A stretch of 64,000 nucleotides of DNA, taken from Bacillota bacterium (GTDB lineage Bacteria; Bacillota; Sulfobacillia; JAJYWN01; JAJZPE01). The position numbers were made by a program, and so were the translations under genes. The stretch is from the NCBI GenBank assembly GCA_021787335.1, contig JAJYMC010000062.1, forward strand, positions 154,181-218,180, written 5' to 3'. Of the stretch, positions 1 to 64,000 are shown piece after piece; positions within the stretch are counted from its first letter, which is position 1; the number at the start of each line of letters is the position of its first letter. Under the pieces are notes generated by a model, which saw nothing but the letters and a program-made list of their open reading frames with translations, was not told the origin of the DNA and searched no databases.

Positions 1-408
1 GGCGCCCTCTCGACGACCAGTCCGTACGGCATGGTCGAGGGCACCATCGACCCCTGCGAGTTGGCCCGGGCGGCCGGCGCGACCTACATCGCCAGATCCA
101 CGACCTATCACGTCCAACTCCTGCGGCAGCTCATCGCCAAGGCCATCACCCACAAAGGCTTCTCGTTGGTCGAGGCCATCGCCCAGTGCCCCAACCAGTT
201 CGGCCGCCTGAACAAGATCGGCGCGGCCCCCGAGATGATGCGGCAGTACAAACGCGAGGCCGTCCGCGTCGATAGCCTCGACGCCGAGGTCCCGCCGGGC
301 AAGATAAAGATCGGCGAGTTGTACAAGGCCGATCGGCCCGAGTACACTAAGATGTACGCCAAGGTCCGCGAAGAGGCCAAGCGGCGCGCGGCGGCCAGAG
401 GGCAATGA
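1..408 (+). CDS. korB: 2-oxoacid:ferredoxin oxidoreductase, beta subunit (5' truncated)
   Basis: The reading frame is open from base 1 and the N-terminal part lies outside the window, so only the last ~135 residues are seen. The visible part begins GALSTTSPYG and continues with CELARAAGATYIARSTTYHV and the QCPNQFGR motif. This is the C-terminal half of thiamine-diphosphate-binding beta subunits of 2-oxoglutarate (or related 2-oxoacid) ferredoxin oxidoreductases. The enzyme oxidatively decarboxylates a 2-oxoacid to acyl-CoA and reduces ferredoxin in the cytoplasm, together with an alpha subunit that should lie just upstream. The family is a firm call; the exact substrate (2-oxoglutarate rather than another 2-oxoacid) is inferred from similarity to KorB. 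Confidence 0.85.
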   Translation, partial: GALSTTSPYGMVEGTIDPCELARAAGATYIARSTTYHVQLLRQLIAKAITHKGFSLVEAIAQCPNQFGRLNKIGAAPEMMRQYKREAVRVDSLDAEVPPGKIKIGELYKADRPEYTKMYAKVREEAKRRAAARGQ

Positions 409-470
409 GCGGCGGGTCCGCGTAAAGCGGCCGGTCCGCGTCGATCAGCGGCAAGCACTCTGGTTAGGGG

Positions 471-962
471 GTGCGTGGCTTGGTCACCCTGGCTTACATC
501 GGCCTCTTCCTCGTCGGTCTCCTCCTCCTCGAAAAAGGGGCCGACCTCTTCGGGGACGCCGTCAGCGACCTGGCCGAGCACACCGGGGCTTCGGAGACGG
601 TCGTCGGCCTGATCACGGCCGGCACCGAGTGGGAGGAACTCGTCGTCGCCGTGGTCGCGGCGGCCAGCGGGGCCACCGGCCTGGCCATCGGCGACATCGT
701 CGGGTCGAACATCGCCAACCTGACCAGCTCGTTCTCGCTGGGGCTCTTGGTCCGGCCGCTGGAGCCCGGCCCGGACGACCGGCGCTTCGCCTGGGGGGCG
801 GTCGGCGTGACCGTCCTGGCTGCGGCCTTCATGGCCACCGGCCTCATCAACCGCTGGATGGGCGGCATCCTCGTCCTCTTCTTCGCCGGTTACCTGGTCA
901 CCCTCTGGCGCCTCCTGACCCGTGGCCAGCTGCGGGTCAGGTTCGAGCGGGAGGAGGACTGA
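471..962 (+). CDS. Sodium/calcium exchanger-like membrane protein, N-terminal half (first alpha repeat)
   Basis: A 163-residue hydrophobic protein starting at GTG 471 behind an AGGGGG-like site. It carries one alpha repeat of the CaCA cation antiporter family: GTEWEELVVAVVAAASG followed by GDIVGSNIAN, within about five membrane spans. Full-length prokaryotic exchangers are ~300-350 residues with two inverted alpha repeats; this gene encodes only the first half. The second half is the next gene, one base downstream. The two probably form a heterodimeric exchanger in the cytoplasmic membrane moving Ca2+ (or another cation) against Na+ or H+. In the first signature the usual LPE is replaced by WEE. 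The ion is unknown. Confidence 0.7.
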   Translation: MRGLVTLAYIGLFLVGLLLLEKGADLFGDAVSDLAEHTGASETVVGLITAGTEWEELVVAVVAAASGATGLAIGDIVGSNIANLTSSFSLGLLVRPLEPGPDDRRFAWGAVGVTVLAAAFMATGLINRWMGGILVLFFAGYLVTLWRLLTRGQLRVRFEREED

Positions 963-963
963 C

Positions 964-1440
964 ATGGCCGGCGAAGAAGGCGGGGTCTGGCGCCACCTCG
1001 GCCGCGCCTTCCTCGGCTTGGCCCTGATCATCGGCGGGGCCGAGGCCGTCGTCCAGTCAGCCCTCTACTTCGCGCGGGCCCTGCGCCTGCCCGAGGTGGT
1101 CGTCGGCCTGACCCTGGTGGCCATCGGGACGACTCTGCCGGACAAGGTCATCTCGATCAGCTCGGCCGCCCGCGGGCAGGCCGGCGTGGTCACCGGCAAC
1201 GCCGTCGGTTCGAACATCTTCAACCTCCTCGGGGTGATGGGGGTGGCCGCGCTCATCCGGCCCCTCCCGGTCGACCACACCACGCTGGTCTTTGACGTCC
1301 CGGTGATGGTCGGCGTGACCGTCCTGGCCGCCTGGATGCTCGGCCGCCGCCGGGCCGGGCGGGTGGAGGGCTTTGCGTTGATTGCTATCTACGTTATCTA
1401 CCTGGTGGTCAATCTCGCCTTCAAGGGCAGGGTGGGCTGA
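964..1440 (+). CDS. Sodium/calcium exchanger-like membrane protein, C-terminal half (second alpha repeat)
   Basis: A 158-residue membrane protein starting at ATG 964, one base after the upstream stop, with GGAGGAGG ahead of it. This supports translational coupling to the N-terminal half. It contains the second alpha repeat: AIGTTLPDKVISISS followed by GNAVGSNIFNLLG. These glutamate/aspartate and asparagine positions form the ion-binding site in CaCA exchangers. The frame is open from before 922, but the ribosome site favours 964. Having its own ribosome site and a soluble N-terminal stretch argues for two real subunits rather than a recent stop mutation, though a decayed single gene cannot be excluded. 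Confidence 0.72.
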   Translation: MAGEEGGVWRHLGRAFLGLALIIGGAEAVVQSALYFARALRLPEVVVGLTLVAIGTTLPDKVISISSAARGQAGVVTGNAVGSNIFNLLGVMGVAALIRPLPVDHTTLVFDVPVMVGVTVLAAWMLGRRRAGRVEGFALIAIYVIYLVVNLAFKGRVG

Positions 1441-1476
1441 CGCGGGCGACGGCGCCCGGAAGTGGTGGTGGTCTGA

Positions 1477-2208
1477 GTGGCCGAGAAGGTCCCCGAGAAG
1501 GTCCTGGTCGTCGACGACGAGCCGTCCCTGGTCGAGCTGGTCACCTACAACCTGAAACGGGCGGGCTACGAGACGGTCACGGCCGGCGACGGGGAGGAAG
1601 CCCTCCAGGTCGCCGAACGGGAGAACCCGGACCTCGTCGTCCTCGATCTGATGCTGCCGAAGCTGGACGGCTTCGAAGTCTGCAAGGCCCTGCGGCAGGT
1701 CTCGGCGGTGCCCATCGTCATGCTCACCGCCCGGACCGACGAGGTCGACCGGGTGGTCGGCCTCGAACTCGGCGCCGACGACTATGTCCTGAAGCCATTC
1801 AGCCCGCGGGAACTGGTCGCCCGGGTCAAGGCCATCCTGCGCCGGGCGGCCCTGGATCGTCAGACGGCGGGCGGGGCTCCGGAGCGTGGCGCGACGGCCG
1901 CCGGCGGCCGGTCCATCGCCGCCGGTCCGCTGCTCATCGACCCCGACAAGCACCGGGCCACCGTCGCCGGGCAGGCCCTGCCCCTGACCTACACCGAGTT
2001 CAAGATCTTGTGGACGCTGGCCTCGTCGCCGGGCCGGGTCTTCGAGCGCGACGCCCTCCTGACGCGGGTCTGGGGCGAGGACTTCTTCGGCGACGCCCGC
2101 ACCGTCGACGTCCACGTCCGCCATCTGCGCCAGAAGCTGCAGGAGGGCGGGGCCGAGGGTGAGTTCATCGAGACCGTCCGCGGCGTCGGTTACCGGTTCA
2201 GGGAGTAG
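1477..2208 (+). CDS. phoP: OmpR/PhoB-family response regulator (PhoP-like)
   Basis: A 243-residue two-domain regulator. The receiver domain (residues ~8-120) shows the acidic pair VVDDE, the phosphoacceptor in DLMLPKLDGFE and the conserved lysine in LKPFSPRE. A winged-helix DNA-binding domain (~150-243) ends in VDVHVRHLRQKL and VRGVGYRF, typical of PhoB/PhoP. A ~30-residue Gly/Ala linker separates them. The start is GTG 1477. It lies 59 bases before a PAS-containing sensor kinase gene and a few kb before pstSCAB, whose upstream region carries a PhoP-type box, so a phosphate-starvation role is well supported. Other OmpR-family roles cannot be fully excluded. Confidence 0.85.
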   Translation: MAEKVPEKVLVVDDEPSLVELVTYNLKRAGYETVTAGDGEEALQVAERENPDLVVLDLMLPKLDGFEVCKALRQVSAVPIVMLTARTDEVDRVVGLELGADDYVLKPFSPRELVARVKAILRRAALDRQTAGGAPERGATAAGGRSIAAGPLLIDPDKHRATVAGQALPLTYTEFKILWTLASSPGRVFERDALLTRVWGEDFFGDARTVDVHVRHLRQKLQEGGAEGEFIETVRGVGYRFRE

Positions 2209-2267
2209 ACCACACGGCGCCCGAGGGAGCAGACACGAACCGAGCGCGCCGTTCGAGGAGCTGGGCC

Positions 2268-4166
2268 ATGGGCACCATCCGGTCACGGTTGGCGACAACC
2301 TATATCGTCCTCATCGCCGCCGCCATGCTGGTCGTCGGGGCGGTCCTGGCCAACTACTGGTCGTCGCTCTACCTGCGCGACACCCAGGCCACCCTGATGC
2401 GCCAGACCGAGTTGGTCCGCGGCACCATGACCGACGTCCTGGCCTACGGGCCGGTCCGCAGCGCGCGGCTGGACGCCGCGGCCGCCGAGATCGGGCGGTC
2501 CCTGAACGTCCGGGTGACGGTCATCGCCGCCGACGGCACGGTCCTGGCCGACAATGAGAACCCGCCGGAGCAGATGGAGAATCACGCCGGCCGGCCGGAG
2601 GTCATCGCCGCCCTGACCGCCGGGCAGGGATCGGCTGTCCGCCCCAGCGCCACCATGCGGACGGAGATGCTCTACACGGCCATGCGAGTCAACGGCCTGG
2701 GCGGGACGACCGCCGGTGTGGTCCGCCTGGCCGTGCCACTATCGTCCATCGACGCCGCCGTGGCCCGCTTCTGGTGGATCATCGCCGCCGCCGCCCTGGC
2801 CGTGACCGGGCTGGCGGCCGGGGTCGCCTTCTTCGTGGCCGGCCGGCTTTCGCGGCCCATCGAGGAGATGACCGAGACCGCCACGCGGCTGGCCTCGGGC
2901 GACTTCTCGGCCCGGCCGCCGCTCTCGGGCGCCGGCCTGAGCGGACCGACCGCGCGCCGGGCGGCCGAGCGCGGCTATGAGGTCGCCCGCCTGGCCGCGG
3001 CCCTCGAACACATGCGGGAGATGCTGCGCTCCCGGGTCGACGAGCTGACCGCGGCCAAGGGCCGCTTCGAGGCCGTCCTCTTCAGCATGGCCAACCCGGT
3101 GGTGATGACCGATCGGACCGGACGCATCATCATCGGCAACCCGGCGGCCGAGAAGGCCTTCGGGGCGGGGGCCTCGCTGGCGGGCCGCGACGTCCTCGAA
3201 GCGGTCCGCAGCCCGGAACTGGCCGACCGGATGGAGGAGGTGGCCGCCACCGGCGAGCCGCGGTCCGTCGCCATCGGCCTCTTCGACCCGGACCGCTGGT
3301 ACAACGTCAGCCTGGGGCCGGTCCGGGGGGACGCGGGGGAGGTCACCGCCGTGGTCGCCGTCTTCAGCGACGTCAGCGCCATGCGCCAGGTGGAGCGGCT
3401 CAGGCGGGACTTCGTCGCCAACGTCTCGCACGAGTTATTGACGCCGCTGACCGCCGTCCGCGGCTTCGCCGAGACCCTGCTGGAAGGGGCCGACGAAGAC
3501 CCGGCGGCCCGCCGCGACTTCATCAAGATAATGCACAACGAGGCCGACCGGATGGTCGCCCTCGTTGAGGACCTGCTGCAGTTGTCGAGGCTGGAATCGG
3601 GGCGCGTCGAGATGCGCCCGGTGGAGCTTGACGCCGGCGCCGTCGTCGATGAGGTGGCCGCCGTCCTGGGGCCGCAGATCGAAGCCGGCGGGCTGAGCTT
3701 CGAGAACTCCGTCCCCAGCGACCTCGGGCCGGTTAGGGCCGACCGCGAGCTTCTGCGGCGGGTCTTCATCAACCTCATCGGCAACGCCGTCAAGTATACG
3801 CCGTCCGGGGGGCGGATCGCCGTCTCGGGCCTGCTCGTCGACATCGAGCCCGGCCTCGGGCGGCGGGCCGCGAAGGCCGGTGGGGGTCCGGGCGGCCTCA
3901 CCAAGACCGGCGGTGGCGAGCCTGGCGCTCCGCGACGCGAGGCCCGCTTCGTCGTCGAGGACACCGGCATCGGCATCCCGCCGGAGGACCTGCCGCGCGT
4001 GTTCGAACGCTTCTACCGGGTGGGCAAGGACCGCAGCCGGGCCAGCGGCGGGACCGGCCTCGGCCTGGCCATCGTCAAGCACATCGTCGAGGCCCACGGC
4101 GGCCGCGTCTGGGCCGAGAGCGAGCCGGGCAAGGGCTCGCGGTTCTGGTTCGCGCTGCCGATGTGA
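2268..4166 (+). CDS. phoR: PhoR-type membrane sensor histidine kinase
   Basis: A 632-residue kinase. There is a transmembrane segment at ~10-30, an extracytoplasmic region of ~135 residues, a second segment at ~165-190 (WWIIAAAALAVTGLAAGVAF), HAMP (~190-245) and PAS (~262-360). HisKA follows (~372-440), with the phosphorylated histidine in FVANVSHELLTPLT; ELLTP replaces the common ELRTP/ELKTP. The catalytic ATPase domain has NLIGNAVKYTPSGG, DTGIGIP and GGTGLGLAIVKHI. A Gly-rich insertion of ~25 residues lies within the ATPase domain (bases ~3860-3940). It should phosphorylate the response regulator encoded immediately upstream. The phosphate-sensing role is inferred from architecture and neighbours. 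Confidence 0.88.
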   Translation: MGTIRSRLATTYIVLIAAAMLVVGAVLANYWSSLYLRDTQATLMRQTELVRGTMTDVLAYGPVRSARLDAAAAEIGRSLNVRVTVIAADGTVLADNENPPEQMENHAGRPEVIAALTAGQGSAVRPSATMRTEMLYTAMRVNGLGGTTAGVVRLAVPLSSIDAAVARFWWIIAAAALAVTGLAAGVAFFVAGRLSRPIEEMTETATRLASGDFSARPPLSGAGLSGPTARRAAERGYEVARLAAALEHMREMLRSRVDELTAAKGRFEAVLFSMANPVVMTDRTGRIIIGNPAAEKAFGAGASLAGRDVLEAVRSPELADRMEEVAATGEPRSVAIGLFDPDRWYNVSLGPVRGDAGEVTAVVAVFSDVSAMRQVERLRRDFVANVSHELLTPLTAVRGFAETLLEGADEDPAARRDFIKIMHNEADRMVALVEDLLQLSRLESGRVEMRPVELDAGAVVDEVAAVLGPQIEAGGLSFENSVPSDLGPVRADRELLRRVFINLIGNAVKYTPSGGRIAVSGLLVDIEPGLGRRAAKAGGGPGGLTKTGGGEPGAPRREARFVVEDTGIGIPPEDLPRVFERFYRVGKDRSRASGGTGLGLAIVKHIVEAHGGRVWAESEPGKGSRFWFALPM

Positions 4167-4247
4167 ACGCCCCCGGCATGGCGCCCCCCCGCTATGATTG
4201 ATGGTATGGCGGCGAATATGGTACGCTTGATCCCGGAGGGTTGCGCT

Positions 4248-4277
4248 ATGAGCAGAGCCAGGAAAGTGACCGTCTAG
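4248..4277 (+). other. Tiny open frame resembling the first residues of a ribbon-helix-helix antitoxin
   Basis: ATG 4248 follows a good GGAGGG site and encodes MSRARKVTV before a TAG stop. Ribbon-helix-helix antitoxins often begin with a similar Arg-Lys-Val-Thr beta-strand followed by SLPEEL. No matching continuation was found downstream in any frame. It may be the stub of a lost antitoxin gene, a leader peptide or chance. The rest of 4167-4308 holds no recognised element. Confidence 0.2.
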
Positions 4278-4308
4278 GGGGCTGCCAGGTCGCGCAATGA
4301 GAGGGGAT

Positions 4309-5301
4309 TCATGGCCCGGTCCCGAACCCTTCGATCTTCCAGCCGTAGGCCGTGCGGGTCAGCCCAATGAAGCGCGTCTCGGGGCCGCCGCTGGGGCTGT
4401 TGAACGTGGCGTCGCGCCAGCGGATGAAGACCTGGGCCTCGATGCCAACCGAGTCGCCGGCAGGCTGGTTCTGGCCGGTGACCATGCCCCGGCTCGGGTC
4501 CAAAGCGTAGTACCGCCAGGAGACCAGCGTCCCGCTGAGGATGTTCTCCGTGTATGAGTTGTTCTCCCCGAAGCCCGGGTTGTAGAGGACCCTGGGCCGC
4601 AGGTTCACGGTCAGCCCGTTGAGCATGACCCGGGGGCTCAGGCAGGCGTTGGCCCGGACCTTGTCGCCTTTGTTGATGGCTTCAAAGAAGGCCGCGACGA
4701 CCTCGGCCGGATTGAGCTTGGCCAGGTCGGCGTTGGACCCGGGGTCGTTGAAGAACCCCTCGCGCTCGACCCACTTCTCGAAGGTCAGGCCGGTGATATC
4801 CTCGAGCTTCCGAAGGCGTACCGAGGGGCCGACGCCCCACCGGTTGAAGTTGACCCAGGCCCCGGCAACCTTCCCCTGGTCGAGCAGGACGACCACGTCC
4901 GAGGGGTAGCGGAACCGCGCCTGGTCCCCCTCCCCGGGCAGCCCGCCGGCGAGCGAGTAGACCCAGGCCTCGACCGTCTGGCCCTTGAGTTTGGTCAGGT
5001 CGAGCCCGACATCCTTGGAGTACTCGTTGGCCAGGCCCCAGTACAGGCCCTCCGGATAGGCCCCAAGGGGGACCTTCCAGTCGGCGGGCACCTTGACCGT
5101 CAGCTTTACCGGTTCGCCCTCGACCTTGAGGTCGTACTTCTTGAGGACGGCATCAACTGACCGCACCTGCGTCTTGGCCACGCAACCGGCTGCGGCGACG
5201 GTCAGGACGGCCACGAACAGCCAGCCGACGACCGTCGTCACGACCGAGCGCGCGCCGCGCCGCGTCCGGCGTTCATGTGAAGACACGCTCCGCACCTCCA
5301 A
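4309..5301 (-). CDS. Secreted lipoprotein with NTF2-like/DUF4829-like C-terminal region
   Basis: A 330-residue minus-strand protein. It has a positively charged N-terminus, a hydrophobic segment (VVGWLFVAVLTVAAAGC) and a lipobox ending at Cys ~40, so it should be a lipoprotein on the outer face of the membrane. The C-terminal ~120 residues contain AAFFEAINKGDKVRANACLS and a final YGWKIEGFG. That pattern resembles NTF2-like/DUF4829 domains of Bacillota lipoproteins; this is a loose match by eye. It is divergent from pstS and shares the 300-base intergenic region, so it might also be phosphate-controlled. Function unknown. Confidence 0.7.
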   Translation of the reverse strand: MEVRSVSSHERRTRRGARSVVTTVVGWLFVAVLTVAAAGCVAKTQVRSVDAVLKKYDLKVEGEPVKLTVKVPADWKVPLGAYPEGLYWGLANEYSKDVGLDLTKLKGQTVEAWVYSLAGGLPGEGDQARFRYPSDVVVLLDQGKVAGAWVNFNRWGVGPSVRLRKLEDITGLTFEKWVEREGFFNDPGSNADLAKLNPAEVVAAFFEAINKGDKVRANACLSPRVMLNGLTVNLRPRVLYNPGFGENNSYTENILSGTLVSWRYYALDPSRGMVTGQNQPAGDSVGIEAQVFIRWRDATFNSPSGGPETRFIGLTRTAYGWKIEGFGTGP

Positions 5302-5399
5302 ACAATAGTCCTATGCTGAGCGAGGCTCGTCGAGCCCTTGATTGGTTGAAAGCCCCTGTTGTTCGACGCCTGTGACGTCGTATCGGTTCCAATTCGGCG

Positions 5400-5445
5400 A
5401 ATCAGGCCTGATTTTCGGCTCTATCTCTCGGGCCTGATTCCCGGC
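5400..5445. promoter_or_regulatory. Palindrome and direct repeat in the divergent pst promoter region
   Basis: AATCAGGCCTGATT (5400-5413) is a perfect 14-base palindrome. The half GGCCTGATTNNCGGC occurs at 5405-5419 and again at 5431-5445, a 26-base spacing. It lies between the divergent lipoprotein gene and the Pho box before pstS. The arrangement suggests a second regulator binding site, but no protein is implied by the sequence itself. Confidence 0.35.
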
Positions 5446-5463
5446 CGAATCTTCAGTCGACGG

Positions 5464-5502
5464 TTAATCCGACATTAACACTCGCCCAACGTGCGCATAA
5501 CG
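5464..5502 (+). promoter_or_regulatory. PhoP-type box before pstS
   Basis: Four hexamers lie exactly 11 bases apart: TTAATC (5464), TTAACA (5475), CCAACG (5486) and ATAACG (5497), separated by 5-base spacers. PhoP of Bacillus binds four TTAACA-like direct repeats separated by about 5 bases. A TATTGT (5512) downstream could be the -10 element. The site is ~100 bases before pstS, so phosphate-starvation induction of pstSCAB by the PhoP/PhoR pair of this window is likely. Confidence 0.65.
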
Positions 5503-5603
5503 GGCGGGTGTTATTGTTTTGGCAGGAAGAAGACAAGCAATCACAGCTTTTTGGACGGAGTTCCTCGCCCGGTCACAAAAAAACGCACTGAGGGGGATGT
5601 CAG

Positions 5604-6461
5604 ATGAACCTCAACCGTCGCAACGTCCTGACCATCATCGCCGCGGCTCTCGTTGGAACCACGCTCCTCGCTGCCGGCTGTTCGAACGGCTCGGCCGCCA
5701 ACGGCAACGGCCAGTTCTCCGGCAAGATCTCCGTGGCTGGTTCGACCGCCCTCGGACCGCTGGTCAAGCAGGCGGCCGATGAGTTCGGCGCCAAGTACCC
5801 GAAGGTCTCCGTGGACGTCTCGGGCGGCGGTTCGTTCGTCGGCCTGAGCCAGGTGGCCGCCGGGGCCGTCGACATCGGCGCCTCCGACGTCGCCTACACC
5901 GATGAGTACAAGGACAAGGGCCTCGTTGATCACGTCGTCGCCATCGCCCCGTTCGCCATCATCGTCAACCCCGGTGTGAACGTCGACGGCCTCACCAAGG
6001 CTCAACTGGTCGACATCTTCACCGGTAAGGTCACCAACTGGAAGGATGTCGGCGGCCAGAACCAGGCCATCGCCATCATCGGCCGGTCACCCGCCTCAGG
6101 CTCCCGGGCGACCATCAAGGCGACCGTCCTCGGCGACAAGGACTTCGACCCCAAGGGCGCCGTCCTCAACTCCAACGGCGACGTGCGCAAGGGCGTCGCC
6201 ACCACCCCGGGCGCCATCGGCTACGTCGACCTGGCCTTCGTCGACAGCTCGATCAAGACCGTCAAGGTCGACGGCGTGGCCTGCACGGCCGACAACGTCA
6301 TCTCCGGTCAGTACAAGATCTATGCCAACGAGCACCTCTACACCAAGGGCGAACCCAAGGACGCCGTGAAGGCCTTCCTGGACATGGTCATGAGCGCCGA
6401 CTTCCAGGATAGGAACGTGGCCAAGCTGGGCTTCATCCCGGTGTCCAAGATGCCGAAATGA
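5604..6461 (+). CDS. pstS: Phosphate ABC transporter substrate-binding lipoprotein PstS
   Basis: A 285-residue lipoprotein; the start at ATG 5604 follows AGGGGG. The signal peptide ends in the lipobox LLAAGC (Cys ~26). The mature part has VAGSTALGPLVKQAADEFG, SGGGSFVGLSQVAAGAVDIG and GRSPASGSRAT. These loops bind phosphate in PstS/PBP-like proteins. Length matches Gram-positive PstS. It is the first gene of pstSCAB, its stop overlaps pstC, and it sits behind the Pho box. Confidence 0.93.
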   Translation: MNLNRRNVLTIIAAALVGTTLLAAGCSNGSAANGNGQFSGKISVAGSTALGPLVKQAADEFGAKYPKVSVDVSGGGSFVGLSQVAAGAVDIGASDVAYTDEYKDKGLVDHVVAIAPFAIIVNPGVNVDGLTKAQLVDIFTGKVTNWKDVGGQNQAIAIIGRSPASGSRATIKATVLGDKDFDPKGAVLNSNGDVRKGVATTPGAIGYVDLAFVDSSIKTVKVDGVACTADNVISGQYKIYANEHLYTKGEPKDAVKAFLDMVMSADFQDRNVAKLGFIPVSKMPK

Positions 6462-7417
6462 GCGCGCTGAATACCGGGCGGACCGCCGTACCCACCCAGA
6501 CCGGGGTCGGGGCGGCGGTCCGGACCCGGCTCCGCGGTCGCCGGCGCGACACCGGCGCCATCTGGCGGGGGCTGTTCTTCGCCTCGGCCATCTTCCTGGT
6601 CATCAGCATCGCGGCCATCCTGGTGATGGTCGGAAGGCAGGCCGCGGCCCTGTTCACGCAGGTGCGGCCCTTGGCCTTTCTTTTCGGTCGGGTCTGGGCG
6701 CCTGAGCACGGGCTCTACGGTGCCCTGCCGTTCCTCGTCGGCTCGCTGGCGGCGACCGGCCTGGCCCTCCTCATCGGCGTGCCGCTCGGCCTGGCCGGCG
6801 CCATCTACCTGGCCAAGCTGGCCACGCCGCGGGCGCAAAGGGTCATGCGACCGGCCATCGAACTCCTCGCCGGCATCCCGTCGGTGGTCTACGGTTGGGT
6901 CGGCCTGACCGCGCTGGTGCCGTTCATCCGCCGCCACAGCGGCCACGTCACCGGCTTCGGGCTGCTGGCCGCGGGCGTCGTCCTGGCCGTGATGGTCCTG
7001 CCGACCTTCATCAGCCTGGCCGAGGACGCGCTGCGCGCCGTCCCGCAGGACATCGAGCACGGCTCGCTGGCCCTCGGGACCACCCGTTGGCAGACCATCG
7101 CCCACGTGCTCATCCCGGCCGCCTGGCCGGGCATCGCCGCGGCCGGCATCCTGAGTATGGCCCGGGCCATCGGCGAGACGATGGCTGTCCAGATGGTCCT
7201 CGGCAACTCGCCGGTCATCCCGGCCGGTCTCATCGTCCCCGCCTCGACCCTGACCAGCGAGATCGTCCTGGAGATGGGGAGTACGCCGCAGGGCTCGCCG
7301 GCCAACAACGCCCTCTTCGCCATGGGCCTTCTGCTCTTGCTCATCTCGCTCGGCCTCATCATCGCCGTACGGGCGACGCGAAAGGAGGCGACCGCCGGTG
7401 TCCGCCAAGCGCATTGA
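6458..7417 (+). CDS. pstC: Phosphate ABC transporter permease PstC
   Basis: A 319-residue membrane permease whose ATG overlaps the pstS stop (ATGA). It has six or so hydrophobic spans and the binding-protein-dependent permease loop (EAA-type) around LRAVPQDIEHGSLALGTTRW. GIPSVVYGWVGL and RAIGETMAVQMV are typical of PstC. It pairs with PstA to form the membrane channel for phosphate import. Confidence 0.92.
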   Translation: MSALNTGRTAVPTQTGVGAAVRTRLRGRRRDTGAIWRGLFFASAIFLVISIAAILVMVGRQAAALFTQVRPLAFLFGRVWAPEHGLYGALPFLVGSLAATGLALLIGVPLGLAGAIYLAKLATPRAQRVMRPAIELLAGIPSVVYGWVGLTALVPFIRRHSGHVTGFGLLAAGVVLAVMVLPTFISLAEDALRAVPQDIEHGSLALGTTRWQTIAHVLIPAAWPGIAAAGILSMARAIGETMAVQMVLGNSPVIPAGLIVPASTLTSEIVLEMGSTPQGSPANNALFAMGLLLLLISLGLIIAVRATRKEATAGVRQAH

Positions 7418-8252
7418 CCAAATCGCCCGCTGGACCGTGACCGCCGCGGCCGGCCTCATCCTCCTGGTCCTCGGCTACATCCTCGGCAGCGTCCTCATCA
7501 ACGGGCTGCCGGTCCTCTCCTGGCACTTCCTGACCAGCCGTTCGTCCAACCTCGAACCCGGCGGGGGCATCAGCATGCAGATCTTCAACACCATCTACAT
7601 CGTCACCCTGTCGATGCTGATCGCCGTGCCCATCGGCCTCGGGGCCGGCGTCTACCTGGCCGAATACGCCCGGCCCGGGCGATTGACCTCGCTCATCCGC
7701 CTGGCCACCGAGAGCCTGGCCAGCGTACCGTCAATCGTCTTCGGCCTTTTCGGCATGATTGTCTTTGCCAACGCGGCCGGGCTCGGCTTCTCCCGCCTCG
7801 GCGGGGCGGCCACCCTGGCCATCCTCAACCTGCCGCTGATCGTCCGGGTCTCCGAGGAGGCCATCCGGGCCGTCCCGGCCGACCTGCGCCACGCTAGCCT
7901 GGCCCTTGGCGCGACCAAGGAGCAGACCATTTTCAGCGCCGTCCTCCCGGCCGCGGTCGGGCGTCTCGCCACCGGCGTGACCCTGGCCGCGGGACGGGCC
8001 CTCGGCGAATCGGCCGTCCTCATCGCCACCGCCGGGATGAGTTCGCCGCGCTACCTGACCTTCGACCCCCTCGCCTCCGGCGAGACCCTGGCCGTCCACC
8101 TGTGGGCGGTCAACGCCGAGAACTCACTGTCCGACGCGGCCCGCATCGCCAACGGCACGGCCGCCTTCCTCATCCTGGCCATGCTCGCCGTCAGCCTCGG
8201 CATCGGCTGGTTCGCTCGCCGACTCGACCGGCGGCTGGCCGGGCAGGGCTGA
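7398..8252 (+). CDS. pstA: Phosphate ABC transporter permease PstA
   Basis: A 284-residue permease starting at GTG 7398, inside the last codons of pstC, with AAAGGAGG at 7381. It has the PstA hallmarks [28 protein letters not shown], the EAA-type loop [19 protein letters not shown] and [15 protein letters not shown]. About six membrane spans. Partner of PstC. Confidence 0.92.
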
Positions 8253-8323
8253 AGGCACCACACCGCGATCGACGCTTTTCGCTGGCCACAGCTCGCTGTC
8301 CGCTGACCATAGGAGGGAAGACC

Positions 8324-9211
8324 ATGACCGCAGAGGCAATGAGTCCGCTCAAGATCGTGCCCATGGTGCCCAAGGTCGTTTCGCCCGCCCCGGAGGCGCC
8401 CGAGATGGCCACGTTGGCCGGCCAGGCGGAGACCGACCGTGAGGTCGAGCCCGCGGTGCGGGTGCGAGGCCTGACCGTCGCCTACGGCTCCACCCCGGGC
8501 ATCAAGAGCATCGACCTCGACCTCCCCGAGCGTTCGGTGACCGCCCTCATCGGCCCGTCCGGCTGCGGCAAGAGCACCTTCTTGAGGGCCCTGAACCGGA
8601 TGAACGAGCTGTTCCAGGGCGTGGCCACGGCCGGCGAGGTCCTGGTCCGCTGGGACGGGCAGTTCCAGAACATCTACGCCCCCGGCGTCGACCTGGTCGA
8701 GCTGCGGAAGCGGGTCGGGATGGTCTTCCAGCGGCCGAACCCGTTCCCCAAGTCGATCTTCGAGAACGTCGTCTACGGGCCGCGCCATCACGGCGTGTCC
8801 AACCGGGCCCTCCTGGCCGAGGCGGCTGAGGAGGCCCTGCACCAGGCGGCCCTCTGGGACGAGGTCAAGGACAAGCTGAACGCTCCCGCGGCCGCCCTCT
8901 CCGGGGGCCAGCAGCAGCGCCTCTGCATCGCCAGGGCCCTGGCCGTGCGGCCGGACGTCATCCTGATGGATGAGCCGACCGCCTCCCTCGACCCCATCTC
9001 GACCGGCAAGATCGAGGATCTCCTCGGCAAGCTCAGCAAGGACTACACCATCGTCATCGTCACCCACAACCTGCAGCAGGCCGCCCGCGTCTCGCACAAG
9101 ACGGCCTTCTTCCTGAACGGCGAACTCATCGAGGCCGCGCCGACCCTGCAGATGATGACCAACCCGCGCGACCGCCGCACCGAGAACTACGTCACCGGCC
9201 GGTTCGGATGA
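8324..9211 (+). CDS. pstB: Phosphate ABC transporter ATP-binding protein PstB
   Basis: The start is ATG 8324 behind AGGAGGG; the frame is open further upstream but that part overlaps pstA. The 295-residue protein has Walker [10 protein letters not shown], the PstB-typical ALNRMNEL, Q-loop [11 protein letters not shown], signature [15 protein letters not shown] and Walker [14 protein letters not shown], with the switch histidine in VTHNLQQA. An unusual ~45-residue Ala/Pro/Glu-rich N-terminal extension precedes the ABC domain. It powers phosphate uptake by PstCA. No phoU follows; a terminator lies downstream. Confidence 0.93.
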
Positions 9212-9245
9212 GCCGGCGAGCCTCCGAAAAACACAGCCGACCTAC

Positions 9246-9282
9246 AAGCCCTGGGCTTCGAAAGAGGCCCAGGGCTTCTTGT
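9246..9282 (+). terminator. Intrinsic terminator after pstSCAB
   Basis: AAGCCCTGGGC (9246) pairs with GCCCAGGGCTT (9267-9277) over a 10-base loop, followed by the T-rich CTTGT. Placed 35 bases after the pstB stop. Confidence 0.75.
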
Positions 9283-9463
9283 AACATTATCGGGTTTTCG
9301 TCCGACTAATCAGTATGGAACACAAGATGGGCCGGAACAAAGTCGTCGGAAGGGCGGTCTGACGAGTGATGTCCCCAAGGGAAGTGGAAGACTCCAGATG
9401 ACGAGGATTTCCGTTGCGGCACTGGGCCGAAGTCGCGTCCGCGAAGGCGGGGTGGAGTGGACG

Positions 9464-10117
9464 ATGGCGAGCACCGATGAAGACGCAAGACAGGCGGTAA
9501 GTCGGCTCTTCGATCTCTACGCCGACGACATCTATCGGTTCGTGCGCTTCAGCCTGGGGAACCCGGCCGAGGTCGAAGACATCGTTCAGGATGTGTTCCT
9601 GCAGGCCATGCGCTCATGGGGCGGCTTCCGCGGGGCTTCTTCCGAGAAGACCTGGCTCTGGTCGATCGCCCGCCACCGCATGGTGGACTGGATCCGCCGG
9701 CGCGGACGGGAGACGACAGGCATCGGGGAGGACATGGACCGCCTCGAAGGCGCACACTCCGACCCGGATGCCCTGATCGACCTCGAGCTGACCCTCCGCC
9801 GGTTGCCCATGGAACAAAGGCAGGTCTTGATCCTACGAATCGTCCAGGACAAGTCATCGGCCGAGGCGGCCGGCATCCTGGGCTGGTCGAACGTGAGGGT
9901 GCGGGTCACCCTGCACCGGGCGCTCAAGGCGCTGGAAGGTTTGCTGGCGCAAGAAGAATCATCACGGGAGGGAGAAGGTGGTAACCGTGGGGGTCAAGGG
10001 ATGGAAAAAGGTCTTCGCTCCTCTGTCGGAAACAAGGCTGCCCGACCAGGCCAGGGGAAGGATTCACCGGGCGCTGGAGCGGGAGGCCGAGTCTGGCGCA
10101 GCCAACCTGAGCAGTAG
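9464..10117 (+). CDS. ECF RNA polymerase sigma factor (cassette A)
   Basis: An ECF (extracytoplasmic function) sigma-70 family protein of ~217 residues. Region 2 has LFDLYADDIYRFVRF, EDIVQDVFLQAMRSW and TWLWSIARHRMVDWIRRR; region 4 has LPMEQRQVLILRIVQDKSSA and RVRVTLHRALKAL. ATG 9464 with GGTGGAG before it fits the family start; the frame is open back to 9398. The C-terminus is odd: after the usual end (LEGLLAQEES) the frame runs on ~45 residues, overlapping the next gene by 140 bases in another frame. The downstream membrane protein is probably its anti-sigma partner. Confidence 0.85.
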   Translation: MASTDEDARQAVSRLFDLYADDIYRFVRFSLGNPAEVEDIVQDVFLQAMRSWGGFRGASSEKTWLWSIARHRMVDWIRRRGRETTGIGEDMDRLEGAHSDPDALIDLELTLRRLPMEQRQVLILRIVQDKSSAEAAGILGWSNVRVRVTLHRALKALEGLLAQEESSREGEGGNRGGQGMEKGLRSSVGNKAARPGQGKDSPGAGAGGRVWRSQPEQ

Positions 10118-12491
10118 GCGCGGGGAGAGCGGGCGCGCCGCGGTCGGGACCCGGGCGCTCCGGCTGAGGATCGCGTTCTGGTGGGCGGGGGCGGCGGTCG
10201 TGGCCGCGGCCCTGATCGTCTTCATCGTCATCGGCGGCCTCGGGAAGAACGGACTTCCGATCCAGCCGGCCGCCCACGGCGCTGGTCGGTCCGTGGCCTC
10301 GTCCGAACCGATCGTGAACATCCAGATGGTCAACGGCGAGGTCGGCTGGGCGGCCGGCCAAGACGGTGCTGTCCTGCGGACCACCGATGGCGGCGCGACC
10401 TGGCTCGACGTGACCCCGGTCGACGTGCCCAAGGCCGAACCGGCGACCGCTCCGACGGCCCCGGTCTTCCTTCTGGACGACCCGCAGGCGGCTTGGCTCT
10501 TGGACACGCGCACGGACACCGTCTACCGCACGGTGGACGGTGGCCAGCACTGGCAGAAGGGGACGCCGCCCAAGCTGGACGTCGCCAATGACGGTGGCGT
10601 GTCCCTGTCCTTCGCCTCCGAGCAGCAGGGCTGGCTGATGGTGGCCAGCGGGACGCACAGCCAGGTGGCCCAGCTGTTCCAGACCAGCGACGGCGGTCTG
10701 ACGTGGCAGTCGGTCTCCAAGACCGGCAGTGGCGCCGGCGCTCTGCCCTACGGCGGCCAGATCGTCTTCAGCCGGGCGGTGGACGGCCTGGGGTGGCTGC
10801 GGCCGGACTTCCAGGCCAACTCGAACGGGATGCCGCCCCTCTACGTGACCCATGACGGCGGCAAGACCTGGGCTTCGCAAGACTTAGCCCTGCCGGTCGC
10901 CCTTCTGGACCTCTCCAGCAACCAAGTCCACGTCCAGTTGCCGCAGTTCGCCTCCTTCAATATCGCCAAGCATGGCCCGGCCACGAGCGGCCTGGAGGGC
11001 GTGCTACCGGTGACGTTCATGGGCGGCAAGTCCAACACCGGTCTGATTTATGTGACCAGTGACGGCGGGGTCAGCTGGACCTTGGCCGGAAGTATCGCCA
11101 ACATCGGGTCAAGCACGCAGCTGGTCACGGCGGTCGCGGACTCCCTGACCCTCTGGGCCTACGTGCCGGACGGGAACACCCTCTGGGCCACGCAGGACGG
11201 CGGTAAGGACTGGACCTCGTTCCACCCGCAGCCGAGTCTCTACGATTATCAACCGGCGGGTGGCCTGCCGCTGATGACCCAGATCGACTTCGTCTCCGGC
11301 GAACAGGGCTGGGCCTCGGTCAACGGTGCCATCCTTGGCACCATGGACGGCGGACGGACCTGGACGGGGCAAGGGCAGACGGCAACCGCCGGAGCGCTGA
11401 AGGTCGCCCCGGAGAATCTGACCATGTTCGATGCATCCCATGGCTACGGCTCGACGGCCGACCATCCCGTGATGGTCACCAACGACGGCGGCGTCACCTG
11501 GACTGACGTGACTCCTCAGGGCCTTGCCGCTGATAGCGGCGCCATTGTCAAGGGCTACTTCATCGACGCCAGGACCGGTTGGGTCTTCAGCCTGCGGGCC
11601 ACCCAGGACGTGACGGTCTACGGCACCACGGACGGCGGCCGGTCATGGTCCAAACTGGCCACGGCGCCGGTCAAGTACGGCGACGGCAACATGTTCATCG
11701 CCTTCTCCGACGCCCAGCACGGCTGGTTCGAGGACCGTTCGGCCGGCATGGGCCAGCTGCCCGGTGAACTCTTGGCGACCAAGGACGGCGGCCTGACGTG
11801 GACGCGGGTGGCTCAGAGCGGTAGCGTCAACGCCGCCCCGGGCACCCCGGGTGTCCTGCCCTCCGGTGTCCTGCCCTTCGGCGGGTCGCTCACGGCCCAA
11901 TCCGACGGGACGCTCTGGCTCACCGGGGCCCAACGGGCCACGGGGGGCGGTCCCGGTTACCTCTGGCTGTTCAAGAGCACGGACGGCGGGAAGTCGTGGT
12001 CCCAGATGAGCCTGCCGGTCCCGGCCGGACACGAGGAGGACGCAACGAACGTGTCGGACCCGACGTTCATCGGAAAGACCGGGCTGCTCAGCGTGATATA
12101 CACCGGCCAGCAGTCGGCTTCGGCCCTCTATCGGTCCAGCGACAGCGGCCAGACCTGGTCCCTGCAGGGGACGCTGAACATGGGCGGATGGCCGGTCTTC
12201 GCCAATCCACTGAATGGCTGGCAGACGGACGGTCAACACCTCTACCGTACCACTGACGGCGGGCGGACTTGGTCGACCGTGAACCCCGACGCCACGCTGC
12301 AGAAGGCGCTCGCGGGGCGGAACATCTCACAGATCGTCATCTCGGGCTCCCCCGGATCGACCGACGGCCAGCGTTGCCTGATCGTCCTGGAGAGCAAGGG
12401 AAGCTCCAGCGTCGGCCGGCTGCTGTTGGCGACCGACGACGGCGGCCAGACCTGGTCCGTGACGGCGGGGCAAGCCTCCGGGGGACAGTGA
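9978..12491 (+). CDS. Single-pass membrane protein with large YCF48/BNR-like beta-propeller ectodomain (cassette A, putative anti-sigma)
   Basis: An 837-residue protein starting at GTG 9978 behind GGGAGGGAGAAG, inside the sigma gene. A ~65-residue charged cytoplasmic N-terminus is followed by one transmembrane segment (~65-88, WWAGAAVVAAALIVFIVIGG). The rest should be outside the cell and contains fourteen motifs of the form T-x-DGG-x-x-W (for example RTTDGGATW, VTNDGGVTW, ATDDGGQTW). These resemble YCF48-like, BNR or sortilin propeller blades. The position after an ECF gene and the topology suggest a membrane anti-sigma or sensor. No zinc-binding anti-sigma motif is visible, so that role is inferred. 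The N-terminal half shares layout and the GGLGK...PIQP juncture with the protein of cassette B. Confidence 0.75.
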   Translation: MVTVGVKGWKKVFAPLSETRLPDQARGRIHRALEREAESGAANLSSRRGESGRAAVGTRALRLRIAFWWAGAAVVAAALIVFIVIGGLGKNGLPIQPAAHGAGRSVASSEPIVNIQMVNGEVGWAAGQDGAVLRTTDGGATWLDVTPVDVPKAEPATAPTAPVFLLDDPQAAWLLDTRTDTVYRTVDGGQHWQKGTPPKLDVANDGGVSLSFASEQQGWLMVASGTHSQVAQLFQTSDGGLTWQSVSKTGSGAGALPYGGQIVFSRAVDGLGWLRPDFQANSNGMPPLYVTHDGGKTWASQDLALPVALLDLSSNQVHVQLPQFASFNIAKHGPATSGLEGVLPVTFMGGKSNTGLIYVTSDGGVSWTLAGSIANIGSSTQLVTAVADSLTLWAYVPDGNTLWATQDGGKDWTSFHPQPSLYDYQPAGGLPLMTQIDFVSGEQGWASVNGAILGTMDGGRTWTGQGQTATAGALKVAPENLTMFDASHGYGSTADHPVMVTNDGGVTWTDVTPQGLAADSGAIVKGYFIDARTGWVFSLRATQDVTVYGTTDGGRSWSKLATAPVKYGDGNMFIAFSDAQHGWFEDRSAGMGQLPGELLATKDGGLTWTRVAQSGSVNAAPGTPGVLPSGVLPFGGSLTAQSDGTLWLTGAQRATGGGPGYLWLFKSTDGGKSWSQMSLPVPAGHEEDATNVSDPTFIGKTGLLSVIYTGQQSASALYRSSDSGQTWSLQGTLNMGGWPVFANPLNGWQTDGQHLYRTTDGGRTWSTVNPDATLQKALAGRNISQIVISGSPGSTDGQRCLIVLESKGSSSVGRLLLATDDGGQTWSVTAGQASGGQ

Positions 12492-12531
12492 TAAGGGCTT
12501 TCGAGATCCTGCGCATCGCCCAAACGGCACG

Positions 12532-12568
12532 GGCAATGGACGCACGCGAATCGCGGGCGTCCGTTGCC
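12532..12568 (+). terminator. Stem-loop between the two sigma/propeller cassettes
   Basis: GGCAATGGACGC (12532) pairs with GCGTCCGTTGCC (12557-12568), with one G-T pair, over a 13-base loop. The T content downstream is modest (TGTCCTGTTG). Probably a terminator for cassette A. Confidence 0.5.
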
Positions 12569-12659
12569 TGTCCTGTTGCGAAAAGACATGGGAGACTCGC
12601 CGCATGGACGCCGTAGTACGGGGTGACAGGGGGAGATAGAAACGGTCCAAGATGAGGAC

Positions 12660-13211
12660 TTGCACGCCGGCCTGTTGCGCCGGGACCAGGCCGCCCTCGC
12701 AGCGCTGATGGACAAGTACATGAACCCCGCCTACGCCCTCTGCGCCCGCATCCTGGAGGGGATCGGCACCGGTCAGGATGTGGAGGAATGCGTCAGCGAC
12801 GCCTTCTACGCGGCCTGGCGGAACGCCGGCGACTATCGCCCGGACCGGGCCCCCCTGCGCACCTGGCTGCTGATGCAGGCCAAGTACGTGGCCCTCGAGC
12901 GCCGTCGGCGGTTGACTCGCCGCCACGAATCCGCCGGCCTGGAGACCGACGAACGGCCGGCCCCCGACCCGCCTCCCGACGAATCACTGGCCACCGCGGA
13001 GGAGCGGCGGCGACTGCAGTCGGCCCTGGACAAGCTCCCCCCAGTGGACCGAGAGTTGGTCTACCGGCGCTACTTCCTGGACGAGAAGGTGGCCGACCTG
13101 GCGGTGGCCTTCGGCCTCACCCGGCAGGCGGCGGACAACCGGCTTTGGAGGGCGCGGCAGGCGTTGCGCTCCGCCCTTGGATTGGATAGCAGGGAGGGTG
13201 ACCCAGAGTGA
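12660..13211 (+). CDS. ECF RNA polymerase sigma factor (cassette B)
   Basis: An ECF sigma factor of 183 residues: region 2 has LLRRDQAALAALMDKYM, DVEECVSDAFYAAWRN and LRTWLLMQAKYVALERRRR; region 4 has LPPVDRELVYRRYFLDEKV and TRQAADNRLWRARQAL. The start is unclear. The frame opens after a TGA at 12624 and has no ATG or GTG before region 2. TTG 12660 cuts close to the first helix, and an ATA at 12636 would give the usual short acidic lead-in. Its stop overlaps the GTG of the next gene, so the pair is translationally coupled. Confidence 0.85.
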   Translation: MHAGLLRRDQAALAALMDKYMNPAYALCARILEGIGTGQDVEECVSDAFYAAWRNAGDYRPDRAPLRTWLLMQAKYVALERRRRLTRRHESAGLETDERPAPDPPPDESLATAEERRRLQSALDKLPPVDRELVYRRYFLDEKVADLAVAFGLTRQAADNRLWRARQALRSALGLDSREGDPE

Positions 13212-14695
13212 ACGACGTCGAGGAGATGGACAAGGTGCTCAAGGGGCTCGGCCTGCCCGATGACCTCCCGGAGGCGGCTCTGGCCGATGGGCCTCGACCT
13301 GACCGCGCGGCGGTCGGCCGGATCAAAGCCAGGACCATGCGGCTGGTCCGGACCGGGAGCACGGCAAAAGCCGGGGCGCCGGCGGTCGGTACCCGCGCGC
13401 CATGGTTCAAGAGCCCGCTGTGGTGGGCCGGGACGGCCGTCGTCGCCGCCGGGCTGGCGGCGCTGGTCATCCTCGGCGGCCTGGGCAAAGGGGTGAATCC
13501 CCCCATCCAGCCGACGAACCATGGCGACAAGGGGGGCAAGAACACGCCGCCCGATTCGCAGGCCCAGGGCGGGCAACTGGCGCTGTCGACCATCCGGATG
13601 GTGGACGCGCAGAACGGTTGGGCCATCCGATATGGTGAAACCTCCGGCAACCTTCTTCGGACCACCGACGGCGGCCGGACCTGGACCGACGTGACGCCGC
13701 CCGGCGGCAGCGGTGACCTTGGGTTCGGTGCCTTGCTTCAGCCCCTGGGCCCCGCGGGGCTGTGGGTCGCCACCGGTGGGACGGCGGGCAACGGCGTGGC
13801 CTCAAGCGTGACCATCTACCGCACGACCGACGGGGGTGCCAACTGGCAGAGCACGCGGGTGACTACTCGCTACACGAACGGGGCTCCCGTCCATCCCGTC
13901 TCGTGGTCCTTCACCCCCGGTGCCGGCGACCCAATGCCGATGACGGTCACCCGCGTCTGGCTGATGGTTTCCCCTGAGCATACCATGAACTCCGAGCCTG
14001 GAGAGCTTCTGGTGACGTCGGACAGTGGTCAGACCTGGAGCGAGGTTGCCCACGACGGTTCGAACCAGGGCGACCTGCCCTTCAACGGCACCATCACCTT
14101 CTTGAGCGACAAGGAAGGTTGGCTCGTGGGCAGTGAGACGACGACCACGGCAGATCACCTCTACCGCACCGCGGACGGCGGTCTGACCTGGAACCAGGTT
14201 GATCTACCCGTGCCGGCCTCGGTGCCGGGCGGCTCCGTGAACGACATTGGACTCCCCTCGGCCTATGGCAATAATCAGATGGCCCTGCCGGTCACCTTTG
14301 AACAGACCGACAAGGGGATTACCCTGGGCGGCGCCTACGTCTCCACTGATGGCGGCTCATCCTGGCGGTTCGCCGGCGGCCTGATTCCGGAACCGACGCT
14401 GCCGGCCTTCGTCAGCAAGCCCGACTCCAGCCCTTCGTTCGAGGGGTTCGCCGCCGGCTCGAGCGGAGTGTATGTGACGACTGACGGGGGTGCCAGCTGG
14501 AAGCTCACGGCTTCGGACACGTTGACCGAGGCGTTGAAGAGCGGTTCGCCGGTGGGCGCGCCGACCTTCGTCTCGCCCGACGTGGGGTGGCTGCTGCTCC
14601 AGCCGAGGACGGCGGGCGGCTCGGCTCAACTGCTCGAGACTCACGACGGGGGCCAGACCTGGTCGGCCGTGCCGGCCAAGCTCAGTACGAAGTGA
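13208..14695 (+). CDS. Single-pass membrane protein with seven-motif beta-propeller ectodomain (cassette B, putative anti-sigma)
   Basis: A 495-residue protein starting at GTG 13208, overlapping the sigma factor stop (GTGA). A ~70-residue charged N-terminus starting MNDVEEMDKVLKGLGLP is followed by a transmembrane segment at ~77-97 (WWAGTAVVAAGLAALVILGG). The ectodomain carries seven T-x-DGG-x-x-W motifs (RTTDGGRTW, RTTDGGANW, VTSDSGQTW, RTADGGLTW, VSTDGGSSW, VTTDGGASW, ETHDGGQTW), the number expected of one seven-bladed propeller. It is a shorter paralogue of the cassette A protein. An anti-sigma role for the cytoplasmic part is inferred from coupling to the sigma gene. Confidence 0.75.
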   Translation: MNDVEEMDKVLKGLGLPDDLPEAALADGPRPDRAAVGRIKARTMRLVRTGSTAKAGAPAVGTRAPWFKSPLWWAGTAVVAAGLAALVILGGLGKGVNPPIQPTNHGDKGGKNTPPDSQAQGGQLALSTIRMVDAQNGWAIRYGETSGNLLRTTDGGRTWTDVTPPGGSGDLGFGALLQPLGPAGLWVATGGTAGNGVASSVTIYRTTDGGANWQSTRVTTRYTNGAPVHPVSWSFTPGAGDPMPMTVTRVWLMVSPEHTMNSEPGELLVTSDSGQTWSEVAHDGSNQGDLPFNGTITFLSDKEGWLVGSETTTTADHLYRTADGGLTWNQVDLPVPASVPGGSVNDIGLPSAYGNNQMALPVTFEQTDKGITLGGAYVSTDGGSSWRFAGGLIPEPTLPAFVSKPDSSPSFEGFAAGSSGVYVTTDGGASWKLTASDTLTEALKSGSPVGAPTFVSPDVGWLLLQPRTAGGSAQLLETHDGGQTWSAVPAKLSTK

Positions 14696-14711
14696 ATCAT
14701 CTGCGGAATGA

Positions 14712-14755
14712 AGGAAGCATGGACGCGCGCCGGGCCCGCGCGTTCCATGCTTCCT
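14712..14755 (+). terminator. Strong stem-loop after cassette B
   Basis: AGGAAGCATGG (14712) pairs with CCATGCTTCCT (14745-14755), and the inner CGCGCG and CGCGCG also pair. No long T run follows, but the stem is strong and lies directly after the propeller gene stop. Confidence 0.6.
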
Positions 14756-14882
14756 GTGAGCCATCTGTTGCATCAATCCCCTGGGCTGCCAGGAATCAAC
14801 TTCGCTGCGGGTCGGGGACGAGCGGTATAATCAAGGCAGGGACAAAGAGTCAGGCACGGACGAAGAGACGGAGGCGACCGAC

Positions 14883-15929
14883 TTGAACAACAGCGCGCCA
14901 TCATATGGGCTCGACCCGGGTGATTCACGCATCCGCGCAATCCTGGACGCCATTGAATCCTCGACCGTCGGGAAACGCTCCGTCGCCGAGCTTCTGGTCT
15001 GTGCCCTGATCGCCGGCGGGCATGTGCTGCTCGAGGACATCCCGGGCATCGGCAAGACCCTCGTGGTCAAGACTCTGGCCGCGGTCACCGGGCTCGGGTT
15101 CTCGCGCATCCAATGTACGCCGGACCTTCTTGCTTCGGACATCCTGGGGACAAGCGTCTTTCACCCACAGAAGGGCGAGTTCCAGTTCCACCCCGGCCCG
15201 GTCTTCTCCAACCTCATCCTCGTCGATGAGATAAACCGCGCCTCGCCCCGGTCCCAGTCCGCTCTCCTGGAAGCCATGGAGGAGCTGCAGGTCACCGTCG
15301 ACGGCCGGACCTATCGGCTGGAAGAGCCGTTCGTCGTCCTGGCGACGGAGAACCCCCTGGACGCCGAGGACGCCTTCCCGTTGCCGAGTTCTCAGGTGGA
15401 CCGCTTCCTCTTCCGCCTTTCGATCGGCTATCCGAGCCCCGAGGAAGAGGTGGAGATCCTCCGCCAGGCACCCCTGACCCCGAACGTCGCCGGAGCGGGC
15501 GAGAAGGGCCGGGAAGAGGGGCGTGGGGCGGTTATCGGGCGTGAGGCGGTTATCGGGCGTGAGGCGGTTATCGGGCGCGGGGCGGTCATCGACCGCCAGG
15601 GCCTGCTGGCCCTCCGGGCCGAGAGCGGCCGGGTCCACGTGTCCGACAGGCTCCTCCGATATCTGGCCGAGGTGCTGCGGATGACCCGGTCCGACCCGCG
15701 GGTGCTCATGGGCGCCAGCCCTCGGGCGGGCGCGCTGTGGATCAGGGCGGCCCAGGCCTGGGCCATGATGCAGGGCCGGGCCTACGTGGTCCCCGACGAC
15801 ATCCGCCGGCTGGCCATCCCCGTGCTGGAGCACCGCCTGCGCACGCGGACGGGCCACGAACCCAAGGAAGTAATCGAAGACGTGTTGGCGAGCGTCGCGG
15901 TGCCGACGGGCGACGGGCGGCGGCCGTGA
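14883..15929 (+). CDS. MoxR-family AAA+ ATPase
   Basis: A 348-residue AAA+ ATPase starting at TTG 14883. Walker A is in DIPGIGKTLVVKTLA, then ILGTSVFHPQKGEFQF, Walker B LILVDEINRASPRSQSALLE, sensor ATENPLDAEDAFPLP and a C-terminal lid. MoxR proteins are chaperone-like ATPases that usually act with DUF58 and transglutaminase partners, as encoded next. An insertion of four 18-base units (15528-15599) adds a repeated AVIGRE-type stretch between the AAA core and the lid. Confidence 0.9.
   Translation: MNNSAPSYGLDPGDSRIRAILDAIESSTVGKRSVAELLVCALIAGGHVLLEDIPGIGKTLVVKTLAAVTGLGFSRIQCTPDLLASDILGTSVFHPQKGEFQFHPGPVFSNLILVDEINRASPRSQSALLEAMEELQVTVDGRTYRLEEPFVVLATENPLDAEDAFPLPSSQVDRFLFRLSIGYPSPEEEVEILRQAPLTPNVAGAGEKGREEGRGAVIGREAVIGREAVIGRGAVIDRQGLLALRAESGRVHVSDRLLRYLAEVLRMTRSDPRVLMGASPRAGALWIRAAQAWAMMQGRAYVVPDDIRRLAIPVLEHRLRTRTGHEPKEVIEDVLASVAVPTGDGRRP
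15528..15599 (+). repeat. Four 18-base tandem units inside moxR
   Basis: Units begin at 15528, 15546, 15564 and 15582, with core GCGGTTATCGGGCGTGAG; the third and fourth differ by a few bases. All are in frame (six codons each), giving repeated A-V-I-G-R-E. Confidence 0.8.
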
Positions 15930-16933
15930 GCGGCGGTCGCTCCGGGCGGTCTGGCTTCCTAACGGGCGGACTGGTCGTCGCCTGGGTGGTGGGTGGCGGG
16001 GTCATCCTGGGCGGCCCGGCCGGGTTCGCCCTCGTCGGCCTGGGACTCGGTCTCGCCGTGGTGATGGCGATGACCCTCCTGGGGCCCCTGGAAGCGGTCG
16101 AGGTGGAGCGTGCGTTGCCGGATGAACCGGTGCGCGCGGGGGCTTCGGTGGATGTGTCGCTGACGGCCAGTTCCCGCGGGTCCTGGCCGTGGTTCGTGCT
16201 CCAGCTGGAGGACGTCGAGCCGGCCACGTGGGGCGCGCGGAACGAGGGCCGTTTCTTCCTCCTGCCGCACCGGACGGTGCGGATGACCTATCGTCTGCCT
16301 CGGGTCGCACGTGGCGTGCATCACTTCGGCCAGGTGAGGGTCTGCGCCACCGATCCCTTCGGTTTCGTCCGGCACCAGGTCCTGGTGGACATTCCCGACG
16401 AGCTGGAGGTGTGGCCGGTTCCCGTATCGGCCGAGCAGGCCCGGGAACTGCTCCCGGCGGTTCGTCGCCACGCCGCGGTCGGGGAATCGGGTGAGACGCG
16501 GGGTGTCCGACCCCACCATCCGGGCGACCCCTCGCGGCGAATCCACTGGCCGGCGACCGCGAAGGCCAGTCGGCTGATGGTTCGCGAGCTTGAGAAGGCC
16601 GCTTCGGCCCCGTTGCGCGTGGTCGTCGACCTGCCGTCCGACCCGGTCGGGCGGCGAGACCGCGTCGATCAGCTCGAACGGGCCATGTCCCAAGCGGCTG
16701 GCGTCGTTGACTGGGCGATGCGCCACCATCGCCCGGTGGCCCTCAGCGTCCTGCCGGGCAGTCTGCCTGCGGGTCGGGAAGGCAGTCTGCCTGCGGGCCG
16801 GGGTCAGGTCCACTACCGGCGGCTGATGCGTCTGTTGGCTGAATGCCGGCTCCCCGATTCGCCGGAGGGCTTGACCCCCTGCGAGCCGGCGGCTCGAGAA
16901 GCCTTGCTCGTTCGGGTGACAGGAGAGGGTTGA
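15926..16933 (+). CDS. DUF58 family membrane-associated protein
   Basis: Starts at GTG 15926, overlapping the moxR stop (GTGA), giving ~335 residues. Two N-terminal hydrophobic segments (~13-55) precede a soluble region. The DUF58 signature is GVRPHHPGDPSRRIHWPATA, followed by LMVRELEK and VVVDLPSD, the start of a von Willebrand A-like fold. DUF58 proteins are encoded with MoxR and transglutaminase-like genes in many bacteria; the biochemical role is unknown. It contains a 24-base in-frame duplication near the C-terminus. Confidence 0.87.
   Translation: MSGGRSGRSGFLTGGLVVAWVVGGGVILGGPAGFALVGLGLGLAVVMAMTLLGPLEAVEVERALPDEPVRAGASVDVSLTASSRGSWPWFVLQLEDVEPATWGARNEGRFFLLPHRTVRMTYRLPRVARGVHHFGQVRVCATDPFGFVRHQVLVDIPDELEVWPVPVSAEQARELLPAVRRHAAVGESGETRGVRPHHPGDPSRRIHWPATAKASRLMVRELEKAASAPLRVVVDLPSDPVGRRDRVDQLERAMSQAAGVVDWAMRHHRPVALSVLPGSLPAGREGSLPAGRGQVHYRRLMRLLAECRLPDSPEGLTPCEPAAREALLVRVTGEG
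16757..16804 (+). repeat. 24-base tandem duplication inside the DUF58 gene
   Basis: Two copies (16757-16780 and 16781-16804) starting GGCAGTCTGCCTGCGGG, differing at the end of the second. In frame, encoding G-S-L-P-A-G-R-E/G twice. Confidence 0.8.
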
Positions 16934-16938
16934 GGTCG

Positions 16939-18846
16939 ATGTGGGCCTTGAAGGCCAAGGCGTGGGACAAGCTTCTGCGCGGGTTGTGGCTGGTCATCCT
17001 GATGTGGCCCTTCGTCTTGCAGGCCAGGGCGGATCACATCGGGATAGCCTTGGCCTACGTTCTCCTGGCGCTCATCGCCTGGCCGGTCTTCATGACCGCG
17101 TCGACGCGTCCGCAGTTACTCTGGTTGGGGTTCATGGGGTCCGCGCTGCTGCTGTCGCTAACTCTGTCGGGAATCGGCGGGAGCACTCCGAGACAGGCCC
17201 TTGTCGCCTATGTCTCGGTGGGGCTGGTCGTGCTCGGCTCGATCCAGGCGGACCACCACCGTCCCGCGTGGCCCAAGCCGATCGGCGATCGCCTGATGGC
17301 GGCGGTCCTGGCCGGGTCGCTGGTCTTCGGACCGATGGCGGCGGCCGGGGCGGCCTCGACCTGGCTCGGCGTGAAGTTGCCCTGGTCCGTGTCATCGGGC
17401 GGCCTTACCTTCCCGGCAAAGGCTTCCTCCAATCCGGCCCAGGCTGAGAAAGCACTGGCGCGCGTGGGCATCGACCGGGCCGTGGAGGTCGCGGACACCC
17501 CGGTCATGACCATCAGCGGAGCGCCGGCGCCGGCTTACTGGACGGTGGCGGTCTACGACGACTTCGACGGCCGCGCCTGGACAGGCCAGGTGAGTGGGGG
17601 ACAGCCGGTGGCCGGCGGCGCGGTGAGCCTTCTTCCCCCTGAAGTCTCCGGTTTCACCACCCAGGCCTGGACGGTCACGGTCCGTCGCCTGACCGACGGT
17701 AACTTACCGCTGGTCTATGTGGGAACGCCCGAAGCCCTGACCGGGCCGGCGGCCGCCGCGTCGAGCCTCCGCGTGGAGCCGGGGCTGCGGGCGCTGTGGG
17801 CCCCGGGGACGGCATCCTACAGCCTGCGGCTTTCCGTGCCTGACGTCGGCCAGGATGCTCTCCGGAAGGCCGGCTTCTCCAGCCCGACGGCCGACTATAA
17901 GAAAGACCTGGCCGTGCCCATAAGTACCTCCCCGAAGGTCGGCGATCTGGCCCGATCGATCGCGGGTACGGCAAGCGGCCCCTGGCTGGCGGCGGAGAGC
18001 ATCGCCGATTACCTCATGACGCATGAGACCTACACCACGCGGTCCTCAGGGGCGACTGGCGACGCGGTGAACGCCTTCCTCCTTGATACCCACAGCGGGT
18101 CCTGCGATCAGTTCTCGACCAGTCTCGTCGTCATGTTGCGCGAGCTCGGGGTGCCGGCTCGCTGGGTCATGGGCTACCGGGTCGGGGAAGGCAATGCGCA
18201 ATCAGCGGACGCGCAATCAGCGGACGCGCAATCGGGGGACGCGCAATCAGGGGACTACCTGGTTCGCGCCAGCGACGCTCACTCCTGGGCCGAGGTCTAC
18301 GTCGCGCCGTACGGCTGGGTGCCAATCGACCCCACCCCCGGAGGGCAGGCGACCGGGTCCTCGGTCATCGCTGCCTCCGTACCCTTGACGGGCGGGGGGC
18401 AACCGGTGTCCCCCGACCCTTCATCGACTCAGACCACACCCGGAGGCGACAATGGCGCTCTCGCACCGACACGGGCGCCGCGAGCGGGTCAGGTCCTGTT
18501 TGCCCTGCCCATTCTGACGCTGGCACTGGCGGTGCTGACGGCGTTCGCCATCTGGTACCGACGGTCACGGGCGGCGCGGACCGCGGCTCGACCCCGCGTC
18601 GATGGCCTTTGGAAGGGACTTGCCCGGCTGGCCGGGCACCGTGGGAGATGGTCGGCGGTCGCTTGGATGACCCCGCGGGAGATCCTGAGTCTGGTGCCCG
18701 AGGAGTCCCGACCGGCGGTCATCCCAGCGGTCCGTCTGCTCGAGAGAGCGTGGTACGGCGACGAGACGCTCCCGCGAGGCGACATCGCTAGAGCCGAGAC
18801 CGCCCTCCGGGCTCAGGTGGGCCGGCCGTCTCCAAAGGTGGATTAG
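16939..18846 (+). CDS. TgpA-like transglutaminase domain membrane protein
   Basis: ~635 residues. ATG 16939 is preferred because AGGAGAGGG (16921) is correctly spaced to it; a TTG at 16930 overlapping the DUF58 stop is the alternative. Five or so N-terminal membrane spans are followed by an extracytoplasmic transglutaminase/protease-like domain. Its Cys is in DTHSGSCDQFSTSLVVMLRE, His in ASDAHSWAEVYV and Asp in GWVPIDPTPGG. A last membrane span (~ALPILTLALAVLTAFAIWY) precedes a cytoplasmic tail. Four 15-base units lie between the catalytic Cys and His. It acts with the MoxR and DUF58 proteins of the same operon, probably at the cell envelope. Confidence 0.87.
   Translation: MWALKAKAWDKLLRGLWLVILMWPFVLQARADHIGIALAYVLLALIAWPVFMTASTRPQLLWLGFMGSALLLSLTLSGIGGSTPRQALVAYVSVGLVVLGSIQADHHRPAWPKPIGDRLMAAVLAGSLVFGPMAAAGAASTWLGVKLPWSVSSGGLTFPAKASSNPAQAEKALARVGIDRAVEVADTPVMTISGAPAPAYWTVAVYDDFDGRAWTGQVSGGQPVAGGAVSLLPPEVSGFTTQAWTVTVRRLTDGNLPLVYVGTPEALTGPAAAASSLRVEPGLRALWAPGTASYSLRLSVPDVGQDALRKAGFSSPTADYKKDLAVPISTSPKVGDLARSIAGTASGPWLAAESIADYLMTHETYTTRSSGATGDAVNAFLLDTHSGSCDQFSTSLVVMLRELGVPARWVMGYRVGEGNAQSADAQSADAQSGDAQSGDYLVRASDAHSWAEVYVAPYGWVPIDPTPGGQATGSSVIAASVPLTGGGQPVSPDPSSTQTTPGGDNGALAPTRAPRAGQVLFALPILTLALAVLTAFAIWYRRSRAARTAARPRVDGLWKGLARLAGHRGRWSAVAWMTPREILSLVPEESRPAVIPAVRLLERAWYGDETLPRGDIARAETALRAQVGRPSPKVD
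18196..18255 (+). repeat. Four 15-base tandem units inside the transglutaminase gene
   Basis: Units of GCGCAATCAGCGGAC start at 18196, 18211, 18226 and 18241, with A/G changes in the last two. In frame, encoding A-Q-S-(A/G)-D four times in a loop between the catalytic Cys and His motifs. Confidence 0.85.
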
Positions 18847-18889
18847 GAAAAGGCGGATCCTCAGAGTGTTGGACGGAGGCGAACAAGAC

Positions 18890-18918
18890 GAAGCCCTGGT
18901 CATCGTGACCAGGGCTTC
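18890..18918. terminator. Bidirectional terminator between the transglutaminase gene and queF
   Basis: GAAGCCCTGGTCA pairs with TGACCAGGGCTTC around a 3-base loop, between two converging genes. Confidence 0.75.
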
Positions 18919-18936
18919 ATGGACTTCGGGGGACCT

Positions 18937-19335
18937 TCAAGAACCGCGTCCCTCGACCGGCTGGCGGTGGTACCGTGCCGTGGTCTTCAGGGCGATACCC
19001 CCTCGCGGGTTGGAAAGAAGCTCAACGGCGCAGTCGAGTGGGTCAAGGGCTTCGACGACGTCGCCGAGGATTTCGGAGCTCACCTGTTCGAGGAAGGCGC
19101 CCTTCTCGCGGAAGGTCCAGAGGTAGAGCTTGAGTGACTTGCTCTCGAGGCATCGCTCCCGGGGCGTGTAGGTGATGGTGACCGTGGCGAAGTCAGGCTG
19201 ACCGGTCTTGGGACAGAGGCTGGTGAACTCGGGGGTGGTGAAGACCACCTCCCCGACGCGCTTGGGGGCAGGGAACCATTCCAGCTTCTTCAAGGGCCCC
19301 TGGACCTTGGCCCCAAGAAGAGTGAGATCGCCCAT
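18937..19335 (-). CDS. queF: NADPH-dependent preQ0 reductase QueF
   Basis: ATG at 19335 with AGGAGGT upstream gives 132 residues, the size of the short, single-domain QueF. The catalytic cysteine is in TSLCPKTGQPDFA and the substrate/NADPH motif is ESKSLKLYLWTFR. QueF reduces 7-cyano-7-deazaguanine (preQ0) to preQ1 in queuosine tRNA modification. No other queuosine gene is in the window. I looked for a preQ1 riboswitch upstream and saw none. Confidence 0.93.
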   Translation of the reverse strand: MGDLTLLGAKVQGPLKKLEWFPAPKRVGEVVFTTPEFTSLCPKTGQPDFATVTITYTPRERCLESKSLKLYLWTFREKGAFLEQVSSEILGDVVEALDPLDCAVELLSNPRGGIALKTTARYHRQPVEGRGS

Positions 19336-19550
19336 ATTCGGACCTCCTATTGAAGGAATGGTTGACGGTTCGCTGGCAGATTGGAGTTTTCCTGCGTCCG
19401 CGGCTCCAGGCCCGCGCACCGTCGCCTCGCGGCCGCCGGCGCGAGGAAAGCCCTGCCAGCCAGTGAAGGGAAAGCCCGTGGTTCGGGCGAATAATGCTGG
19501 GAATCACGGCCCCAGGAATTGGCGAAACTAACCCTTCAGAGGTGGTCTCA

Positions 19551-21227
<1,677 letters not shown>

Positions 21228-21246
21228 GGGCTCCAGCCGCCGATGA

Positions 21247-21280
21247 GGCTCCACCCCCACGCGGGGGCGGGGCCTTATTT
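21247..21280 (+). terminator. Terminator after glnS
   Basis: GGCTCCACCCCC pairs with GGGGGCGGGGCC (one mismatch) around a CGC-type loop, followed by TTATTTCTT. The rest of the gap 21281-21509 shows nothing recognisable. Confidence 0.7.
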
Positions 21281-21509
21281 CTTGGATGCATTGAGTGCGT
21301 CCTTACAGTTAGTGGCGAATCAGGTGGGTGAGTGGCAGGAGACCTATCCCATGTGTCGAAGGGGTTGAGCCGGTATCCCTGGGCGAGGTCCGGCTCCCGG
21401 TGGTGGTCGTGCTCGGCTGGTGGGCGCTGTTGCGATTTGACCCTATGGAGCCACGAGCTTAAGGGGTTCATCGTGACGCTAAACCGAACAGGAGCGGCAG
21501 GAGGGTACT

Positions 21510-22097
21510 GTGTCTAGTAGTGCAGACACGAAGGGCAAGCGCGTCCTGACCATAGGCCACTCCAATCAGGACATGGACAAGTTGCTTGACCTTCTCCTCC
21601 AGTTTCACGTCGAGGCGGTCGCCGACGTGAGGTCGCATCCGTACTCGCGGTACGCGCCTCAGTTCAACCACGATGGGCTCAGAGCCCGCCTGTCTGAAGC
21701 CGGCCTGAAGTATGTCTATCTCGGGAAGGAGCTTGGCGGTCGCCCACTCGAGCCCGAGTTCTACGACTCCGAGGGGTTCGTGCGCTATGACCGCCTCGCC
21801 GATTCCCCACGTTTCAGGGAGGGTATCGGGCGGCTCCTGGCGGGAATCGACCGCTACAGAGTCGCCCTGCTCTGTAGCGAGGAGAATCCGGCCGAATGTC
21901 ACCGGCGCGTTCTCATAGGGCGGGTCCTATCAGGATTGGGGGTCACGGTCGAACATATCAGGGGCGACGGCACCCTCCAGACCGAGGCCGACTTGGGCGC
22001 CGCTGCCCCTGGGGTTGGCCAAGCCGGGCTTTTCGGGGATCAGGAAGTCGTGGAGTGGAAATCCACAGGGCCGGTCAGGAAAGAAAACGCCGGGTGA
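21510..22097 (+). CDS. DUF488 domain protein
   Basis: 195 residues starting at GTG 21510 behind GGCAGGAGGG. Family features: LTIGHSNQDMDKLLDLL, VADVRSHPYSRYAPQFN, YVYLGKELGGRP and the cysteine motif LLCSEENPAECHRRVLIG. DUF488 proteins are small cytoplasmic proteins with a conserved Cys-x6-Cys-His near the end. Their function is not established. Confidence 0.9.
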   Translation: MSSSADTKGKRVLTIGHSNQDMDKLLDLLLQFHVEAVADVRSHPYSRYAPQFNHDGLRARLSEAGLKYVYLGKELGGRPLEPEFYDSEGFVRYDRLADSPRFREGIGRLLAGIDRYRVALLCSEENPAECHRRVLIGRVLSGLGVTVEHIRGDGTLQTEADLGAAAPGVGQAGLFGDQEVVEWKSTGPVRKENAG

Positions 22098-22123
22098 GTC
22101 TCCGAGAGACCACCCGGCGTTTG
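22086..22123. terminator. Bidirectional terminator between DUF488 and MATE genes
   Basis: AAACGCCGGGTG pairs with CACCCGGCGTTT, with an inner GTCTC/GAGAC stem, at the converging ends of the two genes. It overlaps the last codons of the DUF488 gene. Confidence 0.75.
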
Positions 22124-22171
22124 CCGTGCCAAGCTAACAATCTGGGCCGACCCTCAGGGGAGTCAAGGGCT

Positions 22172-23608
22172 TCAGACCCTGACCCGCTTCCACCGCCCGG
22201 TGCGGAAGTACCAGACCATCGCCGACGAGCGGAAGACCCAGTCAAGGAGCATCCCCAGCCACGCCCCGGGCAGGCCGAGGTGGAAGCCGAAGACGAAGAG
22301 CGCCGTCAGGAGGACGCGGATGGCCACGCCGGAGACGGTCACCCACAGCACCGATTGCGTGTCGCCGGCCCCGCGCAACGCGCCCGGGACGACGAAGCCG
22401 ACGCACTCGAAGAACTCGGTGAAGGCGACGATGCGGAGCGGCGTCACGGCCAGGCCGACGATGGCCGGGTCACGGGTGAAGACGTGCAGGAAGGGGACGG
22501 GGAAGAGGAAGAACAGCACGCCCATGGTCCCCATGACCATCAGTCCGGACCGCAAGGTCTCCCAGGCGCTGTCCTCGGCCCGCTTCGGGTCCCGCGCGCC
22601 GAGGTTCTGCCCGACCAGCGTCGAGGCGGCCGTCGAGAAGCCCATGCCCGGCATGTACGACAGCGACTCGACGTTCAGGGCGATGTAATGGGCGGCCACC
22701 GGCACGGTCCCCAGCGAAGCCACTTCGCGGGCGTAGAGCATCTGCCCGGTGCTGGTGAAGGCGCGCTCGGCGGCGGCCGGCAGGCCGATGCGGATGACGC
22801 GGCCCATGGTCGGCCAGTCGACGTGAAAGAGCTTCCGAAGGTCGATGCGGATGGCGCTCCTTGCCAGGACAAGGATGAGGAAGAGCCAGAGGCCGCCGGA
22901 GACGCGGGTGAGCGAGGTCGAGACGCCGGCGCCGGTCACGCCCAGCTTCGGGAAGCCCCAGTGGCCGAAGATAAGGAGCCAGTTGGTGCCGATGTGGGCG
23001 ACGTTGGTGATGGTGTTGACGATCATCGGCGTCCGCGTGTCGCCCATGCCGCGCATGGCCGCCGAGATGACGGTCCCGATGATGAGGAAGAACAGGCCCG
23101 GCGCCAGGGCACGGACATAGCCGAGGCCGAGGGCGATGACGTCCGGCTTGGCGCCCATGAGGGCGACGATCTGGCGGGCGAAGACGAGGGCCAGGGCGGT
23201 CACGACGAGGCCGAAGGCCGCCGCCAGGACCAGCGACTGGCGGGTGACCGAGGCCGCCTGCTCCGGCTCGCGGGCCCCGGCGTGCCGGGCGACCAGGGCC
23301 GTGGTGCCGATGGAGAGGCCCATGAAGATCGAGCTTATCAGCCAGAACGGCTGGAAGCTGAGGTTGACCGCGGCGATGGCGGCCGCCCCCAGCTTGGCGA
23401 CCATGATCGAGTCGACGACCTGGGTCAGGGTCATCAGCGACTGCTCGGCGATGACCGGCCAGGTGAGCGTCCAGATGGCCCGGCGGAGTTGGGGGCGGGG
23501 GAGTGGGGCGGGGGCTTGCGTTGTCTGGGCCGGTGGCGGGATCATGTCGGCCAAAGTGGGTGTCGTCTCCTTGACTGATCGCTGATGGACTTGCGGGGGC
23601 ATGCGCAC
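22172..23608 (-). CDS. MATE family efflux transporter
   Basis: A 478-residue protein with about twelve membrane spans in two six-span halves. MATE signatures are TWPVIAEQSLMTLTQVVDSI, GLSIGTTALVARHAGA in the first half and STLVGQNLGARDPKRAE in the second. These exporters use Na+ or H+ gradients to expel cationic drugs or metabolites. The start is GTG 23608 or the ATG two codons later; the N-terminal ~40 residues are Pro-rich and unlikely to be conserved. Substrate unknown. Confidence 0.92.
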   Translation of the reverse strand: MRMPPQVHQRSVKETTPTLADMIPPPAQTTQAPAPLPRPQLRRAIWTLTWPVIAEQSLMTLTQVVDSIMVAKLGAAAIAAVNLSFQPFWLISSIFMGLSIGTTALVARHAGAREPEQAASVTRQSLVLAAAFGLVVTALALVFARQIVALMGAKPDVIALGLGYVRALAPGLFFLIIGTVISAAMRGMGDTRTPMIVNTITNVAHIGTNWLLIFGHWGFPKLGVTGAGVSTSLTRVSGGLWLFLILVLARSAIRIDLRKLFHVDWPTMGRVIRIGLPAAAERAFTSTGQMLYAREVASLGTVPVAAHYIALNVESLSYMPGMGFSTAASTLVGQNLGARDPKRAEDSAWETLRSGLMVMGTMGVLFFLFPVPFLHVFTRDPAIVGLAVTPLRIVAFTEFFECVGFVVPGALRGAGDTQSVLWVTVSGVAIRVLLTALFVFGFHLGLPGAWLGMLLDWVFRSSAMVWYFRTGRWKRVRV

Positions 23609-23903
23609 GCCTTCGCGGCATACCCGCCATTATTTCGCTACACGGAGGGATTGTCCTTCAGAAAGCCCGCGAGAATGAGCCGGCATCATGAGTTTCTTGG
23701 CCATACGCCGAACCAACGGCTGGCCCTGTAAAGCTGTGGAGGAATGTCCAATAGCAGGAAAAGAATCGGCTCTTGTCGAATTCCAAGAATCGTTCGAAGG
23801 CATACACCTGCAATCATGGCCTACAACATGGCAAGAACCTTCTCCGGGATGGCGGGGAGGGTTTTTCGTCGCGCAACGATGCAGAAGACTGGAGGTCACC
23901 CGA
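23609..23903. other. Intergenic region between the MATE and WYL genes
   Basis: The frame of the WYL gene is open back to 23688, but those ~70 codons resemble no family and the good ribosome site favours 23904. No promoter, terminator or RNA was recognised. Confidence 0.4.
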
Positions 23904-24944
23904 ATGGGAAGAGCAAGGGTCAGCTCGGCGCAAAAGGGCGAAGAGGATAGGCCGGGCTTGCCTGAGGACCGCTCAGCGGCCCTCAGGATGATGAGCATTC
24001 ACCGTGAAATCGCCCGGGGGGCCCGTCCGAGCGTCAAGAAGCTCGCCGAGGAGCACGAAGTGAGCGCCCGGACCATCCAGCGGGACATGGAAGGCCTCCG
24101 CGATAGGCTCGGTGCGCCAATAGAGTACGACTCTGCCCGGCGGGGTTACTTCTACAGCGAGAAGTACCGGCTTCCGCTGCTCACCTTGACCGAAGGCGAG
24201 GTCATCGCCCTTGTCCTGGGTGCTGGGATGATCTCCCGCTATCGCGGTACGCCGTTCCACGATGACGTGCGGGGCGCTCTAAACAAGATCGCCCATCTCT
24301 TCCCGGAGCACATCTCGGCAGATCTGGGGACGATTGACCGCATCCTGACCTTCGATGAGGAGGAGATCCGCGGGCAGGGAACAAGCCTGGAAGAGCACCT
24401 GGTGTTGGTCGAACGGGCCATCAGGGACCGCGAGGTCCTGGAAGGCCTGTACTATAGCCCTGGCCGCAACGAGCATACCGTGCGGCAGGTGGCCGTGCAC
24501 CACATCCACATCATGGGTGGGGCTGTCTATATTGTCGCCTACTGCTACCTGCGGAAGGATATGCGGACCTTCGCCCTGGACCGGTTCGAGCACTTGGTCC
24601 CGACCGGGAGACACTTCCGCCGTCAACAGGACTTCTCCATCGAGGACTACCTGGGGGCCGCTTGGGGCATCGAACGGGGAGAGAAGACCAAGATTACCGT
24701 CCGTTTTGCCCCCCTGACGGCGCGTTTCATCAGGGAACGACGGTGGCACCCGAGCCAGGTCTTGGAGGAGCAACCCGACGGCTCCCTCCTGGCTCAGTTC
24801 GAAGTAGCCGGCATGGGCGAGCTGGCCCGCTGGATCAGGCAGTACGGGAGCCAGGCCGAAGTCATCAGGCCGGAATGGCTCCGCGAGGAGATGCGCAAGG
24901 AAGCGTTCAGAATGACTGACGTTTATAGCCGGAAACACGAGTGA
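23904..24944 (+). CDS. WYL domain transcriptional regulator linked to the CRISPR-Cas locus
   Basis: ATG 23904, seven bases after GGAGGT (23891), gives 346 residues. The N-terminal helix-turn-helix region is SVKKLAEEHEVSARTIQRDM. The WYL domain covers ~155-250, with VLEGLYYSPGRNEHTVRQVAV and GGAVYIVAYCYLRKDMRTFALDRFEH. A C-terminal WCX-type region (~260-340, ITVRFAPLTARFIRERRWHPS) follows. WYL regulators are ligand-sensing and common beside CRISPR-Cas and other defence genes. It lies 494 bases before cas3 on the same strand and may control the cas promoter. Confidence 0.9.
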   Translation: MGRARVSSAQKGEEDRPGLPEDRSAALRMMSIHREIARGARPSVKKLAEEHEVSARTIQRDMEGLRDRLGAPIEYDSARRGYFYSEKYRLPLLTLTEGEVIALVLGAGMISRYRGTPFHDDVRGALNKIAHLFPEHISADLGTIDRILTFDEEEIRGQGTSLEEHLVLVERAIRDREVLEGLYYSPGRNEHTVRQVAVHHIHIMGGAVYIVAYCYLRKDMRTFALDRFEHLVPTGRHFRRQQDFSIEDYLGAAWGIERGEKTKITVRFAPLTARFIRERRWHPSQVLEEQPDGSLLAQFEVAGMGELARWIRQYGSQAEVIRPEWLREEMRKEAFRMTDVYSRKHE

Positions 24945-25330
24945 TTCAAGAAGATATCGACGTCTTGAAGCTGAGCAAACACTCGTTCGCCACCAATAGG
25001 CGTCGTCGTGTTCTGCTATTCTGAACGTACAGACCAGCTTCCAAGTGGAACGTGGCTGATATGTTGTTTGAGAGAAAAACTCGCGAGGAACAAGCTACGA
25101 AGTGCCAAACAAGAAAGGGATTCCCCAAGAAAGAGAATCCCTTTGGCCTCACCTTCGGGAGGTTAATTCAGTTCAGCCCGCCTACAGCACCGAAGAGAAC
25201 CTAGCTTCAATTGGGCCGAAGGTAAAGCCTATGAAGATTATAGCACACCCTGGGGACGCAGGGCCGCACAAGGCAAGTTCAGTTCCCCGAGCCGGGATGT
25301 CTGCAAGCCCCAGGATTTCTGCAAGCCCAG

Positions 25331-25359
25331 TTGACAACCTAGGAAAAGAATGCTAGGGT
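25331..25359 (+). promoter_or_regulatory. Probable promoter of the cas operon
   Basis: TTGACA (25331-25336) is a perfect -35, followed by a 17-base spacer and TAGGGT (25354-25359) preceded by TGC, an extended -10. It is ~80 bases before cas3. Two TCTGCAAGCCC direct repeats abut the -35 and could be an operator. Confidence 0.65.
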
Positions 25360-25384
25360 TGAGATGGACGTTGTAGGTACTCTA

Positions 25385-25402
25385 AGGTATTTAGACATAC
25401 CT
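25385..25402. promoter_or_regulatory. Inverted repeat downstream of the cas promoter
   Basis: AGGTAT (25385) and ATACCT (25397) flank six bases. It sits between the promoter and the cas3 ribosome site GGGAGGTGG (25422), where a repressor such as the WYL protein could act. Binding is untested. Confidence 0.35.
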
Positions 25403-25437
25403 CGTTACGCACATCTTGCCCGGGAGGTGGCCCCATT

Positions 25438-27956
25438 ATGCAAAATGGGTCATTTGGGGATTTCTTTCTTGAGGCAACGGGGAACAGGCCTTACCCCTAC
25501 CAAGTGCGGCTCGCCGGAGAGCCCGAATGGCCGGACTTGATTGACGTGCCCACTGGGGCCGGCAAGACGGCGGCGACAGTCCTCGCATGGGCTTGGCGCC
25601 GTCTGGGCTTTGCCGGGCAGTCCGTGGCCGACGCCACACCTCGTCGACTCGTCTATTGTCTCCCCGTCCGGACCCTGGTGGAACAAACCGCGGATCGAAC
25701 GAAGGGTTTCCTGGCCTCCCTGGGGCTTCTGCAAGGTGAACCGCAGGCCGCCGGTCGCATCTCCGTTTACGTGCTGCTTGGCGGCGAGATTGATGACGGA
25801 TGGGTCCTGCGTCCCGAGGACAACGCCGTCATCATCGGGACACAAGATCTGTTGCTCAGCCGCGCCCTCGACCGCGGTTACGGCTTGAGCCGCTTCCGGT
25901 GGCCTGCCGCCTATGGCTTGCTGAACAACGACGCCCTCTGGGTTCTTGACGAGATTCAGCTCGCCTCCACGGGCCTGTCAACCAGCGTTCAACTGGACGT
26001 GTTCCGGCAGGAATTTGGAACGATGGGCGCGACGAAAACGGTTTGGATGTCGGCCACCGCCGACCCGGGTTGGCTGGTTACCGTGGACAACCCCTCCCCC
26101 CCAGATGGGGACAGGATCATGCGGCTCAACGACGAGGATCTTGGCCGCGGCGACCTGGCCAAGAGGCTGCAGGCGCGAAAAATCCTGACACGCAGCGATA
26201 TCGAGGTGCCGTGGAAGAAGACTGACGTTGGCGATTACGCCAGACGGGTGGCAGAGGCCATCCTTGCCGAACACCGTCCCGGATCCCTAACTTTGGTCAT
26301 TGCGAACACCGTCGACCGGGCCAAGGCCATCCATTCGGGCCTGCGGGAACGTCTGACCCACCAGGGACGTGGGAAGCGAAAGAGGACGACCCAGGAGTCG
26401 GCGTCAGGCGAAGCTACTCCTCCGGATCAGCCGGAGACGCTGTTGTTACATTCGCAATTCAGGCCATACGAACGTCGAATCCTTCACGACTTGCTCACCC
26501 GGAGGGTCGACCCAGATGGCCCGGGACTGATCGCCGTGGTGACTCAGTTGGTGGAGGCTGGGGTCGATATCTCGGCTCGCACTATGTTCTCGGAGCTTGC
26601 CCCCTGGGCCAGTATGGTGCAACGGTTTGGCCGGCTCAACCGTGGGGGCGAGTTCGAAGAGGCTCGCGCTTTCTGGATCGATGTTCCCAAGGAGGCGGCG
26701 TCTCCTTACGACGCGGAAGATCTCGCCGCGGCCAGGCGCAACCTCGAAGCTCTTGAAGGCAGATCAGTCGGTCCCTCGTCCTTGCCCGCTGTGGAGACTA
26801 AGTACGAGCCTCGCTTTGTGCTTCGGCGGCGCGACGCTGTGGAGCTTTTCGATACGTCGCCAGACCTGTCGGGCAACGACATCGACGTCTCGAGGTTCAT
26901 CCGAGACAGTGAAGAGCTGGATGTTTCCGTCTTCTGGCGTGCCTTGGGTGACGCCCCGCCGCGTGACACCCTCCCTCTGCCGGTTCGGGACGAGCTCTGT
27001 ACAGTTCCTGTGAACGGCCTTCGGGAGTTCTTAAAGGGGGCGGACCGGCAGGGGTGGCGTTGGGATCACCTCGATGGGCGATGGAAGCGCGTCTCCACCG
27101 GTGAGGTCTACCCCGGCCAGGTGATCCTGTTGGACACCAGGGTGGGAGGCTATTCGACCGCCTCGGGCTGGGAGCCGACCAGCAAAGAACCAGTTCCCCT
27201 GCCGCCGGGTGTCCCCTCCGAGGGTTCCTCGCCCGAGAGTACCGACGACGAGGAGTCCCGCGGTTCGAAGTACTGGCGAACCCTGTCAGGCCACAGTCAG
27301 GACGTCACCGAGGAATTGGATCGGATCATTGCCGGCCTCGGCGCCCTGGAGGGACTGCAACATTTTGTCGACCCGTTGCGCAAAGCTGCTTGCTGGCATG
27401 ACACAGGGAAGTCGCACCCCGTATTCCAGAGGACCCTTCTCGCCGGCGTACGTGATGAAGACCAGAGTAGAGCAGCAAGTATCCTGTGGGCCAAAGCCGT
27501 TGGCGGTGCGCGTCGTCACAAGCGGCGGCATTTCCGGCACGAGCTGGCCAGCGCCCTGGCCCTGCTTTCGAATGGGGGGATGGACCTGAGCGCCTACCTG
27601 GTGGCCGCTCACCACGGCAAAGTTCGGTTAGCAATCCGTTCCTTGCCAGACGAGGCTGTCCCCTCGGGCGATGGATTCGGACCTGAGACGAGACACGCTC
27701 TGGGCATCTGGGATGGGGAGTTACTGCCCCCGTTTGATTTGGGAGGTGGCGTGAGGACAGATAACCCGACGAAGCTCCAGCTTGGGCTGATGGAGCTGGG
27801 GTCGAATGGGTACGGCGACTCTTGGGTTGAACGGGTGCTTGCCTTGCGGGATGCCAAGGAACTTGGCCCATTTCGCCTGGCATACCTGGAGGCGCTACTC
27901 GGCGCGGCAGATAAGCGCGCCAGCGCAGTCTGTCACGAGGGAGGTGAGAAAGAAGA

Positions 27957-27984
<28 letters not shown>
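25438..27984 (+). CDS. cas3: CRISPR-associated helicase/nuclease Cas3, type I-G (helicase before HD)
   Basis: 848 residues from ATG 25438, with GGGAGGTGG ahead. The superfamily 2 helicase comes first: Walker A DVPTGAGKTAATV (~38-50), DEIQLAS in place of DEAD/H, the SAT motif in WMSATADPG, and motif VI MVQRFGRLNRGG. The HD nuclease domain is C-terminal: SGHSQDV (~617), ACWHDTGKSHPVFQ (~650), RHELAS (~700) and AAHHGKVR (~723). This helicase-then-HD order is the mark of type I-G (formerly I-U) Cas3. It is recruited by Cascade to unwind and degrade target DNA. It overlaps csx17 by 28 bases. Confidence 0.94.
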
Positions 27985-32766
<4,782 letters not shown>

Positions 32767-32799
32767 TCAGTACAGAGTGAGGTCGGGGGGGCGCGCGGC

Positions 32800-34572
32800 G
32801 TGGATAGGAGCGAACCGGCAACCAGCAATGCTCAAGGGACTGTGGCGGAGGAGTACAGCGCCCTCCCCGACCTCGTGCCCGCCAGGATGATCAATGAATA
32901 CGCTTATTGCCCGCGCTTGGCATATATGGAATGGGTCCAAGGGGATTTCGCCGAGAGCGCCGACACCCTCGAAGGGCGGTTTCAGCACCGCCGCACCGAT
33001 GCCGAGGCGGGCGTAATTCCGCCCGCCGAAAGGGCCGCTTCCGGTGAGGGAGACACTCAGGGCGGGGGCGCGGCGGGGGGCACGGAAAGCGGTCAGCAGG
33101 CATCGGCCCGCTCGGTATTGCTATCGGGACAACAGGTCGGAATCATTGCTCGACTGGATATTGTCGAGGCCGCGGATGGCAAGGTCACGCCGGTGGACTA
33201 TAAGCACGGGCGAATGCCCGAGAACGAGGCACGAACCTGGGAACCCGACCGCGTGCAACTATGCGCCCAGGGTCTGGTGTTGCGGGAAAATGGCTATCGC
33301 TGCGATGAGGGCGTAGTCTACTACATTCAGTCCAAGACGAGGGTAACCATACTCTTCACGGAGGATTTGTGTCAGAGAACGCTGTCCATCGCTGACGAAA
33401 TGCGCCAAGCCTTTGCCAGCGGGGAGATTCCACCGCCACTCGAGGATAGCCCCAAATGCCTGGGCTGCTCCTTGGCGGGCATCTGCCTACCGGACGAGGT
33501 ACGGCTGCTGGCGCAGACCCAAGAGGCGAGCGCCAGGCAAAAGCTTGACGTGAGGCGGTTGGCTCCGGCCCGTGACGATCGGCTGCCGGTCTATGTGCAG
33601 GACCAGGGGGCGATGGTGGGCAAGAGCGGCGACCTACTCCAAATCAAGCAGGGGCGTCAGGTCATGGAAGAGGTTCGGCTATTGGATGTCGCCCAAGTAA
33701 ACGTTTTCGGCAACGTCCAGATAACGACGCAGGCGCTGCGGGAATTGGTCACGTGGGAGATACCGGTCTGCTATTTCACCTTCGGCGGATGGTTCGTGGC
33801 CATGACGCAGGGACTTGGGCACAAGAACGTCGAACTGCGTCTCGCCCAATACTTGGCGGCCCAGGACCAGGTCAGGAGTGTACGGGTCGCCGGGGCCATG
33901 GTCAACGGAAAGATCCGAAACGCCAGGACCATGCTCAGGAGGAACCATACGGAGGTACCGCCTTCGACTCTGAGGGAACTCGCGCGGTTGGCCCGGGAAG
34001 CCGAGAGGGTCCAGGAAACAGAGTCGTTGCTAGGGTTTGAAGGAGCCGCCGCCAGGGCCTATTTCGCGCAGTTTAGCGGCATGTTCAAGGACAAGGCGGT
34101 GAGTTTTGACTTCCGCGGCCGCAACCGCCGGCCGCCTCGAGATCCGGTCAACGCGGTCCTGTCTTTTGTCTATGCCTTACTCGTAAAGGATCTGACGGTC
34201 ACCGTACAGGCGGTTGGGTTTGACCCGTACCTCGGTTTCCTCCATCGCCCGCGCTACGGGAGGCCGGCCTTGGCTCTGGATTTGGCGGAGGAGTTTCGGC
34301 CGATCGTCGGGGATTCGGTGGCTCTTGCCATGCTTAACGGGGGCGAGCTGAGAGACGGCGACTTCCTGTCGAGGATGGGAGCGGTGGCTCTCGCCGAGAG
34401 AGGTCGCAAGCAGGTTATCAGTGCCTACGAGAGGCGTCTGGACACGCTGATCACTCATCCGGTATTTGGGTATACGATCAGCTATCGGAGGGTCTTCGAG
34501 GTCCAGGCCAGGCTGCTGGCCAGGCATCTGCTGGGAGAGATTCCCGAGTACAGGCCGTTTATGACGAGGTGA
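32800..34572 (+). CDS. cas4-cas1: Cas4-Cas1 fusion, spacer acquisition
   Basis: 590 residues from GTG 32800. Residues ~25-235 are Cas4: the first iron-sulfur cysteine in NEYAYCPRLAYMEW, H63, GIIARLDIVEA, TPVDYKHGRMP and the three-cysteine end CLGCSLAGICLP. A low-complexity Gly/Glu loop lies at ~70-105. Residues ~245-590 are Cas1: LPVYVQDQGAMVGKSGDLL, VCYFTFGGWF, the metal-binding His in DPYLGFLHRPRYGRP and ALDLAEEFRP. The fusion is characteristic of type I-G. In Geobacter the equivalent protein selects and trims PAM-bearing prespacers before integration. Confidence 0.94.
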   Translation: MDRSEPATSNAQGTVAEEYSALPDLVPARMINEYAYCPRLAYMEWVQGDFAESADTLEGRFQHRRTDAEAGVIPPAERAASGEGDTQGGGAAGGTESGQQASARSVLLSGQQVGIIARLDIVEAADGKVTPVDYKHGRMPENEARTWEPDRVQLCAQGLVLRENGYRCDEGVVYYIQSKTRVTILFTEDLCQRTLSIADEMRQAFASGEIPPPLEDSPKCLGCSLAGICLPDEVRLLAQTQEASARQKLDVRRLAPARDDRLPVYVQDQGAMVGKSGDLLQIKQGRQVMEEVRLLDVAQVNVFGNVQITTQALRELVTWEIPVCYFTFGGWFVAMTQGLGHKNVELRLAQYLAAQDQVRSVRVAGAMVNGKIRNARTMLRRNHTEVPPSTLRELARLAREAERVQETESLLGFEGAAARAYFAQFSGMFKDKAVSFDFRGRNRRPPRDPVNAVLSFVYALLVKDLTVTVQAVGFDPYLGFLHRPRYGRPALALDLAEEFRPIVGDSVALAMLNGGELRDGDFLSRMGAVALAERGRKQVISAYERRLDTLITHPVFGYTISYRRVFEVQARLLARHLLGEIPEYRPFMTR

Positions 34573-34582
34573 TTGGTCGCCG

Positions 34583-34876
34583 ATGCGCAGGAGATACATA
34601 GTGGCCTACGATGTGGCCAACGAGAAACGGCTACACAAGTTGCATCACAAAATGCTCGGGTTTGGCGATCCCCTCCAATACTCCATCTTCAGGTGCGACC
34701 TTTCGGACCAGGAGAAGGTGATGTTCATGGAGACACTCGGCAAGCTCATCAACCATGCCGAGGATCGGGTAATGATCGTTGACACAGGGGACGTCGAGGC
34801 CAAGAGGCAGGAACAGATAGAATTCGTCGGCAAGCCGCTTTCGCAGGTGGATGAGAGGTGGGCGATCATCGTTTAG
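34583..34876 (+). CDS. cas2: Cas2
   Basis: 97 residues; ferredoxin-like fold with YIVAYDVANEKRLHKLHHKM (Asp9) and LQYSIFRCDLS. It forms the integrase core with the Cas1 part of the fusion. It lies 10 bases after cas4-cas1, and the CRISPR leader begins right after its stop. Confidence 0.94.
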   Translation: MRRRYIVAYDVANEKRLHKLHHKMLGFGDPLQYSIFRCDLSDQEKVMFMETLGKLINHAEDRVMIVDTGDVEAKRQEQIEFVGKPLSQVDERWAIIV

Positions 34877-35079
34877 TCGGGATGAGTCGGACATCACTGA
34901 CTGTCGAGCGGGGAAGTGGTGATGGAATGCACGGGGGTGCTCGAAAGACGAAAGCCGAGGTCGACGAGGCAATCGGGCGCATCCGCCCTCGATTGGCGGG
35001 GTGCCCCTTCGGCAGCGGCCCAGGCCGCTCGAAATTGCCCCCGCAAAACCGCCCCGGGACAGGATTGGCGTACCGGGCG
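34877..35079 (+). promoter_or_regulatory. CRISPR leader
   Basis: 203 bases between cas2 and the first repeat. No convincing coding frame. It is less AT-rich than many leaders. The orientation is supported by perfect repeats on this side and degenerate repeats at the far end of the array. Confidence 0.7.
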
Positions 35080-38000
35080 GTCTCCACGGCCGAGAAGCCG
35101 TGGCTCAATTGAAGTTTGTGGATGTGCAGCACGGGGAACAACGGCCAACGGGTCTCCACGGCCGAGAAGCCGTGGCTCAATTGAAGTATCACCTCGCGCG
35201 CGGGAGTGTCGTTAAGCGGGAAAAGTCTCCACGGCCGAGAAGCCGTGGCTCAATTGAAGTCAGTAGAGAGGCCAAGCTGCCATAGTGCAGAGCCAGCGGT
35301 CTCCACGGCCGAGAAGCCGTGGCTCAATTGAAGTCAGTCAAAGACACTCAGGGAGCAGGCCTCCCTGAAGTCCGGTCTCCACGGCCGAGAAGCCGTGGCT
35401 CAATTGAAGTACAAACGCGCCTAGCAGGGTAACATGATAGTTGAGGGGGTCTCCACGGCCGAGAAGCCGTGGCTCAATTGAAGTGGGGTCATCGCCGTCT
35501 GCGCGTCGCCGTCAATGCCTACGCGTCTCCACGGCCGAGAAGCCGTGGCTCAATTGAAGTGAGAACCCCCGCGTGGTAGTCGGCGAGGAGGTCGCGTCTC
35601 CACGGCCGAGAAGCCGTGGCTCAATTGAAGTTAGGGCTCGCAGTTCCTCCTCGATGTCGGCCTCCTTGGTCTCCACGGCCGAGAAGCCGTGGCTCAATTG
35701 AAGTATCGACGCGTTCATCCGGGCCTTCGACCAGCGTTTGACGTCTCCACGGCCGAGAAGCCGTGGCTCAATTGAAGTTACCCCCACGTCCGGATGGTGC
35801 CGTCGGTCATCAGAGTCTCCACGGCCGAGAAGCCGTGGCTCAATTGAAGTCGGAAATGAAGTCCCAAACGCAGACGCCGGCTTTCAAAGTCTCCACGGCC
35901 GAGAAGCCGTGGCTCAATTGAAGTGCGCCGAACTGCTCATTCAGCATGGCGGTGACGTCGGCGTCTCCACGGCCGAGAAGCCGTGGCTCAATTGAAGTCT
36001 GACCGGCTTCAATCTGCCGGGCTTTGCGCCCGCCCTCGTCTCCACGGCCGAGAAGCCGTGGCTCAATTGAAGTTCGTTACGGTGTCGTTTCACGCGGGCA
36101 GAGACAGCCTGTCTCCACGGCCGAGAAGCCGTGGCTCAATTGAAGTGCGACTTGAGCGAGGTCCATCTCTCCCGCCTCCCCTCGTCTCCACGGCCGAGAA
36201 GCCGTGGCTCAATTGAAGTATGCCTACTCCCGCTTAGCGTTGGTCGCACTCACGGGTCTCCACGGCCGAGAAGCCGTGGCTCAATTGAAGTCCGACCTCG
36301 ATAAAGTCACCGTCCTGGTCGAGGGCAACCCGGGTCTCCACGGCCGAGAAGCCGTGGCTCAATTGAAGTTCGCCGTCCCCCTTGCAGAGCAGGCCCGAGC
36401 CGGACGTCTCCACGGCCGAGAAGCCGTGGCTCAATTGAAGTTGATATTCGAGGACCAGATTCAGTCCCCGGCCAGCCCGTCTCCACGGCCGAGAAGCCGT
36501 GGCTCAATTGAAGTCGGAAGGTCTGCCAGGCCTGCGGCCAGCAGAACCCGGTCTCCACGGCCGAGAAGCCGTGGCTCAATTGAAGTCGGGGTGGTGAACG
36601 CCGGATGCCGTCGCAGGTACTGGTCTCCACGGCCGAGAAGCCGTGGCTCAATTGAAGTAAGGTCCAGTTTACCCCCGACCGAAAGCGCCTGGAGCAGGTC
36701 TCCACGGCCGAGAAGCCGTGGCTCAATTGAAGTCGTCAAACTGTCGTGGAAGGACGGCAACGGGGGGACCAAGGTCTCCACGGCCGAGAAGCCGTGGCTC
36801 AATTGAAGTGAGGGCCAAATCTATCCTGACTTCGACGCGACGATCCAGTCTCCACGGCCGAGAAGCCGTGGCTCAATTGAAGTTCCGTTGTGGCCTGGGT
36901 GTACTGCGTGATCTTCCTCAGGGTCTCCACGGCCGAGAAGCCGTGGCTCAATTGAAGTATGAGCTGTTCGCATGGTGCTGGACGGCGCATGGGACGGTCT
37001 CCACGGCCGAGAAGCCGTGGCTCAATTGAAGTGGGCCGCAGGGCGAGGAAGTCATGGCGTTTATCGACGAGTCTCCACGGCCGAGAAGCCGTGGCTCAAT
37101 TGAAGTATCACCTTGCCTGCAGCCGCCAGGATACCGATTGCCAAGTCTCCACGGCCGAGAAGCCGTGGCTCAATTGAAGTTCACCCCAAACGGTCGAACC
37201 CGCTGCTACGTGACTTGTCTCCACGGCCGAGAAGCCGTGGCTCAATTGAAGTCAATCCGATAACCTCCTAATGGAAGAAGAGCGGTTCAGTCTCCACGGC
37301 CGAGAAGCCGTGGCTCAATTGAAGTCATCGATACAACGACTCCAACGGGCCGCATGGTATGGTCTCCACGGCCGAGAAGCCGTGGCTCAATTGAAGTCAG
37401 AGCTGAAAGCTCGCAGCCTGCCCCGATGCACCCTAGCCCACGTCTCCACGGCCGAGAAGCCGTGGCTCAATTGAAGTACCCCATATACATTGATCGCCGC
37501 GGCGACGTCCAGGGCGGTCTCCACGGCCGAGAAGCCGTGGCTCAATTGAAGTATTTCAAATGCGTGTTACCTCGAATTCTATGTCCCGTCTCCACGGCCG
37601 AGAAGCCGTGGCTCAATTGAAGTACTGGCGACCAGCGAGCACCGAGAACCGAGCGATTCAACGGTCTCCACGGCCGAGAAGCCGTGGCTCAATTGAAGTT
37701 GGGAGAGATAGTGGATGGGTCTGCCCAGGGCCTTTGCATACGTCTCCACGGCCGAGAAGCCGTGGCTCAATTGAAGTAAGCCTGACGCCGACGTCACCCT
37801 GGGCCTGGCCAACTCGGGGTCTCCACGGCCGAGAAGCCGTGGCTCAATTGAAGTAAGACCGCCGCCGATCATTATCTCCTGCTGGTATTGAGTCTCCACG
37901 GCCGAGAAGCCGTGGCTCAATTGAAGTTTCACCAAGGGATCCGCGGCGGCGGCGTTGGCTCAGATCGTCTCCACGGCCGAGAAGCCGTGGCTCAATTGAA

Positions 38001-41000
38001 GTGACGATAAGTTCGCCCGGTACATCGCTGAAAAGACCTGGTCTCCACGGACGAGAAGCCGTGGCTCAATTGAAGTGTGACAAACACCTTCACCGGCTGT
38101 TCTGCCGCCGCGCGGGTCTCCACGGCCGAGAAGCCGTGGCTCAATTGAAGTATTAGATAATTCGCCGACACCTTCGACGTCGGATTCGTGTCTCCACGGC
38201 CGAGAAGCCGTGGCTCAATTGAAGCAAGCTCGGCACCATCCCTGCGAGCTATGTCGGGGGTCGCCCTGTCTCCACGGCCGAGAAGCCGTGGCTCAATTGA
38301 AGCGATGCTCATGCCGCCGAGTACGACCAGCGGCCACCGGCCGAGGCCCGGCCGAGAAGCCGTGGCTCAATTGAAGCGATGCTCATGTGGTTTCGGATCA
38401 CGCGGTTCTTGTGGTCTCCACGGCCGAGAAGCCGTGGCTCAATTGAAGCTCGACAACGTCCAGGATGACCATGTGGCCGCCGTACCGTCTCCACGGCCGA
38501 GAAGCCGTGGCTCAATTGAAGCAGCGCATTCGCCGCCTGCGCCGCCACTAGCACTATGCAGTCTCCACGGCCGAGAAGCCGTGGCTCAATTGAAGCACCT
38601 ACTTCCGGCCCGAGTTCATCGTGGCGAACCGCGTCTCCACGGCCGAGAAGCCGTGGCTCAATTGAAGCTCCCAGGCCTCGACCGAGGCGTTCTCCCAGGC
38701 CTCGACGTCTCCACGGCCGAGAAGCCGTGGCTCAATTGAAGCTCGGACGCCAAGGAGGGCCCGCTCTCCAAGCTGACCCGTCTCCACGGCCGAGAAGCCG
38801 TGGCTCAATTGAAGCGTGGAGAAGTGGGCTGTCCCCATCATGGCGGCCGTCGTCGTCTCCGCGGCCGAGAAGCCGTGGCTCAATTGAAGCAAGACGGCGC
38901 TGGGCGCCACCGTGCCCGGGCCGGGACCGGTCTCCACGGCCGAGAAGCCGTGGCTCAATTGAAGCCTAAATTCCTGCTACCTTCCGTAAGCTGCAGGCGG
39001 GCGTCTCCACGGCCGAGAAGCCGTGGCTCAATTGAAGCGGCCTGTATCCTCCGCGCGAGGGGGACGGAGTTTTCCAGTCTCCACGGCCGAGAAGCCGTGG
39101 CTCAACTGAAGCACGCCCATTCATCTCACCTCTCTACGCGGCATCGAGTCTCCACGGCCGAGAAGCCGTGGCTCAATTGAAGCACCGGGCTGGTACGCTG
39201 GGTCGTCGTCCCGTCGCCGGTCTCCACGGCCGAGAAGCCGTGGCTCAATTGAAGCGTCGACATCCTGCTCGAACGCGTCAGGGAGATCGGAGGTCTCCAC
39301 GGCCGAGAAGCCGTGGCTCAATTGAAGCATCGAGGATTGTCACCTCCACGTGCGGGAGCCCGGTCAGGTCTCCACGGCCGAGAAGCCGTGGCTCAATTGA
39401 AGCTAAAGCCCATCTTCGAGCGTCATATCACGTCACCAGGTCTCCACGGCCGAGAAGCCGTGGCTCAATTGAAGCATCGAGTAGCTCCAGGTGGAGTCGA
39501 CCGAGGCCTTGGCCGGGTCTCCACGGCCGAGAAGCCGTGGCTCAATTGAAGCGTCCGCGCGGCGTTCTATCTGATCATCATCGTGGCGTCTCCACGGCCG
39601 AGAAGCCGTGGCTCAATTGAAGCGTGCTTTCGGCCTCGAACCTCGACGCGCGCATGGCCGTCTCCACGGCCGAGAAGCCGTGGCTCAATTGAAGCAGGCC
39701 CAGGTCGACCTCCTCCGTGCCGGCCAGTTTGCCGAGTCTCCATGGCCGAGAAGCCGTGGCTCAATTGAAGCAGCATGAAGATCAACAGGGTATCGCTGGT
39801 CTTGGCCCGGTCTCCACGGCCGAGAAGCCGTGGCTCAATTGAAGCAGCATGAAGATCAACAGGGTATCGCTGGTCTTGGCCCGGTCTCCACGGCCGAGAA
39901 GCCGTGGCTCAATTGAAGCCCGTTCTTCACGATGGCGATGGGAATGGGCGTCATGGGGGTCTCCACGGCCGAGAAGCCGTGGCTCAATTGAAGCGACCAC
40001 GACGTAGACGAGTTCGACCGGCAGCGGGCGGGCGTCTCCACGGCCGAGAAGCCGTGGCTCAATTGAAGCGGCAGGACGAGTTCCTGCCAGAAGCGGCGTT
40101 CGGCCTGTCTCCACGGCCGAGAAGCCGTGGCTCAATTGAAGCCAAAACCCCGACACGCCACCGTCCACCATCCGCTCCAGTCTCCACGGCCGAGAAGCCG
40201 TGGCTCAATTGAAGCGCCAACCTGGCCACCACGCTAGATCTGGAGGGGTTCCTCGTCTCCACGGCCGAGAAGCCGTGGCTCAATTGAAGCGGGAAGAAGT
40301 ACACTGTTACGCTTCCCAGCGGGCTGGAGTCTCCACGGCCGAGAAGCCGTGGCTCAATTGAAGCGACAGCGTGTAGATAGCGGCGGCCCGTTGCATCTGG
40401 GCGTCTCCACGGCCGAGAAGCCGTGGCTCAATTGAAGCGAGTACGGACAGGTGACACGGAGGACGCCGCTGGCCGATGTCTCCACGGCCGAGAAGCCGTG
40501 GCTCAATTGAAGCAAAGCCTCCATGTTCCTCTCCGGCGACCTCCACTCAGGTCTCCACGGCCGAGAAGCCGTGGCTCAATTGAAGCCATGTTCTGCGGAT
40601 TGACTCTTACGCAAGTATCCTTCATGTCTCCACGGCCGAGAAGCCGTGGCTCAATTGAAGCAAACCAAGGGGGACCACCAATGCCCATGATCTGCTCCCG
40701 TCTCCACGGCCGAGAAGCCGTGGCTCAATTGAAGCGAGCGTGGGGGGACCACGGTCTGGATCGACGAGCTCATGTCTCCACGGCCGAGAAGCCGTGGCTC
40801 AATTGAAGCCGCAACATGGGCCGCGAACGCGACGGGCCTGCCGACAGTCTCCACGGCCGAGAAGCCGTGGCTCAATTGAAGCTCGCAGCCGTCGACCGCC
40901 GAGGGCGTGACCGTGGCCGTCTCCACGGCCGAGAAACCGTGGCTCAATTGAAGCGTAGCACTACGACGCGATGGTGCTCGACGACATTGTCGTCTCCACG

Positions 41001-41246
41001 GCCGAGAAACCGTGGCTCAATTGAAGCCGCTCCGTCCGCGTGTATAGGTCGAGCCACTGGTCGCCGTCTCCACGGCCGAGAAGCCGTGGCTCAATTGAAG
41101 CCAGCGAGCCTTCGGCGAGGAGGGCATCCGCGCGGTCATCTCCACGGCAGAGAAGCCGTGGCTCCATTGAAGCAATCCGCGCGCACGTGCGGGGCGCGGC
41201 CTCACCACGAGTTTCCACGGAGAAGAACCCGTGGCTCAATTGAAGC
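35080..41246 (+). CRISPR. CRISPR array, 84 repeats / 83 spacers, type I-G
   Basis: I counted 84 copies of a 36-base repeat beginning GTCTCCACGGCC and ending CTCAATTGAAG plus T or C. CCACGGC and GCCGTGG pair to form a 7-base-pair hairpin around CGAGAA. Spacers are 35-44 bases. The last repeat base is T in repeats 1-42 (through 38116) and C in repeats 43-84 (from 38190). Variants: 38041 (one change in the loop side), 38342 (first ~9 bases diverged), 38855, 39077 (CTCAACTG), 39736 (CATGG), 40919 and 40992 (GAGAAACC), 41138 and 41211 (strongly decayed). One spacer-repeat unit is duplicated exactly (spacers at 39772 and 39846). Open frames through the array are only translated repeats. Confidence 0.98.
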
Positions 41247-41596
41247 TCTGAGCCTTGCCTCGTCGAAAGGACAGGCGGTCTATTGAGCAATCGTTCCCAT
41301 GCCCGCGGGGTGAGGGCCGTTTCATGGACGAGCGGCCAGCCATGCTTTAGTGTCTTCGTAGTCAAGGAGATGAGGCGAAGCCAAGACCGGTGGAAAGGCG
41401 CGGTCTAGTCATCCGTAAGGTACATGGTGGTGATTGGTCAAGGCCGTTGACTCGCCACTCGGAGCCGGGGTCCCGGTCAGGACCTGATTAGTCCACTACC
41501 TGAGTGACCTCGCGTCGATGTGTGGTCTGTCAAGCCGGCCGCATTGCGGGTTTGCTCTCAGAGCGGTAGAAGGAGAACGTCCGAGAAGGGCAAGAA
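41247..41596. other. Region after the CRISPR array
   Basis: About 350 bases with no supported gene. A minus-strand frame from 41365 runs into the array and starts TKTLKHGWPLVHETALTPR, a plausible coding fragment, but it has no recognised family and then reads through repeats. It may be a remnant cut by the trailer end. Confidence 0.35.
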
Positions 41597-41624
41597 GGCC
41601 CTGTCGGATATCGCCGACAGGGCC
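41597..41624 (-). terminator. Terminator downstream of the small membrane protein gene
   Basis: GGCCCTGTCGG pairs with CCGACAGGGCC around ATATCG. On the minus strand it is followed by TTCTTGCCCTT, 33 bases after the stop at 41657. Confidence 0.65.
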
Positions 41625-41656
41625 GGGGGTTGTTTGAAGTTCGTGCTTCTGTCTTT

Positions 41657-41851
41657 CTACTTAATGACGAGCCGATTCTTCTCGGCCCCACGCTTCCAAC
41701 CTTCCCGGCCAGCTTGGTACAGCTCCCCCAAAGCCTGCACCAGCTGCCACAGCCCCCAGAGCAGCATGGGAACTCCATAGCGGACCATCACATAGGCGAG
41801 GCCCAGGACGCACCCGATCCCGAAGAAAACGAAGAACGCATCGAGCATCAC
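41657..41851 (-). CDS. Small membrane protein, unknown function
   Basis: 64 residues; GTG 41851 (or ATG 41848) with AGAGGTGACGG upstream. One long or two short hydrophobic segments (AFFVFFGIGCVLGLAYVMV and PMLLWGLWQLV) precede a basic tail (GREGWKRGAEKNRLVIK). Its start overlaps the stop of the truncated HEPN frame, so it is probably read by coupling from the nucleotidyltransferase operon. No family recognised. Confidence 0.6.
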   Translation of the reverse strand: MMLDAFFVFFGIGCVLGLAYVMVRYGVPMLLWGLWQLVQALGELYQAGREGWKRGAEKNRLVIK

Positions 41852-41997
41852 CCGTCACCTCTTGAGATGAGCATAATTCGGGCGTGGCTGGCCGAGCGTT
41901 TGACGGCGGTGTTGACGTGTTCAGCATCTAGCAGGAGTTCGGCTTCTTGGAGGGCCTCCTTGGCTCGGTCAAGCCGGCATGACACCAATTCCTTTAT
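41848..41997 (-). pseudogene. Truncated HEPN-domain gene (partner of the MNT gene)
   Basis: The frame after the nucleotidyltransferase reads IKELVSCRLDRAKEALQEAE then LLLDAEHVNTAVKRS, the first helices of a HEPN protein, where AYYA-type residues normally follow. It then diverges (ASHARIMLIS) and stops at 41848, leaving ~50 of an expected ~120-130 residues. The catalytic R-x4-6-H motif is missing. The start is unclear: TTG 41988, GTG 41985, or an ATA at 41997. This looks like a deletion remnant of an MNT-HEPN toxin-antitoxin pair. Confidence 0.55.
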
Positions 41998-42004
41998 CTG
42001 TGCG

Positions 42005-42352
42005 TTACAGGACGATCCCTTCCCGCTCGACGTTGCGAACGAAGGGCATGGCCTGGTAAATTGGCGAATACCACTCGCTCTTGCCGTAGCAGACGACCGT
42101 AAAGACCTTGCCAGTCTCCAGTTCAAGAGGGAACAGACTCTGGCGTATTCGATCCTCAACTCGCCAGTCCACGGCTCCGTCAAGCAGAACGAGGAGGTCG
42201 TAGTCAGAGTCCGCCTCCGCGTCCCCCCTTGCCCGCGAGCCATAGAGAACGACCTTTGCCGGTGGCGCGACTTCACTAATGGCATCACCACAGCGGCCCA
42301 GAAGGACCTCTTCCTGCCGGGAACGACCTTTGGAACTTCGGAGCTCTTTCAT
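42005..42352 (-). CDS. MNT-type nucleotidyltransferase (antitoxin-like)
   Basis: ATG 42352 with GGGAGG upstream gives 115 residues. The nucleotidyltransferase motif is VVLYGSRARGDAEADSDYDL, with the two catalytic aspartates; the frame continues LLVLLDG. Minimal nucleotidyltransferases of this size usually neutralise a HEPN RNase toxin by AMPylating it. Here the HEPN gene that follows is truncated, so the pair is probably inactive as a toxin-antitoxin system. Confidence 0.82.
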   Translation of the reverse strand: MKELRSSKGRSRQEEVLLGRCGDAISEVAPPAKVVLYGSRARGDAEADSDYDLLVLLDGAVDWRVEDRIRQSLFPLELETGKVFTVVCYGKSEWYSPIYQAMPFVRNVEREGIVL

Positions 42353-42561
42353 GGATTGGACCTCCCGAAGCAGAGGGAACAGACGTTTCTTACTCAACAG
42401 TATCCTATCATGGACTAGACGATTCCCGCCACGGATCAGCCTTACAGGAGATAAGTACGATAGGCACGGCCAGAACCCTCCTTTCGCGCAAGCCCCGGAC
42501 TGGGGGGGCGGCACCCGCTTTCATAGGCCCCCCGCTCCCTTGAGGGCAGGAGTCGGCCGTC

Positions 42562-42618
42562 ATGAACACGAATCCCACCACCGCCAACCCGGAAAAGCGA
42601 GGTGCCACGTTTCGATGA
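42562..42618 (+). CDS. 18-residue leader ORF coupled to the next gene
   Basis: ATG 42562 preceded by GGGCAGGAG, encoding MNTNPTTANPEKRGATFR; its TGA overlaps the ATG of the membrane protein (ATGA). Small, polar and without a family. It may serve translational coupling or regulation of the downstream gene. Could be chance. Confidence 0.35.
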   Translation: MNTNPTTANPEKRGATFR

Positions 42619-43205
42619 GGAAGCCGCTCAGAGTGGTGCTTATCTCGCTGCTTATCTTCATCGTCGACTTCGTGACCCTGGAGAACCGCCTCGTCACCAC
42701 AAGCTCGACCCTGCAACTGGTCGGTGGGCTCGTTGCCGTCCTGGCTGTAGCGGGCATCGTGTGGGGACTCATCCTCATGGTCAAGACCGGCCGTCCAGGC
42801 CGGCTTCTCACGCCTCGCATCCGGCCGGTGCCAGCCACACCCGCCGAAAAAACGGCGGAACCGCCTCGACGACGAAGCCGGTTCCGCCCGCTCAAAGTCC
42901 TGATGGGCCTGGCCATTCTCGGCTCGTGGTTCATCGTGCTCCCGATCCTCGTCCATAAGAACCTCATCGCCCCGGCGGCGGACTACGTGCCGGGGCCGTG
43001 GGTGGCGGAGGCATTTCTCAGCCTGTTCGCCCTGGCGCTGCAGTGCTTCGCCCCGACGCCGGTGGCCCTGGTATTCTGGCCGTCCTTGGGGGTGGGCTTG
43101 TACTTCCTCTTCAGCCGGAAAGACAGACCCGTCCTGGACCCACTTCTCGGAATCGCGGCGGCGGTGCTGGTGTTCGTGTTGTTTCGCTTCGTGGCCCCGC
43201 TCTGA
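42615..43205 (+). CDS. Membrane protein of unknown function
   Basis: 196 residues from ATG 42615. About five hydrophobic segments (PLRVVLISLLIFIVDFV, LVGGLVAVLAVAGIVWGLI, VLMGLAILGSWFIVLPILV, FLSLFALALQCFAP, LGIAAAVLVFVLFRFV) surround a basic, Pro-rich cytoplasmic loop (~65-95). No family recognised. A terminator follows directly, so it is a single-gene unit or two with the leader ORF. Confidence 0.65.
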   Translation: MRKPLRVVLISLLIFIVDFVTLENRLVTTSSTLQLVGGLVAVLAVAGIVWGLILMVKTGRPGRLLTPRIRPVPATPAEKTAEPPRRRSRFRPLKVLMGLAILGSWFIVLPILVHKNLIAPAADYVPGPWVAEAFLSLFALALQCFAPTPVALVFWPSLGVGLYFLFSRKDRPVLDPLLGIAAAVLVFVLFRFVAPL

Positions 43206-43230
43206 CATCGGTTTTCGGCCCCATTCAACA

Positions 43231-43279
43231 GGCTCCCGCCGTGAGGGCTCACTCCTGAGCCAGCGTGGGCGGGAGCCTT
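43231..43279 (+). terminator. Terminator after the membrane protein gene
   Basis: GGCTCCCGCC (43231) pairs with GGCGGGAGCC (around 43267-43276) enclosing a smaller GAGGGCTCACTCCTGAGCC-type stem, followed by TTCTTTAT. Confidence 0.8.
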
Positions 43280-43587
43280 CTTTATCGGCTCTATCGCTGA
43301 CCGCAATTCGTCTCACGGGCCGGCAGACACGGAAATGCCACCCGCCGGGACTCAAAAGGGGGGGCGACTGATCGGGCGCGCGGCGGGCTCTACACCCCCA
43401 AAGGCCCGCTCTTTCCCACGGAGTTCCACGGCGGATGGCGCCAAAACCCCTCGACGGGGGGGCCGCGTTTCCTGCTGTCGAATACCTCGTTGGTGGACTC
43501 CCGATTCGGCGCCTAGTGTGGTAGTATTGAGCCGGAAAGCCGCTAACCTATGATTTTGAAGCCGGGTCGCCGTGCCGGCGCAGCGCA

Positions 43588-43644
43588 ATATCGCCATGTC
43601 GCCGCGCCGCCATGTCGCCATGTCCATATCGCCATGTCGCCGCG
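43588..43644. repeat. Direct repeats before the NarL-type regulator gene
   Basis: ATATCGCCATGTCGCCGCG occurs at 43588-43606 and 43626-43644, with further CGCCATGTC copies between, ending 7 bases before the ribosome site. It may be an operator or an mRNA element. The rest of 43280-43587 shows nothing recognisable. Confidence 0.55.
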
Positions 43645-43666
43645 TCGAAGTGGAGGGAATCGCAGC

Positions 43667-44353
43667 ATGAAGATCCTGGTGGTCGACGATCACGAGATTG
43701 TCCGTGTCGGTCTGCGCGCCATTCTTTCGCGGCAGCCGGGCTGGGAAGTGGTGGGAGAGGCGGCCAATAGCGATGAGGCTGTGCGTCTGGCCAGGGAGAC
43801 CAGCCCCGATGTGGTTCTCATGGACGTCCGCCTGCCCGACCGCAGCGGCACCGAGGCTTGCCGAGAGATTCTTTCCGACAGCCCGGGGATTAAGGTCCTC
43901 ATGCTCACCTCGTACCCGGACGAGGAGGCGGTCTATGGTTCCGTGTTGGCCGGCGCTTCCGGCTATGTGCTGAAAGACATTGGCAGCGAGAACCTGTTGC
44001 AGGCCATCGCCCGGGTGTACCGGGGCGAATCCCTACTCGACCCGGCCGTCACCCGGTCGGTGCTTGGGCAGCTCAGGATCTGGCTCAAGGAGGGGTATGG
44101 CCAGGCCGGTCCGGCCGGGGCCGGAGAGGCTTTGACCGAGCGGGAGGACGGCATCCTGAGGTTCATCGGCGAGGGACTGACCAATCGAGAGATTGCCGAG
44201 CGCTTGTACCTGAGCGAGAAGACAGTCCGGAACCACGTCAGTCACCTCCTGGCCAAGCTCGACCTGAGAAATCGCGCCCAGCTTGCGGTCTACGCCACCA
44301 CCAAGCGGCCTGCGCCAGAACGTCCCAGGGGCGGACCCGACCGCCGCCGGTGA
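43667..44353 (+). CDS. NarL/FixJ-family response regulator
   Basis: ATG 43667 with TGGAGGG upstream gives 228 residues. The receiver domain has LVVDDHEIVRVGLRA, the phosphoacceptor in LMDVRLPDRSGTE, TSYPDEEAVYGSVLAGASGY and LKDI. The LuxR-type helix-turn-helix is LTEREDGILRFIGEGLTNRE then IAERLYLSEKTVRNHVSHLL. A ~25-residue linker separates them. Partner of the kinase encoded next. Likely controls the heme lipoprotein gene or others; target unknown. Confidence 0.9.
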   Translation: MKILVVDDHEIVRVGLRAILSRQPGWEVVGEAANSDEAVRLARETSPDVVLMDVRLPDRSGTEACREILSDSPGIKVLMLTSYPDEEAVYGSVLAGASGYVLKDIGSENLLQAIARVYRGESLLDPAVTRSVLGQLRIWLKEGYGQAGPAGAGEALTEREDGILRFIGEGLTNREIAERLYLSEKTVRNHVSHLLAKLDLRNRAQLAVYATTKRPAPERPRGGPDRRR

Positions 44354-44381
44354 GCCGGGGAAAGAGGACGAGGTGCTCATC

Positions 44382-45812
44382 ATGACCGAACTGTTCACGG
44401 TCCACCGTCCGTTGGTCTTCTTCAGCTACGGGTTGTCTTTTTTTGTCATGGGACTGACGGTGGCCGTCCAGTGGCGAGGGATCTCCCGTTTGAGGCTGGC
44501 CCAGAACCTTTGGCTGCTGGCCGGCTTCGGACTCCTGCACGGCCTGGCCGAGTGGGGGTACGTCTTCGTTCCGCTCCAGGTGGGCTATCTGGGAACAGGT
44601 CCTTTTTTCACCCTGAAGGTCATCCACGCTACCTTGACGGCCGTGTCCTTTGCCTTTCTGTTGGCCTTCGGCTTAAGGGTGGTGTCCGCTTACCTGCCGC
44701 CGTCCCTCGCCAGTTGGCCGGGGTTGCCGGGGTTGGTGAGAGGCCTGCCGGTGGCCGTCATGCTCATCTGGAGCCTTTCGTTCGCCGCGGTTCGCTGGCT
44801 GGTCTTCCGAAACGACGTCGAGGCCTGGTTCGAGGCCGCTGATCTGTGGGCTCGCTACTTGATGGCCCTGCCGGGGGCGACCCTCACGGCGGCGGGGCTT
44901 TTCGCCCAAGCCCGCGAATTCCGGGACCTGGGCTATCCGCGGGTCTGGCGGGATTTTCGCGGGGCGGCGGCGGTGTTCGCGTTCTACGCTCTGGTGGCTG
45001 GGGTCATCGTCCCAGGGGCCCCTTTTTTCCCTGCCTCGGTGATCAATCAGGACAACTTCTTCCGGTTGACCGGAATTCCGGTGCAGGTCTTTCGGGCTGT
45101 CTGTGGCCTCCTCGTCGCCATCTCCGTCATCGGCGGCATGGAAGTCTTTGCCCTGGAGACCAGGCGCCGCTTGGAGGAAGCCGAAAAAAGGCAGGCCGCC
45201 TTGATGGAAAGGGTACAGATCGGCCGTGACCTGCATGATGGTCTGCTGCAAGACCTTTATGGCCTCTCCCTCCATCTCGAGGTGATTGGGCAACTGGTCG
45301 AAGGAGACGCGGCCAAGGCCAAGGCGGAGATTACGGCCATCCTGTCGACCCTGCGCCGGGTCACGCGGAGCGCCCGCTCCTATGTCCTCGGAATACCGCC
45401 GACCACCCTGACCGATCCGACGGTTCTGGACAGCCGCCTCCACGAGCTGGCGGCCGAGCTTAGGTTGATGGGCATCCAGGTGGAACTGTCCTTGGACCAG
45501 GAAGCCCTGCGCGTACTCCCGCCCGAGGTGGCCCACCAACTGGTGCCAGTGGCTCAAGAAGCCCTGGGCAACGTGAAGCGGCACGCCGGGGCGACCAGGG
45601 TGGAGGTGTGCCTGCGGCGTCAGGAGAAGGGCCTTCTCTTCATCGTCCACGACAACGGGCGTGGCTTCCTGCCCGACGCGGTGGACGAAAGGGTGCATCG
45701 CGGGTTGGCCAACATGAGAGCCCGAGCCGGGCAGATGGGAGCCCGGTGGGAGGTCCGGTCGGCGCCGGGACACGGCACTGAGGTCAGGATGGTCTTGGAC
45801 CGGGACAGATGA
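44382..45812 (+). CDS. Membrane sensor histidine kinase, HisKA_3 (NarL-type partner)
   Basis: ~476 residues. ATG 44382 or GTG 44373 are both possible; they are preceded by AAAGAGG/GAGG. Seven or so N-terminal membrane spans (to ~265) form an input domain with conserved-looking aromatic residues but no recognised family. The dimerisation region has the phosphorylated His in GRDLHDGLLQDLYGLSLHLE. The ATPase has VAQEALGNVKRHAGAT, IVHDNGRGF and RGLANMRARAGQMG. It should phosphorylate the upstream response regulator. Confidence 0.87.
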   Translation: MTELFTVHRPLVFFSYGLSFFVMGLTVAVQWRGISRLRLAQNLWLLAGFGLLHGLAEWGYVFVPLQVGYLGTGPFFTLKVIHATLTAVSFAFLLAFGLRVVSAYLPPSLASWPGLPGLVRGLPVAVMLIWSLSFAAVRWLVFRNDVEAWFEAADLWARYLMALPGATLTAAGLFAQAREFRDLGYPRVWRDFRGAAAVFAFYALVAGVIVPGAPFFPASVINQDNFFRLTGIPVQVFRAVCGLLVAISVIGGMEVFALETRRRLEEAEKRQAALMERVQIGRDLHDGLLQDLYGLSLHLEVIGQLVEGDAAKAKAEITAILSTLRRVTRSARSYVLGIPPTTLTDPTVLDSRLHELAAELRLMGIQVELSLDQEALRVLPPEVAHQLVPVAQEALGNVKRHAGATRVEVCLRRQEKGLLFIVHDNGRGFLPDAVDERVHRGLANMRARAGQMGARWEVRSAPGHGTEVRMVLDRDR

Positions 45813-45838
45813 CCCTGGCAAGAGAGGTCATCTGTCCC
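45802..45838 (+). terminator. Stem-loop after the histidine kinase gene
   Basis: GGGACAGATGACC (45802) pairs perfectly with GGTCATCTGTCCC (45826-45838). It overlaps the kinase stop codon. No T run follows, so it may be a terminator or an mRNA-stabilising hairpin. Confidence 0.55.
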
Positions 45839-45981
45839 GTCGCTTTTGGGGACAGGTGTAACTTTGCGAAACATGGCACAAACCCTGATAATCTTGGGAG
45901 AGGGGGAAAAGCTGACCTTTGGGCACCCAGTTGCCGAAGGGTCGGGTTTTGCCCAACGCTCCATATAAGGGGGAAAGCCAT

Positions 45982-46575
45982 GTGAAGAAGTATCGCTGGA
46001 TGGTCCTGTTGCTCCCTGTCATTGCCGTGGCGCTTCTGGCCGCCGGGTGCGGGACCAATAAGAACCAGACCCAGGTGGCCGACCTGCAACAGCGGGTAGG
46101 CGCCATCGAGAACAAGGTCGGCAACGTCGAAGGGACGCCCTTCAACGGCAAGGACGTCTCCATCCTCGGGACCACCCCGAAGCTTGCCATCACCATGCGG
46201 GAGTATGGTGACCGCTTCAGCGACATGTACTATGCCGCCAAGGGCGGCAACTGGGCTCTGGCCGCCTATCTCGACCATTACCTCCGGGCTTCTTTGAACT
46301 GGACCAAGGTCACCAAGCCCAAGGAACAGGACGCCATCAAGAGCTTCAACCAGGCCTCTCTCGACCCGCTCCTGGTCACGGTGGGAAACAAAGACTGGCC
46401 CGCCTTCCTGGCCCAGTATCAGAAGACCCTTGACGGCTGCAACGCCTGCCACAAGGCCTTGGGCTATGGCTTCATCACGCTCGGCATGCCGAAGGCCCCC
46501 GCCGACAACCACTTCGACTATACCCAGAAGACCGCGCCCACAGACTTCAAAGAATTCGTAATGCCTGGCAAGTAA
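45982..46575 (+). CDS. Lipoprotein with a single c-type heme motif
   Basis: GTG 45982 with AAGGGGG ahead gives 197 residues. The signal peptide LLLPVIAVALLAAGC has a lipobox, so it should be anchored outside the membrane. A short coiled-coil region (QVADLQQRVGAIENKVGNVE) follows. Near the C-terminus, DGCNACHKALGYGF has one CxxCH heme-attachment site. It has no clear family match beyond a cytochrome-like helical protein. Next to the two-component system on the same strand. Confidence 0.72.
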   Translation: MKKYRWMVLLLPVIAVALLAAGCGTNKNQTQVADLQQRVGAIENKVGNVEGTPFNGKDVSILGTTPKLAITMREYGDRFSDMYYAAKGGNWALAAYLDHYLRASLNWTKVTKPKEQDAIKSFNQASLDPLLVTVGNKDWPAFLAQYQKTLDGCNACHKALGYGFITLGMPKAPADNHFDYTQKTAPTDFKEFVMPGK

Positions 46576-46604
46576 ACGTCTTGCGCCATCCGCGAAAAAC
46601 CAGA

Positions 46605-46637
46605 AGGCGCCAACACCCGCCCGGGGTGCTGGCGCCT
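46605..46637. terminator. Bidirectional terminator between the heme lipoprotein and cysK
   Basis: GGCGCCAACACCC pairs with GGGTGCTGGCGCC (one mismatch) around GCCCG, between converging genes. Confidence 0.75.
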
Positions 46638-46689
46638 CTGATTATCTTCGGGGCCCGGCGGGCTCTTCAGTGCCCCCGAGCCCCGCCGC

Positions 46690-47631
46690 TCAACGATACA
46701 GATCCGTGCTCAGATACTTCAGCCCGGTATCGTTGACGATGGTCACGAGCTGGCCCGCCGACATGGTCCCGGCCACCTTCAGGGCGGCGGCCACGTTCGC
46801 CCCCGACGAATACCCGGCGAAAAGCCCCTCCTCGACCGCCAAGCGGCGGGCGGTCTGGGCGGCCTCTTCATCGGTGACGGTGACCACCTCGTCCGTCAGG
46901 GCGGGGTCGTAGAACTTGGGGACGGTCCCCGTGGCGATGCCCTGAATGTGATGCCCCGTGACGGGCCCGCCCGAAATGGGCGCCGATGTCGCCGGCTCGA
47001 CCACCACCACCTTTATCTTGGGGTTGTGCTTCTTCAGGGCATAGGCGACCCCCATGGCGGTGCCCGCCGACCCGACCGCGGCCACGAAGGCGTCCAGTTG
47101 GCCGTCGGTCTGCCGGATGATCTCCGGTCCGGTGGTCTCGCGGTGGGTCAGGACGTTGTCCTCGTTCTCAAACTGGTCGACCCAGAAACCGTCGCGGTCC
47201 CGGGCGATCTCGTCGGCCTTGGCCTTGGCGCGCAGATAGTCCTGGGTGGTCACGACGCCCCGGGTGGGGGAGCCGGCCGGGATCAGGACGACTTCCGCGC
47301 CCAGGGCGCGGAGCATCTGCCGGCGCTCCTCGCTCATGGTCTCCGACATCACCGCCACCATGTGGTAGCCTCTGGCGGCGCAGACGATGGCGAGGCCGGT
47401 GCCCAGGTTGCCCGACGTCTGGCTGACCACCACCGAGCCGGGCTTCAAGAGCCCGCGGCGCTCCGCCCCCTCGATCATCCCCAGGGCCGTCCGGTCCTTG
47501 AGGCTCAGGCCGGGGTTGAAGAACTCCACCTTCGCCAGGACCTCGGCCGCAAGCCCCCGGGTGACCCGCTTGAGGCGCAGGAGCGGTGTGTTCCCAATGA
47601 GTTCGGTGATGCCGTCGGCGATCTCAGCCAT
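46690..47631 (-). CDS. cysK: Cysteine synthase (O-acetylserine sulfhydrylase)
   Basis: ATG 47631 with GGAGGA upstream gives 313 residues. PLP-dependent fold type II: GNTPLLRLKR, the PLP lysine in PGLSLKDRTALGMIEGA, QTSGNLGTGLAIVCAARG, the phosphate loop GSAGTAMGVA and GYSSGANVAA. Converts O-acetylserine and sulfide to cysteine. A CBS-like or other O-acetylserine lyase paralogue is possible. It converges with the heme lipoprotein gene. Confidence 0.9.
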   Translation of the reverse strand: MAEIADGITELIGNTPLLRLKRVTRGLAAEVLAKVEFFNPGLSLKDRTALGMIEGAERRGLLKPGSVVVSQTSGNLGTGLAIVCAARGYHMVAVMSETMSEERRQMLRALGAEVVLIPAGSPTRGVVTTQDYLRAKAKADEIARDRDGFWVDQFENEDNVLTHRETTGPEIIRQTDGQLDAFVAAVGSAGTAMGVAYALKKHNPKIKVVVVEPATSAPISGGPVTGHHIQGIATGTVPKFYDPALTDEVVTVTDEEAAQTARRLAVEEGLFAGYSSGANVAAALKVAGTMSAGQLVTIVNDTGLKYLSTDLYR

Positions 47632-47925
47632 TGACTGAATCCTCCTGTCTTGTGTCCTCGTCGTCCCCAATGTTCGACGCCAGCCATACAGGTTGAATTC
47701 GGCTTAATAGCCCGGCACTCCTCTACGTCGGGCCAGCCTGCGGGGTGTCCAGTGGCCCACTGACAATCCGGTAAGAGACGGGGCTGACCCTACCGATTCA
47801 ACAGCTTTCGAGCAGGAAATCGTAACCAGGTCAGAGAAAGCTGGAGACCAACAACAGCTTCGGTTCGACAGCCGCGGAAGAGGTTACCTGTCCAGTGCCA
47901 TCAACTTGGCAGGGGGCGGTGCGGG
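47632..47925. other. Divergent region between cysK and gajA
   Basis: 294 bases; contains both promoters by inference. No T-box, riboswitch or clear operator was recognised. The ribosome site for gajA is AGGGGGCGGTG at ~47909. Confidence 0.4.
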
Positions 47926-49863
47926 ATGAGAGTCACAAACGTTAGGATAAGGAATTTCCGCTCTCTGGTAGACGTCACAATCCCAATGGATGACACCACG
48001 GTCATCGTGGGTGAGAACAACAGCGGGAAGAGCGCTCTTATCGATGCCATAAGGGCCGCGTTGACCCGCGTACCGTCCCGCCGGGGTTCGGCTTTTGCTG
48101 AGTATGATTTCCACCTACCTGACCAGTCAAGTGACCCCAAAGCCAGCCCTCCCATCTCCGTAGAGCTGGAGTTCGCCGAGAGCCGGCCGGACGAATGGCC
48201 CCAGGCGCTCATCCAGGCGTTGGCGGAAGTGGTTCAGACCGATCCTGTGCATGACGTCCACTTCATCAGGCTGCGGGTTACGTCGCAGTATGATCCTACC
48301 ACCAAGAGCTTCGATACCGCGTGGCACTTCCTGTCCGCCGACGGTCAGCAGTTAGTGGGGAGGGCGGGTCTTGGGTCGAACCTCCCGGCCCTGCTCCAAT
48401 ACGTTCCTGTCTTCTACCTCTCGGCGCTCCGGGACGCGGATGATGAATTCTCGTCCGGCTCACACTTCTGGGGGCAGATCCTCAGGTCAGTCGATATGCC
48501 CGAAGATAAACGGCTGGAAATTCAACGGAGCCTCGAACAACTGAACAGTGAAATCCTTCAGGCGGACCCACGGCTCGGCAAGGTGACCGACACTATGGCC
48601 AAAATGAGGGGGGTCGTCTCCGCCGGCGGGAAAGGCGCGGTCGCCATTAGGGCTCTTCCACAGAAACCTTGGGAGCTCATGTCCAAGTCCGAAATCGTCG
48701 TGCGGAGCCTGGGTACGGATGCCTGGTTTCCGCTGAAACGCCACGGACAGGGTGTCCAGAGCCTGGCCGTCCTCTTTCTCTTTCAGGCCTTCGTCGAGCA
48801 CGTCCTCAAGTCGGCCTTCCAACCTGAAAGCGAGCCAATCCTAGCCCTCGAGGAGCCGGAAGCTCATCTCCACCCTCAAGCCGCGCGGTCCCTCTGGGAG
48901 CGGGTTAGAGAGCTGCCCGGGCAGAAGATTATCACCACCCACTCAACACATTTCATCCAGCACGTACCCCTCAAGAATCTGAGGCTCCTGCGGCGGGTCG
49001 GCCCCGCGACCGAGGTCCACTCCCTTCCAAGGTCCTTTCCTCTGGTGGTGCCAGGGAGCCCTGGCTTGCACAAGTTCTGCTCGGCCCGGGCGCCAAAGTA
49101 CTCGTTTGACCAGACCAATAGCCGTCTGGAGGTCTTCGGCACCGTCGACGACGGCGAGCTGACCGCGCTGAAGGGCTGTTTCAAGGGGTTTCCGGAGCCC
49201 GACCGGAGCAAGATTCACAAAGAGCTTGAAGAGCTAGCAAGAACCTCTCTGACGTTCATACCCGATGAGGAACTGTCTTCATTAGAGACGTTCGCTCAAA
49301 GGATGCGGGGTGAGATATTCTTCTCAAGGGCCTGGCTTCTCTGCGAAGGGCCGAGCGATTACTTCATCCTGCGCTGCTTCGCTGAGATGCTGGGGACCCC
49401 TCTGGACGCGGGCGGAGTCTCCGTTGTCGACTACCAGAATAGCGGCACACCTGGTGTTTTCGCCTCCCTCGCCCGAGCTTTTGGTTTCCCCTGGCACATG
49501 GTCTGCGACCACGACCAGGGTGGCAACGACCACATAGCCGATGTCTGCAAGCGGGGGTTCGACCCTTTGGAACTGAAGCATCGGATTCACCAGCTACAGG
49601 AAGGAGACTTGGAGCACTTCCTGATCAGGAATGGCTTTCAGGACGAACTGACCGATATCGCGTCGAGTCTAGGGGCTAAGTTGGCAGTCAAGCCGACTGA
49701 CGCCAGGTTTCAGGACGCTCTCGCCGAGTTCCTTGGGGCTCACAAGGTAACGGCGGCTTCCATGTTGGCCAAGCATCTCCTATCATTGAACGCAAGTGCA
49801 AGCCGCGTGCCCCGATTCTTCAAGGATCTCATCGAACTGGTGGTGGGCGAGGCCAATGCTTGA
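47926..49863 (+). CDS. gajA: Gabija-type GajA: OLD-family ATPase/TOPRIM nuclease
   Basis: 645 residues. The N-terminal ABC-type ATPase has VGENNSGKSALIDAI (~27-41) and LALEEPEAHLHPQAARSLW (~305-323), with TTHSTHFI after it. A C-terminal TOPRIM domain has LLCEGPSDYFILR (~472) and the metal-binding DHD in MVCDHDQGGNDHIA (~525). It is followed by a UvrD-like helicase gene, the standard GajA-GajB arrangement of Gabija anti-phage systems and class 2 OLD nucleases. GajA is a sequence-specific DNA-nicking enzyme inhibited by nucleotides in studied systems. Length is a little above usual (~580). Confidence 0.85.
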   Translation: MRVTNVRIRNFRSLVDVTIPMDDTTVIVGENNSGKSALIDAIRAALTRVPSRRGSAFAEYDFHLPDQSSDPKASPPISVELEFAESRPDEWPQALIQALAEVVQTDPVHDVHFIRLRVTSQYDPTTKSFDTAWHFLSADGQQLVGRAGLGSNLPALLQYVPVFYLSALRDADDEFSSGSHFWGQILRSVDMPEDKRLEIQRSLEQLNSEILQADPRLGKVTDTMAKMRGVVSAGGKGAVAIRALPQKPWELMSKSEIVVRSLGTDAWFPLKRHGQGVQSLAVLFLFQAFVEHVLKSAFQPESEPILALEEPEAHLHPQAARSLWERVRELPGQKIITTHSTHFIQHVPLKNLRLLRRVGPATEVHSLPRSFPLVVPGSPGLHKFCSARAPKYSFDQTNSRLEVFGTVDDGELTALKGCFKGFPEPDRSKIHKELEELARTSLTFIPDEELSSLETFAQRMRGEIFFSRAWLLCEGPSDYFILRCFAEMLGTPLDAGGVSVVDYQNSGTPGVFASLARAFGFPWHMVCDHDQGGNDHIADVCKRGFDPLELKHRIHQLQEGDLEHFLIRNGFQDELTDIASSLGAKLAVKPTDARFQDALAEFLGAHKVTAASMLAKHLLSLNASASRVPRFFKDLIELVVGEANA

Positions 49864-51799
49864 AACGACCAGTTCCATGCTGAAAGCGGCCTTGGCCGAA
49901 CTTAGCGATTCTCAACGTGAGGCGGCGGAATGGAGCAGGGGTCCGCTATTGGTGCTCGCGGGGCCGGGCTCCGGGAAGACGCGCGTCCTTACCGCTCGTA
50001 TCGCCCGAATCCTCGATTCCACGCGGGACAGGCCGTTCCGTATCCTCGGGCTCACCTTCACCAACAAAGCGGCCGACGAGATGCGCGTTCGGGTGGAGCG
50101 CTTGGTGCCTGGTCAGGAACGCCGCCTTTTCCTCGGCACGTTCCACTCGTTCTGCGCCGATGTGCTGAGGCAACACGGGGTACATGTAGGAATCAAGCCG
50201 GATTACAGAATCTACTCATCAACCGACGACATCGCGGCCATCATGCAGGAGGCCGTGGCCAAGGCCTCGCGGGTCAACGGGTCCGTGTTGCCCACCGATA
50301 CCACCCTCCAGCCCATCATCGACAACCTCAGAGCCCTCCTGGTGTCGCCGGAAGAGGTTCCAGCGCGTCTGCACGACCAGGAACTGGCCGGGCGCGTCAT
50401 GGTGGTCTACCAGGCCTACGAGGAGCAACTGAAAGCGGCCAACGCCCTGGACTTCAACTCCTTGCTCTATCACGCGTGCGAGCTCTTCGGTAAGTACCCG
50501 GCCCTGGGCAAGCAGTACCGGACGGTCTACCAATACTGGTGTGTGGATGAGTTCCAGGACACCAATCACGCCCAGTACACTCTGCTCAAGCTCATGGCGG
50601 GTGGTGTGTTCAGGGAGGTCTTCGTGGTAGCCGACGACGATCAGATCATCTACCAGTGGAACGGTGCCAGCTACCAGAGGATTGAGAACCTCATCTCCGA
50701 CTTCCAGCCCCAGGTCCTTCAGCTGCCGGTTAATTACCGTTGCCCGGCCGAAGTGGTCGACCTGGCAAACCGGCTGATCAGTCATAACCTACTCCGAACG
50801 AGAGACAAAGAGCCCCTCCAGGCCGTCCGTGAGCGGGCCCCCGTGTTTGGGAGCGTTATCCGCATCTCCGTGCTGGATTCGGACCGTGACGAGGCCGAGT
50901 TCGTGGCCGCCGATATCGCTGACCGGCACCGGGATGACCTGGGCCGGGTGGCCGTGCTGGGACGGAACCGGTCACTGCTGGAAGGAGTCAAGGGGGCTCT
51001 CCAAAGCCAGGGCATCAGAGCGGTCATCGCCCAGAGGCGCGACAGTTTCGCCAGCGCTCCTTTCATCTGGATGCACTCATGCCTGCGCCAGAGCAACAAC
51101 CGTGTTGATGCTCGGAATCTCGAATCCCTGGTGGGTTCGTTCAACCAGATATCGGGTCTTGAGATATCCGTCTCCGACCTTGTGGCGACGGCTCGAGCGA
51201 AGCACGGTGACCTCCTGAGGGAATGGGCCGATACCACAAAGGCCCAAGCCGTCGACACCGACGTTAGGGAAGCCGCGGTCAACGTATCGGAGCTGCTTGT
51301 TCAAGGCGCAGATTACAAGGGTTTCGTCGACCGCTCCTTGGCGTGGTTTCGAAAGTTGGCGCCGGATAGTGGGACCCAGGAGCAGTTTGCCGGGTTCAGT
51401 GACGACTTGCGGGTCTGGACCGAACTGAGCAAGGACATCAGGGCAAGCCTCGGTGTCGCGCCATCCCTCCAGAACTTCCTGCAGGAGCTGGACCTCAGGT
51501 CCAAGGAACCTCCGGCTGACGCCTCCACGGTGACCCTGATGACCATCCACGGCGCGAAGGGCAAGGAATTCGACCATGTTTACCTCATCGGCTTGGCCGA
51601 GGATGTCATTCCCTCTTTCCAGAGCAAACGCCGGGGTGACCGCAGCCCGGAGATGGAGGAGGAACGGCGCAACTGCTTCGTGGCCATCACGAGGGCTCAG
51701 AAGACCCTGACCCTGACCCGGGCCAGAAAATACCACGGCTGGGCCAAGGAGCCGTCCCGCTTCATTCGAGAGATGGGTCTGGCGCCAGGGCGGGAATGA
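49856..51799 (+). CDS. gajB: Gabija-type GajB: UvrD-like helicase
   Basis: ATG 49856 overlaps the gajA stop by 8 bases with GAGG upstream, giving 648 residues. Superfamily 1 motifs: Q/Walker A DSQREAAEW then LAGPGSGKTRVLTARIARI, Walker B CVDEFQDTNHAQY, motif III VADDDQIIYQWNGA, motif V TIHGAKGKEFDHVYLIGLAE and motif VI RRNCFVAITRAQKTL. It is longer than the reference GajB (~500). It works with GajA against phage; being UvrD-like, a DNA repair role is the alternative, but the coupling favours Gabija. Confidence 0.85.
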   Translation: MLETTSSMLKAALAELSDSQREAAEWSRGPLLVLAGPGSGKTRVLTARIARILDSTRDRPFRILGLTFTNKAADEMRVRVERLVPGQERRLFLGTFHSFCADVLRQHGVHVGIKPDYRIYSSTDDIAAIMQEAVAKASRVNGSVLPTDTTLQPIIDNLRALLVSPEEVPARLHDQELAGRVMVVYQAYEEQLKAANALDFNSLLYHACELFGKYPALGKQYRTVYQYWCVDEFQDTNHAQYTLLKLMAGGVFREVFVVADDDQIIYQWNGASYQRIENLISDFQPQVLQLPVNYRCPAEVVDLANRLISHNLLRTRDKEPLQAVRERAPVFGSVIRISVLDSDRDEAEFVAADIADRHRDDLGRVAVLGRNRSLLEGVKGALQSQGIRAVIAQRRDSFASAPFIWMHSCLRQSNNRVDARNLESLVGSFNQISGLEISVSDLVATARAKHGDLLREWADTTKAQAVDTDVREAAVNVSELLVQGADYKGFVDRSLAWFRKLAPDSGTQEQFAGFSDDLRVWTELSKDIRASLGVAPSLQNFLQELDLRSKEPPADASTVTLMTIHGAKGKEFDHVYLIGLAEDVIPSFQSKRRGDRSPEMEEERRNCFVAITRAQKTLTLTRARKYHGWAKEPSRFIREMGLAPGRE

Positions 51800-51817
51800 G
51801 CCGCGCGGGCCTCCGGA

Positions 51818-51856
51818 ACCACAGCTCAGCACTCCCAGAACCACAGCTCAACACCT
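51818..51856. repeat. Short direct repeat after gajB
   Basis: GAACCACAGCTCAGCAC (51818) and GAACCACAGCTCAACAC (51840), 22 bases apart, just downstream of the gajB stop. Possibly a remnant of a duplication. Confidence 0.6.
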
Positions 51857-51962
51857 AGGACTTTGTAACCTGAGCCAGCTTCGGGTTTTTCGGGAAGACA
51901 CACAAGGCGGATGCACGGCGCACCCGCCTTGGACATTAGCCTGATGTTTCCCAACCGGCAAG

Positions 51963-52283
51963 CTACCTCCTGAACAACAGCCAGAACAGCCCATACACCC
52001 CGATGATGGCCCCGGCCACGGCCAGGAAGTAGGGGAGAAGGATCTGGAACATGGCGATGGCGAAGGCCAGGGCGTCGAGCCAGCTGAGCTGGATCGGCTC
52101 CTCGGCCTTGTTCTCCTCGCCGCTGCCGGCGGCATCCGACCCCGGCTTGTCCGAGGCTGTACCGGGCTTGACCGCGTCCGCGCCGGCCCCGCCGGCCTCG
52201 TTGCGCAGAAGTCTCCGGGGCGGGTCGGGCCACAGTTGGTCGCGGTCACGGGTGGGCCATTTCCACCAGGGGCGGTTGGGCAT
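51963..52283 (-). CDS. Small membrane protein of unknown function
   Basis: 106 residues from ATG 52283 with AAAGGAT upstream. The N-terminus is polar, Trp/Pro-rich (MPNRPWWKWPTRDRDQLW), then Ala/Gly/Glu-rich. The C-terminal ~50 residues carry two hydrophobic segments (ALAFAIAMFQILLPYFLAV and AIIGVYGLFWLLF). It converges on gajB from the other strand. No family recognised. Confidence 0.55.
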   Translation of the reverse strand: MPNRPWWKWPTRDRDQLWPDPPRRLLRNEAGGAGADAVKPGTASDKPGSDAAGSGEENKAEEPIQLSWLDALAFAIAMFQILLPYFLAVAGAIIGVYGLFWLLFRR

Positions 52284-52409
52284 CGGGTTATCCTTTCGCG
52301 ATGCGGGATAGGTCAAGCCGTGGGAGCCACCGAGGGGGCCACCTCCGGGCCCCCGGCGCCGCGGCGCCCCACGACTCCCCATACTTCGTTGTCCTTCGAC
52401 GTTTTCCTA

Positions 52410-53519
52410 TCAGCCGGTCGGCGACTCCCGCGGCACCGGACCACCGAATCGCAGCCGCATGAGCGCCCCGAGCCACTGCAGGAGGGGCAGGTCGGTGGAG
52501 AGAAACCAGCTCCGGAAGGGCAGAGCGGCCATCGTCGCGACAAAGTGGTCCTGGTCGGCGGCGGTCAGGCCGTTGATGAACCGGCGCAGGGCGAGGCGGC
52601 TCTCGCGGCGGGTCGCCGCCCCGGGGATGCCCGTGTAGGGCCGCCCCTCGACGATGGCCTGGGCCGCCTCGAAGCCGCTGATCAGCGCCTGGACCTGACC
52701 GAACCCGGCCAGGGGGTCCATGCAGCCGCCGGAGTTGCCGGTCAAGATGAACCGGCCTTCCTGGCACCGCTCCGGGTAGCCGATGGAGTAGCCATTGACC
52801 TGGCTGCCCCCGAGCGGCCGGTGGGAGAACCCCCGGGCCTCCAGGACGCGGATGAAGTTGTCCTGCTGCCTGGAGTGCTCTTCCTCGGAGACGTCGGGAC
52901 CGAAGGTGGCGGCCATGGCCGTGCTCCCACGCCACGGCAGGATGTACCCGTAGCCCTGTCCGGCCAAAGCCGGGTCCAGCCATACGTGGACCTCATCGGG
53001 GGCCACCGACCCCTCGATGACCCAGGCCGACCCCCGCAGGGAGGCGACCTCGTGCCACAGGCCGAGCCGCTTCGGCACCGTCTCCTGGCCTTCGGCCACG
53101 ACCACGACGTCGAACTCAGGCCCGAGGGTCAACGGGTCGACTCGCTCGCCGAAGCGGATGGGCGCCTTGACGAGCCGCGCGAGCTGTTTCTCCCAAGCTC
53201 CCTCCTGGTTGCCGCGGAGGTCGAGGTGGCCAATCGGGCCGCGGAAGACGGCCTCGGCGTGAGGGCTGTGGAGGACGAGGCGGCGGATAGGCGAGGGCGT
53301 CCAGAGGTCCAGGCCATAGTGCCGCCGAAAATACTGGACAGCGTCGCCCACCGGCTGGTCGTAGGCGCGCAGGAAGACTTCGACGTTCGGGAAGCGCCCC
53401 CCGACCACGTCGTGCCGCTCAAAGATGACCGGCTCGATGCCGTGGCGCTCCAGTCCGATGGCGCAGGCCAGGCCGGAGAATCCGGCTCCGATGATGGCGA
53501 CCTTTGGCCCCTTGCTCAT
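52410..53519 (-). CDS. FAD-dependent oxidoreductase (geranylgeranyl reductase-like)
   Basis: ~369 residues from ATG 53519 with GGGTGG upstream. The Rossmann FAD motif is VAIIGAGFSGLACAIGLERH. Later AEGQETVPKRLG and the second FAD-contacting stretch ILTGNSGGCMDPLAGFGQVQ resemble the geranylgeranyl reductase/monooxygenase-like flavoproteins. A short C-terminal helical region follows. Substrate unknown; could act on isoprenoids or an aromatic compound. Confidence 0.8.
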   Translation of the reverse strand: MSKGPKVAIIGAGFSGLACAIGLERHGIEPVIFERHDVVGGRFPNVEVFLRAYDQPVGDAVQYFRRHYGLDLWTPSPIRRLVLHSPHAEAVFRGPIGHLDLRGNQEGAWEKQLARLVKAPIRFGERVDPLTLGPEFDVVVVAEGQETVPKRLGLWHEVASLRGSAWVIEGSVAPDEVHVWLDPALAGQGYGYILPWRGSTAMAATFGPDVSEEEHSRQQDNFIRVLEARGFSHRPLGGSQVNGYSIGYPERCQEGRFILTGNSGGCMDPLAGFGQVQALISGFEAAQAIVEGRPYTGIPGAATRRESRLALRRFINGLTAADQDHFVATMAALPFRSWFLSTDLPLLQWLGALMRLRFGGPVPRESPTG

Positions 53520-53624
53520 GACGACCACCCCGATTGGCAGTGGCCTCTGTCAGGCAGCAGCTTCTTCATAAACAGTAGCCTTTGACGCGACGGCCGTGTC
53601 AATGCCACGGAAGCGAGGTTCGAC

Positions 53625-54677
53625 ATGAAACCACGGGTTTTGAGAAAAGGCGACACCATCGGCATCATCAGCCCGTCATCGGGGGCGGCGGGCCTCTTCC
53701 CGCACCGCGTCGAGCGGGGCCGGGCGGCCCTCGAGAGCCTTGGCTTCCGGGTCGTCCTGGCCGAGCACGCGATGGGTCGCCGCGGTTGGGTCTCGGGCAC
53801 GCCCGAGGAACGCGCGGCCGACCTCCACCGGATGTTCGCCGACCCGGACGTCAAGGCCGTCATGGCGGCCATCGGCGGCGACCACTCGGGCCAACTCCTT
53901 CCGCACCTTGACTTCGACCTCATCGCCGCCAACCCCAAGGTCTTCGTCGGCTTCTCCGACGTCACCGTGCTCAACCTGGCCATCCACGCCCGGACCGGCC
54001 TCGTCACCTTCAACGGGCCGACCCTGATGACCGATTTCGCCGAGTTCCCGGAGCCGCCCGCCTACAGCGTCGAGCACTTCCTGAGGGCTGTCGCGGAGCC
54101 TATCGGCGGGGGCGCCCCTATCGGCGAAGCCGTGCCAACGCCCGCCCCCATCGGCGACCTGGCGCCCGCGCCGGGCTGGACAGACGAGTTCCTCGACTGG
54201 GGCACCAAGGCAGACCTGACCCGCCCGCGTGCCCTGAAGCCCTCGTCCGGCTGGACCTGGCTCAAGTCGGGACGCGGCGAGGGACCGCTGCTCGGCGGCT
54301 GCATCGAGTCGATGCAGCACCTGCGCGGCACACCGTACTGGCCGGACTTCCACGGCGCCCTGCTCTTCCTGGAGACCTCCGAGGACAAGCCCAGCTCCGC
54401 CTGGGTCGACGGAGTCCTCGCCGATTACGAGAACATGGGCGTCCTCGCAGCCGCCAGCGGGCTACTCTTCGCGCGGCCATACGGCTACGATGAAGAGGAG
54501 CGTGAGGCCCTGCGCCGGGTGATCCTCGAGCGCACCCGGGCCTATTCCTTCCCGGTCCTGGCCGACGTGGACTTCGGCCACACCTCGCCAATGCTGACCC
54601 TGCCCGTCGGCGTCCGGGCGGTCCTGGACGCCGATGCCCGCCGCTTCGCCATCACCGAGGCGGCTGTCGATGGGTGA
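53625..54677 (+). CDS. LD-carboxypeptidase family (peptidase S66) protein
   Basis: 350 residues. Features of S66/MccF-like peptidases: IGIISPSSGAAG at the start, GGDHSGQLLPHLDFD, the catalytic Ser in VFVGFSDVTVLNLAIH, Glu in LLFLETSEDKPS and His in VDFGHTSPMLTLP. LD-carboxypeptidases recycle cell-wall tetrapeptides; MccF members give resistance to microcin C-like peptide nucleotides. A Pro/Gly insertion with repeated A-P-I-G (bases ~54100-54170) sits after the nucleophile domain. Which of the two roles applies is not decided by the sequence. Confidence 0.87.
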   Translation: MKPRVLRKGDTIGIISPSSGAAGLFPHRVERGRAALESLGFRVVLAEHAMGRRGWVSGTPEERAADLHRMFADPDVKAVMAAIGGDHSGQLLPHLDFDLIAANPKVFVGFSDVTVLNLAIHARTGLVTFNGPTLMTDFAEFPEPPAYSVEHFLRAVAEPIGGGAPIGEAVPTPAPIGDLAPAPGWTDEFLDWGTKADLTRPRALKPSSGWTWLKSGRGEGPLLGGCIESMQHLRGTPYWPDFHGALLFLETSEDKPSSAWVDGVLADYENMGVLAAASGLLFARPYGYDEEEREALRRVILERTRAYSFPVLADVDFGHTSPMLTLPVGVRAVLDADARRFAITEAAVDG

Positions 54678-54705
54678 GTCTCAGTCCAAACGCCCCGAGA
54701 ATGAA

Positions 54706-54733
54706 AAGGCCTTCCGTGCTGACGGAGGGCCTT
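54706..54733. terminator. Bidirectional terminator between the peptidase and methyltransferase genes
   Basis: AAGGCCTTCCGT pairs with ACGGAGGGCCTT (one G-T pair) around GCTG, between converging genes. On the minus strand it is followed by TTCATTCTC. Confidence 0.75.
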
Positions 54734-54805
54734 CACTGTCCCCATTGGTATATACGAGTATATATTCCCCGGCCCCCTCGGTCGTCGCCGAAGGGAACTC
54801 AAGAG

Positions 54806-55549
54806 CTACTTGCGCCCGATGGTCATCGTCCAGAAGGCGCCCCGTCTGACCATCCATTCGGTGAACGGCGAGGCCTCCATCATCTCTTCGATCTCGGACG
54901 GGACGTAGCTGGCCAGGGCCGAGCCGGTCGGCTCGTTGAGCCGCCGCAAGCCCTTGGGCAAGAAGACGCGCCGGGCGAAGGCGAAGAGCCAGTAGAATAA
55001 GTTGAGCGCGTCCCGCCTGACATCGAAGACGAGGAAGCGGCCGCCGGGCTTCAGGGCGCGGTGGAACTCCCTGAACACGGCCGCCGGGTCGGACCAGTGG
55101 TGAAGGGAGAGGGTGCTGACGATGAACCCGACCGAGCCGTCGGCGAAGGGCAGACCCGCGGCATCTCCCCGGACGAACCTGGTCCGGCCGAGTCCGAGGG
55201 CCGCCATGTTGGCGGCGGCGACCTGGGTCATCTCTTCGGACAGGTCGACGCCGATGATCTGCTCGTCGGGGAACTCCCGGGCCAGGACGGCGACCAGATA
55301 ACCAGGGCCGCACCCGACGTCGACGATGGGACTTTCGGGCTTGAGCCGTCTCAACTCGCGGGCGACCATCCTTCGGATCAGTCGGAACTGGGGCGTGCGG
55401 CTGACCCGGTCATAGGCCCGCGCCGCTTCGGGGTCCTCGATTCCTTCGAGGCTGGCCTGCCTGGCGAAGCGGGGCCTGGTCAGGGCTTGGCCGACCAAGA
55501 AGGCGAGGATAACGGCGACGATCCAATCCTGAACCCTCAGGCTATCCAT
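54806..55549 (-). CDS. Class I SAM-dependent methyltransferase
   Basis: 247 residues. The N-terminus has a hydrophobic segment (WIVAVILAFLVGQAL) that may anchor it. The methyltransferase domain has IVDVGCGPGYLVAVLA (motif I), IIGVDLSEEMTQVAAAN and GSVGFIVSTLSLHHWSDPA; YGR-like elements are absent. Resembles UbiE/COQ5-type enzymes. Substrate unknown. Confidence 0.87.
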   Translation of the reverse strand: MDSLRVQDWIVAVILAFLVGQALTRPRFARQASLEGIEDPEAARAYDRVSRTPQFRLIRRMVARELRRLKPESPIVDVGCGPGYLVAVLAREFPDEQIIGVDLSEEMTQVAAANMAALGLGRTRFVRGDAAGLPFADGSVGFIVSTLSLHHWSDPAAVFREFHRALKPGGRFLVFDVRRDALNLFYWLFAFARRVFLPKGLRRLNEPTGSALASYVPSEIEEMMEASPFTEWMVRRGAFWTMTIGRK

Positions 55550-55629
55550 GGGCTCACCCCCATGGAACCACTTCTATGCGCGGAGCCGCCTATCCTGCGC
55601 GCTCCGTGGTTGGCCCGAAGAGCTGGCTC

Positions 55630-55974
55630 CTAGGATGACCGCAGTCGCTTGAAGACTTCCGCCCGCTCCTCGTCGGTCATCCCGCGGGTGGTTATGGCGA
55701 CGTCGGTGACGCCGGGGAGGGCCTTGACGGCCTGCTTCGCGTTGTTGGACATGTATTCGGTGAGCGGGCAGCCCGGCACCGTCAGGGCCAGGACGAACGA
55801 GACATTGCCGCCGTCGATGTTGAGGTCCTTGACCATCTGCAAGTCCACGATGGACCGGCCGATCTCCGGGTCGTCGACCTTCTCGAGGGCCTTCATGACC
55901 TGGTCCTCGGTCACTTGGCCGCCACCGTTCGGGGTATGGTGTCCATGTGTGTTGGGCGTCGTGTTCTCTGGCAA
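55630..55974 (-). CDS. MIP18/DUF59 family iron-sulfur assembly protein
   Basis: 114 residues; TTG 55974 with GGAGGG six bases ahead. After a polar His-rich N-terminus, VMKALEKVDDPEIGRSIVDL and LTVPGCPLTEYMSNNAK match the MIP18 (formerly DUF59) domain, including the conserved cysteine in PGCPL. These proteins aid iron-sulfur cluster assembly or transfer. Confidence 0.87.
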   Translation of the reverse strand: MPENTTPNTHGHHTPNGGGQVTEDQVMKALEKVDDPEIGRSIVDLQMVKDLNIDGGNVSFVLALTVPGCPLTEYMSNNAKQAVKALPGVTDVAITTRGMTDEERAEVFKRLRSS

Positions 55975-55995
55975 ACTGAACCCTCCTTAATGAGC

Positions 55996-56036
55996 AATCC
56001 CCGTTCGAGGGTAAGTGTTCCCTCGCCACGGGGATT
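55996..56036 (-). terminator. Stem-loop between the helical-protein gene and the MIP18 gene
   Basis: AATCCCCGT pairs with ACGGGGATT, with an inner CGAGGG/CCCTCG stem. Just after the gene ending at 56053 on the minus strand; a terminator of the Wadjet operon is likely. Confidence 0.6.
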
Positions 56037-56052
56037 GATTGCGTCAACCGGG

Positions 56053-56349
56053 TCATTTCTGGGTGAACTCGAAGCGCCCGCCGAACTCTTTCAGCACTCG
56101 GTCAAGGACGGCGATGGTCTCGGCGGGCTGTCCCGGCCCGCTCCGCAGAGCCCGGCGGAACATCGGGGCCAGGTCGGGAGCGAAGGACTCCAGGTCCGCA
56201 AGGACGCGCTTCGTAGCCTCCTGCCAGCGCCGGGACTTAGCGTACAAAGCGTTCAAGGCCTTTCGTAAGGCATCCTGGCAGATGAGGGCCGCGGTGGCTT
56301 CGTCAACCGCGCCGTCCGTGCCGCCCGGATAGCGCTTCTCCAAATCCAT
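56053..56349 (-). CDS. Helical protein downstream of a nucleotidyltransferase, unknown function
   Basis: 98 residues, mainly helical (ATAALICQDALRKALNALYA then KSRRWQEATKRVLADLES). Its ATG is 12 bases after the stop of the nucleotidyltransferase. The same frame is open upstream of the ATG as RALASQAALRRSLTTDL, suggesting that the two were one protein joined by a frameshift near 56380-56400, or two overlapping genes. It may be the helical C-terminal domain of that nucleotidyltransferase. Confidence 0.5.
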   Translation of the reverse strand: MDLEKRYPGGTDGAVDEATAALICQDALRKALNALYAKSRRWQEATKRVLADLESFAPDLAPMFRRALRSGPGQPAETIAVLDRVLKEFGGRFEFTQK

Positions 56350-56360
56350 CAGGTCGGTGG

Positions 56361-56645
56361 TCAGGGAACGGCGAAGGGCGGCCTGACTCGCCAGCGCTCT
56401 TCCCTCCGCCGCTCGAGGTCCACCCGCGAGGCCAAGTGCTTGTGGATGTGGACGCCGTCGCGGATGGATGAGCGTGTCATCCTACCCTCGATGGCCGAAT
56501 CGATGACCATGAGCTCGATGTCGCTGGCCGGGCCATAGTCGGCGCGGGCGACGGAGCCGAAGATGGCGATACCCTGAGTTGTTGGGACAGACAGGAGGTC
56601 GGACACCTCGGCACGGAGTGCTCTAGCCAGGACGGGGGTATTCAC
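56361..56645 (-). CDS. Nucleotidyltransferase-domain protein
   Basis: 94 residues from GTG 56645, with no clear ribosome site. The pol-beta-like motif is IAIFGSVARADYGPASDIEL, giving the GS and D-x-E catalytic set. It is 22 bases after the jetD stop on the same strand, so it may be co-transcribed with the Wadjet operon. The C-terminus (RREERWRVRPPFAVP) may be a frameshift product. Confidence 0.68.
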   Translation of the reverse strand: MNTPVLARALRAEVSDLLSVPTTQGIAIFGSVARADYGPASDIELMVIDSAIEGRMTRSSIRDGVHIHKHLASRVDLERRREERWRVRPPFAVP

Positions 56646-56667
56646 AGGAGGTAAGGAAACAGACTTC

Positions 56668-58245
56668 TCACAATCTGTCGTTGTAACTCACCTTCTTCGG
56701 GCTTGGCCCCCCGGCCTGGGCTATCAGCCCCAGTTGATGGAGGATGGTCTCCTGCAACCTCGCCAGTCCGCCCATCTGCGCTTCCTGTTCAACCTTGGCG
56801 CCCAACGCCAGGATCGTTCTGATCCACTCCGCTTCCCCCGCCGGAAGATCCCCGCGTGCCAGCAGGTGCTCCAGTTCCATCCGTTCCTCGGCGGTAAGCG
56901 GTATGCCCGTGACGGCCCCGCCGATGAACTCCAGCGTGGAGCCGATTCGGGTCAGGGGAATTCCATGCTCCTTGAAGACGTGCTCGACCGCGACGAAGAT
57001 CCGGTGGCCGCCCAAATCGAGGTCGGTCCAGATGAAGCCGGGAACGGGCCGTGCGGCGAGGACCTTGTGGAGAAGCGCCGTCTCCGCCCGCCCGATAAAG
57101 CCACCGGCGTAGAGCATAAGAACCCGGCCGACCAGCGGAAGGTCTTCCCGTGCCAGCGCCTCAAAAGGGGTCAAGTTTTCAACGATAAGGACCGCGTCGG
57201 CTTCATTGCGGGTGACCTTCACGCTGGAGACCGTTTTCAACGTAAGGCAGGCGTAATCCGCGACCGCGTCGAGGCGGACCGCGCCTTGGCCGCCGGGCAA
57301 CTCATACTCTACCGGCCCGACGGCCCGGAGAATCGGTTGGTGCTCGTAAACACCCCATTCCTCAAGGTTCACCCCAAGGCGGTTGAGGTCGCTCCGCAGC
57401 GCGGCCAGGGACTTGCTGTCGCCGGTGACGCGGACCGACAGCTCACGAAGGGGTAGATCCTCCCCGCGGGCCGAGGCCTCTAAGGCCTCTGTCAGCGCCA
57501 GCCAGAGCTGGCGGTACTTGCGCCTGCCGCACTTCGCCACGACGGCCCCTTCCGGTCCACCGGTCAGGTCCGGAGAGAGCCCGCCTTCGATGGCCTCGCG
57601 GTGGCGGCCGGCCAGGTCAGCCCAAGACTGGGACTCGGGTCGATCAGCCAGAGCGGCCAATCGCAGGGTGATACCCTCCATGAAGGTCAGCGTCTGATGG
57701 TCGAGGGCTCCCAACCGGCGCACCCCCAACGCTCCCGCGAGGGCCTCCGCGATGGCCGGCGTGACCAGGACCTCCCGCAGTTCAAGGGGTCTGGTCAGGC
57801 CCTGGCGCCGATAGACCAAATCGAACAGACCCTCGCGGGCCAGTCGGGAGAAAAGCGCGTCGAGGGTCGTCAGCTTGGCTAGCGCGGGCGGGGCGGACCG
57901 CAGGAGGGCGTAAACGCTACAGTGGAGGTGCCCGGGCAGGTCGGGCTCGGACATGGCCTCGGCGCCGACGGCTCGACTCGCCGGCCGAGCCAGCCGCACG
58001 AGAGCCCTGATCACCGCCTGCTCGCTTTCCGGCAGGGAGAGGCACACCTGCGCGGCCCGGTCAGCGGCCGCCGGTCGGTGGGCGGAGCGGACCAGGCCCA
58101 CATCGGCTCGGCGCTCCGAGACACGGTATCGTCCGCACTCGCAGAACCTCGCCCGGACGATCCGCGATTCGAGGAATTCGCCTGAGGCCGAGGGCTCCAG
58201 GCGGTGAAGGCGCTCTTTCGTGAACTTACAGACGTGTTCCGTCAT
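56668..58245 (-). CDS. jetD: Wadjet JetD-like TOPRIM nuclease subunit
   Basis: 525 residues. The C-terminal half has a DUF2220/TOPRIM-type core: LIVENLTPFEALAR (~355), VLMLYAGGFIGRAE and IWTDLDLGGHRIFVA (~405) with the two metal-binding aspartates. The N-terminus has a Cys pair in ARFCECGRYRV and a ~150-residue region not seen in common ~390-residue JetD. JetD cleaves plasmid DNA trapped by the JetABC complex. It overlaps jetC by 20 bases and is last in jetABCD. Confidence 0.82.
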   Translation of the reverse strand: MTEHVCKFTKERLHRLEPSASGEFLESRIVRARFCECGRYRVSERRADVGLVRSAHRPAAADRAAQVCLSLPESEQAVIRALVRLARPASRAVGAEAMSEPDLPGHLHCSVYALLRSAPPALAKLTTLDALFSRLAREGLFDLVYRRQGLTRPLELREVLVTPAIAEALAGALGVRRLGALDHQTLTFMEGITLRLAALADRPESQSWADLAGRHREAIEGGLSPDLTGGPEGAVVAKCGRRKYRQLWLALTEALEASARGEDLPLRELSVRVTGDSKSLAALRSDLNRLGVNLEEWGVYEHQPILRAVGPVEYELPGGQGAVRLDAVADYACLTLKTVSSVKVTRNEADAVLIVENLTPFEALAREDLPLVGRVLMLYAGGFIGRAETALLHKVLAARPVPGFIWTDLDLGGHRIFVAVEHVFKEHGIPLTRIGSTLEFIGGAVTGIPLTAEERMELEHLLARGDLPAGEAEWIRTILALGAKVEQEAQMGGLARLQETILHQLGLIAQAGGPSPKKVSYNDRL

Positions 58246-61084
58246 TGGTCGCCTGCTCCGTGGCCGCGGCCACCTGCTCGGCAGCCTCCGCCGGCATCGC
58301 TTGGGCGACGATGGGCCGGTCGGCGTAAGTCTGGTCCGACCGCTTGATGGTCATCGTGATGATTCGCCTGGCCGTATTCAGCACCGTCACGTTCTCGGTG
58401 ACCGGTGTCGTCAGGATGAACTGAGCCTCGACCGCGTCGATGAACTCGGCGACCTCGTCGATGCGCTCCATGGACAGGTGGGCGAACGGCTCATCGAGGA
58501 TGAAGAGGCCGGTTCGGGAACTCGAATCGGCGAGGCTCATCATCAGGATGAGGCTGGCGATGACCCGTTGCCCGCCGGAAAGCTTCGAGGTGTTGATCGG
58601 CCGGAAAGTCTTCCCGTCGTCGACGCTGACCTCCACCTCGAGCTCCACACGCTCCAGGGCATCGTCGGTCTCGGCCAGGCCATGCGGGGTCATCCGCACC
58701 CTGAAACGGGCAATCTCCGCCAGCCTTTGGGCGTTTCGTCGGTACCGTTCGACGACGGCGCTGATGACTCGCATGTAGTCACGACGGCAGGCGGCCAGCT
58801 CATCCTGGCCCCGTTCGGCCTCGCCCCGACACCGGTCGACATGGTTGCGTAGGTCGTCCCGGGCCTTCTGCTGGGCCGCGTAGGCCAGCTCGATGCCCGG
58901 GTCCCGGCATCCCTGGAAGTTCTCGACGTCGGCCCTGGTCGCGGACAGGTCCGCGTCGACCGCCTCCACGTTGGGGGAGCGGCGCAGGTCCTCGATCGAC
59001 ACATCCCGCAGCGCGGGACGGGACGTCCGTCTATCCCTTATCTGAAGGTCGAGGTCGGCCTGGCGGGCAAGGTTGTCGCCGTAGTCCCTTTCGGTCTCCG
59101 CCAACTCCGCTCGGAAGGAGGCCAGGTCCCTCTGGCCACCTTCGATCTGGGTCTCAAGCCGGGATGCCTGCCTGTCGGCCTTGGTCCGGGCGGCGTCCAG
59201 GGCCGCCCGCTCGCTCTCGAGGGCCGCGCCCTGAGCGGTGAGGGCGGCGTCTTCCTCCCGGCGCCGCTCCAGTTCAGGGGCATGCCTCTGCCATTCGAGT
59301 CGCTGCAACTGCTCCGCTGATGCCCGGTTGGCCGCCTGGCGGCGCTGGTCCGCCGTGGCGTAATCCCGCTGCGCTTCTTCCAGCACCCGGCGGTCCTCAG
59401 CCAGCGTCCGCCGGGCGGACCCCAGCCGGATGTCCAGCGACCGGCGGCCGCAGAAGAGGTCCCGGGCCTCGATGCACCGGCCGCCCCGCCGATCCTGCTG
59501 GTAGGCGTCAGGGGTGATGGTCGCCGGGCGATTTCTCAGGGCCTGGTAACCTTCGCGCACCGTCTTGACCCGGAAGACGCGGTCGAGGTCCTCGGCCACC
59601 CATCCGGGTACCCTGACGTCGTTGAACTTGACCACTTCGAGCAGCGAGCCGGGCGTGGCCTGGGGCAACGGGTCGGGGTCGTACTCGGAGACATAGAAGC
59701 GGTACCTCAGACGTCGCCCGATCTCCCTGGCCTTGACCGAGTCCCGGGGGTCCACCAGGACCATGAAGCGCAACCCGCCCAGAGCCGATTCCACGGCCAC
59801 CCGCCAGTCGTCGTCGGCCGGCTCGACCAGCTCCGCCAGGAGCGAGTGGGGGATGGCCGCCCGTTCCAATTCGCCCCGCATCTCGCGGACGAAGTCAGGG
59901 TAGGGAGGAAGGCCGGCCTCGAGTTGTCGGACCTCGGCCTCGCCGGCCGCCACTCTTTCGGCCGCGAGGTCGCGACGGCTGCGGGCGGCGAGGGCGGCCG
60001 CTTCGGCCTCCTCGTATTCCCGTTGGATCTCCGCCGGGTCCCTGGCCGGAAGGCCGGCCGCCTTGGCTTCCAACTGCTCGAGGAACTGTCGTCTGGCGCG
60101 GACCTCGACCAGTTTGTCACCCAGCGACCGCCGCTGACGGTCGATCTCGGCGGTCTTGGCCTGGAGCTGATTGACCTCTTCGTTGACCTTGGCCAGCCGC
60201 TCCGTCCAGGCCCGAGCGTCGTGTTCCTTCTCCTCGATCCGGCCGCGCAGGTCGGTCAGGCGACCCTTGAAGGAGTTGACCGATTGCGTCAGCCGATCGG
60301 CCTCGAACACCAACCCGGCCAGCTCGGCTCGGGGGCGGGTCTCCTCCTCAAGGGTGTGCAGCTTCCCCTGGAGCGATTGGAACTGGAGATGCTGGTCTCG
60401 CTGGAGGCCCAGCTCAATAAGCTTGTGTTCCTCGACGTTGAGGTCTCCCACGGCCGCCTTGAGGTCCTGGCTGACCCCTTCGTATTTCACCTTCGCTTGC
60501 CGGTAGCTCTCCAGGATGTCATGGTCCCCCATGGCCTGAAGGATGGTCTGGAACAGTTCCCGCGGCTTCTTCTGGCAGAACTTGTGGGTCTCGCCCTGTT
60601 CGATGGCCAGGAGCTGCATCAGCGAACGGCTGACGCCGGCCCTGGACAGGTACTGCGAGTACTCGCCGGGCTTGAGCCACTCCCTGTCATCGTCGATACT
60701 CTCCTGAATGACCGCCAACGGGGCGTCGCCGGGCAGGATGAAATGACGCTTCTGGGGCACCCCGTTCCGGTGGACGATGACACAGCCGATACTGACCTGC
60801 TCTGTCTGCAGGTTGCGGTAGGCCGAGAAGATCCTCGTCCGCCCCTCACGGGGGTTGTCGACGACGAGCTTGACCATGGTGTTCCGGCGCCGGTCCAGGA
60901 TGTAATCGGAGAGGCGCCGGCCGGAGCTGAGGTCGCCGCTGAACGCCAGACGGATGCCGTCGATGAAGGAGGTCTTGCCCGAGCCGTTGGGCCCGGCGAT
61001 CATGTTGGTCGACTGGTCAAGTTCCAGCGTGAAGTTCTGCCAGCAGTCGAAATTCAGGAAGGTGACGGAGCGGATTCTCAGCAC
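58226..61084 (-). CDS. jetC: Wadjet JetC-like SMC/MukB ATPase
   Basis: 952 residues from GTG 61084, 6 bases after jetB. Walker A IAGPNGSGKTSFIDGI (~29-44), a long coiled-coil middle (~200-800) interrupted near 370-560 by a globular part holding FVREMRGELERAAIPHS and GGRCIEARDL, ABC signature LSGGQRV (~830) and Walker B LFILDEPFAHLS (~860). It is the loop-extruding motor of the Wadjet complex that detects small circular DNA. Shorter than typical JetC (~1,100 or more residues). Confidence 0.85.
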   Translation of the reverse strand: MLRIRSVTFLNFDCWQNFTLELDQSTNMIAGPNGSGKTSFIDGIRLAFSGDLSSGRRLSDYILDRRRNTMVKLVVDNPREGRTRIFSAYRNLQTEQVSIGCVIVHRNGVPQKRHFILPGDAPLAVIQESIDDDREWLKPGEYSQYLSRAGVSRSLMQLLAIEQGETHKFCQKKPRELFQTILQAMGDHDILESYRQAKVKYEGVSQDLKAAVGDLNVEEHKLIELGLQRDQHLQFQSLQGKLHTLEEETRPRAELAGLVFEADRLTQSVNSFKGRLTDLRGRIEEKEHDARAWTERLAKVNEEVNQLQAKTAEIDRQRRSLGDKLVEVRARRQFLEQLEAKAAGLPARDPAEIQREYEEAEAAALAARSRRDLAAERVAAGEAEVRQLEAGLPPYPDFVREMRGELERAAIPHSLLAELVEPADDDWRVAVESALGGLRFMVLVDPRDSVKAREIGRRLRYRFYVSEYDPDPLPQATPGSLLEVVKFNDVRVPGWVAEDLDRVFRVKTVREGYQALRNRPATITPDAYQQDRRGGRCIEARDLFCGRRSLDIRLGSARRTLAEDRRVLEEAQRDYATADQRRQAANRASAEQLQRLEWQRHAPELERRREEDAALTAQGAALESERAALDAARTKADRQASRLETQIEGGQRDLASFRAELAETERDYGDNLARQADLDLQIRDRRTSRPALRDVSIEDLRRSPNVEAVDADLSATRADVENFQGCRDPGIELAYAAQQKARDDLRNHVDRCRGEAERGQDELAACRRDYMRVISAVVERYRRNAQRLAEIARFRVRMTPHGLAETDDALERVELEVEVSVDDGKTFRPINTSKLSGGQRVIASLILMMSLADSSSRTGLFILDEPFAHLSMERIDEVAEFIDAVEAQFILTTPVTENVTVLNTARRIITMTIKRSDQTYADRPIVAQAMPAEAAEQVAAATEQATNDGTRL

Positions 61085-61090
61085 AAGGAC

Positions 61091-61747
61091 TCACCCCTGA
61101 CCGGCGCGTTCTTGGAGGATTCTCGGGATGACGCTCTCCCGTACATGGGCGGCCAGGCCCTCACCGTCGGCCAGGAGTTCCAGCATCGGGCCCTCGGTGA
61201 TGGTCTCCAGACTGGTGTAGTTGATGAAGCCGTGTTTCTTGAGTTCTCGCAGGTACTGGTGGAACTTGTTGCGGCCCCCGAGGCGACGCCCGAACTCCTC
61301 GTAGAGCTGAGGGTAGCTGATTTCCCTTTCCCGCCGGAGGTCCTTCATGGCCTGTCCGGTCTCGGGAAAGAGGGTGGACGCCTGCCGGTCGGCCTGGCCG
61401 CGTTCGACCCGCCGTGGAAGGGCGAGACGAATCCAGACAATCAGCAGCAAGGCATAGCAGTTGGCGTCCCAGGAGACGTTCCCGGCCCAGTCGTAGGCCA
61501 AGGCTGCACGAGTCTTCGGCGAGAGGCGAAGGGAGTAGTGGGCCGAGTATGGGCTTTCCGCCAATTCCAGGCCGTGTTCGGCCAGGGCGCGCTCCACCTC
61601 GGTCCGGATCTCGGCCCTCAGCATGTCCGGGGCCTCCTCCCGACGGATCCAGCGTTGTACGTGAAGACGGGCCAGGATGTCGGTGACGACCTGGCGGTCA
61701 TTGTCGGTCAGCAACTCTCTCACCCTCCCGGGGGCTATCCGATTCAT
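61091..61747 (-). CDS. jetB: Wadjet JetB-like (MukE-type) subunit
   Basis: ~218 residues; ATG 61747 with AGGAACG upstream is preferred, with an alternative codon at 61765. Winged-helix style regions include DNDRQVVTDILARLHVQRW near the start and SYPQLYEEFGRRLGGRNKFH then QYLRELKKHGFINY near the end. Its first ~50 bases overlap jetA in another frame. Position between jetA and jetC supports the call; the sequence family itself is weakly conserved. Confidence 0.75.
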   Translation of the reverse strand: MNRIAPGRVRELLTDNDRQVVTDILARLHVQRWIRREEAPDMLRAEIRTEVERALAEHGLELAESPYSAHYSLRLSPKTRAALAYDWAGNVSWDANCYALLLIVWIRLALPRRVERGQADRQASTLFPETGQAMKDLRREREISYPQLYEEFGRRLGGRNKFHQYLRELKKHGFINYTSLETITEGPMLELLADGEGLAAHVRESVIPRILQERAGQG

Positions 61748-63017
61748 CGTTCCTGATGACACCATCGGTCATCGAGGCCACGCCCGCCCTTCCGACGGGG
61801 ACTTCTTCGCCGAGGTCCTTGACCGCCAGCGGGAGGCGTACCAGTCGCCCGACGGTGCCGCCACGTTTCGTGCCGCCGCGCCGTTGAAGGAGGCTCAGCA
61901 GGTGCAGGCGGAAGAAGGACACGGCCTTGTCTTCGCGGGGAACGAGGTCGCTGAGCGGCATGGCCTTGCCGTCCTGGGCGACGGCTTCGAGTTCATCCAC
62001 GTATTGGCTGAGGGCCAGGTTGACGCGGGTCGGCTGCGCCTCGGCCTTGACCCTGGTGATCGTCCCCCATTGCTCGACCGGTTCCTCATTGATGATTTCC
62101 TTTCGCAGGACCGACTCGGCCACCGCGACGAGGTTGTCCGGAATGAGGAAGAGAGGCACCGGGGCGGGGGGCTGGATGCACTTCTTGGCCAATTCCGCCA
62201 GCTCCGTCGGATCGGCGTCGAGGAAGGCGGCGGCCACCTGCTCTTGGGTGACTCCCTCGGCCAGGGTCAGGAGTTGGCGCCCCATCGCCGTAATCACCCG
62301 GTTCATCTCGGACCGGTAATCATGCAGTTTCGAGAGGGTACGGTGGGCGGCCCTGGCCTCCATGAGAGCTCTGGCGTCGGAGTAATCCGCACGGGCCAGG
62401 ACCTTCCGCGTCTTCTCAGAGTAAGTCAGGCTCTCCTCAAGATAACCACGGGTCTTTTCAATCACCGGAAGGGAGCCGGAATTCAGGGCATCGCCCGCGC
62501 GGGTCAAGAGGTGCTCCAAGCGTTGCCGGATCTGGGCAATCAGCGGCAGAGGGTCTCGGCCCGTTTCGAGCTGGAACTCCAGGCCATAGAGAGCTAGGCC
62601 GAGAGCGTCCGCCTCCGGCTGCAGACTTCGGAGGAAGGTCAACAGGGCGTGCCCGACGTGGGCCAGCGGGGTGAGCTGATAGCCCCGATCGGGGTCGAGG
62701 GTGAGCCACCCACTCTCCTTGAAGCTGCGAAAGATGTTCCCACGCCGGTCCGCATCGATCCAAGAGAACTCCCGCTCCAGGTCTTGATGGGTCCAATTCT
62801 CACGAGGCCTGGCGATGAGCTCGCCGATGATCGCGAAACGCAGCACGAAGTCATCCTCGCCGCTCTTGGTCAGTTCACTCAGCAACGGGTAGAACTGACG
62901 GAGCGCTTCATAGGGGTCAAGAGGCTCCCGGTCCAGGACCGGATCGGCGCGGTTGTCCCTGGCTTCTTGCGGGGCGCCACTGGGCATATCCTGGTTCCGC
63001 TGTTCCCTATCGGACAT
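61698..63017 (-). CDS. jetA: Wadjet JetA-like (MukF/kleisin-type) subunit
   Basis: ~439 residues; ATG 63017 with GTGGAGG upstream is preferred (frame open to 63035). An N-terminal winged-helix region has YEALRQFYPLLSELTKSGED and REFSWIDADRRGNIFRSFKE. A long helical middle (~130-310) and a C-terminal winged-helix part follow. First gene of jetABCD. Kleisin role inferred from order and helical layout. Confidence 0.75.
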   Translation of the reverse strand: MSDREQRNQDMPSGAPQEARDNRADPVLDREPLDPYEALRQFYPLLSELTKSGEDDFVLRFAIIGELIARPRENWTHQDLEREFSWIDADRRGNIFRSFKESGWLTLDPDRGYQLTPLAHVGHALLTFLRSLQPEADALGLALYGLEFQLETGRDPLPLIAQIRQRLEHLLTRAGDALNSGSLPVIEKTRGYLEESLTYSEKTRKVLARADYSDARALMEARAAHRTLSKLHDYRSEMNRVITAMGRQLLTLAEGVTQEQVAAAFLDADPTELAELAKKCIQPPAPVPLFLIPDNLVAVAESVLRKEIINEEPVEQWGTITRVKAEAQPTRVNLALSQYVDELEAVAQDGKAMPLSDLVPREDKAVSFFRLHLLSLLQRRGGTKRGGTVGRLVRLPLAVKDLGEEVPVGRAGVASMTDGVIRNDESDSPREGERVADRQ

Positions 63018-63141
63018 GGCGCTGAACGCCTCCACATAGGAATTAACCCGGCGTCCATTCGACGGATGGGGCGGGGGCTCCTGCAGATAACGGGTGACAG
63101 GTTCTGGAGGAGCGAATAGTGCAAGTTCTGGGGCAGCGTGG

Positions 63142-64000
63142 CTATTCGCTCGTACGGCTCAACCTCAAGAACCTACACCCGTGCTTGGGCACGGCCGGCA
63201 AGGCCAAAGTCCCGCGAACCTCGCCGAGGTCGCGGCCGGACCACACGTCGCGCACGTGCCATGGGCCGGCCTCGCCGGTGACGGAGGGGAGGTCCAGGGT
63301 GAGGTCGGCCGGGCCGTCGGTCCAGTTGAAGACGCCGATGGACCACGTCGCTCCGGCACCAGGGCCGCCGAGGCCACGCCTGCTGCCTTCGCCGCCACCC
63401 GCCTGCTCCTTCCGCACAAACAGCCCCGGCAGCCCGTCGCGATTGGGCCGCCCGGCCGCGTCGGTGCGGAACAGGTTGAGCGCCCGTGCCGCCGACCGCG
63501 CCGGCGGGAAGACCTCGGCCAGCATCTCCAGGCGCCGCGGCGAGACGGCCGAGAAGTCGTCGCTGGTCAGGAGCATCCCGCCGGACAGGGCGATGACCGT
63601 CGCCAGGCTCTCGACCTCGGGTGGGGTCAGCTTGGTCTGGCGGTCCCGCAGAAGCAGGCAGTCCGGGTCATTGAGCCACCAGCGGTCGTGGAGGAAGGCC
63701 CGGGTCAGGGTGTTGCGGACGGCGTTCTTCGTCCCGGGCACGGTCTTCTCCCAAGGGAGCGGCGTCGGGGTCCACTGCGGGGCGACGTCCTCGCCGATGC
63801 GCATCCCGTTGACCAGGCCGACGGCGGGGCCGAGGGGCAGGCCGCAGCCCAGGATGAAGCGGTGGCCGCCGACCGCCTCGCGCACGGCCTCGAGCCCTCG
63901 CCGCAGGGCCTGGGCCCGCGTCGCCCGCGGGTCACGGCGCCGCGCGGGCAGGGCCGCGCAGTACAGGAAGTCGATCTTGACGTAGTCGTAGCCCCACTCG
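63142..64000 (-). CDS. Alpha-galactosidase-like glycoside hydrolase, GH36/GH27-type (5' truncated by window end)
   Basis: The minus-strand frame is open to base 64000. The visible ~286 residues begin EWGYDYVKIDFLYCAAL, with the presumed catalytic nucleophile Asp, then HRFILGCGLPLGPAVGLVNG and the acid/base Asp in MRIGEDVAPQW. A C-terminal beta-domain follows (TWSIGVFNWTDGPADLTLDL). It should release terminal alpha-galactosyl or related sugars. No transport or regulator gene of a sugar operon is in the window. 63018-63141 shows nothing recognisable. Confidence 0.82.
   Translation of the reverse strand, partial: EWGYDYVKIDFLYCAALPARRRDPRATRAQALRRGLEAVREAVGGHRFILGCGLPLGPAVGLVNGMRIGEDVAPQWTPTPLPWEKTVPGTKNAVRNTLTRAFLHDRWWLNDPDCLLLRDRQTKLTPPEVESLATVIALSGGMLLTSDDFSAVSPRRLEMLAEVFPPARSAARALNLFRTDAAGRPNRDGLPGLFVRKEQAGGGEGSRRGLGGPGAGATWSIGVFNWTDGPADLTLDLPSVTGEAGPWHVRDVWSGRDLGEVRGTLALPAVPKHGCRFLRLSRTSE

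Follow-up and report, generated by a model that had tools for sequence, protein, structure and literature searches.

Two adjacent ECF sigma factor genes, each followed by a gene for a predicted membrane-anchored Asp-box propeller anti-sigma factor, in a Bacillota genome

ECF sigma factors paired with anti-sigma factors are a major bacterial signalling route, and most of the outside halves of the anti-sigma factors have no known ligand. The combination of an ECF sigma factor and a membrane-anchored anti-sigma factor with a propeller-type outside part already has a tested precedent, Tt-RpoE1/Tt-TolB of Thermoanaerobacter tengcongensis (PMC3397946). There the ECF gene is followed at once by the gene of a single-pass partner. 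Tt-TolB has a 38 aa cytoplasmic N-terminus, a transmembrane segment at residues 39-61 and a large TolB-like outside part, and the N-terminal part mediates its binding and inhibition of Tt-RpoE1. The Tt-RpoE1 promoter is autoregulated and shows an AC...CG layout, tGTTAC-N16-CGTC (PMC3397946).

The 64,000-nucleotide stretch analysed here (termed the window) is from a draft genome of 3.5 Mb in 65 contigs and displays two adjacent cassettes. Each consists of an ECF gene (ECF1, ECF2) and a gene for a propeller protein (PROP1, PROP2). The resemblance to Tt-RpoE1/Tt-TolB, i.e. an ECF sigma factor with a membrane-anchored, propeller-type partner that has a short cytoplasmic tail, is one of layout, the Tt-TolB fold being taken from its TolB annotation. 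The Tt outside domain is TolB-like and present in a single copy, whereas those of the window are of the Asp-box/YCF48 type, and the window promoter is TGTAAC-N17-CGACTA. No TolB family match was found by Pfam in PROP1 or PROP2; Sortilin, YCF48 and BNR families match instead.

Three other described groups show partial similarities. Ycf48/HCF136 (PSII_BNR, PF14870) is also a seven-bladed Asp-box propeller (phmmer E-value = 1e-5, PSII_BNR above cut-off), but it is without a cytoplasmic sigma-linked tail, and the window proteins, at 82 and 50 bits, score far below the Ycf48 equivalog cut-off of 326. GH74 xyloglucanases share the fold, with seven-bladed propellers in tandem, and are the best structural match of both models; they are, however, secreted enzymes with 13%-18% sequence identity to the window proteins, and they lack both a membrane anchor and a partner sigma factor. 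Class I (ZAS) anti-sigma factors of the RseA/RsiW type are single-pass membrane proteins encoded after their own ECF gene, but the window tails differ in lacking the H-x3-C-x2-C motif and any class I domain match.

The original prediction called this a little-described signalling module, which is a fair description: in the literature searched, which covered few subscription papers, the TolB-like counterpart was found (PMC3397946), and no description of an Asp-box/YCF48 version of the anti-sigma factor, of its doubling, of its combination with several ECF lineages or of a link to MoxR-DUF58-transglutaminase genes. The window candidates offer an outside propeller with well-studied binding relatives, a tail defined by its reuse on other sensors, a readable promoter and a named candidate target operon. 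Each cassette very probably encodes an ECF sigma factor and the membrane-anchored anti-sigma factor cognate to it, the latter having one or more extracytoplasmic Asp-box propellers as sensors.

Architecture of the two cassettes

The cassettes are flanked by pstB (phosphate transport), which ends at 9211, and a MoxR gene that starts at 14883 (Table 1). The gene coordinates and the pattern of an ECF gene with an overlapping gene for a single-pass partner, as originally proposed, are correct by open reading frames, Pfam domains and overlaps. The Pfam domains of both sigma factors and both partners all exceed the curated cut-offs. ECF1 and ECF2 have Sigma70_r2 and r4_2 only, without sigma3, and TIGR02937 is above its own cut-off. 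The PROP1 start was chosen from homology and the ribosome binding site.

Table 1. Features of the two cassettes and the adjacent operon (window positions).
Feature	Position	Strand	Evidence
ECF-type promoter TGTAAC-N17-CGACTA, 5' of cassette 1	9280-9308	+	Sole match in window (expected 0.01); sole exact match in genome
ECF1 sigma factor (sigma2 + sigma4)	9464-10117	+	Pfam Sigma70_r2 E 2e-17, r4_2 E 4e-12; PDB matches are ECF sigmas
PROP1 gene	9987-12491	+	Sortilin-Vps10, PSII_BNR, BNR (Pfam)
PROP1 cytoplasmic tail, proposed anti-sigma domain	9987-10178	+	W-x3-F-x2-L-x5-P motif; tail family common to different ectodomains, each directly 3' of an ECF gene of one clade
PROP1 transmembrane helix	10179-10238	+	Hydropathy and predicted helix
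PROP1 propeller I, seven-bladed	10296-11360	+	7 Asp boxes; model residues 104-458 align with YCF48, Z 17-18
PROP1 propeller II, seven-bladed	11361-12491	+	7 Asp boxes; GH74 double propellers align over 104-822
Conserved block TGGGAGA...GCCGTAGTACGGGGTGA, candidate promoter/leader of ECF2	12588-12627	+	Near-identical in G003; two genomes only
ECF2 sigma factor	12660-13211	+	Pfam Sigma70_r2 E 2e-10, r4_2 E 4e-10; 80% identity to G003 ECFb
PROP2 gene	13208-14695	+	Sortilin-Vps10, PSII_BNR, BNR (Pfam)
PROP2 cytoplasmic tail, proposed anti-sigma domain, other type than that of PROP1	13208-13417	+	Common to G003b only; two weakly predicted helices
PROP2 transmembrane helix	13418-13474	+	Predicted helix 71-89
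PROP2 single seven-bladed propeller	13565-14692	+	Model residues 120-494
MoxR AAA ATPase, first operon gene, possible target	14883-15929	+	Pfam AAA_3 E 7e-57; same order in G003
DUF58 protein	15737-16933	+	Pfam DUF58 E 9e-9; syntenic; open reading frame overlaps MoxR at its N-terminus, real start probably further 3'
Transglutaminase-like membrane protein with DUF4129	16843-18846	+	Pfam Transglut_core E 1e-23; syntenic

As predicted from sequence and models, both partners have a cytoplasmic N-terminal tail (~64 aa in PROP1, ~70 aa in PROP2), then one transmembrane helix and an extracytoplasmic C-terminal domain. The two share a membrane-proximal stretch, IGGLGKNGLPIQP in PROP1 and LGGLGKGVNPPIQP in PROP2; the shared sequence first reported as GGLGK...PIQP is thus real.

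The gene overlap is 131 nt in ECF1/PROP1 versus 4 nt in ECF2/PROP2. The long overlap results from the loss of an ancestral stop codon. In the related genome G003 the ECF gene ends with TAA; in window positions 9987-10117 this codon is CAA in ECF1, a substitution that is synonymous when read in the frame of PROP1 (GTT to GTC). The loss adds ~43 codons to the end of ECF1, out of frame with PROP1, and codon-position GC in the overlap tracks the PROP1 frame.

A strict count of the DGGxxW motif gives 13 in PROP1 and 6 in PROP2 (shuffled proteins have mean Asp-box counts of 0.07 and 0.03). The 14 and 7 motifs claimed at the outset are reached when one DSG variant is admitted in each protein. Structure prediction, proposed as a check of the fold, gives one propeller in PROP2 and two in PROP1, and together with the Asp boxes (7+7 versus 7) the models support two seven-bladed propellers against one. 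The PROP2 model has a mean pLDDT of 71 and a pTM of 0.67, with pLDDT mostly 70-93 over the propeller. Structurally it is closest to GH74 enzymes, namely to their N-terminal halves, which are seven-bladed (Z 21.6, rmsd 3.6, 305 residues); Ycf48 gives Z 18.5 at 20% identity. For PROP1 the model is weaker and of low confidence (mean pLDDT 61, pTM 0.44). GH74 double propellers align along both of its propellers, Ycf48 only along propeller I; because the rmsd of the GH74 alignment is large, the way the model positions the two propellers against each other is not relied on. The tails of both models are predicted poorly.

Propellers I and II of PROP1 display 30% identity to each other but 69% (I) and 64% (II) to their counterparts in G003, so that the doubling predates the split from G003. 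The G003 counterpart of PROP2 has two propellers and PROP2 shows 53% identity to the second of them; thus one propeller was either lost in PROP2 or gained in G003.

Conserved pairing, tails and sigma lineages

Asp-box propeller open reading frames of other genomes within the class and the phylum were gathered by similarity to the propeller or to the tail, never by adjacency to a sigma gene. The set has 88 distinct propeller open reading frames for which 500 nt or more of the upstream sequence is present; a long tail was defined as one before a helix without a lipobox. An ECF gene is directly upstream of all 18 long-tail open reading frames and of none of the 70 others, which are 48 lipoproteins and 22 other secreted forms or unclear ends (Fisher p = 4e-19, a value that overstates the association because related open reading frames are not fully independent). 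The split is complete and spans six families of the class (f1, f2, f18, f38, f39, f47). In all 18 cases the partner gene is directly downstream of the ECF gene and co-oriented with it, an arrangement kept across genomes, and stop and start codons overlap in most pairs. Larger flanks gave three more double-propeller pairs and fuller versions of others. The search for other ECF-YCF48 pairs suggested with the original prediction thus finds the pairing conserved, and this conservation and the seven-bladed models support the interpretation of the cassettes as sensor modules. Among matches from 398 genomes sampled across the phylum, a sample that is not exhaustive, there are no long-tail propeller proteins from outside this class; the matches are lipoproteins or other secreted forms.

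The same genome also has three free Asp-box propeller lipoproteins (L007 4456-5547, L008 5435-8241), one of them ~24 kb upstream of cassette 1. These were considered as further cassettes and rejected: they are lipoproteins, and none of them comes with an ECF gene.

A profile of the PROP1-type tail, whose alignment displays the pattern M-x4-W-x3-[YF]-x2-L-x5-P, also matched proteins that have no propeller: G096 with TPR repeats, and G148, G130, G134 and others with no known domain. Each of these directly follows an ECF gene. The ECF sigma factors that precede PROP1-type tails form one clade regardless of the ectodomain (14 sequences, support 99/96). ECF2 and its G003 counterpart are a separate lineage (100/100), as is a third group, G051b and G113 (100/100). 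Propellers occur on other tail types too, paired with other ECF lineages. One tail-sigma module with varied sensors, and one sensor on varied modules, fits a sigma-binding tail with an exchangeable sensor. The sequences thus predict that the tail is a swappable sigma-binding module joined to a sensor. In family f47 (L030, L105, L106, L107, L108), propeller proteins with weaker Asp boxes, of which ~3 are canonical, carry two more types of tail, and each follows an ECF gene of its own.

The lack of a classical zinc anti-sigma motif noted at the start holds more widely: H-x3-C-x2-C is in neither the PROP1 nor the PROP2 tail, nor in any of the 18 tails checked. No Pfam anti-sigma domain, including that of class I, was recognised in the tails. 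Three tails of the ECF1 type match the NCBIfam "anti-sigma factor" NF052375 weakly (E-value = 0.001-0.004, well below cut-off), and identity of the tail with a known Pfam or NCBIfam anti-sigma domain was rejected, these being the only matches.

The propeller protein could instead be the target of the sigma factor, co-transcribed with it as a Ycf48-like envelope assembly or binding factor and having no regulatory role. Ycf48 is an assembly factor, and most relatives of the propeller (48 lipoproteins and 22 others) have no sigma gene. However, the long tail is seen only in versions that follow an ECF gene, and it is kept where the outside domain is replaced, so that a target role is quite improbable. 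Gene pairing alone cannot separate an inhibitor from an activator, e.g. a membrane protein that recruits or stabilises the sigma factor at the membrane, but membrane-anchored partners directly downstream of ECF genes are mostly anti-sigma factors (PMC8103513) and the nearest tested case, Tt-TolB, inhibits (PMC3397946); activation has very little probability here.

A further arrangement would join both cassettes in one circuit, in which one sigma factor controls both and the two propeller proteins compete for it or sense two ligands. In its favour, the cassettes are neighbours in both the window and G003, the membrane-proximal sequence is common to them, and a search revealed no strong terminator in between. 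Against this, ECF1 and ECF2 are of distinct lineages and the two tail types differ, which points to each sigma factor having its own cognate partner and leaves the single circuit unlikely, although the cassettes may be co-transcribed.

With PROP1 and PROP2 as cognate anti-sigma factors, the cytoplasmic tail would bind the sigma factor and sequester it at the membrane, where the single helix would anchor the protein. The outside Asp-box propeller or propellers would sense a ligand, most likely an envelope peptide, protein or glycan, as bound by Ycf48, sortilin and GH74 propellers. On sensing, the anti-sigma factor may be inactivated by regulated intramembrane proteolysis or by a conformational change. 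M50-family proteases are present in the host genome but also in all 14 control genomes, and thus are no specific evidence for proteolytic release. The freed ECF1 would then transcribe its own operon from TGTAAC-N17-CGACTA, and the freed sigma factor may perhaps also transcribe the neighbouring MoxR-DUF58-transglutaminase operon.

Promoter elements

A shorter form of the cassette 1 promoter with the same spacing, GTAAC-N17-CGACTA, is found 5' of 9 of the 13 ECF genes of the ECF1 clade and in 0 of 2000 shuffles. As the pattern was picked out visually from these very sequences, the shuffle test is only descriptive. Genome searches serve as an additional check: across nine genomes that have a pair of this kind, the N17 form always precedes the ECF gene, and only one of the nine has another N17 site, a single one. 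Since the promoter is conserved and its exact element occurs once in the genome, before ECF1, autoregulation of cassette 1 by ECF1 is a well-supported prediction from sequence. No ECF1 regulon beyond its own operon was seen in a genome search allowing one mismatch (4 sites versus 5 control sites), and the other near-match sites were rejected as ECF1 targets, their neighbourhoods giving no convincing target. A first, loose promoter pattern (AAC...CGT) gave nothing, and no housekeeping promoter or terminator patterns above chance were found within the cassettes.

Cassette 1 has the conserved TGTAAC-N17-CGACTA element; cassette 2 has only the block kept with G003. The third ECF group displays an element of its own, GCAACC-N16-CGTTCT, in 6/6 intergenic regions.

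The MoxR-DUF58-transglutaminase operon

Gene clusters with MoxR, DUF58 and transglutaminase are widespread and poorly understood, and a signalling pair linked to them offers a way to learn when they are active. The three genes are directly 3' of cassette 2 in the window and in G003, and a MoxR gene is 3' of a cassette in G117. The window MoxR matches AAA_3 far better than bpMoxR, the type found in MoxR-vWA-beta-propeller ternary systems, which is also above cut-off. In five other genomes (G051, G113, G112, G111, G071) an ECF/double-propeller pair of another kind is oriented divergently to a MoxR-DUF58 operon; the transglutaminase gene is visible in four of these loci and the fifth ends at a contig end. 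This distinct pair (L173, L174, L175, L177, L180) carries the GCAACC-N16-CGTTCT element; no ECF element facing MoxR was identified in the divergent regions.

The presence of two arrangements and two ECF lineages at the same operon suggests a functional link between the cassettes and the MoxR-DUF58-transglutaminase genes, and perhaps the sigma factor controls them. A wider reading, which is put forward tentatively and with less than even confidence, is that Asp-box propeller anti-sigma factors are a class of sensors that has been combined with several ECF lineages. In two or more unrelated ECF lineages they would have come to adjoin and control a MoxR-DUF58-transglutaminase envelope machine, and the propeller would read out a substrate or product of that machine.

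In G003 a secreted double-propeller protein (L045 2930-5335, G003:C56) with 14 boxes, a signal peptide and no ECF gene is encoded just 3' of the transglutaminase gene; the window has no counterpart there.

Elsewhere, window positions 35000-41300 display a long CRISPR-like array in which the repeat reads through as ...SPRPRSRGSIEA.../...LHGREAVAQLK..., and an open reading frame upstream of it (32800-34572) resembles a Cas4-Cas1 fusion.
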